Part shown: positions 1 through 64,000 of the stretch, in pieces | Layout of the letters: the number at the start of each line of letters is the position of its first letter | Numbering within the stretch: the first letter of the stretch is position 1 | Assembly (NCBI GenBank): GCA_035236585.1 | Contig: CP141132.1 | Span: 23,705,445-23,769,444, forward strand | DNA from: Warburgia ugandensis | Taxonomy: Eukaryota; Streptophyta; Magnoliopsida; Canellales; Canellaceae | Direction: 5' to 3' | Length of the DNA: 64,000 nt | The notes under the pieces: generated by a model | Database searches by the model: none | What the model was told of the DNA's origin: nothing | The model's input: only the letters and a program-made list of their open reading frames with translations | Made by a program: the position numbers and the translations under genes

Positions 1-32
1 TTATTATATATATGTCATTTCTCAAATGCAGG

Positions 33-1925
33 TGGGTCAGTGCATGTTGCAGCTACATACATTTGAGAACCATGTGGCTGTGGCAACACTGTACGAGGTT
101 CGGCCCATGACTTCTGCCATCTTGCATGGTAAGTTGATGCCTCCACACACTAAGCATGTGTGCATCACTGCTGCCATTCAACCAGATGCTCCCCTTCCAT
201 TTCCAGTTGAAGGGGATGATGTTGAAACTATTGGGGATGCAATTGGATATCATGTGTGTTGGCCAGAGAAACACATAAAACCAATGATATCCAATTCCAA
301 GGTACATATATACTAACTGTAGTCATGGCTTCATTTTCTCCTACCTTTTTTTAAGTCGTCCTAAATTGTTCATTGATTAATATTGTCTGCAACATGTCGG
401 ATCACCAAAAGCAGCACAAGGGGCAATTGAAGCAAACCTCGCTGCAAGCAAATTATGGCGTAGTGGCAAGTGTAGCCACATCCCAGCCTTCTCAGGTAGT
501 ACTAGTTCTATATTTTTGCATAGTTGTATCATGTTACATGTGAACTTGAATGATGCAACAACTAACAAGTTCAAAACACTTGTTAGGTGCTCACTAGTCA
601 CTACTCACAAGTCACAAGTCAGTAGTCACAATGTTATTATTGTTATATTATAAAATATTCTAATTTTACCTCACTGTGTCTCTTCTTTTATATCTACTAG
701 TATATCAGTATATGTTGTATATATTCATTACTAATTTCTAAAATGTTACATGATTACATCTACAGTGTAGGGATCAGGTGGAGGTTCCACCTAACACACC
801 TCCATTCCTAAGGGTACTGTACAGACTAGCCAATGAAGGCAACACAAATACAATGAACCCTGTAAGGATAGAGGCAGGTGTGCTTTCAAACGATGTGATT
901 GAGGTTCCACTCTTCAAGGAAGACCTCATAGCCATATGTAATATGGATCAATTAGAGTACATGCACATTAGAGTTAAGACTTACGAATCAATGTAACATT
1001 ACTTAATACTTGCTTTTTTAATAAAACTTAATAATTATTTGACAAACAAAGTGAAGATATCATTCTTAGTCTCATGAGTTGTGCGAAGGGGCAAGCATTA
1101 CTGATTCCCTACAATAGCGGGTACGTTGTAACATAGGTTGCTTAATTATGTCATTTTAATTTCACAATTCATAGTTTCATATACATGAATACTATATCAG
1201 TTAAGATTAGAGAAAATTCAATTGAATTATTATTTTTATAGGTCCCATTGGATGTTGCTAGCTTTGGATGTGCATGGTGGCCATGCAATTTTTTTTTATT
1301 CATGTGGAGCACACATTCGGGAACACCTTATGGAAATTATAAACAAGTAAGTCTTTATTATTCCTTTTATTATAATATAACTACTCACCTGACAACTATA
1401 ATAATATTCATAATCTAATGCTTTTCAATTATATGTGTGTAGAGCATGGTATAAATGGGCTGAGAGGGAAGGCATTCACCACCCACCAAAACTCAACTGG
1501 AAGAAGGCCAAGGTATAGCTTACTAATTACTGCTCTTTAGACTCTTTCATATAATTTTAAACCTAAACTTATTGGAAAGTATATTTTGAAACTTTTCTGT
1601 TGTCTTTGGTGGCATTCTTTTACAGTGCCCTAAACAAAGATTAGATTGGGAGTGTGGATATTATGTTCTTAGATACATGAGAACCCTCATTCGCAATGGA
1701 GTTACAGTCTCACAATTGAGAAAGGTAACACTTAGACTTACTGACCAATGTTACACTTTTGATTTGTATATTTCCTGACTGAATCCAAGATTACATGTTT
1801 GATCTCTGAACTAAGTTATTATATGTTTCTTGCAAGTGGATTTCGGAACCAAGAGTTACTCCCAGTTGGATCTAGATGATATTAGAATGGAATGGACAAA
1901 TCATATTATGAATTTTAATTTGTAG
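33..1925 (+). pseudogene. DUF8039 / Ulp1-like cysteine protease gene, C-terminal part (element-encoded)
   Basis: This is the spliced C-terminal half of a transposon-borne protein; the N-terminal half lies before the window. Exons can be followed by GT/AG borders and by the copy at 7409-11081. About 33-300 is a DUF8039-like region (MQVGQCMLQLHT, then IQPDAPLPFPVEGDDVE). Further exons are about 392-496, 769-995, 1049-1120, 1242-1346 (SHWMLLALDVHGGHAIFFYS), 1442-1512 and 1625-1723 (CPKQRLDWECGYYVLRYM), with the last ending in MNFNL at about 1925. Ulp1/C48 proteases use His, Asp, Gln and Cys: the HW, the Q of CPKQ and the C of ECGYY are present, while the usual Asp before Ser reads as Tyr (FFYS). 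Relative to the sister copy, a piece encoding a stretch before EDII is missing near 995-1049, so this copy is probably not functional. Role inferred: SUMO-type protease or a non-catalytic derivative. Confidence 0.7.
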
Positions 1926-3020
1926 TTCAGTGATGTAAAATTATAAATGAATGTATATTATCATTCATGTATATACATTTTACTCAAATATAATGCAAAG
2001 ATCAGTTCATTTCAATGGATGTGTTCTATTTTTCTTTTGATTGAATTACACTGTATCAATGTTTGTGCTTTCTTTGTTTCAAACTTTCAAATTTCAATGA
2101 TGTGATTGTGAAGTTAGTGTTTTGATCAGCAAATGGGTTAATCATCAATTTTCAATGATGGCTTAGATCAGCAGATGGGTTGTATTGTATCATGTATGTA
2201 CATACAGTCTACAGATACAGTATGGGTAGTTGATATCATATCATGTATTGTATCATGTATTGGAGAGGGAGGCATATATGGAATGAGGTTGACGATTGAA
2301 ATTACTGATATATACTGAAGTTGTAGATATGATTCATATGAATATGATACCAAAAAACTTTCAAATTTCAATGATGTGATTGTGAAGTTGGTGTTTTGAA
2401 TCGAGATCTGATGGACATCCTGGCCTATACAGGCAATTCATCCATTTGTTGAGGATAAAATTAAAAATGCCAAAGTTCAGAATGATTGTCTGCATTGGTG
2501 CCTGCCTGGGCCTATTGACAATTGGAATGATATAGTCATGAAGATGGTGCTAAGTGATTGATATGTTGGGCAATTGTGATGATTGGAGCCCATGATTCTG
2601 AGCTACCAAGTTTCTGACAATCAGAACACAATTGTTTGCATGAACAAAAAGAGGGATGAGGAAGTTCCACTCGTTATAATTATATCATGTTTGCAAGCTT
2701 TCACTTATCTATTGCCAATCAAATGTGTTTTATTAGAAGCTTGCAAACTGGAAGGTGAAGTTGCTTCGGCTTACATTTCAGGAAATCCTGCTTCATTCAG
2801 ATCTTGAATCACAGATTTTTGGATTATATTTTGTGAATTCCTGTTTATAGTTTGTCACTCTCATGTCTTTTCTTTCTTTTCATATTCTCTATGATGCACC
2901 CGAATGTCAACAAGAACCTGGAAGAAGCTGTTCCTCTGAGAATATCTTTATATTATATGTGTGAGAATAACTCACTAACTCTAACAGTGGCTCTAGAAGA
3001 ACCCTCCAATCTAACTTAGT
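1926..3020. other. Subterminal spacer of the partial hAT element, with an unidentified gene-like segment
   Basis: The first 250 bases match the region flanking the same gene in the larger element (7250-7400). From about 2405 to 2815 the sequence has more balanced composition. It contains an open stretch at 2583-2807 whose translation includes ACKLEGEVASAYISGNPASF and no obvious transposon motif. I saw no counterpart in the larger element. It could be a captured host exon, but I cannot name the source. Confidence 0.4.
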
Positions 3021-3140
3021 AATATAGGACGGTTTGTGAATAGCCGTCCTATATATAACTAGTAATATAGGACGGTTTGTGAATAGCCGTCCTATATAAC
3101 TAGTAATATAGGACGGTTACTCATGAACCGTCCTATATTT
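3021..3140. repeat. Subterminal palindrome cluster A (3 units)
   Basis: Three tandem units of the form ATAGGACGGTTnnnnnnnGCCGTCCTATA or its AACCGTCCTAT variant, separated by ACTAGTA, form near-perfect hairpins. The same unit recurs near the ends and in the middle of the 21.6-kb element. Such repeats are typical binding sites for transposon-encoded proteins (TNPA in CACTA, transposase in Ac/hAT). The link here is inference. Confidence 0.85.
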
Positions 3141-3371
3141 TCAAATCGTGTCACGTGTCACTGTCAAAGTGTTAAGGTCATGAGTGGGTCGCATGTCAAA
3201 TAGGTCGACACGACGGGTCAAATTCATTGACTTGAACACGACACGATTTTTGGCGTGTCATTTTCAGGTCACCCGAAAATGACACAAACACAATAAGATT
3301 CGACCTGAACCTGCTAAATTTGTGTCGGGTTCGAGTCGTGTTATCATGTCGTGTCATATTTTGCCGCCCCT
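3141..3371 (-). repeat. Terminal region of partial hAT element (ACACGAC-rich)
   Basis: About 230 bases rich in GTGTCGTGT / ACACGAC words, ending TTTTGCCGCCCCTA. Reverse complemented, it aligns by eye with 4867-5060. The terminal TAGGGGCGGCAAA fits the short hAT-type inverted repeat pattern. Confidence 0.75.
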
Positions 3372-4330
3372 AGTTTCTGCAAGCATTACTGAAAGCTAAT
3401 TTGTGTTAATTTTCAAAAATTCATGTATTTCTCAAAATCATTCACTAATAAATATTGTTTTCGGCATGCATAATTTTGAATTTCTAACTAACATAGCACT
3501 TGCATGGTTTTCTAAAAACAATCATCATGTCACAATTTTAAAAATAAGCCTAGCCTAGAATTTCAAAAATTTCCAAAAGAAGAAATCCAAAAACACCTCT
3601 ATTTCAAACATAATCGCACCTAGAGAAACCAGAAACTTTTTCAGAATAACACTAGCGTGATTTCTAAGATTTAGCATTGTAAATCGCAAGAAGTAACTGA
3701 TTTTTGTGTGTTTTGCGCTCAATAATGTCAAAAGCATATGCTTCCAACTTGCATGAATAACATTCCTAAATATTCTAGCATTCATGATTTTAATAAAGGA
3801 AAGCATTTTCAAAAGAACAAAAACAAAGTTCGGCATGCGGGCTTAGATTCAGAGGTGCTTCTCGTGGGTGGGCTGGGTTACCCTGTACCACTGGATGTTA
3901 AGGTGGGCCTGCTGATGACACCAGCAGACTCTCTCGTGCCCCTGGTCTCTTCCTCCTTAAGGAGCCTCTCCACTTCTCAAAACCCCCCACAACTTGCTCG
4001 GCACCTCCTTGAGCACGTACACCAGCTCCACCTGCATCTGCCATCTTGAACCCTCAAATATGCCTCAAAAACCATGAGAAACAGATGAAAATCAAGCAAA
4101 ATGAGCAAAAACATGTGAAAAGGTACAAAGAACATCTTTTTCTCTCCTTAAAAGCTTTCATGTAGGTGAAAAAAGGACCGGGGGTGGTCCTGAGAGATCG
4201 ATCAACTAAACGAGGGCTGCAACTAACGTGGCCGCCAAATACCCTCTAACTTTGCTCTGAATTATGAGGTGGATCCTACTTCCTTTGTGGTTAGCTGTGA
4301 TCATCCAGATTAGAGCCTTCAACGTAATGG
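3372..4330. other. Unassigned spacer between the partial hAT copy and the copia fragment
   Basis: About 1 kb with no convincing gene. The stretch 3840-4050 is GC-richer and open on both strands. Read on the minus strand from about 4046 it starts MADAGGAGVRAQGG, which might be a decayed coding start, but no family is recognisable. The remainder is AT-rich without repeats I can name. Confidence 0.35.
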
Positions 4331-4858
4331 CACATCAAACTTGGTCGCAAGCAGGGCCCCCTCAACTTGTTGGCCGCAGATGAGTGTTCAAAATCAAACG
4401 GCCCCCTGATGGTATTGTTGAATGTTATAAAGCTCCCCTAGTGGCAAAAGGATATAATCAAATCCCTGGCATTGATTTAACGGAGGCATTCTATCCCATT
4501 GTAAAATCCACGACAATCTACACAACTCTCTTGATTACTCCAATAATTAAGCAATCCATCAATTGGATGTGTCCAGTGCTTTTCTTGATGACAATCTTTA
4601 GGAGGAAAGTGTACATGGATTCATTGGTGAACTTCTTCCAAATCATGCGTGCTAATTATGCAAATCGATCTACGGCCTTATGTAGGCCCCACGTACATGG
4701 TTCTCCAAGCCAAGCACATGTGGTGATTCACTTGAATCCTTAAAACAAACTCTTTTCTTCAATTTGGTCCTCGGTTTATTTCTTTCTGCATTGGTTGAGC
4801 TTAACTCTTCTCCACTGCTGTAAGTGCTTGCTATCTTCCAAATGTTACAGCCCTTCTG

Positions 4859-4866
4859 CTGCCGCC
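4859..4866. repeat. Target site duplication, left (CTGCCGCC)
   Basis: Eight bases directly before the left hAT terminus. They match CTGCTGCC at 26452-26459 at 7 of 8 positions. Eight-base duplications are diagnostic of hAT insertion. Confidence 0.8.
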
Positions 4867-5060
4867 TAAGGGTGGCAAAATATGACACGACACGATAACA
4901 CAACTCGAACTCGACATGGATTTAGCGGGTTAGGGTTGAGCCTTATCGCATTCGTGTCATTTTCAGGTTGACCCGAAATTGACACATCATAAATCGTGTT
5001 GTGTTCGGGTCAATCAATGTTGACCTGTCGGGTTGACCCATGTGACGCGTGAATAAAACT
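4867..5060 (+). repeat. Left terminal region of the hAT element
   Basis: About 195 bases beginning TAAGGGTGGCAAAATATGAC, with repeated GACACGAC / CGTGTC words and a GTCGGGTTGACCCATGTGAC stretch near its inner edge. It is homologous to 3141-3371 in reverse and shares word content with the right terminus. Confidence 0.8.
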
Positions 5061-5077
5061 TACACTAAATAGGATGG

Positions 5078-5305
5078 TTTCTGAGTAATAGTCCTTTATC
5101 ATGATATAATATAGGACTGTTAGAAAGTAACTGTCCTATATAATGAAAAGATATAGGACAGTTAAGATGAAACTGTCCTATATTTTTATTTGTTATAAGA
5201 TGGTTGAGGCGTCTTATTATGTTATATAGGACGGTTATTAACTAACTGTCCTATATATTAAGATTTATAGGACGGTTATTAATTAACCATCCTTCAAGTT
5301 CTCAT
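5078..5305. repeat. Subterminal palindrome cluster B (5-6 units)
   Basis: Units such as ATAGGACTGTTAGAAAGTAA followed by CTGTCCTATA, and ATAGGACGGTTATTAATTAA followed by CCATCC, spaced about 45-50 bases apart. They are the same family as cluster A and lie directly inside the left terminus. Confidence 0.85.
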
Positions 5306-6159
5306 ATTCAATTAGCTCGTAGTGCTAATTCACCAAACATGACAACCATGGATTTACATTAGGTATCGAACAAAGATACTCTAACTGTCCAACAACAATA
5401 ATTCAAAACAAAATGGAAACTGAAAAAATCATTGCTTCAAGGAAAAGCTTACACTGAAGAACATAAAAAAGAACCAGCTCAACATTTTCAGCTACAACTG
5501 AGTCCAACTACACTTTCAAGCTTTATTGACATGATGTTTTTTAAAAGAAATAACATCAAGAAGTTTGTGGCAACAAACTTAAAATGTATAATCCCAATCA
5601 CTAATACTGGATACATTAAAATAAGGCCTTGCATTGAGAAAAGTGTGCTCTGACTAAAGAGAAAGGGGTTAAATTCTTACAGTGCAGGTACCAATAAGAT
5701 CTCAGAGTACATCAGATAATTTAGTGTCAGGTGTCTTCAAGTAGTTTAGGCTGAGTTTTCATTTAAAAACAGACATTGTTTCATCTCAATATTACATAAT
5801 ACATATCATCAGCAAGTAAAGGGAACCGTTTTCAAAGATGCAAAGCAGTTGTTGCAAAAAGTATTCCAAAATGAAGATGGTTTGTTCTTTGCAGTACATT
5901 CTCTAAGAATTATGAATTACAATAGGCACTGCAGCTTCTGGTACTGAAACTACTATGTCAGTGAGCTTTTGCCCACTAACTATTTTGATTGGACATATTC
6001 TTCTCTACTAAGCAGACTAGTGGCAAGAGCATGTTAGACTAGACATATAAATAGTAAAGAGACACATTAGATTACAACCCATCACTAATGCTACTCTTCA
6101 ATTTCACCTGCATGTTTTATTGGAAACCAGAGTCACCAGAAAAGAAGCAGATGATCAAA

Positions 6160-6193
<34 letters not shown>

Positions 6194-7408
6194 TAGAACA
6201 AGGTAAAGAAGCTAGATACACTATGTTTATTATTGTAAGTTGAGAATAATGCTCTTCCAAAAGAAAAAACTCTAGTTTCCTATAGTTCTAGAGTTGTTTG
6301 AGTTTGAAAGTATTAAGAATAAGGTAAAGAAGCCAAATAAATAATGTTGACTATTGTAAGTTGAGTTTTAAAAGACTTAAACATCTTAGTCTACAAATAG
6401 ATAAAAGAGAAGAAAGTAAGAAAGCAGTTGAGATGAATGATTTTTCATACAATTGAGTGTTAGTGGACAATAGTGTTTAGACACAACCTGCAAAAAGAAG
6501 TAAAAGAAATAGCCAAAAAGACAAGTACTTTGCCCAATAAAAATGTTTTCAATTCCTTAAGCTTTTAGATATTCAACATGATATACGACGGTTACTAAAT
6601 ACCCATCCTATATTAGTAAAAATTGTATAACCTGCAGCTGCAGTATAGTCCATCCATTATACATGACTTCACTCCTCAGTCGTCACACACCAAAACCCTG
6701 TCTTGACTCTCGAAGGCTTGAACACACCAACCCATCATTAAAAATGTGAAATAAAGTAAAGCAAGCACATTGTACTCTGTACACAATACACACAATCACA
6801 TTGACACACATGAGTGATGAGTGAGTCCTTGTAGTCTGCAGAGATGAGAGACCTCATCATGTAAAGAATGAGCAAAACTTCAAAAATTGGAACTCTTACC
6901 ATGTCTAAAATTCTTTAAAGGAGTAACACATGTAAAAAACTCTGGTATTTTCCAAAGTTATTTTCCTTTGCGTTAGACTAAAGCCTGCTGACATGCATAC
7001 TTGATTCAAACAAAAAATGGGATACGACCATAGTAATAATGGACTGCTGTGTCAAAAATTTAAAATCATTGTACACATTCACTTCTGCTCCATACAGTTG
7101 ACATTGAATTGGAAAAATAAAAGCATAACCAATCACCCATACTATATATGATACATTCACTCTTCTCTTCAGTCTTCTTCATGGGCAGCCACACCTCATC
7201 ATATATCTTACGTCTGGTTCAAGACACCAAGTTCCCAATCCCATCATTGAAATTTGAAAGTTTGAAACAAAGAAAGCACATACATTGAAACAGTGTACTC
7301 CAATCAAAAGAAAAATAGAACACATCCATAGAAATGAACTGATCTTTGTATTATATTTGAGTAAAATGTATATACATGATTGATTATACATTCATTTACA
7401 TCATTGAA
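5306..7408. other. hAT subterminal spacer downstream of the Ulp1-like gene
   Basis: AT-rich, with no convincing gene. It contains an ATC/CAT microsatellite at about 6160-6193 and one isolated palindrome unit at about 6576-6612 (ATACGACGGTTACTAAATAC..). From about 7250 to 7408 it is homologous to 1926-2080 of the partial copy. It is about 1.1 kb longer than the matching region of that copy. Confidence 0.6.
6160..6193. repeat. (CAT)n microsatellite
   Basis: An uninterrupted run of CAT trinucleotides, about eleven copies. Confidence 0.9.
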
Positions 7409-10400
7409 CTACAAATTAAAATTCATAATATGATCTGTCCATTCCATTCTAATATCGTCTAGATCTAACTAGGAGTAACTCTTGCTTCCCAAATCCACCT
7501 GCAAGAAATATATAATAACTTAGTTATGACATGTAATCTTGGATTCAGTCAGGAAATATATAAAACAAAAGTGTAACATTGGTCAGTAAGTCTTACCTTT
7601 CTCAATTGTGAGATTGTAACTCCATTGCGAATGAGGGTTCTCATGTATTTGAGAACATAATACCCACACTCTCAATCTGATTTTTGTTTAGGGCACTGCA
7701 GAACAATGTCACCAAAGACAACAAAAAAGGTTCAAAATATCATGTCAAATAAGTTCAGGTTTAAAATTATATCAAAGAGTCTAAAGAGCAGTAATTAGTA
7801 AACCTTACCTTGGCCTTCTTCCAGTTGAGTTTTGGTGGGTGGTTAATACCTTCCCGCTCAGCCCATTTATACCATGCTCTACACACATATAATTGAAAAG
7901 CATTAGATTAAGAATATTATGATAGTTGTCAAGTGAGTAGTTATATTATAATGAAAGGAATAATAAAGACTTACTTGTTTATAATTTCCATTAAGTGTTC
8001 TCGAATGTGTGCTTCACATGAATAAAAAAAAATTGCATGGTCACTATGCACATCCAAAGCTAGCAGCATCCAATGGGACCTATAAAAATAATAATTCAAT
8101 TGTATGTTCTCTAATCTTAACTAATAAAGATATTCATGTGTATGAATTATGAAATTGAAAGGGCATAATCAAGCAACATATGTTAGTTACAATGTACCCG
8201 CTATTGTAGGGACTCAGCAAGGCTTGCCCCTTCTCATAACCCATGAGCCCATGAATGATATCTTCACTTTGTTTGTCTACGGGCAAATGGTGCAAACGAA
8301 AGACAAGAGAAGGGTCAAGGAACTTGTAAATGTCCTTGACCTCTAATCTTTGCAAGCTAGCATGCAAATACCTGCATTAGGAATTTTAGTTAATGTCAAA
8401 AAATTATCAAGTGTTATTAAAAAGCAAGTAATGTTACTTTGATTCGTAATAGTCTAACTCTAATAGAGCAGTTACACGATGACATACCCTATATAGACTA
8501 TGATATGCATGTATTCTAACTGAGCCATATTACATATGTCCAAGAGGTTTTTCTTGAAGAGTGGAACCTCAACCACTTCTTTTGAAAGCACACTTGCCTC
8601 TATCCTTATGGGGTTCATTTCCTTATCTTCATTGGTACCTGTAGGAATGGAGGCATGTTAGGTGGAACCTCCACCTGATCCCTACACTATAGATGTAACA
8701 TTTCAGAAATTAGTAATGAATATATACAACATATACTGGTATACTACTACTAGCATATATAAAAGAAGAGAGATAGTGAGATCAAATTACCTGGGAAGGC
8801 TCGAATGGGGCTACACTTGGCACTAGTCCAGAATTTGCTGGCGGGGAGGTTCCCTTCAATTGCCTCTTGTGCTGTTTTTGGTGATCCAACATGTTGCAAA
8901 CAATATTAATCAACTAACAATTTAGGATGACTTAAAAGAGGTAGGAGAAAATGATGTCATGACTACAATTAGAATATATGTACCTTGGAATTGAACATCA
9001 TTGGTTTGATATGTTTCTCTGGTCAACACACATGATATCCAATTGCATCCCCAACTATTTCAACATCATCCCCTTCGATTGGAAATGGAAGGGGAGCATC
9101 TGGTTGAATGGCAACAGTGATGAACACGCGCTTAGTGTGTGGAGGCATCAACTTCCAATGCAAGGTGGCAGAAGCCGTGAGCTGAACCTCGTACAATGTT
9201 GCCACAACCACATAGTTCTCAGATGTATGTAGCTGCAATATGCACTGGCCCACCTGCATTTGAGAAATGACATATATATATAATAATTAGTGATGTAATG
9301 TAAACAAAAAAGGTTAGTAAATAAGTAACATTGTAAAACTAAACATGTTAATATACATACCTCACTGATCGGGTTTGGGACATCACATTCAAGTACTTGT
9401 TCTGCCACCTCTTCATCTGATGGAGGACTAGGAGTGCAGCTATTGTCATATTAGGGTAGTTGAACTTGAGCTTGAGGTTGAGGTTGAGGTTGAGGGCCAA
9501 CATCCTCACATGAGGTTCTTCCGCCACCTTGGAGTTCCTTCAGTAACTGATCTTTGACCTTGCTATATATCTCCTCAACAGTTTGCTGCTTCCATTCTTC
9601 CAATTCTTGTAGCGTAGGAGCCTTTTGTTTCGAGAAGAACTTGGAACATCACGACCTTGACCCCTTACCTGGCCAGGGTGCTCTTCCTTATTGCCCATTA
9701 CCCTATACAGGATGTCCCACTTTGCAGTAGTGCTGCTAAGAGTCCCTATAGTTGCACTTTCTTCTTGGGTCAACTCTTCCTGGAAATGTAAAGACTAAAG
9801 ATCATAATATGTTCAAATCCCTATTATATATGTAATATTTATATAATGCATGAGTATAAAACTAAAAGTCTTAAACCACTTGCAACAGGCACATAAAGTA
9901 AAAGTATAGTATATAAAGTCTTAAACCACTTACAATTCTTAATGTAATTGCTGCAGTAGTCTCATTAGTAAAGGTGACGGAGTTATGCCCTTTTGAATAT
10001 GCCATTTTCCATAGAAGGGCATGGTTGATGGGCTCCGTTGTCCTAGCCTTTTGTTGTTGTTAAGAGAGACACTTGTCAGAGTTAATAAAATAAAAATCTA
10101 CTATGACTAGATAAATGAAATGTGACATGATATACTTACTTCATATGCCTCTAATCTTGCGTAGCCAACCCTTGAAAGGTGGTGTTGCATATGATTCTGT
10201 GCATGAGCCTTTTGTCCTATTATACACTTTGCCTAGACATCAAAGTAACATAATCAAAATACAATCAAATATAATATTACCAGAATCAAAATTAGGGATG
10301 GCTAGTTCAAGTTGTGATTACCTCAAAATTAAGAGATAGCCTATACTGTACAAATTGATTTCATGCTTCCTGGTTAATGAAGCAGGAATATAACTGAGGG

Positions 10401-11081
10401 ACCATGTTAAGCCTGGAAGGATCATGGGAATTTGGAAGTATGTACTTCCTTGCAAGCTCACTCTTCCATTTCCTCCATTGTTCAGCAACTCCTAGTAATG
10501 CTTGCTTCTTGCACTCATCAGATATGTCGAAGGCAGACTACAAAACAAAAGAAGAAGCAGGTTAAGTGACTAACTAACTAGTGAGTATTGTAGTAACTTT
10601 GTGTATCATGATTCATATGCAAACAAAAACAAAATATATAAATATAAGGGAGATATTATGTTATATGTAGGAAGAATTTATATACTTTGACCATTTCCCA
10701 TATTGCATCTTTGACTTCTGGTGATACAAGTCTCCAATCAGTCACTGATACAAGCACAAGTCTTTTAACAGTGTAGCATATGAAGCTAGCATAAGCATGT
10801 GCTGTACCACCTATCGGTTGGCCTCTACTGTTGAAGTGTACATTTTCTTTGATTTCCTTGGATGCTCTCTTATTTATATGATCCATTTGTGTTGGCCCCT
10901 TGGCCTTTCTCTTGACACTGATAGATGGTGTTAGTGGTGGACATGTGCTTGATAGCCTTGATTGTTCTGCTTCTAATTGTTCTTGTACTACTTCTTCATG
11001 TTCTTGTTGTAGTTGTACTTCTTCTTCTTCCATGTTTGCTTCACAAATAAAAATGAAAATGACTACAGTTAGAAAAGTCAA
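7409..11081 (-). pseudogene. Transposase_24 / DUF8039 / Ulp1-like gene, multi-exon, carried by the hAT element
   Basis: Read on the minus strand. The N-terminal exon (11081 to about 10690) has an acidic Glu/Gln-rich start and then KGPTQMDHINKRA, FNSRGQPIG and TDWRLVSPEVKDAIWEMV, the usual start of plant Transposase_24 (Ptta/En/Spm, TNPA-like) proteins. Exons at about 10538-10320, 10235-10130 and 10050-9940 follow. The next exon (9782 to about 9350) holds LTQEESATIGTLS and HPGQVRGQGRDV, also typical of that family. A DUF8039-like exon lies at 9259-9023. The Ulp1-like exons are about 8350-8200, 8080-7975 (HWMLLALDVHSDHAIFFYS), 7878-7810, 7694-7597 (ECGYYVLKYM) and 7498-7409, ending MNFNL and stop. 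The start chosen is the ATG of MEEEEVQLQQEHEE near 11033; the open frame begins at 11081. Against the partial copy, the Trp before ECGYY is a stop codon (TGA), so it is probably inactive. The gene is divergent from the transposase gene. Exon borders are by eye. Confidence 0.7.
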
Positions 11082-12029
11082 AACTGGAAAGTGTAAGTGA
11101 AATAATTCAGTGCATTAGAAGTGATGATCAAAAGGTATTAGTCAAAGATGGTGAGATCAAACAAAGGTGGCAAACATACTTTCAAATATTGTTAAATGAC
11201 AATGGCTCTGAGAATATAGGGATGGAAAATACTATAATATAAATCTAAATAACATTGGATATTATAGATATGAACGTAGGAGTAGAATACCTTAGAAAGA
11301 GGCTTTGCAAAACATGAAACAAGTGTATCAGAGAATCAATCAATTTGGTTTCATCTTTCATGATGCTTGCAAATGCAGGGCTATATAGAGTTATAGGCAT
11401 CATCAAAGTTTAAAGATATGTATGACAGTACAGTTACTACAATATGAGTGTGTGTATGAGGGAGATAACAATTAACAAATGTCAAAACCACTAGTGGCGA
11501 ACTAGTGTGTGATTGTTAATTTGTTAACCCTATATTCTAATAAGTAATTGTAATGTAATATATAATACTACATTTACAAGAGTGTTGCTAGTGCTTGTGC
11601 TTGCCACAACTTACAACTATTGCTACATAACAAAAATAGGGGAAAAAATGGCGACATTACATTTACATAGAGTTTCCAACTTCCAAGAGCATAACAGAAT
11701 ATGAACCAGTACCTGATGATGATAAACCTCCTTCCATTATGGTCACCGGTTGGTTTTTACCTTCTAAGTTTTTTCCCCTCCTCTCTCACTCTCTACTTCT
11801 TCTCTCCCCTTGCTAGGGTTGCAATTTTTCTCTCTCCCTCTCTCCTTCTTCCTCTTGCTGATACTCTTCTTCTGGTTCATGCATTTGCCCTGGTTCTGGA
11901 TGAACCGTTGACGGACTTTACCACTTAGGGTTGAATTGCTGTAGAAGTAGGAAGAGAATAGAGAAGACATGAAATGCGATTATGTGAAGGTGAACAGTGA
12001 AAGGCGGGAGAAGAAAGGTTTAATGTAAC
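11082..12029. other. Upstream region of the Ulp1-like gene
   Basis: About 950 bases without a convincing gene. The stretch 11740-11900 is pyrimidine-rich and accounts for short open frames on both strands. Being upstream of the minus-strand gene and bounded by a palindrome block, it is the likely promoter side of that gene (inference). Confidence 0.4.
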
Positions 12030-12490
12030 ATAAATATAGGATGGTTCTTCAAAAACTGTCCTATAATAATATAATTATAAGACGGTTAATAAATAACAGT
12101 CCTTTATTTAGTAACAATCATATGACGGTTGTTAATTAACCATCCTGTAATAAGTTTACAATATAGGATGGTTGTTAATTAACCATCCTGTAATAATTTT
12201 AAAATATAGGACGGTTGTTAATTAACCATCCTATAATAATTTTAAAATATAGGACGGTTGTTAATTAACTATCCTGTAATAAATTCAAAATATAGGACGG
12301 TTGCTAATTAACCGTCCAATATAAGCAAAAATAAACCACGCTTATATAGGATAATTATCAAATAATCATCTTATAGATAATATATATAAGACGGTTGTTA
12401 TATAACCGTCCTATAATTAAGAAAAATATACGACGGTTATTACATAACCGTCTTATACTATTATATTATAAAAAGAAGATTTTCCTTTAA
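12030..12490. repeat. Internal palindrome cluster D (about 10 units)
   Basis: About ten tandem units with a period near 45 bases, for example ATAGGACGGTTGTTAATTAA followed by CCATCCTATAA. They are more uniform than in the other clusters: several share GGTTGTTAATTAACC at the centre. The block lies between the two divergent genes, about 950 bases upstream of the Ulp1-like gene. Confidence 0.9.
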
Positions 12491-14504
12491 TCGTCTTGCA
12501 GTTACTTAGAAAATTTAAAAGCAATTATGTAAATATCATCCTTGATCAACTTCATCAAGGAGATTATCCTTCAATTTCATGGATTTCACCTCTTTTAAGT
12601 TTTAAAGCTAGATAGCCTAGATTTCTTAATTGAACACAGATCAGCCACTTATAAGTTATAACAACTGATTCCATGTTTCAAAGTTACAATATCATCCATC
12701 AAATTATCAATAGATCATAAGATAAACATACTCATATGTAATAACAACTGATTCCATGTTCCACATAATAATATAAATTAAAACAACTCATACTCATTAC
12801 TTGTTGAGGACCTGAGTTTGGTTGAGGATGAGTAATAAGAGAAATAGTTATGTAATTAACTAATCTTAGACTCTTAGTTTAGGATGAGCTTAAAAAGAAA
12901 GAGTTATGTAAGCATCACTGTATGAGTAAAGAAATAATAATGTAATTAACTCATCTTAATTGAGTAGAATTGAGGATATGCAGCATGGCTGCATGAGCTT
13001 AAAGAGACAGAGTTATGTAAGGTGTCTAAGGACTAAGGATGACTATATGAGTATGAGTAAATAAAGTGTTGTGTAATTAACTCAACTTAGTTACTTAGTT
13101 GAGGATGAGCTTAAAAAGACAGAGTTATGTAGGTAAAACTCATACTCATTAGTTGTTGAGGTTGAAGATGAGTAAAGAACTTGTTATGTAATGTAATTAA
13201 CTCATCTATAGTTGAGGATTAGCTTAAAAAGATAGAGTTATGTAAGTAACTCATACTCATTAGTTGTTGAGGTTGAGGATAAGTAAAGAAAGAGTCATGT
13301 AATTAACTCATTAGATAAGAAATGAGAATGACTGAATGAGAATAGAAGCAGTTATGTAATTAATTCAGTAGTTGAGAATTAACTCAATAATGTAATTAAC
13401 TCATTAGGTGAGTTACTAGCTTTTACTCTACATGGTTAATGGATGAATGAGTTATTCCCAATAAATTATCATCAATTGGGAGTTAGAATTTAGAAATTAG
13501 AAACATTGGTAAGAAATCAAAACAAATCTTGAGTTATATGAGTTGGAGAAATGATATTCATTAATTTGATGACAAAGAGATATATCATATATTAGATCAA
13601 TTGGTGATGACATCATTGACGTGTGGAATTAGTATACGAAAATCATGAGCATTTATAATTTTATATAATATATGACAATTACTCACTTACACAAGTTACA
13701 AAACTTGTTAATTAATTATCTTGTAAGTGTAACTTGTTATTGACAATGTGTAGCTAATCTTAAAATGAAAGATAAGAGAATAGTAAGTGATATGATATGA
13801 TGATCACTATCATAGACTAGGATCAAGATAAGGTGTGAGAAAGATGTGTTTAATTTAAACATGCAAAAATAAGACAACTACAACATAAGGACTTAATCTT
13901 AGACCACGTTAAGTGCATTAGATAATTTAGATTAGAACTTAGATGATGAGATGATCAAAGATTCAAAGGATATTGCATTACTAATGACTCATGAGTCATA
14001 GACTCATTACTTACTCATAGTGTCATACTACTGTCAAGTGTCAAGACTCAAAGATGGTGGCACTAGACCAGATCAAATAAAAAAAAGTTGGGAATTTTAC
14101 TTTCAATTTCAAAAACTACAGTCTACTACTAGTTCTAGTACTAACTACCAAATGACAATTGCCCTAGATAATTACTTAACAGTTAACACTTAATAGAAGT
14201 ATAGAATAGGTTAAGCCATTAAGGACTTAAGCTGCTAGTGCTAATTGTGTGCTAAGCATACATATGCTTTCAACTTTTTATTTTGTTTTTCCGCCACTAA
14301 AAACTAAAAAGGGGGCCCACACCACACGTCGGATGGGACATCAAAGGCTCAAAATATTTGACAAATGATTGAAGTGTGAGTTTCATTAACTCCACTTGCC
14401 ACTTACCAGTTTGGAATTGGACTATTGGAGGAGGGGAGGATGTCTGTCCCTGTCCGACAGTCACTGGTACATCACACATCATAGTCACACTCCCATGAAG
14501 CGTG
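12491..14504. repeat. AT-rich spacer with degenerate GAGTTATGTAA minisatellite
   Basis: There is no gene here. From about 12800 to 13420 a loose tandem repeat recurs, built from TGAGGATGAG, AAAGAGTTATGTAA and TTAACTCAT words, with a variable unit of roughly 70-100 bases. Beyond it, about 13430-14504, the sequence is simple and AT-rich without identifiable features. Confidence 0.6.
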
Positions 14505-14770
14505 CTAGTAAATAAAGGATGGTTGCATAAGAACCGTCCTATTTTTCAAAATTTATAGGATAGTTAAATTATAACCACCCTTTATGTATCTAAAATTATA
14601 GGATGGTTATTTGTTAACCGTGCTATAATGAAACATAAAATAGGACGGTTAGATAATAACCGTCTTATTTTTTCTCAATAATATAGGAGTGTTATGTTTT
14701 AACCGTCCTATATTTATATTAAGATAGGACAATTATTGATTAACTGTCTTGTAACATCGACGGTTACGTT
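14505..14770. repeat. Internal palindrome cluster E (about 6 units)
   Basis: Six units such as ATAGGACGGTTAGATAATAA followed by CCGTCTTATT, spaced 45-50 bases apart and ending about 290 bases before the first ATG proposed for the transposase gene. The position suits a promoter-proximal regulatory array (inference). Confidence 0.85.
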
Positions 14771-15535
14771 GTAATGATCTTTTACTTTTTGTTAAATAAT
14801 AAGATGGTTATTATTTACCTTTTATTAAGCACAATCACGATGGATCTCAGTCATCTGACTGATCAATGGGAGAGAGTGAGAGAGTCTAAGACTAAGAGAG
14901 GCGTAATATAACAATAGTCTATAGATAATGATTTACTTTTAGATGTTTAGCGTGAATATGTATTCAAGTATTCCTAACCCAACCCAAGCTTTTACATCTC
15001 TTTCAGATTTTTCTTCCTAGATATCTTCAAGACTTCAACCATTTTAAATTTCTAACACAATGAGCAGCACACCTACTCCTACAACACCACAAGTATGTTT
15101 ATGTTTTTTGTTATTTCTTTATGATTCTAACTCTTTTTAGTCATCACTCCCTTATTAGTAACTGGTTATTGGTGTAGTGTTTACTATGACAGTGTGAACT
15201 AAATTTTGTTTGTCATTTGTATTTTGCAATATAGGCACAATGTGGGAGCACTGATGCTCTAATAATTTGAACATGCTGCATGACAACGACGATGATGAGC
15301 TTGCTGATTTGGAGAACGTGGAGTTAGTTTCAAAATCCACCAGAGCTAAAAAGCATAGGAAGCTAATGTCTCCAGTTTGGAATTTTTTGAACACCTTCCA
15401 ATATCAGAAGATGGAAGGCAAAGGTGTAAATTCAAGAAGTGCTCTGCGATATATATTTGTGATAGCAAATTTGGTACTGGTAATTTAAAACGTCATATAA
15501 AAACTTGTCAACATAGCTCTTCTCATGATACATAC

Positions 15536-16870
15536 TGTTAAGTGTTTAATTTTGGCTAAAAGACCCCTAGTTTAGAATTCAATTAGATCATCTAATCGTC
15601 CAAATTGCAAAATTTAGCTTGATTGACCATCCAAACTTTAATTTTCTCAAAATCAACGGTTAGATGATCATTAGAGCTTATTAGAGGATTAATGTACGGT
15701 TTTGATGATTCTAATTTAGTCTTTTATTTTGCAAATCAACTAAAGGAGGGTTGGATGGATCAGATCTAATTTCAACAGTGCAGATCAAGTAGAGATTAAG
15801 AGGAAGAGTCCTAATTGAAATAGAAGAGGAAGAAGAGTCCTAGATAGGGATAAGAAGAGTTTTAGATGGGGATAAGAAGAGTTGTTGGAGAAAAACAAGG
15901 GAGTGAAAAGGCTATAAAGAGGAGAGCTGCACAAGCCTAAGGAGGAGTTTTTGTTTTTAGGAGAGTTCTCGTGATTTTGTTTGCCTTACATTCCATTTGA
16001 ATTTTTGTTGTGCTTCCATCAATTTACTACACTTCTTCCCCTCTTTGTCCCATCTCCCTTGTTGAAGACACCCAGCTTCTAGCTTTCTTCGCCTTCCTTA
16101 ACCGCACCCCACCCTCTCATGTGCACCATTCCTACTTCTACCGCACCCCCTCCTAAGCTACTATTCCCTTTCCCCTCTACTCTGTCACTTCACCACCTGA
16201 ATTCACTAGCCTCTACCCATTCTTCCCATCTTCTCACTCCATCTTCACCTCTACTCATATCCACCCTCAACCGATCTTTCCTAGATTGTTCCCCTCACCT
16301 CTTCGCCATCTTTACGCACCAAGCCTAGGCTCCCCCACCTCCACACACTCCTCTGCTCCCCATCGTTTCCACCAGCCGGCTTAGGGAGAGAAAACCCGAT
16401 CTCCCATCCCTTCTTCCTCTCTTTCCCTCTTTTACTCTCCCTCCTTCTTCTCCCTCTTCTTCCTTCGGCTTTTCCCTCAACGAGTTTTCCTATTTTTCAA
16501 TTAAAACCAGAAATCTGGAAAATTTCCAAGTCTACCCTTGTAAGATTTGTGGAATTCCAAATGTGTCCTCATTTTAATACCAAATGTGTCCCTATGCTAT
16601 TCTGGTTCTGTTTTATCCACATTCTATCTATCTAGGGACAGTGATATCCAGGACTGCTTATTTAGTTTCTTTTTTTTTTGGAATAAATAATTTTGTAAAG
16701 TTCAATAGTTGAATAAATCTGGATTTTATTGTTAGTTTATTTCTGGTATATTCTTTTTTTATTAATTGAATTTTATTTTAAACTCCATTTTAAAGCGAGT
16801 CCCTATGGGTTTGACCGGTATTTGCATAGCTATACTACAATAGCCCATGCACTTGCGAAAAACATCAACA
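15536..16870 (+). repeat. 5' LTR of the non-autonomous Athila-like element
   Basis: Starts TGTTAAGTG and ends CATCAACA. The middle (about 16020-16480) is a long pyrimidine-rich tract. Open frames there (for example 16119-16328) are compositional. Confidence 0.85.
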
Positions 16871-18071
16871 AGTTTTTGGTGCCATTGCCGGGGACTTGTA
16901 AAGGAGTTTTTATAAAATTTAATTAAAATTTTCAAAAAAAATTCAAAAAAATATTAGGAATTACATTTTAGGTAATTTTAGGTGCATTTTCAATTATTAT
17001 TGTTTTAGTGCATAACCACTTGATTTCCTAGAATTGGTACTTATTTCTAAATTTTCTTTTTCAAGGAAACAGGAAAGTGGAGAAAATTGGCAAGAAAATC
17101 TTCATCAACATGGAAATTTTCCTACTTTCCTAGATTAGGATTTTTTTTCCTTTTGAGTGAAACTTGTAGTGAGGATCCTTGTAAATTTCAATTTCAAATT
17201 TCATTTTAAAGGGTTGTAATAATACAAAGCAAGTGTGGGATAAGGTGGCCCACACTTGATCTTCATCAGAAATCCCATTGTAAGTCTCCTCACTCATTTA
17301 AAGTCCTAGATTAGGGTTTGTATTTAGAGTAAATTTGCATTGTTTGGTAGTATAAATCATATAGAAAGCATCCTTTTATAATTGTTGCATTTTTAGGTTT
17401 TGCATTAGTTTATTGCTTTTGTTTGCATCTTAGGATATGGTTAATGCTTTAAGGTGATATATATGTCGATCGAACTGCCATGGAGTGTGGAATTAATTAG
17501 TAAGGGCATCCTATCCCCATAAGATCAAGGGTGGATTTCATCACCACTCCTTGGCCCACCTAGGATAATCACCTCAAGCGCGCTACCCTAACCTTCAAAT
17601 CAAATTAAAATCAATTAGAAGAGACCTATAGGGCTATCACATGCTCATAGGACCCTATTACTAAGACTCGATTTATTGTCACTCTAGTGGCTTTTGAGCA
17701 CTGTGGTTATTGAGGGTTGTCTAATAGAGCCTCACTCTTCCCTCGCCTCCTGTTGACGTTTGTGAGGTCTAAACACCTCCTTACACAAGGGTTGTATTAA
17801 CCACCTTGCGAAAAACCTAACTAGTAAGTAATAATCAAGTTTAAAGGAGAAGAGGAGTGCTAGAGTAGGCTAATTAAAAGTATTGTCCCCACACAATTTC
17901 AAGAAAATCAATATGTTGCTTATTAGCCTCAAGAATTATATTGTGTCCTTTGTTTGTTCATCTTTCTAGGAAGTTAGGTTGCATCATGTAGGTTAGTTTT
18001 CATCTTAAAAAAAAGAAGAAAAAAAAGGAGCCTATCAAGAAGGGGATAGATTTCATAGATTAAATGCATCG

Positions 18072-18973
18072 ATGGATCGGTTGGATCTTATGGAAAGTCA
18101 ATTGCTTAGGCTAATAGCTTCTAGACAAGTTGCGCCACAACCTCAATACCATAATGACTCTACTTATTCTGAGCATCCATATTCCACTCCTTCCTGGTCC
18201 CTAAGCTCCACATACAATGAATACTATCAGGAGCTATTCGATGCACCTAATGCATTCACATACCCTAGCAATTTTTATTCTGAGACATATTATCAAGATT
18301 CTAATGGATGTATTAGGCATCATAAACAACCATGGTCTCAGGATTATCAATATCAGGAAGAACCGCAATGGTCTCACCTTGGTCAGTACTACCATGATTA
18401 TTCAAAATATCAGGGTCAACCATCATGTGTTCAGCCTGCTCAGTCCTTTTTCAGTACCCCAATGCCACAATAATACCAACCCTATGAGTCATTTCCTCTA
18501 CGAGAAGAATCACTATTAGATGAAAAAATGCAAATATGTGTGAAATAATAGCACAAGGGAATACGAAAATAAGACAAATGATGAAGGATTACACTGAGGA
18601 AATAAATCGAGGGAGGAAGGAATTTGAGGAAAAACTAAAACAAATTAGGGGAAATATAGAGCCATTTGTTTTGGACACTAGAATGGAAATTTTCTATGAT
18701 CCTTATGAGTCACAAAGTCTACAACCATCCTTAGAAATCTCCAACTTCAATATACTTGAGTCATGTCCTGATTATGAAGAGACTTCCATTGATGAAGAGC
18801 ATAACACTTTAGAAAAATCCAACCCTAATCCTTTAGATGCGTATCCCACCTATTTGTATGACTCTGATGAAGACACATCTATTGAGGCAATGCCTGAGTT
18901 GTTGGATATTGTGCCTCTAATGGACACTTCTAGATTGCAAGCCAGAGTAGATCATCCTAAGCATGAAATTTAG
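18072..18973 (+). other. Open stretches in the non-autonomous element (function unknown)
   Basis: Two consecutive open stretches, 18072-18473 and 18536-18973. The first is rich in Tyr, Gln, Ser and Pro (QYQEEPQWSHLGQYYHDYSK). The second is acidic, with a PLMDTSRLQA stretch resembling the PIMDTSKW segment in the related plus-strand element near 58930. They look like remnants of the gag/pre-protease region of the family. Nothing enzymatic is visible. Confidence 0.5.
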
Positions 18974-21369
18974 ATTGCGCCTTTTAATGTAATAGATGTA
19001 CCTGATTGGGACCTCGTGGCCTTATTTGAACAAACATCAAATGATAATATAGGCCCAATTACTACCGTACCTATGCTTATCAAACAGAAAGAAGCAGAGA
19101 CAGTTGATATGCATCAACCTACTGTAGGGTACACATCAGAAGATAACCAAGATTTAAGCCAAATCTTGTCCTCGCCTCTAGAGAAGGGCTGAGTCAGGTT
19201 ATTACCTTAGTTCAGGACAATGATAGGGACACTAAGGAAAAAGATAAATTGCATAAAATGGTCATTATTATCCCTCAGTTTGGTCAAGACAAGGACTGGT
19301 TGTCACCATATGGTCCAAGGAAATACACGGTAGTTCATGTAGTCATTGTGTTACCCTCACCTCAATTTTCGAGGTGGAGCAATTATATTGACTACTGTGA
19401 AATATTGAAGATGGGGGATCAATAATATGGTCCCACTACTTTTACAATTGCGGCGATCTACTGTATTATGTTCATATCACCACCTAAAATTTCAAGGTGG
19501 AGGCCATATATAAATTACCGTGAAATTTTGAAGTGGCATGAGAATTCTCGCCATGTCATCTTAGGGTTGGGATTAGGACAAATAAGGATGACCCAGTTAG
19601 CTCTTGATTTAGAAAGTTAGGTTAGGTAATGTCCGGTTGAAGATGTTAAACTTAGCGCTTATTGGGAGGCAACCCAAGGGTTTAGAATCCACATCACTCA
19701 ACTTTCATATAGAATCCTATGTTTTCAAACATTGGGGATAATGTTTCATTCAGGTTGGGGGTTGTAGATGCACTAGAGATTTTGAATTTTTTGAAGAAAA
19801 AAAAATTGAAATTTTTTTTTTTGAAAAAAAGAAAAAGAAAAAGAAAAAAAGAGTTTTTAAAGAAGAGTTCCCTTACTGTGATGAGAATTGGATGTTCAGA
19901 ATTTAGTAAATATACTGTTTTCACCTCTTAATGGGAATGCATATGATTAGTTTTGCATGTCATTCATATATTGAAGCATTTTATGAAAGTTAATTCTCAG
20001 AAACCATTTACACACAGCACATAATCAAGACTAATACAGAGGTATGATTTAGAAACCTTGAGAAAAATTAGTGGAGACCTATAACCTAGTGAGAGTTTGA
20101 GACTATCTTCTTTTAGAGAGGGTTATAAGTAATTCCATAATTTCTTCAGCGTACATACATTAATGTGATCCTATTATCATTGTTTTGGTTAAACATCAAG
20201 AATAAATAGGAGTAATAACTTTAATTCTAGAAATTTATTGAATCTGATAGGCTATAAGAAACCTAGGAAATGATATAGGTCATCCTTGCTCAGCTTAGAG
20301 ATATAAAGCCTATCCAATATAGTATACCACTAGTTAGCTTTTTGAGCCAGTTATTAAGCCTTTTCATTCTTAACCCCATTCACCTTAACCCAGAATAACC
20401 CAGTAAAATAAATAACCATTGCCCATCTTCAAAATGAGTAGAGTAGAAAAAGTTCAAAAATAGGACAAAAAGTCAAAGAAGTGAGAAAGAATTAGCTGTC
20501 TTTCTTCCAAAGAAAAAAAGAAAAAAGAAAAAAAGAAAGAAAAAGAAAGAGCAAAATTTGAAAGAGAAATTCGCTTCAAGTATAAACCAAAAAGAAAAGT
20601 TGTCCCAGAAGATATTCATTGAAGACATCTACTCAATTTTGAACCTTTGAATTCTTTATACCTTTCATTTCTAAACCTGCCCTAAGCCTACATTTCGTCC
20701 TAGTTAAAGACCTATTGATCTTAGGTGGACATAGCCTTAAAGAGGAGATAAAAAGAAAGAATTAAGGTAATAGACCCCTAATATTCTTGGTGATAGCATC
20801 CACTCTTAGGGATCAGTTCCTTTGTCTCATGAGCGTTGAAAAGAATTATGTGAACCATTAGCTTGTTGGATTCGGTCACATAATGAGAGAAATGTGCTAA
20901 ACCCTTTATCTAAGAGTTTATTTCTGAGCATATACCTGTGAGGATTTGAGGTCAAAGCATATTTTCAATGGAATATAAGCATATCCAATTAAAAGTGAAG
21001 ATTTATGTGACTATATACACATATGCACTCTGAGAAATAGCTCAAATAAAATGTCTTTAATATATGTATGGTGTGTAAAATTGTCAAATGCTCTTCATTA
21101 AGTTGTGAAAAATTAGTAAAATTGCTAATGAATGAGGATTCTCTGAGACAAAATAAGGGACTTGACTTTACTAAATTTTGTGGGTATATTCACTGCAAAC
21201 CCTCACGAGGCCCAACTCATCCACTAGGGGTAACCTAGGGGTTCAATGGCTTATTGCATGTGCTAAATGCAATCGTGAGTACCTACGAAAGTGGCACCTT
21301 GTACTAGTTTTGTGAAAAATAGTTGTCTGCATGTTTTGCTCGGAACTAGCAAAATGCTGGTTGGGGGTG
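18974..21369. other. 3' untranslated part of the non-autonomous element
   Basis: About 2.4 kb without convincing genes, ending in a G-rich tract just before the 3' LTR. The portion from about 19680 to 21369 is homologous, inverted, to 34880-36560 in the minus-strand Athila element. A-rich and T-rich runs occur at 19795-19850 and 20510-20560. Confidence 0.6.
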
Positions 21370-22940
21370 TGTTAAGTGTTTAATTTTGGCTAAAAGACCC
21401 CTAGTTTAGCATTCAATTAGATCATCTAACCATCCAAATTGCAAAATTTAGCTTGATTGACCATCCAAACTTTAATTTTCTCAAAATCAATGGTTAGATG
21501 ATCCTTAGAGCTTATTAGAGGATTAATGTATAGTTTTGATGATTCTAATTTAGTCTTTTATTTTGCAGATCAACTAAAGGAGGGTTGGATGGATCATATC
21601 TAATTTCAACGGTGTAGATCAAGTAGAGATTAAGAGGAAGAGTCCTAATTGAAACAGAAGAGGAAGAAGAGTCCTAATTGAAATAGAAAAGGAAGAAGAG
21701 TCCTAGATAGGGATAAGAAGAGTTGTTGGAGAAAAACAAGGGAGTGAAAAGGCTATAAAGAGGAGAGCTGCAAAAGCCTAAGGAGGAGTTTTTGTTTTTA
21801 GGAGAGTTCTCGTGATTTTGTTTGCTCTACATTCCATTTGAATTTTTGTTGTGCTTCCATTAGTTTAACTTCTTCCCCTCTTTGTCCCATCTCCCTTGTT
21901 GAAGACACCCAGCTTCCAGCTTTCTTCACCTTCCTTAACTGCACCCCACCACTCCTCTCTTTCCATTATGATTTCTAAACCAAGATCACCATTGCACACT
22001 CCCCTTCACATTCCGCATTTCTCTCTTCTTTCCCTTACACTTCACGCACCATCTTCTTCTTCCCATCCATCTTTTTCTCCAATACCGCCGTCTCTCTTCT
22101 CTCTTAGTCTTCGTCTCCCTTGTTTACATTGACCGCATCTCCCAAGCACCTCTTTCCATCCCTCTCATGTGCATCACCCTGCTTCTATTGTACCCCCTCC
22201 TAAGCTATTATTCCCTTTCCCCTCTACTCTGTCGCTCCACCACCCGAATTCACTAGCCTCTGCTCATTCTTCCCATCTTCACCTCTACTCATATCCACCC
22301 TCAACTGATCTTTCCCAGATTGTTCCCTTCACCTCTTCGCCATCTTTACGCACCAAGCCCAGGCTCCCCCACCTCCACACACTCCTCTGCTCCCCATCGT
22401 TTCCACCAACCGGCCCAGGGAGAGAAAACCCAGATCGGGTTTTCTCCCATCCCTTCTTCCTCTCTTTCCCTCTTTTTCTCTCCCTCCTTCTTCTCCCTCT
22501 TCTTCCTTCTTCCCCATCTCCTCCGGTTTTTCCCTCAACGAGTTTTCTTGGTTTTCAATTAAAACTAGAAATCTGGAAATTTTCCAAGTCTACCCTTATC
22601 AGATTTGTGGAATTCCAAATGTGTCCTCATTTTAATACCAACTGTGTCCCTATGCTATTCTAGTTCTGTTTTATCCACATTCTATCTATCCAGGGACAGT
22701 GATATCCAAGCCTGCTTATTTAGTTTCTTCTTTTTTTTGGAATAAATAATTTTGTAAATTTCAACAGTTGAATAAATTTGGATTTTATTATTAGTTTATT
22801 TCTGGTATATTCTTTATTTTTTCTTTTATTAATTGAATTTTATTTAAAACTCCATCATTTTGAAGTGAGTCCATGTGGGTTCGACCCGTATTTGCATAGC
22901 TATGCCATAATAGCCCGTGCACTTGAGGAAAACATCAACA
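21370..22940 (+). repeat. 3' LTR of the non-autonomous Athila-like element
   Basis: Starts TGTTAAGTG after a GGGGGTG purine tract and ends AACATCAACA. Its length (1,571 bp) equals that of the minus-strand copy at 33310-34879. Confidence 0.85.
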
Positions 22941-25010
22941 TAGGCCAGTTGCTTTTATCTGAAAGTCAGGGGAGTATGTCACTAAGTTCAGCTTCAGACA
23001 ATAAGTTTGATCCTGAAGTTTATCGTGAGTTAGTAGCATCTGCAATAGTTATGCATGATTTGCCTTTTCAATTTGTTGAGTATGATGGAATTAGAGCTCT
23101 ACTAAAATATTTGCATGCAAATTTGCATTTGATTAGCAGAAATACAGTAAAAGCAGATGTTCTAAGAATGTATAAAAGAGAAAAAGGAAAGATAAAAGAG
23201 ATGTTAGAGTTGGCACCTAGTAGGATAAGTTTGACATCTGATTTGTGGACTTCTTGTATTATTGATGGTTATATAAGTCTCAGAGCATATTTTGTAGATA
23301 GTCAATGGGTCTTACACAAGAGGATATTAAATTTCTATTTTTTACCACCTCCACATAATGGAATATCATTAGCAGAAAAGGTATACTCATTATTGGTAGA
23401 ATGGGGGATTGAGAAAAAGAATTTTTCAATCACTTTAGACAATGCTTCTGCTAATGATTCTTCTGTTAAGCTGTTAAGGCATCAATTAAACATCAGGGAT
23501 AGTCTTGTTTGTGGTGGAGAGTTTCTTCATCTTCCTTGTTGTTGTCATGTTTTAAATTTGATTGTGCAAGATGGTTTGAAAGAAATTGATGATGCTATTC
23601 ATAAAATTCAAGAGAGTATTAAGTATGTCAAAGCATCGCAAAGTAGAAAACAAATTTTTTTAGAGTATGTGAATCACATGTCAATTGAGACAAAAAAGGG
23701 CTTAAGACAAGATTTTCCTACAAGATGGAATTCAACTTATGTGATGCTTGAAAGTGCTCTTTGTTACTAACTTGCATTTTGTCACTTAGAACTATGTGAA
23801 TCAAATTATAAGCATTGTCCTTTTTTAGATGAATGGGAAAAGGCTATAAAAATTTCAAAGTTTTTAACAGTTTTTTATGATGCCACCTACATATTTTTTG
23901 AATCCAAGTATCTCACAGCAAATCTCTACTTTTGTGCAGCATTTGTGATTAATTTGACCTTAACACAATACTTGAGAAGTGATGATAACTATATGAAGCG
24001 TATGTCAACCCAAATGTTTGTCAAGTTTTCAAAGTACTGGTCTGAATTCAGCACCATTTTGGCAATTTCATGTGTGTTGGATCCTCGATATAAGCTCTCC
24101 TTTGTGGACTTCTCATACAAGAAATTGTATGGTAATGGTTGCTTGGAGTTTGCTCAACTTTGGGATAAGTTATTCTCTCTCTTCAATGAATATATGGTTA
24201 AGACTTCTCCTATTCCTTCCTCATCTTCCCCAGTGGCTAGAGGTACTGATGATAGATATAACTCGATATATAGTAAAGAGATTTTAGATGTCATTAAGGT
24301 AATTATATTTATAATTGTATCTTTCATTATATGTAGCTTAGCATATTAAAATTTAGTATGAATTGTCTTACAGTAAGTTGAATAATATAATTGCATTTGC
24401 ATTAGGAATTTGATTCATTTGAAAGTGAAGGAGTTTCTTTGGCAATGCAAAAATAACAATTGGAGCTTTATTTGGATGAACCAAGATTGCAAGAGTCAAA
24501 GCTGGACATTCTTGCATTCTGGAAAGGCAATCAATACAGGTTGGTTGACTAATAATCTCTTGTCTCATGAAAACACTAATTTTTATAATCTTATTTACAT
24601 TTATATTTGATTAAAATGTTAATTTTAGGTATCCTGAACTTGCAACCATGGTTCGTGATGCCTTGTGCATTCCCATATCTACAGTTGCATCAAAGTTTGC
24701 TTTTAGTGTTGGTGGCCGGGTTCTTGACTAATATAGATTTGCTTTAAAGCCAGATACGGTGCAAGCATTGATATGTGTAAGAGATTGGCTATATGGATTG
24801 AAAGGTAATAATTTATGATTCTATATTTATATTATATTTTATATGAGTTTAGTAATGACTATTGGATGTTTATTCTATATGATTGTAGACTCTGCCATTA
24901 CAGTTGCCATGGATGAGCTTGCTGAGGACATTGTAAGCATAAGTAGCAGTGCAGGATCTCCTCAACCAACTGAAGACTCTAGAACAATGGATTTTGATTC
25001 ATTTGTATAA

Positions 25011-25847
25011 TTTTCATAACTTATATTAATTTGGTGTTTGATACATTGATGAAAATAGATTTCCCTCATGTGCTACGTAATCCCTAGTTATTTACTACTA
25101 TTGCGGCTATTTGATTCATTTGAATCTCTTTTAGACCTCATGTAAGTGGTGTAAAAGTACTGTGTTGCTTCTAAATAAAATATTACAAGAACTTTATTGG
25201 TAATTTGGTATGGTCCTTTCAAGATTCACCAATACTAGTAGTTGGTAATGCTTTTCTGTGTTTGTCTGTGTAATTGTCATGTGGATTAGTGGATGGAGCA
25301 ATGACCAATGACAATGAGCATGGAAGGAAAGGAGTTGGGGAAATGAATTCTATCCCATCAATTCATGTGGGGGTTGAAAGTTCTTATTCATTATTGAAAG
25401 AACCATGCCATAGGGTCTTCTTCTGTTCTTTCCACTTTCCAGTTTCCAATTCCATTCATTGAAAAGTGTATTGTTGGGTCCTGTCTGTCCTCACTCCTCG
25501 ACTACATTTGTACAACAATTCCATTCATTGGTCGTGTCTCCTGTGCTAGCCTTTTTTGTTGGCTGTGGCCTGTGGCTGAGGCTCTTCACACCCTACACAA
25601 GAAAGCTTGAATATGAAGTTATGGCTCTTAAACGAGGACATCTTACAGCTGACTCAAGTAAAGCATTTAGATTTTACTTTAAGTGCGATGCCATGTGTTA
25701 AACCCAAGCACTAAAAGTTTGAAACAAGTATATGCAATTTCTGATTTCTGCTATAGAAGCTCATTGCATCAAGGCATCATCATCTCCTTCAGAAGTAATG
25801 AAGTATCCATTTGAGGCCAACTTTTCAGAATCAGAAGATTACTAATA
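25011..25847. other. hAT spacer downstream of the transposase gene
   Basis: About 840 bases. Short open frames at 25274-25462 and 25459-25701 have no recognisable domain and are probably non-coding. No repeats were noticed apart from the palindromes that follow. Confidence 0.5.
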
Positions 25848-26205
25848 TATATAGGACGGTTAATAAGTAACCATCCTATTAAAGATTTTAACTAGTAGAT
25901 AGCTAATACATAACCATCCTATATTTTTGTGCATTCTTAAGTAGGCGTTTTATATTTTATGTTATATAATATAGGTCGATTACTAAATAAATAAGTAACC
26001 ATCCTGTTAAAGATTTTAACTAGTAGGCTATAGGACGGTTACATAACCGTCCTATATTTTTATAGTTTATGTTATATAATATAGGTCGGTTACTAAATAA
26101 CCGTCCTATATTTTTATAGTCTCATACTTTTAGAGGACGGTTATTTCATAACCGTCCTATATTTTTTATGTTTTAAAAGATGGTTATTAAATAACCATCC
26201 TATGT
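25848..26205. repeat. Subterminal palindrome cluster F (about 7 units)
   Basis: Units such as ATAGGTCGGTTACTAAATAA followed by CCGTCCTATA, adjacent to the right terminus. It mirrors cluster B at the left end. Confidence 0.85.
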
Positions 26206-26451
26206 TTCATGTCGTGTTGTATCATCCAACACGACTCAGTCACTTTATCGTGTCACACGGGTCATGTCGTGTCAATTTTTTTAGAAACAGGTCATGTACG
26301 AGTCATGGGTTTTTGACACGACTATTAATCGTGTCGTGTTTGTGTTGACCCATAACTCTAATCATGTCGTGTTTGTGTCGACCCATAACTCTAATCGTGT
26401 CGTATTTGTGTCGATACAAACACGACCCACTAATTTGAATTGCCAGCCCTA
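26206..26451 (-). repeat. Right terminal region of the hAT element with 33-bp tandem repeats
   Basis: GTGTCGTGT-rich. Contains three tandem 33-bp units starting at 26327, 26360 and 26393 (AATCGTGTCGTGTTTGTGT..GACCCATAACTCT). It ends TTGCCAGCCCTA, the inverted partner of the left end. Confidence 0.8.
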
Positions 26452-26459
26452 CTGCTGCC
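26452..26459. repeat. Target site duplication, right (CTGCTGCC)
   Basis: Eight bases directly after the right hAT terminus, one mismatch from the left copy at 4859-4866. Confidence 0.8.
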
Positions 26460-27149
26460 TATGCCTATGCTGCTGGTAGGCCAAAACGGACATCTCACTT
26501 TTCTTCTAAAAAAGAATGGTACTGTGATTTACAATCTAATTTATGCCGACGATATAACTGTCACTGGTAATTCCCTAGCTATCAGTCAATCTATTTTGCG
26601 GGCCCTTCAATCTGACTTTGCCTTGAAGAATCTTGGGGATATCCACTATTTCTTGGCTATTGAAGTACATTGCACAGCAGAGACATTATTTCTCTCTCAA
26701 CGAAAGTGTACAATTGATCTCCTTTACCGCACCAAGACGGATAGTGCTAAGCCACTTTAAAAACTCCTTTGTCTTCCTCACACAAATAGTTTCAAGGAGA
26801 TCCAATGGCTGTCCACGCTTATAGAAGCACCGTGGGGCCCTTCAGTGTGTTACTTGAACCAAACTAGAAGTAGCATTTGTTGTCAATCATGTTCGTTATT
26901 CACGCAAGCACAGGTTACTAATCATTAGGCTACTATAACATGGTTTGGGGGATTTATTTAATTGCGTATCTTGGGCACTTCTGTTGGCATATTTTCTGTT
27001 ATATCTCTTCTGATATTTGAGATATGTGTCACATACTGTGTGACATTTGAGATATGTGAAATATGTTATGAGATATCTTTTGTAATGTTTGAGATATGTT
27101 ATGAGAGATATTTTGATATTTAAACAAAAAATAATGTATCAACCAATCA

Positions 27150-28289
27150 GAATGCAATGGCCCTCAAAGTGTAGGGCCCACATTACCTTAGCTGTACTTT
27201 ATCATATGCCGAGTAGATTTTGCAATATGATCATTTGGGATGTAACCCAGAAGGATGGTCTCTTTGGTGTCACAATTCCAAGCCCTTCAGAATGCAAGAA
27301 TGGCTGGTATTAGCCTTCCAACCAGAGGGCCTCTGCCCCTTAAAGGGAAATTTCTATATCGAGAATAGCTATCAGCCTCAACCACATGCGAAGGATCGGT
27401 GGGAGTGAATGAATAGTCTGGTTATCATACGAGACCAGCAAATGAATAGTTTGATTACCATCTGAACTAGCTCTCAACCATGCGTAGTACAGACCACATG
27501 CAAAAGTTGTGTAGAGATACCGCTAATAGATAGTAAGGTTTAGATCGGGCGGTAATCCAGTTAGCGCAACCTCAAACAGGGGCATAACCCCGCCCTCCTC
27601 CAACATCAAAGTCTTAACCAGCTTAACCGTCAGGATTTTGCTTCAGTGTTTCAAACATCCTGAGCCTTCCATGAAACACCTTTAGAACAATATTGGTTAG
27701 GATTCACGAAGAGAACTTTGGCTGAAAGATAATGGGTCGTTAGCAGCAAATGAATAGTTTGAATACCAAAACAACAGTAAACCACAATCCTATTAGAAAT
27801 ATTCTTCCTTTCCAAGTTGCTCAATACAATAATAAGATGTTTTCTGCAAAAAATGGTGGTAGGGGAAAAGAACTTTCCTTAAAAGCTTTGGTAATGAAAT
27901 AATCTCAAAAAAATCAAGTCTCCATGAGAATTTGCATTTGGTTATGATAGATTAGGTATCTTATTTACCTTGGAAAAGGTTCTGGCATAAATCCGATCGA
28001 TTGGAAAGAGCACCATGGCTACGGAAGGCATGAGAATTAAAATAGGAGAAACGAGAAAAACAGCATCCAACAGGAGGGTAGAAACACTATTCATTGCTAC
28101 AGGAGTAATGTGAAATCCGTAGGACAGAAACCATGATCCTTTAACATAGTTTCTGTGACGCGATTACTCCATCCACAATTCACAGTGACTCTCAACACAA
28201 CTCACTACAGCCTCTTTATTCAATCTCCACCCATATTTCCTCAATTAAATGGTAAATCTGCATTCAAACTGCAGGCTTTACAATGAAAA
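27150..28289. other. Unassigned part of the TIR element
   Basis: About 1.1 kb. Balanced base composition around 27180-27650 suggests captured genic or exonic sequence, but no frame gave a recognisable protein. No repeat was identified. Confidence 0.3.
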
Positions 28290-29216
28290 CTTACGCCTAA
28301 AGACCAATAACACCTGCAAAGATTAAAAAGAAGAGTCAGTAAATGCAGAGACTGTGAGAAGTGGAATTAAGATGATAAATGCAGGCAAATATTCACCACA
28401 AGCTACTTGGCCCCCCCGCATTTCCAGTGCTTTGCTGAGTTCATGTCCACCTGAAACCAAATCAACAATCTAGAGGTTTGCTTACAATCAACCTATCAAC
28501 ATCACATAGATTCACACATTTAAGAAATCATAACAAAACAAACTAGGAGGCATTGCAAAAGGTTATCGATGCTGCCCATGCTGTCGTGCCATGCCTCACA
28601 CAGATTTCACCAGTAGTAGATTAGAATATTTTTTCTCATAACACCTTGGGGCTAAAAACTGAAATGGTTCTTCAGTGCATTTCTTCTCCAGATTGAGCAG
28701 GGATAAGAAGGGGAGCCTTGGGGCAATGGTAGAGTTGTCGTCGTGTGACCTTGAGGTCATGGGTTCGAGGCATGGAAACAGCCTCTTGCAAAAATGCAAG
28801 GTAAGGCTGCATACTGTAGCTCCTCCTGCATAGCTGTTGGTGATGCTGACATCCTCAGCTACTCCATATTAAGTTCTTCAAGTCAAATGCGTATGAGATA
28901 TCAACCAATTACAAAACTCCTAGCCACTGGAATGTGCTATTAGCCACAGACTCAAACCACTCTTCCTTCCTGGTTAGCAATGAATTGACCACACCCCTTA
29001 GTCTAATGGAATTCAAAGCTCATTCCTAAATGCTTCTGGTTCAATAATTAAAAATAAGTTGTAGCCCACAAAGAACCAACAGAAGAAAATTACACAAATA
29101 GAATTTGCAGTAAAGACTCTCTATTATTACCCTTTCCAAGATCATCAGGATCAGCATGAACAACAATAGCTCGTCCAAAAATAGAATTTGATCCATTGAG
29201 AGGAATATGCAAGCAC
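28290..29216 (-). pseudogene. Captured Cu/Zn superoxide dismutase gene piece (three exons)
   Basis: Read on the minus strand. An exon at about 29216-29131 encodes [20 protein letters not shown] then DDLGKG, ending at a GTAATA donor. An exon at 28450-28397 encodes GGHELSKALEMRGG then QVACG, between an AG acceptor and a GTGAAT donor. A last piece at about 28313-28290 encodes VIGL. These are the C-terminal exons of plant Cu/Zn SOD, which converts superoxide to hydrogen peroxide and oxygen, and the exon borders agree with the gene family. Introns are kept, so capture was at DNA level. The metal-site region upstream is missing, the acceptor before IPLNG reads GCAT rather than GCAG, and the last exon has a stop after VIGL. 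A LINE cuts the first exon at its upstream side. A non-functional fragment. Confidence 0.8.
28711..28850 (+). mobile_element. Au-like tRNA-derived SINE, diverged at its 3' part
   Basis: The sequence has the Au SINE head: GGGAGCCTTGGGGCAATGGT (box A region), GGTCATGGGTTCGAGGC (box B, 28753-28769), and CATGGAAACAGCCTCTTGCA followed by AAATGCAAGGTAAGGCTGC. Beyond about 28815 the usual Au body is not clearly recognisable. It lies in the intron between two captured SOD exons. Target duplication not resolved. Confidence 0.75.
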
Positions 29217-29233
29217 AAAGAGATACTTAGAAC
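29217..29233. repeat. LINE target site duplication, left
   Basis: AAAGAGATACTTAGAAC, 17 bases, repeated exactly at 30074-30090. Confidence 0.95.
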
Positions 29234-30073
29234 ATCTGCATGAGGAGATTCCCTGGGGCATGCTATTTGTAGACGATATAGTCCTACTTGATGAGACAAG
29301 GGAGGGTGTAAACATAAAGCTAGAGTTATGGAGAGAAGCATTAGAATCGGAAGGATTTAAAATTAGCCGAACTAAGACAGAATATATGGAATGTAATTTT
29401 AGCAAGGAGAGTAGGAGTGGAGCACCAGTCAAGATTGATAACCAAGAGGTCCCCATGAGAGACCACTTTCGATACTTAAGATCATTGATCCATGAGAGTG
29501 GAGAGATTGAGAGGGAGGTTACTCAGAGAATCCAAGCAGGTTGGAACAAATGGAGATGTGCATCGGGTGTTTTATGTGATCGGCGGGTGCCACTCAAACT
29601 AAAGGGAAAATTCTATAGAATGACTATAAGGCCGGTCATGCTTTATGGATCAGAGTGTTGGGCAGTTAAGGAACATCATACTCATAGGCTGAGTGTTGCA
29701 GAAATGAGGATGTAGAGATGGATGAGTGGTAAGACAAGAAAGGATAGAATTAGAAATGAAAATATTGGAGGAAATTTAGGGATAGCACCAATAGGTAACA
29801 AGATGAGGGAGATTAGACTTAGATGGTTTGGACATGTTTAAAGGAGGCCAACAACGGCACCAGTTAGAAGGAGTGAGGCAATACAAGTTGAAGGTTCTAA
29901 AAGGGCAAGGGGAAGGCCCAAAAGAACGTGGATAGAAGTGGTGAGGAAAGATTTAAAAACTTTGGGACTAAATGAAGCCATGGTATTTTATAGAGTGGAA
30001 TGGAGGAGTAAGATTCATGTGGCCGACCCCTAATTGGGATAAGGTCTTGATGATGATGATGATGATGATGATG
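29234..30073 (+). mobile_element. RTE-type LINE, 5'-truncated, flanked by exact 17-bp duplications
   Basis: The 840-bp insert encodes the end of a non-LTR reverse transcriptase in 29260-29715 ([18 protein letters not shown], then KTEYMECNF, GWNKWRCASGVLCDRRVPLK, MLYGSECWAVK). It continues past a stop with RWMSGKTRKDRIRNE, LRWFGHV and RGRPKRTW to HVADP near 30030. It ends in a (GAT)n tail, typical of plant RTE elements. The YxDD motif reads FVDD here. Exact duplications suggest a rather recent insertion. It interrupts the captured SOD exon at 29216. Confidence 0.9.
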
Positions 30074-30090
30074 AAAGAGATACTTAGAAC
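30074..30090. repeat. LINE target site duplication, right
   Basis: AAAGAGATACTTAGAAC, exact copy of 29217-29233. Confidence 0.95.
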
Positions 30091-30374
30091 TTCACAAAAT
30101 GATTATGGATTTTAGCATAAAAGAGAAATTGCATAGCAAATCGCCTGACTGTCAACAATTGTGAAATTGACAGTACCTGAGACATGCATATAGTTGAAGA
30201 TGGAATACTCATTCCTTTGAAAGAAGAATAACCTTCAGCTTTTTTATGAATGGAACCTACAACAATAGGGTGCAATAAAGTAACCTAACCAACTTTGAGT
30301 AGCTACCTTGTATTTGAAAAGTGAAAAGCCTTCAGTTGGAAACTAACCTTTTAAATGGAAGGAATTTTAGTTGG

Positions 30375-30445
30375 TGATATTTGAGATATGTTATGAGAGA
30401 TATTTTGATATTTTTTTAAAAACAATACATCAACCAATAAAATAA
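30375..30445 (+). repeat. Internal direct copy of the TIR element's left subterminal sequence
   Basis: GATATTTGAGATATGTTATG and the following bases repeat the segment at about 27085-27152, including AGAGATATTTTGATATTT and ATCAACCAAT. The copy lies between the SOD and importin pieces, so the element may be composed of two joined units. Confidence 0.75.
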
Positions 30446-30774
30446 TTGCTATACCTGGTTATGGTACACGTGCGGTTCAAATAATTGGTGAACCAAATCA
30501 TATGTCTTCGAAGCCTCATCTCATAAATTTGTCATGCACCCAAAGTTCCTTCGCTAAATGATGGCCACTTATATGACTAAGGAATGTGTAGTGTTGGTGT
30601 GAGTTACTTTTAACAAGCAGACCTATTTTTAATGGTCAATATAAAGTAACTGCAGGAACTTTCCTACCTAATTTGACAAATACATTTTATGAGTAGTAAG
30701 TGAACAAAGAGCAAATTTGAGAGAACAAGGAAGTTATCTAGCATATTACATATTCTCATATAACCAAGAGCTCA

Positions 30775-31140
30775 TGTCCTCGAAGCCAGGGAAAGATTTT
30801 CACAAAAGAATTCGTGAACTACAAGAAGTTGTGTGCTCAGTTCTCGTGATGCATGTGGTGCAAATTGCCCCAAGATGAGAAGTGCCCTTTCTTTCATTAA
30901 GTAATTTTCAGAATTACTGCACTCAAACAAGAATGGAACCAACTCGGGCCAACCATTCTCATAAACGAGGGTAGCGGTCAACTCAACCACAGTATCACAT
31001 AATACTTTCCAAACGGATTGAACTTCCTCAGAAACTGAGCAAGAGAGCAATTGTTCCTTGGCTTTTGCTTGGCTAACCTTTTCTGAATGCGCCCAAAGAA
31101 TGATATGCTTGCAAGGGAGTAATGCTGCCATTGATCTTGA
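30775..31140 (-). pseudogene. Captured importin-5 (karyopherin beta-3) exon piece
   Basis: Read on the minus strand: RSMAALLPCKHIILWAH, WKVLCDTVVELTA, ENGWPELVPFLFEC, ERALLILGQFAPH and VVHEFFCENL. This follows the N-terminal HEAT repeats of plant importin-5/IMB3-like proteins (RAMAA.LLRK, KKLCDTVSELA, ENGWPELLPF, ESAFLIL.QL), which carry proteins into the nucleus. One continuous exon-like stretch; the rest of the gene is absent, so it is a fragment. The same strand as the SOD pieces leaves open a chimeric transcript (inference). Confidence 0.75.
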
Positions 31141-32760
31141 CCTTGGTTTAGAGAAGTGTTGCAAAATATGGATAAGTTTCATAAATATGGACAAGTGCAT
31201 CTATGTGATCCATATTTTTTTCCACTTTACAATGAAATTGTGTATTGGTGGAAAAGAATCACTCAATATACAAGAACTACTAAAACAACAACTATACTGA
31301 CCACAAGCAAAAGACTCAGGTATGTCAATTTTCAAATGCTGATCATGTTAGCAGTGATCCTCAACTACAATGCCAAAGAAAATGATTAGATTTCAACCTA
31401 GAGAAGCAAATTATGATTCAACCCATCAACATCAAAGTGCTACTAATCAAGATACCCAATGTCAGCAGCTTAAATGATTTCAAAATGAATTATATATATA
31501 TTACAATACAGTTTAGATGATCCTTGTTACATTAGTATTTGCAATGAAAAATGCGTATTGATAGAAAAGAATCACTGATATCCAATCACTACTAAACACA
31601 AACAACAAATATGCTGACGACAGAATAGGTAATTTAATATTCAAATGCCAAAAATATTAACAGTAATGTTTAACTACAATCTCCAAGAAAACAATTGTAG
31701 TTTAGCTTCGACGAGCATCAAACTGTCACCAGTAATAATTTCACCATACGTTCAAATACTCATCAAACTGCTACTGAAGAACAATCCACACATTTCTAGT
31801 TCCAAATTTTCAACACAATCAAATTATGTAGATTTTGAAATGATTGCTCAAATAGGATTTCAATATGATCAGAGTACATGATATCAAAACGACACACAAA
31901 TTCAGCATAGTGCCACCAAACAAACCTTGGAAGTAGAAAGATTGACGAGAAGATTAAATTGTACGAAGCAGGGATCTATTTGCAGTAAAAGAAAGCAGAA
32001 AGAAAGACAAAAGAAAGAGAATCAGTGCTGTTTGATTCGTACTTATTGGAATTTCCAATTGGTAGCAGCGAAATGCTAGGGTTTTGAAGATATTTGCGAG
32101 AATGAAGATGAATAAATTTGAAAGAGAAAGGAAAGGGAGTGAAACTAGAAAGAAGAGAGGATGCCTAATCAATAGATTGAATTTCTGTAGTACATTTCCA
32201 AGCAAAGAATTTGCGTAATAGCTCTACAGAGCTGATCTCGCGCCCTTGTACAGTAGATCTCATACCCATCTACAACAGACTTCTATAATAAAAAATCGAG
32301 GGTTACTAGGTTCTGGTGCTTACCTGAAATCAGAGACAGAGAGAGGGGTGGGAAGAACATGACCTGGTGGAGACAACCAACATTGGCGACGAACTGGATC
32401 TGGTGGAGACGTCGACTGGGATCTGGCGCTGGTGATGATTGGTGGCCAAGAACAACTGCAGACGATAGGGGTGGGATAAACACAAGTAGGGCTTTTTTCT
32501 GGGATGATCTAGTGGAGATGTCAACGGAGATTTGGCACCGGCAATGATCGGTGCCAATGAACGGTGGCCCAGAACAACTCTAGACGCTAAGGGTTGGAAG
32601 AACACGATTAGGCTTTCTTTGGGTCTATTCCTCGAGCTTCTTCTCAATCTAAAAAGCTATGCTTTGAAGATGATTTTTCTCTCTAGAAATCACATTTTAC
32701 ATTACCAAGAGGGTCAGCATAGCTCTGATATCAACAAACATATCTGATGATAATGTTAAA
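31141..32760. other. Unassigned right part of the TIR element
   Basis: 31150-31960 is AT-rich with no gene seen. 31960-32220, on the minus strand, resembles a 5' untranslated region (pyrimidine tracts, AAACCCTAGCATTTC), perhaps the captured promoter side. 32280-32650 is GC-richer with an imperfect internal duplication (GGTGGAGA..; GGCACCGG../GGCGCTGG..) but no recognised protein. Confidence 0.35.
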
Positions 32761-33309
32761 TAAATATAATATTTTACATATACCTAAGATATCATGATTA
32801 AATAAATCTAATATCTCACAAACGCTGAAGATATTATACTTAATAAACTTGATATATCATATATGCCAAGATATTATTGTTAAATAAGCTGCACTTTTCA
32901 AATATGCCATGATATCTCAGAAATGCCCTAGATATGCAGTTAAATAAAACCCCTTAGTCATTTAGTAATCAAGATCTATTCAATTGCTTGTATTTTCTAG
33001 TGCGGACTGTGTAGGCTGTCCTAATGATTATAGACCTACCAACGGATATGCAATTTATCTCAGTAACAATCTTATCTCATGTTCTGCATGCAAGCAAATC
33101 ACCGTTGCTTTTTCTTCTACAGAATCAGAATACCAAGCATTGGCCAGGTTGATTGATGAACTCATTTGGATTCTTTCGCTCCTACATGAACTTGGAATTT
33201 GTTCAAAGATTATGCCGATGTTGTGGTGTGATAATCTTGTTGCTACCTATCTCACTACCAATCCCATTTCCCATCAATGCACCAAATGTGTGAAAGTTGA
33301 CTTCCATTT

Positions 33310-34879
33310 TGTTGATGTTTTTCACAAGTGCACGGGCTCTTGTGGTATAGCTAAAGTAGGTATAGGTCGATCCCACAGGGACGCACTTTAAGATTTCGGA
33401 GTTTTTAATAATATTTAATTATTTAAAATTAAAATTAATTGACAAAAATTAATAGAAATTCCTTAAACATTTTGTAAAAGAGAAATTTTTGACGAAGAAG
33501 CAGATTGCCAGAGAAGATCGCCAGAAACGATGGAGATGTGCAGCTGTGTACTCTGGGCGTTGTCCATTAGTTCTAATCAGGGCGTTGTCCAATTTTTGGG
33601 TTCATGCCTATGCTGGATCGGTGGAAGAGGAAGTGCGATGGAGGTAGGGTTTGCAGAGGAAGGGAAGAGAAGAGAAGGAAAGAGAAGAAGGGAAATTGGA
33701 GGAGATAGGGAACCCGTTGGGTTGGCCGTGAAAGCAAGGGAGAAAGGGATGGTCTAGCAGGATGGTTGTCACACGGCTCTTGAGTGGTGGAGACAAAGCA
33801 GACCCACCTAATCCAGGTGCTCCAGGCGTTTCCAGAGCCAGTTATCTGTGTTCGGTGAGGGAAAAACGACGCCTTTTCTAGGCATCATCTAGTCATTGAA
33901 GATGATGCGTGGAAGACGAAGATGAAGGAACGCCTTATTTGTAGAACAAAGGAAATCTGGGCAGTGAAACGGTGGAGGGAGGAGCAGAGGATTCCGAGTG
34001 ACTTTGAAGGGGAGAAGTCGGCCGACTGCGTCGTGTCTGTCTGGTCATGACAAGTAAGGGACCCCAGGTTCAGTGGAGAGAAGCTTGGCTGCGTGGAGAA
34101 GAATAACGGTGATGGGCTGTAGGCTGATGCAAAGGGTGTGCTAGGTTGTGAACGTGAAAGAGAGAGGGAAAAGTGAAAGGGGTTATGCGGTGGTGCAATG
34201 GACTGAAGAGGGAGATGGGTGCGGTGGAAGCAAAGATGATGGTGCTAGAGATGGGGCAGTCATTGTGAGGTGGTGCGTAAACAAAAGAAGAGAGGGCTGA
34301 GAACGTGAGAGAGATAGGAAAGGTGGTGCTTGAAAGGAAAACACAAGAAACAGAAGATAAAGAGGCAAGTGGCAAGAATGAGAAAGGCATGCAATTAATG
34401 GAAAGCAAAACAAACTCCAAAACTCCTCTACTCCCTATGGTTCCTGCTCTTTATAACTTTTTTCTTTCTTAATTTTCCTCCACCTCTTTCCTTTAAGAGT
34501 TAGTTTCCTATTAGGAAACTTCCTCTTATTCCAATTTAGGAATGCTCTTCCATTAGAAACCTTCTTCTTTTAGGAACCCTTCATCCCTTGCCTTATTGCT
34601 CTTCAAATTGATCTGCATCGTTGAAATTAAATATGAGCCATCCAACCCTTCTTTAGTTGATCTGCAAAATCAAAGACTAGATTAGAGTCATCTAAACCAT
34701 ACATTAAGCATCCACTTAGCTCAATTGATCATCTGATTGGTAATTTTGACAATTTATGGTTGGATGGTCTATTTGAGCTAATTTTTATATTTTATCTAAA
34801 AAATTACCAAATTAATGAGTTAGATGGTCTAATTAAATGCTAAACTAGAGGTATTTTAGCCAAAATTAAACACTTAACA
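33310..34879 (-). repeat. 3' LTR of the minus-strand Athila element
   Basis: The G-rich tract (reverse: CACCCCAAC) follows at 34880. Homologous to 21370-22940 in inverted orientation. Confidence 0.85.
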
Positions 34880-36734
34880 CACACCCCAACTAGCATTTTG
34901 CTAGTCCCAAGCAAAACATGCAGAAAACTAATTTACACAAAACTAGTACAACATGCCACTTTCGTAGGTACTCATGATTGCATTTAGCACATGCAACAAG
35001 TCCTTGAACCCCTAGGTTACCCCTAGTGGACGGGTTAGTCCTCGTGAGGGTTTGTAGTGAATATACCCACAAAATTCCATAAGGTCGAGTCCCCTATTTT
35101 ATCTCAGAGAATCCTCATTCATTAGCAACTTTACAAATTTTTCACAACTTAATGAAGAGGATTTGACAATTTAACATATCATACACATATTAAAGACATT
35201 TTATTTGAGCTATTCCTCAGAGTGCATGTGTGTACAACCACATAAATCTTGACTTCTAACTGGATATGCTTACATTCCATTGGAAATATGCCTTGACCTT
35301 AAATCCTCACAGGTATATGCTCAGAAATAAAACTCTTAGATAGGGGTTTTAACATATTTCTCTCATTATGTGACCGAATCCAACAAGCTAATGGTTTACA
35401 TAGTTCTTTTAAATGCTCATTCGACAAAGGAAAGTGATCCCTAAGAGTGGATGTTAACACCAAGAATATGAGGGGTCTTTTATCTTAATTCTTTCTTTTT
35501 ATCTCCTCTTTAAGGTTATGTCCACCTAAGATCAATAGGTCTTTAACTAGGACGAAATGTAGGCTCAGGACAAGTTTAGAAAAGAAAGGTATAAAGATTT
35601 CAGAGGTTTAAAATTGAGTTGATGACTTTAATGAATATCTACTATGACAACTTTTCTTTTGGGTTTGTACTTGACGCGAATTTCTCTTTCAAATTTTGTT
35701 TTTTGTTTTTTTTTCTTTCAATTTTTTTTTTCTTCTTAGGAAGAAAGACAGCTAAATTTTCTCACTTCTTTGACTTTTTGTCCTATTTTTTAACTTTTTT
35801 CTACTCTACTCATTTTAAAGATGGGTAGTGGTTATTTATTTTACTAGGTTATTCTAGGTTAAGGAGAGTGGGGTTAAGAAAGAAAAGGCTTAATAACAAG
35901 CTCAAAAGGCTAACTAGTAGTATACTATATTTGGTAGGCTTTGTGTTTCTAGGCTGAGCAAGGATGACCTATATCATTTCCTAAGTTTCCTAAAGCCTAT
36001 CAAATTCAATAAATTTATGGAATTAAAGCTATTACTCCTATTTATTCTTGATGTTTAACCAAAACAATGATAATAAGATCACACTAACATATGTACGCCT
36101 AAGAATTTATGGAATTACTTAAAACTCTCTAAAGAAGATAGTCTCAAACTCTCACTAGGTTATAGGTCTCCACTGATTTTTCTCAAGGTCTCTAAGTTAT
36201 ACCTCTACATTAGTCTTGATTATGTGCTGCGTGTAAATGGTTTCTAAGAATTAACTTTCATAAAATGCTTCAACGCATAAATGATATGCAAAACTAATCA
36301 TATGCATTCTCATTAAGAGGTGAAAATAGTATATTTACTAAATTCTAAACATCCAGTTCTCATCACAGTAAGGGAACTATACTTTAAAAACTTTTTTTTT
36401 TCAAAGTTTTTTTTTAAACTCAAGAAAATTCAAAATCTCTATGTGCATCTATACCCCCCAACCTGAATGAAACATTGTCCCCAATGTTTGAAAACATAGG
36501 ATGCTATATGGAAGTTAAGTGATGTAGACTCTAAACCCTTGGGTTGTCTCCCAATAAGAGCTACGTTTAACGTCTTCAGCCAAACATAATGATGAGTGCA
36601 ATGATGATATGATGCAAAGCTCCTGGAGTGGTAGTCTAAGGTGGATCATGATACTTAGGTGTCTTTAAAAGTGTCTCATCAATTTCAAGGTTAAGCAGTT
36701 CTAGGAAAGGTTTTAACCTTTGACCATTGGCCTT
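34880..36734 (-). other. 3' non-coding region of the minus-strand Athila element
   Basis: About 1.85 kb with no coding signal. Homologous in inverted orientation to 19680-21369 of the non-autonomous element, which ties the two to one family. Confidence 0.7.
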
Positions 36735-39700
36735 TTATATTTCTTCATCCTTTTCAATCTCGACGGCCCCATGAGGATAGATTGTGCGTACTATATAAGG
36801 TCTAGTCCATCTAGATCTAAGTTTTTCTAGGAATAGATGTAATCTAGAATTATACAATAAGACTTTTTGACCTGGAGTGAAGAATTTTCTTAAAATATGT
36901 CGATCATGTACAGCCTTCATTTGGTCTTTGTACAATCCTACAGACTCATATGCATCGTTCCTCAAATCTTCCAACTCATTGAGTTGGAATTTTCTGTGGG
37001 TTCCAACAGAATCTAAGTCAAAATTTAGCTTTTTGATAGCCCAATATGCCTTGTGCTCTAACTCTATTGGTAAGTGGCAGGCCTTTCCATAGACCAAGTG
37101 GTAGGGTGACATTCTTATAGGGGTTTTATATGCTATATGATACGCCCATAAAGCATCAATAAGTCTCAGCAACCAGTCTTTCCTATTTGGATTGACTATC
37201 TTTTCTAGAATCCACTTTATTTCCTAATTGGATACCTCTACTTGACCACTAGTTTGAGGGCGGTATGGGGTAGTGTTTTCCCCTATCACTTATTATGGCT
37301 CTTAGAGTACTAAACCTGGCAAAAATATTTTCTTTTAAAATTTTTACCACAACCTTATGGTCATTGGTTTTGCAGGGTATAGCCTGCACCCACTTGGACA
37401 TGTAGTCCACTCCCACTAGGATGTACAGATTTCTAAAAGAATTAGGAAAAGGTCCCATAAAATATATGCCCCAAACATCAAAAGGTTCGATGACGAGGAT
37501 TGGGTTTAAGGGCATCATATGTCTCCTTCCTAAACTTCCTAACCTTTGACCTTACATATGCCTTGAAGTAAGCATGTGTATCCTTAAATGTGGTAGACCA
37601 ATAAAATCTACGATGCAAAATTTTTGTAGCTGTCTTTCTAGAGCTGAAATGGCCCCCACATGCATGATCATGACAAAAGGAGATGATTTGATTATGTTCA
37701 CTATCTGGTATGCATCTTTTAATTACTTGGTCAAGACAGTACTTGAATAAGTATGTGTCATCCTAAGTAAAATATCTAACCTTAGTTAAAAATCTCCTTT
37801 TATCCTGTTTGGTCTAATGATTAGGCATTTGTCATATAACAAGATAATTAACAATATCTCCATACCAAAGTAACTAGAAAACATGCTATAACTGTTCATC
37901 TGGGAATGACTCAGTTATAGGCCCTTGATCGTTAGTGTGCTCCACCACTAATTTGGATAAGTGATCTGCTACTACATTTTTTGAACCTTTCTTGTCCCTA
38001 CTTTCTAAGTCAAACTCTTATAGTAGTAGTATCCAATGTATCAACTTAGGTTTTGCATCCTTTTTAGAAAGGTGGTACTTTAAGGCCGTGTGATCTGAGC
38101 ATAATATAACTTTAGACCCTAATAGGTAAGATCTAAACTTATCCAAAGCAAATACTACAGCCAACAACTCTTTCTCAGTAGTGGAATAGTTGAGTTGTGC
38201 ATCATTTAGTGTTTTACTAACATAATATATCACATGGGGAAGTTTATCAATGCGCTGCCCCAAAACAGCTCCAAGGGCATAATCCAATGCATCATACATT
38301 ATTTCGAATGATGCGTTCCAATCTAGTGGTCGAATAATAGGTGTAGGAGTCAATTCAGCCTTAAGTTGCTCAAATGCTTTCTTATAGTCTTCATCAAATT
38401 CAAAAGTGGCCTCCTTCATAAGTAAATTACATAGGGGCTTGGCAAATTTGCTAAAATCTTTGATGAATTGTTTGTAAAAGCTAGCATGTCCTAAATAGGA
38501 GCAAATTTCTTTTACTGTCCTTGGTGGAGGAAGGTTGGCTATTAAATCCACTTTTGCCTTATCGACTTCTATTCCCTTGGGTGATATTATGTGGCCTAAT
38601 ACTATCCCACTTCGTACCATAAAATGACACTTCCTAATTTAAGACAAGATTCTTCTCTTGACCCCTTACAAGGACTAACTTCAAGTGGTACATGCACTCA
38701 CCAAATGATGATCCAAATACTGAGAAGTCATCCATAAACACCTCAAGGAATCTTTATACCATGTTTGAGAAAATGCGCAGCATACACTTTTGAAATGTAG
38801 CTGGAGTCTTACAAATCCCAAAAGGCATACGTCTGTAGGCAAAGGTTCCAAAAGGGAGGTTGAAGTTGGTCTTTTTTTTATCCTCTGGTGCTATAGGAAT
38901 TTGGTTGTAGCCAGAATATCCATCCAAAAAATAGTAATAGTTATGTCCTGCTAACCTCTCTAACATCTGGTCCATGAAAGGTAGAGGAAAATGATCTTTC
39001 CTCATGACCGTGTTCAACTTTCAATAGTTAATACAAACTCTCCACCCAGTGGTCATGCGAGTGGGGACTAGCTCGTTATCCTCATTTTTTACTATCGTGA
39101 CCCTAGATTTCTTAGATACAACCTGAACGTGGTTGACCTAAGTACCATTAGAGATAGCGTATATGACGTCAACATCTAAGAGCTTTAGGACTTCATCTCT
39201 AACCACATCCTTCATGTGGGGTTCATCGCCTTTGAGTTTTCCTAGAAGGTTTTGTATTTTCTTCTAGATGTATCCTATGCATGCATATGGTTAAACTTAT
39301 CCCTTTTATACTTGATATTGTCCACCCTAGAGTAGTTTAATGTTCCTTAAGAATATCTAAAAGCTTACCCTCATGTTCTTTATCTAAGTCTGACACTATT
39401 ATTACAAGTAAAGTTTCATCTGGGCTACCTTAACCCACACTTGCCCTGTATTATACAACCCTTTAAAATAAAAATAAAAATTGCAATTTACAAAGATCCT
39501 CACTACAAGATTCACTCAAAAGAAAAAAAAAGTCCTATTCTAGGAAAGCATGAAAATTTTCATTTTTATGAAGATTTCCTTGCCAATTTCTTGTTTCCCT
39601 GAAAAAGAAAATTAGAAATAAGTGCCAACATCAAGAAATTAGGTCATTATGTGCTAATTTTTTTTTTGAAAAATGCACCTAAAATTTCCTAAAATGCCGA

Positions 39701-39822
39701 AACTCTGCAATTCCTACAAATTTTTATTTTTTGGATTTTTTCAAAAAAAATTAAAATTTTGGATTTTTAATTAAATTTTATAAAAACTCCATTGTGGGTC
39801 CCCGACAATGGCACCAAAAACT

Positions 39823-40611
39823 TGTTGATATTTTCTACAACTACACGGATTATTGTGGTATAGCTAATGCAAGTATGGGTCGATCCCATAGGGATGCGCT
39901 TTAAGATTTTGGAGTTTTTAATAATATTTAATCATTTATAATTAAAATTAATTAATAAAAATTAACAAAAATAAATCAGACTTCATCTTCAGTTTAACAG
40001 TGAAATTACATAGGTCTAATTCTAGAAAGAATAGAAAAAGAAATAACAAAACCTTAACTAAAACTAAAACTAGAAAAAATTAAGAAAATTCTAATTCCCT
40101 AGCTTAAGTACTGTCTAATTTCTTCACTTTTGGTATCACAAACCTTGATCAGACTTCATCAATATGTTCAACATGTCCTGGATTAATGATTTGATGTATG
40201 AATTTGTCAGATTCATCAAATTTTTTGAGATCTAATAAAATTAAGGAATTTAAGATTTAATGGCTTAGATCTGTTTTCAACACCCAAATTGAAGATCAAG
40301 AACAACAATGAAATAGGAAACTATCCTAAAAATAAGTTCTAAAATTTACTTGAAATTCTGAAATATAATAGACAAGAAATAAGAATTTTCTAGTGGTTAA
40401 ACTAGAACCCTTGATTTGGTTATAATTATGGAATAACACAGAACGTGAATAACTAAAACTAGAATAACATAAAATGCAAATAGTAACAGTAATAGGACAG
40501 CACATGTAAATTGAATCATTCTACTGAGGGCAAAATTGGAATTTCCCCAAAAATTCCTTAAACATTCCGTAAAAGAGAAATTTTTTATGAAGAAGAGGAT
40601 TGCCGGAGAAG
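39823..40611 (-). repeat. 5' LTR (part) of the minus-strand Athila element
   Basis: Starts TGTTGATATTTTCTAC beside the primer binding site. Its inner part matches 33400-33500, and it stops at 40611 where the next LTR begins. Confidence 0.75.
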
Positions 40612-42871
40612 TGTCAAGTGTTTAATTTTGGCTAAAAGACCCCTAGTTTAGCATTTAATTAGATCATCTAACTCATTAATTAGGTAATTTTTAGATAAAA
40701 TATAAAAATTGGCTCAAATCGACTATCCAATTGTAAATTGTCAAAATTAACGATCAGATGATCAATTGAGCTAAGTGGATGCTTAATGTATAGTTTAGAT
40801 GACTCTAATCTAGTCTTTTGATTTTGCAGATCAACTAAAGGATGGCTGGATAGCTCAGATCTAATTTTAACGGAGCATATTTGTTTTAATATTAATAAAG
40901 CAAGGGAAGAAGGTTTCCTAATGGAAAAGGAGTCCTAATTTGGAAGAGGAGAAAGTCCTAATAAGAATCTACCTCTTAAAGGAAAGAGGTGGAGGAAGAT
41001 TAGAAAAGAAAAAAATTATAAAGAGGGAGAACTGTAGGGAATGAAAGAGTTTTGGGAGGTTTTAAAAGTTTAGAGTTTTGGAGTTTGGAGAGTTTTGGGG
41101 GGAGTTGTAGTTATTTTCTTTGCTTGTTTCACTTTGTTTCCATTCAACCACACCTTCCTTATTTCACCCTCTTTGTTCTCAATTTCTACTTTTGTTTACT
41201 GCATCATCCCAGCACCACCTTCCTCTTCAAATCCTAGCCTACTCCTCTCCTTCATCATTTTTTTTCCCCAACACAGCAACCCCACCTTCCATTGCACCAC
41301 CACATAACCCCTTTCACTTTTTCATCTATCTTTCACATTCCATTTCCTCCACTTCTGGGCTGTCTCAACTTCTAGGCCCCAACACCGCAGAAGCCAGGCT
41401 ACTCAACCTGTCCACACCTTTCCGGCACTGGTTGAAGTCTCTCCAGGTTGCCTCCAACTTCCCTTTCCATATCTCCCTCTATCGTTCTTTCTCCACGCCC
41501 CAACACAACACCGTCCAAGCAATCTCTCACTCCCGCATCAACCACCAAACCCATCACTGGTCTTCCCAGGCTGCACCTTACTTGCTCTTCTTCTTCACCA
41601 CAAACCAGACCGCCCAGGTCTAATTTCGTTTCCATTCTCGATTTCCATCAGGAAACCAAGTTCCACCCTCAACCGTAGAACCCGATCTCCCCTGTTTCCA
41701 ATTCGTCTGTCCATGCTTCTTATCTCCTCCTCGCCTCCACCTTCCAGATCAATGGCCTATGCTCCATACGAACCAGTGGGATGCCCCATCCTTAGAAAAG
41801 GCAGCGTTTTCCACAGCTCCAGACAACCAGCACCGGAGCGAGCAGCATCTCCATTACCCAGAACCCAGACCGGCCATGCATAGCCGTTTGGCCATTCTGC
41901 TTCTAGGCCCTCTTCCTTGCGTGTTCATCGTCGACCGGCGTTCAACCCTCCATTGAATTCACCTTTCCACCAGGCCAGGCACAAACCCTGAAATTGGACG
42001 ACGCCTAGATCAGAACCAGTGGATGCAACAAATGATGCCACAGCCATTTAGCCCAGGTGTCTGCATATCTCTTGCGGTTCCTCCATCTTCTTTGGCCGGC
42101 AAACTGTTTGACGGAAAATTTTTGGGAAGTTTTGGGAAAAATTGCAAATTTGCCCTTAGAAGATTATTTTAATTTACATTCCATGTCCTGTTACTATTAC
42201 TGTTCGCATTTTATGTTATTGCCGTTATGATAATTCGCATTCTGTGTTATTCCATTACTTTTTAACTCAATCAAAGGTTATGTTTTAACCATGGAAAACT
42301 TTTAATTTCTATTCTGTTTTAATTCAGAATTTCAATTAATTTTTAGAACTTGTTTTTAGGATAGTTTCCTATTGAATTGTTGTTCCTGATCCTATTGAAT
42401 TGTTATTCCTGATCTTCAAATTGGGTTATGAAAATAGATCTAAGCTATTAAATCTTAAATTCCTTAATTAGATTAGATCTCTGAAAATATGAAGAATCTG
42501 ACAAATTCCTCCGTCAAATCATTAATCCAGGACATGTTGAATAGAGTGATGGAGGTTGATCAAAGTTTGGGATACCCAAAGTGAAGAACTTGGACAACAC
42601 TTAAGATAGGGAATTAGATTTTTTCTTAAATTTTCTAGCTTTAGTTTAGTTAGGGTTTTTTTTTTTTTTTTTTTTTTTTCTGGAAATAGACATCTAGAAT
42701 TTTACTATTAACTTGAATATGAAGTCTGATTTCTTTCTGTTAATTTTTTTCAATTAATTTAAATTTTAAATAATTAAATTTTATTAAAAATTCCAAAATT
42801 TTAAGCGTGTCCCTGTGGGATCCACCTGTACTTGCGCTATACCACAATAGCCAATGCAGTTGCAGATAACA
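40612..42871 (+). repeat. 5' LTR of the plus-strand Athila element
   Basis: Shares the TGTTTAATTTTGGCTAAAAG start region with the other family LTRs but is longer, about 2.26 kb. The pyrimidine-rich middle (41120-41990) explains several open frames there. A T-run lies at 42657-42680. Confidence 0.8.
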
Positions 42872-42895
42872 AGTTTTTGGCGCCATTGCTAGGGA

Positions 42896-44049
42896 CCCGC
42901 AAAGGAGTTTTTATAAAATTTAATTAAAAATCCAAAAAAATAAAAAGTTGTCAGAATTGTAGACTTTTAGGATTTTAGGCAATTTTAGGTGTATTTTTCA
43001 ATATTTTTTAGTGCATAACCACTTAATTTCCTGAAATTGTTATTGATTTCTAATTTTCTTTTTCATGGAAATAGGAAAGTGGAGAAAATTGGCAAGGAAA
43101 TCTTCATCAAAATGAATTTTTTTTAGCTTTCCTAGAATAGGAACTTTTTTTTTTTTTTTTTTTTCCCTTTTAAGTGAATCTTGTAGTGAGGATCCTTGTA
43201 AATTGTAATTTTCATTTTAATTTTAAAAAGTTGTATAATACAGGGCAAGTGTGGGATAAAGTGGCCCACACTTGATTTCCATCAAAAACCCCACTATGAG
43301 TTTCCTCACTCATTTAATTCTTAGATTAGGGTTTGCAATTAGAGTAAATTTGCATTGTTTGGTAGTATAACTCATATAGAAAGCATCCTTTATAATTATT
43401 GCATTTTTACGGTTTTGCATTAGTTTATTGCTTTTAATTGCATCTTAGGACACAGTTAATGCTTTAAGGTGTTATATATGCTGATCGAATTGCCATGGAG
43501 TGTGGAATTAATTAGTAAGGGAACCCTACCTCTATAAGATCAAGGGTGAATTTCATCACCACTCCTTAGTCCACTTAGGATAATCACCTCAAGCGCACTA
43601 CCCTACCCTTCAAATCAAATTAAAATCATTTAGAAGAGACTTATAGGGCCATCACATGCTTGTAGGACCTTCTTACTAAGACGCGATTTATTGTCACTCC
43701 AGTGCCTTTTGAGCATTGTGGTTATTGGGAGTTGTCTAATAGAGCCTCACTCTTCCCTCGCCTCCTGTTGACGTTTGTGAGATCTAAATGCCTCCTTACA
43801 TAAAGGTTTTACTAACCACCTTGCGCAGAACCTAACTGGTAAGCAATAGTCAAATCTATAGGAGAGGAGGAGCACTAGATTAGGTTAATTAAAAATATTG
43901 TCCCCACCCAAATTTAAGAAAATCATTATATTGCTTATTAGCCTAAGGTGTTTGACTGTGCCTTTTGTTTGCATTACATAGAGTTAGAGTTAACATTTAG
44001 AGTAGGACATTTTAGATTAGGAATAGTTCATGTAAGGGCATCGATATTA
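42896..44049 (+). other. 5' leader of the plus-strand Athila element
   Basis: About 1.15 kb without coding signal, closely similar to 16890-17960 of the non-autonomous element, including the GGGCAAGTGTGGGATAAAGT-type segment near 43240. Confidence 0.75.
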
Positions 44050-45466
44050 GAACCTTGAGCTACTACCTTTAAACACAGAGATTCAACGTATCCAACACCA
44101 AGGGGAAAGAAACATAATTCCTATCCTTATGGCTGAACCACCAGTAGAGATTGAGCGCAAGACGATTAGAGACTTTTATGCATCGCTCTAACTAAATATC
44201 CCCTCCTACATAGCTTTACCTCCTACTAATGCTGACGACTTCGAGTTAAAGCCAGGAGTAATTCAATTACTCTCCACTTTTTATGGTCGAGACCGAGAAG
44301 ACCCATACCTACATATCAAGGAGTTCTTTGATATTTGTGCTACATTTAGGTTCCAAATTTTTTTGAATGATTCGATTAGGCTTAGGTTATTCCCATTTCC
44401 CACTTAAGGACAAAGCCAAGTCATGGCTTAATTCCTTGGAGGTAGGTTCCATACATATATAGGACTAATTGTCTAAGAAGTTTTTTGTTGATGTTTTTCG
44501 CAAGTGCATGGGCTATTGTAGTATAGCTAATGCAAGTATGGGGCGATCCCATAGGCACTCGCTTTAAAAATAAGGAGTTTAAACAAAATTTAATTATCTA
44601 AAACTTAAAGAAAATAACAACATTAAACTAACAATTCAACTTTATTCAAATGATGCAATTTACATAAATTTCAAGTTCAAAAAACATAAAATAAAACTAA
44701 TTAAACATCCCTTAAGTACACTGTCCATGGATAGTGTTGTCCTTGGATAACATTGTCAGAATAGAGATAAAATAAAACTTGAATAGAACGACGACACAGA
44801 TGTAAATAAAATAGGGACCTAGATGTAATTAAAAGAAAAGGACATAAATGTAATTGAATTTAAAAGTATAAGGGCAAAACCAAATTTAAATTAAAAATCT
44901 AGTTTTTAACAAAAAACCAAAAGAAAACCCAATGAGGAAGAGGGAGTTGGAGGAGGGGAAGAGGAAAAGGGACGCGAGAGTAAAACCCGTTTTGAGTTTT
45001 CGTCTCCTGACCTTCTAGTGAAGAGAAAAACGTCGGAGCCGACGATCTGCATCTTTGGGCGTCTTCCAAATTTTGGGCTCGTGCCTATGCTGGATCGTTG
45101 GAAGAGGGACTCCTGGTTGTAACAAGTAGGGAAGCCTACTGGAAAAGTGCAGTGGAGTAGAGGAGATCTGTGGAGAAGATGGGTAGGCTATCCAGCCAAG
45201 TTGAGGAGGTTTGGCCGGTTGGATGCATATCTGGTCTGGGCTACTTCCAATTTTGGAAGTGTAGGCGCAACCTAGAGCTAGGTGCGACCAGTGATGGGGA
45301 TGAGTAGTGAAGTGGGCAGAGCAAGAGAGGGAGAGTGAAACAGAAGAACAAGAAGAGAGAGTGCAGTTGGGGAAAAAGGCTAGGGTTTGCCGGACTGGGT
45401 TTGTGTGGTAAAGGAAAGATAGGGATGCAGTTATGCAGAGAAGATGCTATGTGCTATGGAGGGTGC

Positions 45467-45471
45467 GGGAG
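45467..45471. repeat. Target duplication of the Tekay element, left (GGGAG)
   Basis: Matches GGGAG at 56145-56149. Confidence 0.9.
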
Positions 45472-48400
45472 TTTAACACCCCGAATTTTCAAGACATTTT
45501 TTTTTTATAATAATAATGGCATTTTAATTAAGAGCATTTGGGATCCCATGAGAAAAGTTTTATTTAACATTTTACTAAACCTATCTTAAAAACTCCGGGT
45601 GTTAGTTTTCTTTCTCAAAATGGCGTACATGTAATTTAAACATAAATAAATAATCCGCGTATAAATTAATGTCAAATAAATAGGCGCCTTTATTTTAATT
45701 CAAATAAATGTCCAAAACACAATAATAATATGGCCCAAGGTCTATCCATCATAACATCCCATATAAATGTCCAACATATGTCCAAACATCTAAATCACAT
45801 CCAAATATAAAGTATACAGTTCATAATAAAATCCAAATGATAATCCTGTTTAATGACTCACATCACTGTCTAACACTATAGAAAAATGGTCTTTAGCAGC
45901 TCTCACGGCTTCTCAACAGCCTTGCCTTTCCTGTTATCGCGCTCGAGATCTAAGGCATTGCAAAACAAAGCAATGCCTCAAAGAAGCTATCGCTTGTGTA
46001 GGTACATAGACAATTAATGTAATAAATGAAAGAAATAATGAACAGCACTGATAAAAAGTCTAACACTTATGAAAATAGTGATATCATAGTGCCATGTTCA
46101 AATAAATGTCAATTTATTCCATATGCTAAAACATGTAATCATAGAGTTAAAACATGACATGAATCAATAAAATGGAGCATACAACAAGAATAAGGGCATC
46201 CTAAGGTAATGGGTCCCACCACATCGCACTAACATCCCTGATCAGGAGTACACGTAGTCAACCTCTGAGTGTTGTCACACCCAGGCATATCATCCATAAC
46301 CATGCTCATCATACATGCACACATAATAAGAATATGGGCCATCATGCTGCAGTGGCAACCCTCCATGGGTATAAACCACCGCCGCTCTCCGTCGACACCA
46401 TAACGGGAGACTTAGCGTCTGTCTCCATGGAAAGGCTCAGACCGATAGTGTGGACTATCCATGTTACCAAACCCCTACCGAATGCCATCTATTGGCAGGT
46501 GTCTATCATATCACAAAATCATCACATCATAATCACGGAAGGTGGGTGGCCGGCCCTATCCCTCCTAGCATGACGCCCACTGGGCAAGAGCACCCGTCAT
46601 CAAATATAAAATACGGAAATCATATGTATATGCTAAAACTCAAGAGCACTTATAGCTTGCAATCCTCAAGACATGCCCCTCATCCTGGGGTTAGCCTATA
46701 AAAGGACCAGCTAACAAGTCTCTATTCTCATTTCCATGTAAATCCATGCATTTTCTATATATAATAAGAAATAAGTCTCTAATTAAGCATAACTAATTAA
46801 CATCATGCTTGTAAAAGCATTTTAAATAAGTTCATTTAGTAAAAGATTTCATTTTTGAAATAACCACCCTGTACTCAATGTCGCATGAAATACACGGTAA
46901 ATAAGAATTGCAATTTAAAACACGATCACACATGAGGCTATGTTTAAACATGGTTTAAAAATCATGGAAAAACATTAGTTGTCTTCACCTACCTCAGTGT
47001 GAGACCACTAGCTTGCTAATAACTCCCTTTAACTGGTATATTCACTGCACCTGTACATGTCACATCACTATTTTAATATTTTTCTAAAGAAAAAGTTGTC
47101 ATTTCTAAGTTTTTAAGTTAAAACTAGGTTTGCATCGTCAATACGGTCACAACGCCTCTTTCGGATTCTAAAGAAAAATTTTTCATTTCTAAGTTTTTAA
47201 GTTAAAACTAGGTTCGCATCGTCAATACAGTCACAACGCCTCTTTCGGATCGTGATTTGGACCTCTCTAGCTCCCAGAAATCAAGTTTTAATGAAAACTA
47301 CCCTCAAATGGGGCGTGCCGGACCACCATAAGGTGGTTTATATCGGCGGCACCCTTTTCTGCCGGTTTATACCGGCTTACACCGGCGCACGAAGACGCAC
47401 GAAGACGCAGACGCCGCACGGGACGCGCCGCGTCCCGACCCCACTGCGACCGCCAACAGGGGCCTTCCCGCACGCGCGCGGCGCCGCGCACGCGTGCGAC
47501 GACGACATCGTGTGACGTCATCCTTGGTGCGTCTCCGAGTGCGTCCTGGCGTCAGCGCCAGGGAACCGACGCCATTGACGACGCCAAAGAAGACGACCGG
47601 ATTCCAGTCATCTCCGACGGAGCTACAGAGCTCCGTTTTACGTGATTTTTGTGCCATTTTCTTCAAAATTCTCTCTAGAATCCATTTATGCCCTCCTTTT
47701 GCTCTGATTTTGCCAAAAACCAGGGTTTTTAACCAATTTTTCCCAAGTTCCTAAAATCATCCATAGGTACTGGTTTTTACATTTTCTGGAGAAATCCACC
47801 GTTGGATCACTCCCAAATTTAAAGGGTTTGCTCTTGGGTCTCTTGTGCACTAGTTGGACGGTGCGATTTCCACACGGATGAGGTTTGATCTATGAAATCA
47901 CGCTCCAATAGTAGTGTGCAAAATTTTCCTAAAAAAATTCAATTTTTTCCTAATTTTTAAATGCTTTCCTAATTATTTTTCTATTTAATAAATACAGAAA
48001 AACATAGGTTTGAGGCTTACCATGCGCCTGGCCGGAGTTGCTCGTGTTGCCGGGGCTCCACTCACAAAAAAAACGTGAATTTTTGCAGGCTAGGTTTCTG
48101 AGTAAAGCTCAGTGAAAACGCTCAAAGTGAAGCGTTTTGGCAACCTAAGGAGGGTAGATATAGGCCTAGAGTCCTAGGGGAAGAGAACCTCTTCCATTCA
48201 TGCCTCTTTCCATGGCTTCTCCGGCGATTTTACCGGATCCAGGTACAGACGTGTGGAAGACGGGGGTGCCATTATCAATTTGGGCCCCTGTGTAATACGT
48301 TTCTGTCAAATGATAAAATTGCCCTTACAACTTCGACGGCTCATAACTCCCTCGTTTGAGCTCTGTTTTTTGCATTCTTGGTGCCGTTGGACTCATATCG

Positions 48401-48507
48401 ACAAGTACTTTCAAATTATTATGTTTTCAGGAAAAAATTTCATCCATAAATTTTTTTTAATTTTTTTAATAATTTCCTATTTTATCCTAAAAGTTAAGGA
48501 TATTACA
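45472..48507 (-). repeat. 3' LTR of the Tekay element
   Basis: 3,036 bp. Contains a tandemly repeated segment of about 75 bp near 47085-47245 (TTCTAAGTTTTTAAGTTAAA twice) that occurs once in the other LTR. A GC-rich block lies at 47340-47630. Confidence 0.9.
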
Positions 48508-51500
48508 TTCTTCCCTCCTTATAAAAATTTCGTCCTCGAAATTTAGCTACATACCTCTATGTAAATAACTCTGGATGGATCTTTCGCATCTCCTCCTCAG
48601 TTTCCCGGGTAGCCTCCTGTAGTGAATGATGCTGCCAAAGGACTTTGACCAAGGCAATGGTCTTATTCCTTAACTCCTTGACTCTTGTATCTAGGACGCG
48701 CACTGGTCTCTCCTCAAATGTCATGTCAGCCTGTAGCTCTCTTGGGATCTACTCCAATACGTGTGAGGGATCTGGCACGTATTTCCTCAACATAGACATG
48801 TGAAAGACGTCATGCACATTTGCTAGCTGTGGTGGTAAGGCTAGCTGATATGCCACAGCCCCAACTCTGCGTAAGATCTCGAAAGGTCCAATATACCTGG
48901 GGCTAAGCTTCCCTTTATTTCCAAACCTCAACACCCCTTTCATGGGAGAAAGCTTCAAGAATACATGCTCACCCTTAGAGAACTCTAAGTCCTTTCGCCT
49001 CTTGTCTGCATAACTTTTCTGTCGACTGTGAGCTGTCAGTAACCTCTTCCGAATGAGTTGGACTTTCTCTGCACATTCTTCCACTAACTCAGATTTCACC
49101 ACGCGTCTTTCTCCTACATCACTCCAACATAAAGGTGACCGACAAGGTCTACCATAAAGTGCCTCATATGGAGCCATGCCAATACTAGCGTGATGACTAT
49201 TATTATAAGCAAATTCCACCAAAGGTAAATGATCTTCCCAGCTACCCTTCCAATCCATAACACAGGCTCGTAGCATATCCTCAATAGTCTGGATGGTCCT
49301 CTTGCTCTGTCCGTCTGTCTGAGGATGGAATGTCAGGCTGAATTTCGCCTCGACCCTAATGCCTCTTGCACGCTCTTCCAGTATTTTGAGGTAAATCGCG
49401 TATCTCGATCCGATATAATTGTCAAGGGAACGCCATGTAGACTGACGATCTCCTTAACATATAATTTCGCTAAGCTATCCATGGTCTGATTTTGTCTGAT
49501 AGGAAGGAAATGAGCGGACTTGGTCAACCTGTCCACAACGACCCATATCATGTCGTGGCCGCTAGCGGTCCTCGGAAGACCTAGAACGAAGTCCATGGTA
49601 ATATGGTCCCACTTCCACTCTAGAAGGTCCAGTGTCTGAAGTAGTCATGATGGACACTGATGCTCAACCTTGACCTGCTAACAGGTCAAACATCGTGCAA
49701 CGCACTCTCCAACATCCTTTTTCATACTATTCTGCCAGAAATGCCTCTTGAGATCCTGATACATCTTCGTACCCCCAGGATGAATTGTATAAGGGGATTG
49801 GTGTGCTTCTTGAAGTAACTCGCGCTTCAATTCGTCATCTGCTGGTACTACCAACCTTCCCTTAAATCTAACCCCTCCATCTGGTCCCCTCGAAACATCT
49901 GTCTTATCTGTCAAATCCTGTGTTTCCTTGTCTTTGCCCTGTGCCTCTAAGATCCTGTCAAAGAACTTAGACCAAGTCATCAAATTGGCAATCATCACAC
50001 TCGCCTTCCTACTCAGGGCATCTGCAACGACGTTAGCCTTCCCAGGATGGTACTATATGGTGAAGTCGAAGTCCTTGAGATACTCCATCCATCTGCGCTG
50101 CCTCATATTCAATTCACTCTGAGTAAAGAAGTACTTGAGGCTCTTATGATCAGTGAATACCTCAAATCTCTCACCATAAAGATAATGTCTCCAGGACTTC
50201 AACACAAATACCACGGCTGCTAATTCTAGGTCATGTGTTGGGTAATTTACCTCATGTGTCTTCAGCTATCTAGACGCATAGGCAATTACCTTCCCATGTT
50301 GCATCAACACTGCTCCTAATCCCTTGCCGGAGGCGTCACAATAAACTACATAACCGCCTGCACCAGATGGCAAGGTCAATACCGGAGCAGTAGTAAGTCT
50401 CCTCTTGAGCTCTTTGAAGCTCTCCTTGCAAGCCTCGGTCCATACAAATTGAGTGTCTTTCCTAGTCAGGGTGGTCAATGGTAATGCGATCTTAGAGAAT
50501 CCCTCTATGAAACGACAATAATACCCTGCCAAACCGAGAAAACTGCGTATCTCAGTCACTGTCTTGGGCCTCTCCCAGTGTAGTACTACCTCTACCTTTG
50601 TTGAATCCACGGCCACTCCATCTTTAGATATGACGTGGCCTAAGAAATGCACCTGGTCTAGCCAAAAATCACACTTACTGAACTTAGCATACAACTGATG
50701 TCGACGAAGTGTGTCCAATACTGCGTGGAGATGCTCCCTATGTGTATCATGACTAGATGAATAAATCAAGATGTCATCCACGAATACAATCACGAACTTA
50801 TCCAAATAAGCTCGAAAGACACGGTTCATTAGATCCATGAACACTGCAGGTGCGTTCGTCAATCCAAACGGCATCACTAGGAACTCATAATGACCATAAC
50901 GACTCCTAAAGGTAGTCTTCGAGATATCCTCTTCTCTAACCCTCAGCTGATGATACCCTGACCTTAGATCTATCTTGGAGAACACTTGTGCCGATTGAAG
51001 CTGATCAAATAAATCATCTATGCGTGGCAAAGGGTATCGGTTCTTTATAGTAACACCATTCAACAATCGATAATCAATGCATAGTCTCAGTGATCCATCC
51101 TTTTTCGTCACGAAAAGGACTGGTGCTCCCCATGGTGATCCACTCGGCCTGATGAAGCCCTTATCCAGTAACTCTTGCAATTGTACCTGAAGTTCTCTCA
51201 ACTCTGCTGGAGCCATCCTGTATGGTGCCTTAGAGATAGGCGATGTACCCGGCAACAAGTCAATGGTGAAGTCAATCTCCCTACTTGGTGGCAATCCTGG
51301 TAATTCCTCAGGAAATACATCAGTAAAATCACGGACAACATCAATCTCGTCAAGCTGTGGCTACTCCTTTTCCTCAACAATCACATATGCGAGGAATGCG
51401 TTACACCCTCATGCATAAAATTGTGCCGCCTTCATAGTAGAAATGATGCATGTACCTGCCTGATCTTTCCTACCCTGGAACACTATTTCAGGTTGCCTAG

Positions 51501-53183
51501 GTATAAGAAAAGTGACTCGCTTCTTTCGGCAGTCTACCATAGCCCCATAGTTGGCTAACCAATCCATCCCAAGAATAACATCGTAGTCTACCATGTCTAG
51601 TAAGATGAAGTCTGTGTCCATACTCACGCCTGATATCTCTACAGGTATATCTCTAAGATATTCTGTAGTCTCTACTGTCTCTCCCACATGTGTCATAATA
51701 TCTAATCCAAATGCTAGTTTGTGTACACATACATCAAGGCAAGATGCAAAAATACATGATATAAAAGAATGTGTAGACCCTGTGTCAAAAAGAACTTTGG
51801 CATGTCTATCCGAGACTAGAAGAGTACCTTCTACGACCTGGTGTGATGCTTGTGCCTGTCCTGATGAGATGGCAAATACTCGTCCCGGCTATGTGGCGCG
51901 TTAGCTACCTCTGCTCCCATCTCGGTCTGCATCTGCCCCTTAGGCCAGTCCTTAATGAAATGGCCAACGTCTCCACAGTTGAAACACCTGTATGGCTGTC
52001 TCTGGTAAGGTGTATAGGACTGTCTCTGTGGTTGGGGTTGCCTCTGCTGCTGTGGTCGGTCGAATCTATTGCACCCTCACCCAGGGAGCCAACCCTTGCA
52101 CTTATCACATCTCTTCCTCTCAGTGTCTCTCTTAAATTTGGCATGTGGTGGATGACCTGATGCCCCATGTGTCTGCATAGCACCAAATGGCCGCTTGCCC
52201 TTAAAGGGCTGGAACGCACTCCCTCTATTCCTAAGAGAGTTCTTCTCATGCATGGACGCCATATCAGCAGCATCTCGCACAGAAGTGGGTCGCGAAGAAA
52301 TCACTCGATCTCTCAGCCAAGGAGTCAACCCATCCACAAATCTGTTAGTTGCCTCTGTGTCTGAGGCCAGTGCGTGAGGTGCAAATCTCCTCAGTCGTGT
52401 AAATCGGTTCGATGCATCGCCGAACCATCATATCTCTCTACTCCAGGGTGGCAAACTCCTTCTTCATGGACTGCAATGCATGAGGTGGAAAATACTGAGT
52501 GTCGAAAGCCTGTTTAAAGGCTGCCCATGTCATCGTCTCGGTCGGATCTGGTTGGGTGAGTGTGAAAGTCTGCCACCAGAAGCCGGCCTCACCTTTCAGC
52601 AGGTAGGAGGCTACTGTAACTTGATCATTTGGTGAGATCTTCATAGCGTCGAATGTCCTCTCCGCCTCAAATAACCATCACTCAGCCTCCTCCGTGTTAC
52701 CATCGCCATAAAAGGGTTTCACCATCTTTTGAAACCTTTCCAATAATTTGTCAGTCTTCTTAGAGTCACTCGTAGCATCGCCCTCCGTGGCTTTAGGTAC
52801 TGATGGTTCCTGTACTGGTTGTGAGGACTGAACTGACGAAACCATGGGTGCCACTTTAGGTGGTGGAATAGGGCTAGGGTTAGCTGTGTCAACAGGTGTC
52901 CTAACCTGCTGCTGTATAAGTGGTACGAGTCCTGACATTAAACGATTCAATAACTCGGCATCTCGATCCCCTTGATCAGAGGACTCAGCAGGTGGAGCCA
53001 CGGGTGTAGCAGGGGTAGACCTTGTCCTTCTCCGAGGAGCCATCTGTCAAAATTTTACATGTCACTAAGTGTAAGTTCCTCTCTCATAGTTCCTCTCTCT
53101 ACAACTATTATGGACTGTTATTCACATATAAATGGACATTCACAAGGATTATGATGGACTAGACTGGGCTCTGATACCAACTT

Positions 53184-56144
53184 TTTAACACCCCAGATTT
53201 TCAACACATTTTTTTATATAATAATAATGGCATTTTAATTAAGAGCATTTGGGATCCCATGAGAAAAGTTTTATTTAACATTTTACTAAACCTATCTTAA
53301 AAACTCCGGGTGTTAGTTTTCCTTTCTCAAAATGGCGTAAATGTAATTTAAACATAAATAAATAATCCCCGTATAAATCAATGTCAAATAAATAGGCGCC
53401 TTTATTTTAATTCAAATAAATGTCCAAAACACAATAATAATATGGCCCAAGGTCTATCCATCATAACATTCCATATAAATGTCCAACATGTGTCCAAACA
53501 TCTAAATCACATCCAAATATAAAGTATGCAGTCCATAATAAAATCCAAATGATAATCCTGTTTAATGACTCACATCACTGTCTAACACTATAGAAAAATG
53601 GTCTTTAGCAGCTCTCACGGCTTCTCAACAGCCTTGCCTTTCCTGTTATCGCTCTCGAGATCTAAGGCATTGCAAAACAAAGCAATGCCTCAGCAAGCTA
53701 TCGCTTGTGTAGGTACATAGACAATTAATGTAATAAATGAAAGAAATAATGAACAGCACTGATAAAAAGTCTAACACTTATGAAAATAGTGATATCATAG
53801 TGCCATGTTCAAATAAATGTCAATTTATTCCATATGCTAAAACATGTAATCATAGAGTTAAAACATGACATGAATCAATAAAATGGAGCATACAACAAGA
53901 ATAAGGGCACCCTAAGGTAATGGGTCCCACCACATCGCACTAACATCCCTGATCAGGAGTACACGTAGTCAACCTCTGAGTGTCGTCACACCCAGGCATA
54001 TCATCCATAACCATGCTCATCATACATGCACACATAATAAGAATATGGGCCATCATGCTGCAGTGGCAACCCTCCATGGGTATAAACCACCGCCGCTCTC
54101 CGTCGACACCATAACGGGAGACTTAGCGTCTGTCTCCATGGAAAGGCTCAGACCGATAGTGTGGACTATCCATGTTACCAAACCCCTACCGAATGCCATC
54201 TATTGGCAGGTGTCTATCATATCACAAAATCATCACATCATAATCTCGGAAGGTGGGTGGCCGGCCCTATCCCTCCTAGCATGACGCCCACCGGGCAAGA
54301 GCACCCGTCATCAAATATAAAACACGGAAATCATATGTATATGCTAAAACTCAAGAGCACTTATAGCTTGCAATCCTCAAGACATGCCCATCATCTTGGG
54401 GTTAGCCTATAAAAGGACCAGCTAACAAGTCTCTATTCTCATTTCCATGTAAATCCATGCATTTTCTATATATAATAAGAAATAAGTCTCTAATTAAGCA
54501 TAACTAATTAACATCATGCTTGTAAAAGCATTTTAAATAAGTTCATTCAGTAAAAGATTTCATTTTTGAAATAACCACCCTGTACTCAATGTCGCATGAA
54601 ATACACGGTAAATAAGAATTGCAATTTAAAACACGATCACACATGATGCTATGTTTAAACATGGTTTAAAAATCAAGGCAAAACATTAGTTGTCTTCACC
54701 TACCTCAGTGTGAGACCACTAGCTTGCTAATAACTCCCTTTAATTGGTATATTCACGTGCACTTGTACATGTCACATCACTATTTTAATATTTTTCTAAA
54801 GAAAAAGTTGTCATTTCTAAGTTTTTAAGTTAAAACTAGGTCCGCGTTGTCAATACGGTCACAACGCCTCTTTCGGATCATGATTTGGACCTTTCTAGCT
54901 CCAGAAATCAAGTTTTAGTGAAAACTACCCTCAAATGGGGCCTGCCGGACCACCATAAGGTGGTTTATACCGGCGGCGCCCTTTTTCGCCTGTTTATACC
55001 GGCTTACACCGGCGCACGAAGACGCACGAAGACGCAAACGCCGCACGGGATGTGCGCGTGCGTCACGGTCGCCAGGACGCGCCGCGTCCCGGCCCCACCG
55101 CGACCGCCAACAAGGGCCTTCCCGCACGCGTGCGACGACGACGTCGTGTGACGTCGTCCCTGGTGCGTCTCCGAGTGCGTCCTGGCATCAGCGCCAGGGC
55201 GCCGACGCCATTGACGACGCCGGAGAAGACGACTGGATTCCGGTCGTCTCCGACGGAGCTACAGAGCTCCGTTTTGCGTGATTTTAGCGCCATTTTCTTC
55301 ATAATTCTCTCTAGAATCGATTTATGCCCTCCTTTTGCTCTGATTTTGCCAAAAATCAGGGTTTTTAACTGATTTTTCCCAAGTTCCTAAAATCATCCCT
55401 AGGTACTGGTTTTTACATTTTCTGGAGAAATCCACCGTTGGATCACTCCCAAATTTAAAGGGTTTGCTCTTGGGTCTCTTGTGCACTAGTTGGATGGTGC
55501 GATTTCCAAACAGATGAGGTTTGATCCATGAAATCACGCTCCAACAGTAGCGTGCAAAATTTTCCTAAAAAAATTTGATTTTTTTCCTAATTTTTAAATG
55601 CTTTCCTAATTATTTTTCTATTTAATAAATACAGAAAAACATAGGTTTGAGGCTTACCTTGCGCCTGGCCGGAGTTGCTCGTGTTGCCGAGGCTCCACTC
55701 GCCGGAAAAACGTGAATTTTTGCAGGCTAGGTTTCTGAGTAAAGCTCAGTGAAAACGCTCAAAGTGAAGCGTTTTGGCAACCTAGGGAAGGTAGATATAG
55801 GCCTAGAGTCCTAGGGGAAGAGAACCTCTTCCATTCACGCCTCTTTCCATGGCTTCTCCGGCGATTTTTTCGGATCCGAGTACAGACGTGTGGAAGACGG
55901 GGGTGCCATTATCAATTTGGGTCCCTGTGTAATATGTTTCTGTCAAAGGACAAAATTGCCCTTACAACTTCGACGGCTCACAACTCCCTCGTTTGAGCTC
56001 CGTTTTTCGCATTCTTGGTGGCGTTGGACTCGTATCGACGAGCAATTTCAAATTATTATGTTTTCAGGAAAAAATTTCATCCATAAATTTTTTTTAATTT
56101 ATTTAATAATTTCCTATTTTATCCTAAAAATTAAGGATATTACA
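53184..56144 (-). repeat. 5' LTR of the Tekay element
   Basis: 2,961 bp, next to the tRNA-Met-type primer binding site. Nearly the same sequence as 45472-48507. Confidence 0.9.
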
Positions 56145-59100
56145 GGGAGAGATAGTGAAGATGAGAAAACTGGGAACTGGGTTGGGAAACAAGGAAGGTG
56201 GCAGGGTTCTGGGTGACGGTGAAAGTCGTGCACGAGAGGGAGGAATTGGGGTTGTGTGGTGAATCAGATGGACTGAAGATGGGTTGTGTGGTGAATCAGA
56301 TGGACTGAAGAGGGTTTGTGTAGTGAATCAAAGAGCTGAGGTTGGAGGGTTGAAAAGAAACAAAAGCAAAATGAAAAGAGAGAAAACTTAACAATGAAAG
56401 CAAGGAGAACAATGGAGCAATTAGAATGGCAAGCAAAAGGAAAATAAAACCAAACTCAAAAACTCCCTTAGGCTTGTACGACTCTCCCTTTTATAATTAT
56501 TTTCCCTTCCTTATTTTACTCAAACTCTTTCCTTGAAGAGGTAGATTCCTATGAGGAAACTTTCTCCTCTCCCAATTTAGGACTCCTCTTCCAAATTAGG
56601 ACTCCTCTTCCATTAGGAAACCTTCTTCTTTCAGAAATCCTTCATCCCTTGCCTTATTGATCTTCAAACTGATCCGCACTATTGAAATTAGATCTAAGTC
56701 ATCCAACCCTCCTTTAGTTGATATGCAAAATCAAAGACTAGATTAGAGTCATCTAAACCATGCATTAAGCATCCACTTAGCTCAATTGATCATCTGACCG
56801 TTAATTTTGACAATTTATGGTTGGATGGTCAATTTGAGCTAATTTTTATATTTTATCCAAAAAATTAACAAATTAATGAGTTAGATGGTCTAATTAAATG
56901 CTAAACTAGGGGTCTTTTAGCCAAAATTAAACACTTAATATTTTTTAACAAGTTCTTCCCTGTTCACAAAACAAATGCCCTGCATCGTGAAATTATAAAT
57001 TTGCAACAAGGGGATGATGAACAATATTATGAATGTTGGGAACGGTAGAATGAATTGCTGCAAAAATTTCCTCACCATGGATTTGAGAAATGGTAGCAAG
57101 TTTAATACTTCTATGAGACATTAACATCTCAAGATAGGTAAATGATAGATGCAGAGAGTGGAGGAACCCTCATGTTAAAAGATGAAAGTAATGCATGGGA
57201 ATTCTTTCAAACTATAGCCGATAATTCTCAGCAATGGGTTATTCAAATAGGAGAGAAAAAACTAACCAGCCCACTAAGAAAGGATGTATCTATAGATATG
57301 AGCGCATCTTGATCTATCCTATAAGCTCGACTTTGTCGCTAAAAAATTAGGTAGAAGAATGGACAAGCTTGAAACTATGTTTCAATCTTTCATGGCCATT
57401 ACATTATCTCAAAAACTTCCACAAGAGGTATGCGCTACTTGTTCTAGCCCAGCCCATTTCAGCTCAGTGTGTCCATCTAATAAAAAATTCCCTGAATATC
57501 TTGTAGACCAAGCAAATGCATTGAATGCAGATCACCAACCTAGCGACAACCCATATTCTGAGACCTACAGCCCTGGATGGGCTAGGCATCCCAATTTGTC
57601 TTGGTCAAAGAATAACCACCAAGGGGAACCATTTGTAAATCCCCCTTTCCAAAACTTTCCTCTTAGAACTATAGTTCCCCATCAGCCACCTGGCTTTCAA
57701 CAACCTCTACAACAAAAGAAATCATATTTAAAGGAAAACATCCACACCATGCTGGAACAGATTGTCAAAGGTAATGATTACACTAAAAAGGCCATACACC
57801 AGTTGCAAAATGAGAGTAGATAGTTAGCCAATGTCAACTCTCAAGCCATAGGCAAGTTAGAAATGCAAGTAAGCCAATTGTCTGCTGAATTACATAATAG
57901 AGGAAAGGGTCAGTTTCCTAGTCAACCCATCCCTAACCCTAAGGGTCAATTTGAGATAGGGTCAAGTTCTTAAAACCTTAACCCTCATGAGCATACCAAG
58001 TTCATAATCACCCTTAGGAGCGGTTGTCAAATCGATAACAAAGAAGGGCAGGCTAAGGAAACTGTAGAGGAAAAAGAGGTAACAAAAATACAAGAAAAAG
58101 AGAAAAGGCAGAACAACCTTGTAGAACCTATAGTGGAGGCACCCTATGTGCTGAAAGCCCCTTTTCTTCGATTACTGAATAAAGCTAGGAAAGGATCAAA
58201 CTTCAATGAGTTAATGGAGGTATTTAAACATGTACAAATCAATATACCATTGCTCAATGCAATTAAAGACATCCCTACCTATGCCAAATTCTTAAAAGAG
58301 CTCTGCACAACAAAGCAAAAGCTTAATGTGCGAAAGAAATCCTTCCTCACCGAACATGTGAGCTCTTTGATTCAACACAATACCCCACCAAAGTTTAGAG
58401 ACCTAGGATGTCCTACAATCACTTATGTCATTGGAGATCATGTCATGGATAGGGCACTTCTTGACTTAGGGGTTAGTGTTAACTTGTTGCCATACTTTGT
58501 CTATGAGCAACTAAAACTCTGTGAGTTAAAACCAACCACTACCACGATGCAATTAGCTGATCGATCTTTCAAGATACCTTGTGGTTCGGTTGAAGATGTC
58601 ACCCAACCTGTATAAGATCCTGGTAGTCAAATCCCAGTCATCCTTCGACGTCCATTCTTGGTAACGTCCAACGCCATTATTAACTATAGGAATGGTGTAG
58701 TAAAATTCTCATTCGGCAACATGAAGGTTAAGCTTAATGTTTTTAATGTTGATCAACAACATTTGGACCTCAATGATCCTTATGATGTCAACTTGATAGA
58801 GAGTCTAATTAATGAGATTCATTCACCATTGTCCATCTCAGACCCACTAGAGGCTTGTCTGATGCCCTTCAATGGAGAATTTGATATAGACAAGTCTATT
58901 AAGGAGGTAAACAATCTTTTAGATGTTGCTCCAATCATGGATACCTCTAAGTGGTGTCCTTATGTGGAACCACTCTCACCATTTAAATCTGTCCCCATAT
59001 CCTCAATAGAGCAACCACCGTCTTTGGACCTAAAACCCTTGCTTGATAACTTGAAATATTCATACCTAGGCCCAGATAAAACCTTACCTGTAATAATATC

Positions 59101-60277
59101 ATCAGATCTAGATAAAGAATAGGAGGGTAAGCTTTTAGATGTTCTTAGGGAACATAAAACTGCTCTAGGGTGGACAATAGCAGACATAAAAGGGATAAGT
59201 CCAGCCGTATGTTGGTGTCATATACCCTATCTCTGATAGTACTTGGGTCAGCCCCGTTCAGGTTGTACCTAAGAAATCTAGGGTCACAATAGTAAAAAAT
59301 GAGGATAACGAGTTAGTCCCCACCCGCATGACCACTGGGTGGAGAGTTTGTATTGACTATTGAAAGTTGAACACGATCACGAGGAAAGATCATTTGCCTG
59401 TACCTTTCATTGACCTAATGCTAGAGAGGTTAGCCGGACATATCTATTACTGTTTTCTGGATGGATATTCTGGCTACAACCAAATTCCTATAGCATCAGA
59501 GGATCAGGAGAAGACCACCTTCACCTACCCTTTTGAAACCTTTGCCTACAGACGTATGCCTTTTGGGCTTTGTAATGCTCCAACTACATTTCAAAGGTAT
59601 ATGTTGAACATTTTCTCAGACATGGTAGAAAGATTCATTGAGGTGTTTATGGATGATTTCTCAGTATTTGGGTCATCATTTGATGAGTGCCTGTACCACT
59701 TGAAGTTAGTCCTTGTAAGGTGTTAGGAGAAGAATCTGGTCTTAAATTGGGAAAAGTTCCATTTTATGGTATAGAGTGGGAAGTATTAGGCCACATAATA
59801 TCACCCAATGGGATAGAAGTTGATAAGGCAACAATGGATTTAATAGCCAACCTTCCTCCACCAAGGATGGTAAAAGAAATTCGCTCCTTGTTAGGACATG
59901 CTATTTTTTACAGATGATTCATCAAAGATTTTAACAAAATTGCCAAGCTCCTATGGAATTTACTTATAAAGGAGGCCACTTTTGACTTTGATGAAGACTG
60001 TAAGAAAGCATTTGAGTGACTTAAGGCTAAATTGACTTATGCACCTATTATTCAACCACCAGATTGGAACGCACCATCGAAATGATGTGTGATGTATCAG
60101 ATTATGCAATTGGAGCTGTTTTGGGGTAGCGCATTGATAAACTTCCCCATGTGATATATTACGCTACACTAAATGATGCACAACTCAACCATTTCACTAC
60201 TGAGAAAGAGCTGTTAATTGTAGTGTTTTCTTTGGATGAGTTTAGATCTTACCTATTAGGGTTTAAAGTTATAGTAT

Positions 60278-63157
60278 TGTAATGCCCGAGCAATTTACAC
60301 TATTTTTAACGAAAATTGCACGTTCTATAGGAAATAAACTATGTTGAATGTTTGATTTTATTTAAAATAGTAAATGAAGGAATTTGTAAGAAAACTTAGT
60401 ACCATTAGATTCTACTCAAAAAATGGAATCCAACGCCTCAAAAATCACCCAAAACGGAGTTCGTATGAGGAAGTTACAGCCGTTTAAAGATAGGGGTATT
60501 TCTGGAAATAAAACAGAAAAACGTAAAAGGACGAAAAACGCAGGGGGCCGTTTTGATAACAGCACCCCCTGTCGTCTTCAACCTCAAGAACCCTCCAGAA
60601 ACCCTCGATCCTGATTTTTCTGGAGGATTCTGCCACCACCAAGGGCGGCACCGCCATTGGCAGCACCACCATAACGAGGCTATAAAAAGCCCCATCTCCC
60701 CCTCTCCAAAAGCCCATGTTTTCCGGCGTTTTTCCAGCCGTTTGAGACTGGGGTTTCCGGCAAGATTGGAAACCCATCTCCTCTGCTTTTTTCGGCAACG
60801 GCCAGGCCAAAGCCAGCCCGGCCATGCCATTCCCGTCTCCCCATTTCCCCTCTCTTCTCTTTTCCAATCTAGACAATAAGGTTTCCACCTTGTGCGAGCT
60901 TTTCCGGCGAGCAGGAAGGTCCAGCGTGAAATGAGCACTCCCCAGGCTGCCCAGGTAAGACGTCCTTACCTCCCTTCTCTTGGTTCTTCCCCTTTCAGGC
61001 TAGATCCAGGCCGGATCTAGCGTTCTCAAACGTTTTCCAGCCGGATTTCCTAGCCGAAAAACGTCCCAAAAAGGCTCAAACAAACCCTGCACGAGCCAGG
61101 CGTCCCAAGGATGCCAAGCACCACGTGCACTTGGGACTGGTCCCTAGGACGGGTTCCAAGTGTATGACAGTGCATACATTGTCCCAGGTGCGGCCTTCAG
61201 GTGCGCACGCTACATGGGGCACGGGTCCTGGCTCGACCAGGGTGCACGGGGTGCCCTGGGAGCTGAGACGCGCCACACTACAAGGTGTGTCCATGCGATG
61301 ATGCGCGTCATAGCGTGTCGCTTAGGCATGCTTGTGCATGTGCGAACACTGTCCAAAGTACGGCCTTCGGGTACGTCCGCAACATGGGGCATGGGTCTTA
61401 GCTCGATCAGGATGCACGGAGTGACCTGAGAGCTGAGACGCGCCATGCTACAAGGGGCGTCCGTGTGATGATGCACGTCATAGCACGTCACTTGAGCATG
61501 CATATACGCGTGCAAAACGCAGTCCCGGGCATGGCCTTTCGGCGCGCATGCACCTAAGGCAGTCGCGGTTCAACCAGCATACACGGGTGTCCTGGGAACC
61601 GGGGCACGCGGACCTATTGAGACTTTAGAGTTAGATTAGAGGATAAATTATAGAATTTAACTATTGGAAAGTAGATCCATACCATAGGATCTAGCCTGAC
61701 AATGAATTAGGCAAAAACCAGGGACCCAATAGGCAGGACTAGCGGTCTAATGTCTAAATAGACTGAAATTAATTAGGACTCCTTGTATCCATTTATACCC
61801 AGGAGTTTATAAATGAGACCCAGGGACGGGTTGTGTGCTAAAGGACGTGACTCCAAGAGACTTTGAGGTAGGTGCTCTATCGCTACTAAATTCTTTTAAA
61901 AGAACTATGATTGTTTTGCAAATACATGATTTAAGTATATGACTTGTTTAGCATGCATGTAACAAATGCTTTATGCATAGACATGTTTTGTATATACATT
62001 ATGCATAGATATGTTTTGCAAACTATTGCATACATTGCATGATCTATGAGCGTTAAGTTCTTGCAAAGATTGCATGTCCTTGAGGGTTGTCTAAAGATGC
62101 TGGAGTGCCTAGGGCCAGGTAGTTGTGAGGGACCCAAAGAGGATAGGTTTTGAAAAGAGGTTTTTGGCTTATTTGATCTTATGTGATTTGGGCTAGTAAG
62201 CCTGTGGGTGCTATGCCGAGGGGTTTGGGTTGGCCACCCAGCCTCTACCACTACTAGGTGGAATGGGTACCACGCCCAAAAAAAGGGCATGTCCCTACGT
62301 CGACTACATGTGGTACAGGGGGCTACCACTGGTGTCACGGCACTGGGTCGATGTGTCATATACCCCGTGGAGGCTATGACGCTGTGTCCTCAAGTACTCG
62401 GGGACCACACGGCGGTGAGGTCGTGGGCATAGTTGGACCTTATGGTTTATGGACTTATTTGCATTGCATGCGGCATGATATGAGGTTGGTCGACTATACC
62501 ATACTAGATATCCATAAGTTGGATTCAATGAGGCATCTTATGCATATCATAATGTTATGATATATATGTATATGATACTTTCGATTTTGGATTATGTGAT
62601 CCTTTAAGTCGTTAGTATTTCAGTTTGACAATGGATTTTAATATCGATATTGAATTTGAGTATTCATACATGCACATGTTTTGAAAGAGCATATGATTTT
62701 AAAACATCTCATGCATTATAAAACTATTAGTGATAGACTCCTATTGAGTATAGTATATACTCACCCTATCCTTAACATTTTTCAGGATAGTTCCACTAAT
62801 AGAAGATGTCTCAGGAGATATTAGTGCTATGAGCAAGTGCATAAACAAAGGAGACAACTATACATGTGAGTAAACTCTCTACCCTTTGGACATGTATTTA
62901 TTTACAGTTGGGCTATGTGTTGTGACTGGAAAGACTTGGGGAAAAACATTTGTGATTTTCTGAAGTTTTTTCAAAAACCACTTTGGTTGTTTTGTGGGCA
63001 AATGACACTTCGGGTTTTCAAAAAATGAGTTTAAAACTAAAAGGTTTTCTGCTGCATTGCATGCTTTTTATAAAATGGTTTTCAAATAGGGATGCATCCC
63101 GCCTTAGGAAATTAGATATTGCATTTAAAAATTCATGAGAAAACCTGGGTCATCATA
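60278..63157 (+). repeat. Long LTR of another Ty3-like retroelement (5' LTR candidate)
   Basis: Begins TGTAATGCCCGAGCAATT exactly where the Athila RNase H reading stops, and ends near GGGTCATCATA. It is followed at 63160 by TAGTATTAGAGCC, close to a tRNA-Met primer binding site. Length about 2.88 kb. A TATA-like TATAAAAAG lies at about 60681. The second LTR is outside the window, so the family and target duplication are unresolved. The tRNA-Met-like site suggests a chromovirus-type Ty3 element. Confidence 0.65.
61160..61610. repeat. GC-rich tandem repeat, period 170-171 bp, about 2.6 copies
   Basis: Anchor words CGGCCTTCAG at 61191, CGGCCTTCGG at 61361 and TGGCCTTTCGG at 61532 are spaced 170 and 171 bases apart. 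Neighbouring words (GCATGGGTC/GCACGGGTCCTGGCTCGA, GAGCTGAGACGCGCCA) repeat with the same period. Lies inside the LTR at 60278-63157. Confidence 0.85.
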
Positions 63158-64000
63158 GTTAGTATTAGAGCCAGGTTTTTTCCTTTTATAGCCAGTGCAG
63201 CATGTCCAAGGGTCATGGACAATAGAGAAAATCAAGAATAAGTGGTATAAAAAGAAGTAGTAGAGATGACTACTTCTATTTGAGGATTATAATATTAATG
63301 CTCAAGGCATTTCACCATAAACACATAGGTGAAAAAGGAGATAGTCCTAGCAAATAATTAGATATTGGATTGCTTGAGTCCTATCAAAATCATAGGAAAT
63401 AAGGATTGCTGTGCAGTGGTGCAAAGATGAAATCTCATATAAGGATCATATTATGAGAATAAATGAATGAAGATGTTAGTGAACTTGTTAGTAGATAGTT
63501 ATGACCTACAATAAAGTAATCTCATCAAAGGTGAGAAAATCAAAGAACCTAGATGGCTATCTTACCATCATAAAGAATATCAGAATATGAGTACACCATC
63601 ATAAGGATATGATATAAGTATCATAGGGGATGTAAAAGACAGACTTTGAGAAGATATTAATGATAATCTAATAAGGATGAGCATACAAGATGATACTAGG
63701 AGATAAATGTGACTCGTACTAGATCACAAAGGTATGGAGCCTGAAAGACTTAGCTTAATTTTAGATACCTTAATTGGAGTCTTATGGAAAGCAAAGTGCT
63801 ATCGAATAAAAATTACCTAAGTATTATGAAGCAAATCAGAAGAGGCACTGCCATTGAGGGGCACCGCCTTCTTACCTCTATAAATACCCTCCACCCCTTC
63901 TTCCAAAATCGCGCTTCTCCTCTCCAATTTCTCCCAAAACTAGATCTTGCAATAGGGGTTTGGAGGCAAGTTCAAGGCCTCATTGGGTCATGTGGAGGGC
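63158..64000 (+). other. Start of internal region after the long LTR, then a promoter-like segment
   Basis: 63160-63175 resembles a tRNA-Met primer binding site. 63200-63800 shows no convincing open frame. 63840-64000 is of different composition, with GGCACTGCCATTGAGGGGCA, then CTATAAATACCC and pyrimidine runs, and resembles a TATA-containing LTR or gene start such as that at 60640-60720. It may be another insertion; not resolvable at the window edge. Confidence 0.4.

Follow-up and report, generated by a model that had tools for sequence, protein, structure and literature searches.

CACTA elements carry subterminal repeats, a likeness to the family described here. In ORF2 of Jozin, a CACTA element from Chenopodium, Transposase_24 is described as being followed by Peptidase_C48 (PMC8978399), which is the order also found at the present locus, and Ulp1 domains are reported from five Cactavine families (PMC2528002). 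An accessory gene with an Ulp1 domain is likewise reported for VANDAL MULEs of the KIU type, and VANDAL elements are described as having tandem repeats of a short motif in noncoding parts, among them introns and the regions upstream of genes (PMC13317346, PMC5735166, PMC10398659). TnpA, encoded by En/Spm, is described as activating the element from which it comes, accompanied by DNA demethylation (PMC10398659). The papers cited thus describe element-encoded loss of silencing in two groups, MULEs (through VANC and MURA) and En/Spm (through TnpA) (PMC10398659, PMC5735166, PMC13317346). For the hAT elements of grapevine, terminal inverted repeats (TIRs) of 8-23 bp and target site duplications (TSDs) of 8 bp are given, and the families measure 2-5.5 kb, with one of variable size (PMC2528002).

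The element described here lies in a window of 64 kb (the whole stretch of DNA that was analysed) from Warburgia ugandensis. With the hAT superfamily (Ac/RICESLEEPER-like, Hatvine) it shares the 8-bp TSD, a TIR of the TAGGGGTGGCAA type, the BED finger, the RNase-H-like core and the dimerisation domain. Unlike these hATs it has two divergent genes as well as palindrome arrays at its ends and upstream of both genes, and compared with the grapevine families its own family is large (12.9-14.3 kb in copies without a retrotransposon for which both ends were found). It differs from CACTA elements in lacking CACTA ends, in having an 8-bp instead of a 3-bp TSD and a hAT instead of a Transposase_21 transposase, and in carrying the accessory gene on the strand opposite to the transposase. 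While VANDALs are non-TIR MULEs with DUF1985, we find here a hAT with Transposase_24 and a palindromic motif whose arrays also lie near the ends; in comparison to VANDAL anti-silencing, the present family is known from the sequence layout of its arrays and genes. Pfam describes Transposase_24 as 'Plant transposase (Ptta/En/Spm family)', and the likeness to TnpA is one of family description; it differs from En/Spm TnpA in that the Ulp1 domain is fused here and the host element is a hAT.

Positions 4867-26451 of the window are one hAT insertion inside a copia RT, 21,585 bp long including a nested retrotransposon of ~7.4 kb and recognised by its TIRs, a 7/8 TSD and colinear copies elsewhere. The hAT-type ends of the original prediction were found at both places: the left TIR TAAGGGTGGCAA starts at 4867 and the right one (reverse complement TAGGGCTGGCAA) ends at 26451, the two 12-bp ends matching at 10 of 12 positions. 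The left terminal region (4867-5066, plus strand) combines this TIR with ACACGAC-rich subterminal DNA and as a query gave at least 40 scored places genome-wide; the right terminal region (26206-26451, plus strand) holds the TIR TTGCCAGCCCTA. A degenerate TIR pattern built from the element's ends occurs in the 64 kb only at these two places and at a third end at 3372, which belongs to a second, inverted copy on the minus strand (1-3372). This copy is cut by the window edge and includes the 3' part of the accessory gene and three palindromes at 3026-3134. The 8-bp duplication predicted in a copia RT exists with seven of its eight bp identical (CTGCCGCC at 4859-4866, CTGCTGCC at 26452-26459; chance of at least 7/8, 3.8e-4), and the flanks match RVT_2 once above the cut-off of 31.6 bits (32.6 bits, positions 165-221) and once below it (23.7 bits, positions 30-71). 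The predicted span of 21.6 kb is right for the window copy, but not for the copies without the retrotransposon, whose size was given above.

The transposase gene lies on the plus strand. Its BED zinc-finger exon (15362-15529) is separated from the transposase core (RNase-H-like) and dimerisation region (22937-24797), which contains in-frame stops and an altered VASESTFS motif, by an LTR-type retrotransposon on the plus strand (approximately 15537-22940, i.e. ~7.4 of the 21.6 kb) with long repeats at 15536-16870 and 21370-22940. No target duplication of this retrotransposon was found at its borders (CATAC / TAGGC). The BED-finger/hAT transposase had been correctly foreseen, as all three Pfam domains score above their cut-offs: zf-BED (PF02892) with 23 bits, hAT-like_RNase-H (PF14372) with 86.7 and Dimer_Tnp_hAT (PF05699) with 63.8, the zf-BED and Dimer_Tnp_hAT queries being pieces joined across frame breaks. 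The best-scoring protein among the matches listed is from Carya illinoinensis (55% identical across the full query). Both genes of the window copy are broken; this had been overlooked before, as had the ~7.4 kb retrotransposon, the four palindrome arrays and the inverted copy at 1-3372.

The accessory gene runs on the minus strand from the start codon at 11033 to the stop at 7409 and was modelled with 13 exons (A-M) from a comparison of 21 copies, which leave the borders of four exons (A, G, H, M) unfixed. Of these 21 copies, 12-18 have the acceptor AG and 11-20 the donor GT at exons B-F and I-L. Exons B-E (9361-10537) encode the Transposase_24 (PF03004) region, which scores 29.4 bits in the window copy and, in two further ones, 36.5 and 33.9 bits (cut-off 28.7); the match is weak in score (29-36 bits), and the profile is covered in the three copies from 1-3 to 134-135 of its 138 positions. 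With an incomplete exon set as query, the N-terminal part matched no Pfam family at E<=1, and Transposase_24 was missed. The Ulp1-like cysteine protease domain (Peptidase_C48) is encoded by exons I-M (7409-8371) and reaches 27.4 bits with a query joined from exons of two copies; two further copies gave 38.9 and 38.6 bits (cut-off 20.7). Thus the multi-exon minus-strand gene was rightly predicted with respect to these two domains, but the region labelled DUF8039-like (exon F, 8984-9253) had no Pfam match to DUF8039 at E<=10 in the window copy and two others, with a Pfam library that may lack this model. Two weak matches (Papaver, Rhododendron) were found as homologues of the accessory protein, and no protein homologue was found for its residues 400-752.

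In copy L011 the residues H, D, Q and C align with those of SENP5, and we take these His, Asp, Gln and Cys positions to be the catalytic residues of the Ulp1-like protease. The codon for the catalytic Asp encodes D in only four of 21 copies, N in six and Y in 11, so that many lineages may have lost protease activity. A replacement of this Asp by Ser, suggested when only the window copy was aligned, was rejected, as the other copies and the L011/SENP5 alignment show D, N or Y.

The window element is one copy of a large, old two-gene hAT family, ~13-14 kb in the copies read. When other hAT left ends in the 1.12-Gb genome were read inward, the Ulp1 gene was reached from 25 of 27; the remaining two lack it in the 2.7 kb read. 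Each of the 20 copies that were read over 10 kb contains the Transposase_24 half as well, and the hAT transposase core was reached in 10 of the 11 copies followed further. The order recurs: left end, array, reversed Ulp1/Transposase_24 gene, array, intergenic DNA, array, hAT transposase, array and right end. Target duplications of 7/8 or 8/8, each at its own site, were found in seven of 12 copies (window copy included), while four have no recognisable duplication and the right end of one was not read. The TIRs TAGGGGTGGCAA / TAGGGCTGGCAA are present in L028, L015, L009, L018 and L026. The genome check with the termini, as proposed in the original prediction, yielded other copies with both genes in the same order and with 8-bp duplications of their own. 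This recurrence at other sites strongly supports the central claim of the prediction, namely that a Transposase_24/Ulp1 gene of CACTA type belongs to the hAT element itself. The test named for its refutation was run in part: some hAT ends without the full gene set exist (the deletion derivatives L026 and L046 and the right end L049), and no CACTA ends with a 3-bp duplication fit the surroundings of the window copy's Ulp1 gene.

Genome searches with one word each gave 835 places for the Ulp1 gene and 470 for the transposase, numbers which vary with the choice of word and should not be read as copy numbers. Among 50 transposase words listed on C1-C3, 14 are preceded at 1.5-30 kb by an exact Ulp1 word that points the opposite way (divergent; expectation 0.24), and upstream of the same 50 there is no exact Ulp1 word in the same orientation. 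The other 36 have no exact Ulp1 word upstream, yet at least four of these copies hold a diverged Ulp1 gene. No Ulp1 place in the wrong orientation was found within 10 kb of left ends among the matches listed. For 23 of the best 40 Ulp1 places there is no listed left end (20 of the best 40 after a second left-end query); because both lists comprise the best 40 only, these unpaired places are no evidence of absence.

New in this analysis are the palindrome arrays, which lie at either end of the element and in front of each gene. The unit is a 25-bp palindrome, AGGACGGTTA-N5-TAACCGTCCT, each half-site of which contains one CpG, and units mostly follow each other at 40-44 bp. In the window, arrays are found at the left end (5071-5293, 5 units), upstream of the minus-strand accessory gene (12038-12454, 9 units), upstream of the transposase gene (14516-14750, 6 units) and at the right end (25853-26201, 6 units, four with the regular 5-bp centre). 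The intergenic region between the divergent genes (12480-14510) contains degenerate ATGAGTAA/GTAATTAACTCAT repeats, and other copies hold similar DNA. When as many as 3 mismatches per half-site are allowed, the four arrays are complete in every one of the 10 copies (window copy counted) that have a transposase and whose right array was read, and none lies inside either gene region of these copies. Exact 27-base palindromes number 959 genome-wide as against 0 for a reversed control. The 10 kb read of copy L021 are free of palindrome units, and of the 34 palindrome clusters on C1, 24 lack an exact Ulp1 word at a distance of up to 16 kb. Three palindrome places were read as possible CACTA elements: L047 and L048, 90% alike and hence not independent samples, match the beginning (5' end) of the transposase gene and the DNA upstream of it, and L049 has the transposase upstream region followed directly by palindromes and the hAT right end. 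Helical phasing of the spacings gave a Rayleigh p of ~1e-5 for 84 spacings outside 38-47 bp, but p 0.49 on the 36 distinct values; because the 84 spacings are inherited copies, phasing is not claimed.

The position of the palindrome at the ends and before both genes suggests that the family brings its own gene-switching or anti-silencing system. By analogy, the accessory protein is probably a TnpA/VANC-like regulator or anti-silencing factor acting on the palindrome arrays. The hAT transposase would cut and paste the element, judging from the ends, the 8-bp duplications and the gene; the Transposase_24 part would most likely bind the 25-bp palindromes as a dimer, and the C-terminal Ulp1-like part may remove SUMO. 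Since palindromes precede each gene and also lie at each end, the accessory protein would switch on or de-silence both genes, like TnpA of En/Spm and VANC of VANDAL, and would possibly help to bring the element ends together. With one CpG per half-site, binding to the palindromes could be methylation-sensitive. CpG decay was observed.

Ac transposase binds short subterminal repeats, and the palindromes might also be binding sites of the hAT transposase itself, with an Ulp1-like gene unrelated to DNA recognition which, for example, de-SUMOylates silencing factors or the transposase. We consider this explanation possible but doubtful. The transposase has a BED zinc finger and could equally be the palindrome binder. 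The BED domains of Hermes are described to bind the left end of that transposon (PMC10368747). The deletion derivative L026 has lost the transposase but retains its ends and arrays, which would fit recognition of these sites in trans. However, large arrays also precede the accessory gene, well away from the ends, and it is the accessory gene which carries Transposase_24, a family described from CACTA ORF2 (PMC8978399); both points lower the probability of this explanation without removing it.

All copies read are decayed, with 2-13 in-frame stops in accessory gene exons B-M of each of 21 copies, and a codon-position test for constraint on these 21 copies was not significant (p 0.33-0.88 by domain). 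Stops in 21 of 21 copies and the absence of a significant third-position excess would fit a captured passenger, i.e. an ancestral hAT took up a CACTA-type gene and the composite was amplified while the gene had no role, and capture of gene fragments by hATs is described for Hatvine-6 (PMC2528002). We are not convinced by this reading, which appears improbable, since both halves of the multi-exon gene are present in 20 of 20 copies read for 10 kb, the splice sites of exons B-F and I-L are kept in the proportions given above, the palindrome arrays in front of it also precede the transposase gene and lie at the ends, and its dN/dS as a whole does not exceed the transposase value. Over one set of 11 copies, dN/dS is 0.60 for the accessory gene, 0.73 for the transposase and 0.44 for the Ulp1 exons (small counts, no intervals); the Transposase_24 exons by themselves reach 0.75 and so show no more constraint than the transposase. 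A comparison of the majority codons of two subfamilies gave 0.42 for the accessory gene, 0.60 for the transposase and 0.19 for the Ulp1 exons (again small counts, no intervals). There are signs of past coding constraint in the family, and judged from these sequences the accessory gene overall looks no less constrained than the transposase.

That a separate CACTA element or MULE with the Ulp1 gene is nested in the hAT of the window only, or that two elements lie side by side, is extremely improbable: each gene is separately flanked by repeat arrays and the word CACTA occurs at 5063, just within the left end, but it is absent at the corresponding place of the second copy, the search for CACTA/TAGTG ends around the window's Ulp1 gene gave 11 CACTA pairs with an exact 3-bp duplication of which the best TIR reached only 8/13 and thus no such ends, TIR pairs with an 8-10-bp duplication around this gene are lacking in the ranges searched (TIR-less MULEs would escape), the region 12441-14560 has no significant match to hAT ends, and the copies with the same gene behind their left ends contradict a nested element. 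A hAT nested around the transposase was also searched for and rejected, as the three candidates had TIRs of 8/11, two of them AT-rich at one left position, and 10 shuffles gave 2 in total; over a range including the true left end this search recovers the outer pair (TIR 9/11, TSD 7/8).

A broader reading can be put forward tentatively, to which we give somewhat less than an even chance: this would be a self-regulated hAT, in which a chimeric TnpA/VANC-like SUMO-protease acts together with the arrays as a portable cassette for anti-silencing or activation, one that crossed from CACTA-type elements into the hAT superfamily and aided the spread of hundreds of copies. The proposal is readily testable, as it concerns one protein and one 25-bp motif with one CpG per half-site and hundreds of places in a single genome. 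If true, element-encoded loss of silencing would extend to a third superfamily, hAT, after MULEs and En/Spm, and it would raise the question why plant transposons recruit Ulp1-like domains again and again.

By the membership features that are open to sequence testing, the element at 4867-26451 of the window is a hAT. It starts with the terminal inverted repeat (TIR) TAAGGGTGGCAA at 4867 and closes with TAGGGCTGGCAA (reverse complement) ending at 26451, as the original prediction had placed them, and the flanking octamers, proposed as an 8-bp target duplication, agree in seven out of eight positions. A degenerate TIR-like pattern derived from these ends finds, in the 64 kb, both ends and a third one at 3372 only. 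The proposed insertion into a copia reverse transcriptase is supported by flanks matching RVT_2 at positions 30-71 with a score under the cut-off and at positions 165-221 with one over it. The plus-strand gene is indeed a hAT transposase, with zf-BED, hAT-like_RNase-H and Dimer_Tnp_hAT supported by Pfam, and the minus-strand accessory gene lies where it was expected, with Pfam matches to Transposase_24 (missed by a scan run on an incomplete exon set) and Peptidase_C48. The DUF8039 region also assigned to this gene was not recovered, as no Pfam match was found at E<=10.

The combination of both genes recurs in the genome (G000; 1,122,538,268 bases, 14 contigs). In a search with the left end the best 40 of 2625 candidates were scored, and 27 of the 39 other scored places were read inward, 20 for 10 kb and seven for 2.7 kb. 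At all 20 places read for 10 kb the accessory gene is present with its two halves in constant order and orientation; some contain gaps or insertions. The Ulp1 half is present in five of the seven left ends read for 2.7 kb; at the places L041 and L045, which possess the left end and array units, no Ulp1 gene was found within the 2.7 kb read. Of 11 copies followed beyond 10 kb, ten reach the transposase; in the copy L026 (10,219 bp), which lacks it, the accessory gene is followed by the right end. As to the target duplication, in a tally of 11 copies including that of the window (the right end of L023 lies beyond the reads), the duplication is perfect in L016 and L018, matches in 7/8 positions in L028, L015, L009, L026 and the window copy, and is not recognisable in L022, L017, L027 and L012. 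The five further copies in which both TIRs as well as the transposase are present measure 13,321, 14,269, 13,912, 12,890 and 13,316 bp.

Without an LTR-type retrotransposon (15537-22940), the window copy would measure about 14.2 kb. This retrotransposon separates the BED exon of the transposase gene from its core. It is bounded by long direct repeats, at 15536-16870 and at 21370-22940, which agree to 87% and 94% in their two main aligned pieces. A search for a matching 5-bp target duplication found none, though the gene halves on either side join without loss, both at residue 91 of the Carya protein P0003. The window copy is dead, with both genes broken: in the transposase the BED exon contains a frame break, there are in-frame stops, and a lysine replaces the glutamate of the VASESTFS motif, presumably the catalytic one; the accessory gene is interrupted by stops and a frameshift.

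For the accessory gene 13 exons were modelled. The splice sites of exons B-F and I-L are retained in many of 21 copies (acceptor AG in 12-18, donor GT in 11-20), while the borders of exons A, G, H and M are not fixed by the copies. Over all pairs of 11 copies the accessory gene (exons B-M, E cut short) has a dN/dS of 0.60, its Transposase_24 exons 0.75 and its Ulp1 exons 0.44, compared with 0.73 for the transposase core. When the majority codons of two subfamilies are compared, the corresponding values are 0.42, 0.44, 0.19 and 0.60, the counts being small (5-32 nonsynonymous, 7-22 synonymous changes) and the ratios without intervals. A codon-position test for constraint on the accessory gene in 21 copies was not significant, which may be expected if most changes came after the copies died. 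In the Ulp1-like domain of the copy L011 a His, Asp, Gln and Cys, which we take to be the catalytic residues, align with SENP5; across 21 copies the Asp position is D in four, N in six and Y in 11.

A second, inverted copy (1-3372) sits at a different site of the window, with its far end beyond the window edge. It comprises the left end, which over 180 bp shares 80.6% identity with that of the window copy, as well as three palindromes and the accessory gene's 3' part. The latter reaches 89% identity in its two longest stretches and 79-81% in two shorter ones; for the Ulp1 exons of these two copies dN/dS is 0.39 (bootstrap 0.19-0.90). It also contains a stretch of about 230 bp flanked by two 45-bp direct repeats (2081-2125 and 2355-2399). 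The sequence between left array and accessory gene 3' end is subfamily-specific (5320-7218 versus 2400-3020): it spans 1.9 kb in the window type, L009, L011, L015 and L026, and is shorter or rearranged in others. The DNA between the divergent genes contains, at 12785-13404, degenerate repeats (ATGAGTAAAGAAATAATAATGTAATTAACTCAT type, about 33 bp each), and similar DNA occurs in other copies. Elsewhere in the window, long direct repeats (45472-47166 and 53184-54878, 97.9% identical) probably mark a young LTR retrotransposon, and an inverted pair of about 1.07 kb (38101-39175 and 59209-60277) is 88.6% identical.

With up to two mismatches, a 28-base word from the Ulp1 domain occurs at 835 and one from the transposase at 470 places genome-wide, the reversed controls at none. 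For 14 of the 50 transposase places listed on contigs C1-C3, an exact, divergently oriented Ulp1 word is found 1.5-30 kb upstream, where 0.24 such cases would be expected; an Ulp1 word oriented like the transposase does not occur within 30 kb of any of them. Among the other 36, at least four copies hold a diverged Ulp1 gene. A listed left end in the right orientation lies within 7 kb of 20 of the best 40 Ulp1 places, and within 10 kb of these places no listed left end is wrongly oriented. Upstream of the best 40 transposase places a listed Ulp1 place was found in six cases, a listed left end in seven and either in nine. Among the best 40 right ends, 23 agree in score, identity and span (227 bits, 89%, 1-175; for example G000:C1:9049468, C2:9559032 and C3:5374782); they probably belong to a subfamily whose amplification was recent and which may consist of deletion derivatives like L026, L046 and L049.

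The palindrome AGGACGGTTA-N5-TAACCGTCCT occurs in 30 units in the 64 kb (up to two mismatches per half-site): 26 in the four arrays of the window element, two right-end units having irregular centres, one alone at 6585 and three in the second copy. None was found at 26452-64000 under the same threshold. In the ten copies with a transposase in which reading extended to the right array, the window copy being one of them, there are (up to three mismatches per half-site) 5-8 units at the left end, 3-6 at the right end, 6-10 upstream of the accessory gene and 4-9 upstream of the transposase, and none inside either gene region; at the place L021 the 10 kb that were read contain no unit. Neighbouring units lie 40-44 bp apart in 158 of the 250 cases in which their spacing is below 130 bp. 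Sequence identity between arrays is 81% in the arms, 42% in the centre and 44% in the linker. A single CpG is present in every arm; the 30 changes at these CpGs in 28 units include 25 of the C-to-T or G-to-A kind, which is what methylation of the arrays would be expected to leave. An extended 27-base version of the pattern matches exactly at 959 places genome-wide and at none in a control. Within the first 51 Mb of C1, an exact Ulp1 word lies no more than 16 kb from 10 of 34 palindrome clusters, against an expectation of about 0.5. Three of the 959 places, picked as a test for CACTA elements and two of them 90% alike, all match parts of related hAT elements.

No hAT with a Transposase_24 or Ulp1 gene was recognised in the parts covered of the open-licence literature. 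The portion consulted of PMC8978399 describes CACTA ORF2 with Transposase_24 and Peptidase_C48 as two consecutive domains, just like the accessory gene. Ulp1 is found in MULEs and CACTAs according to the sections seen of PMC2528002, where hAT captures are variable gene and non-gene fragments. Within this literature, a hAT combining a recurrent accessory gene with putative regulatory arrays arranged in this way is not described.

Judging from ends, duplications and gene content, the hAT transposase would move the element. The main rival for the arrays is that the BED finger of this transposase binds the palindromes instead. We consider binding by the accessory protein most likely, which by analogy would control both promoters and perhaps also the ends, similar to TnpA or VANC as far as these are treated in the parts seen of PMC10398659, PMC5735166 and PMC13317346.
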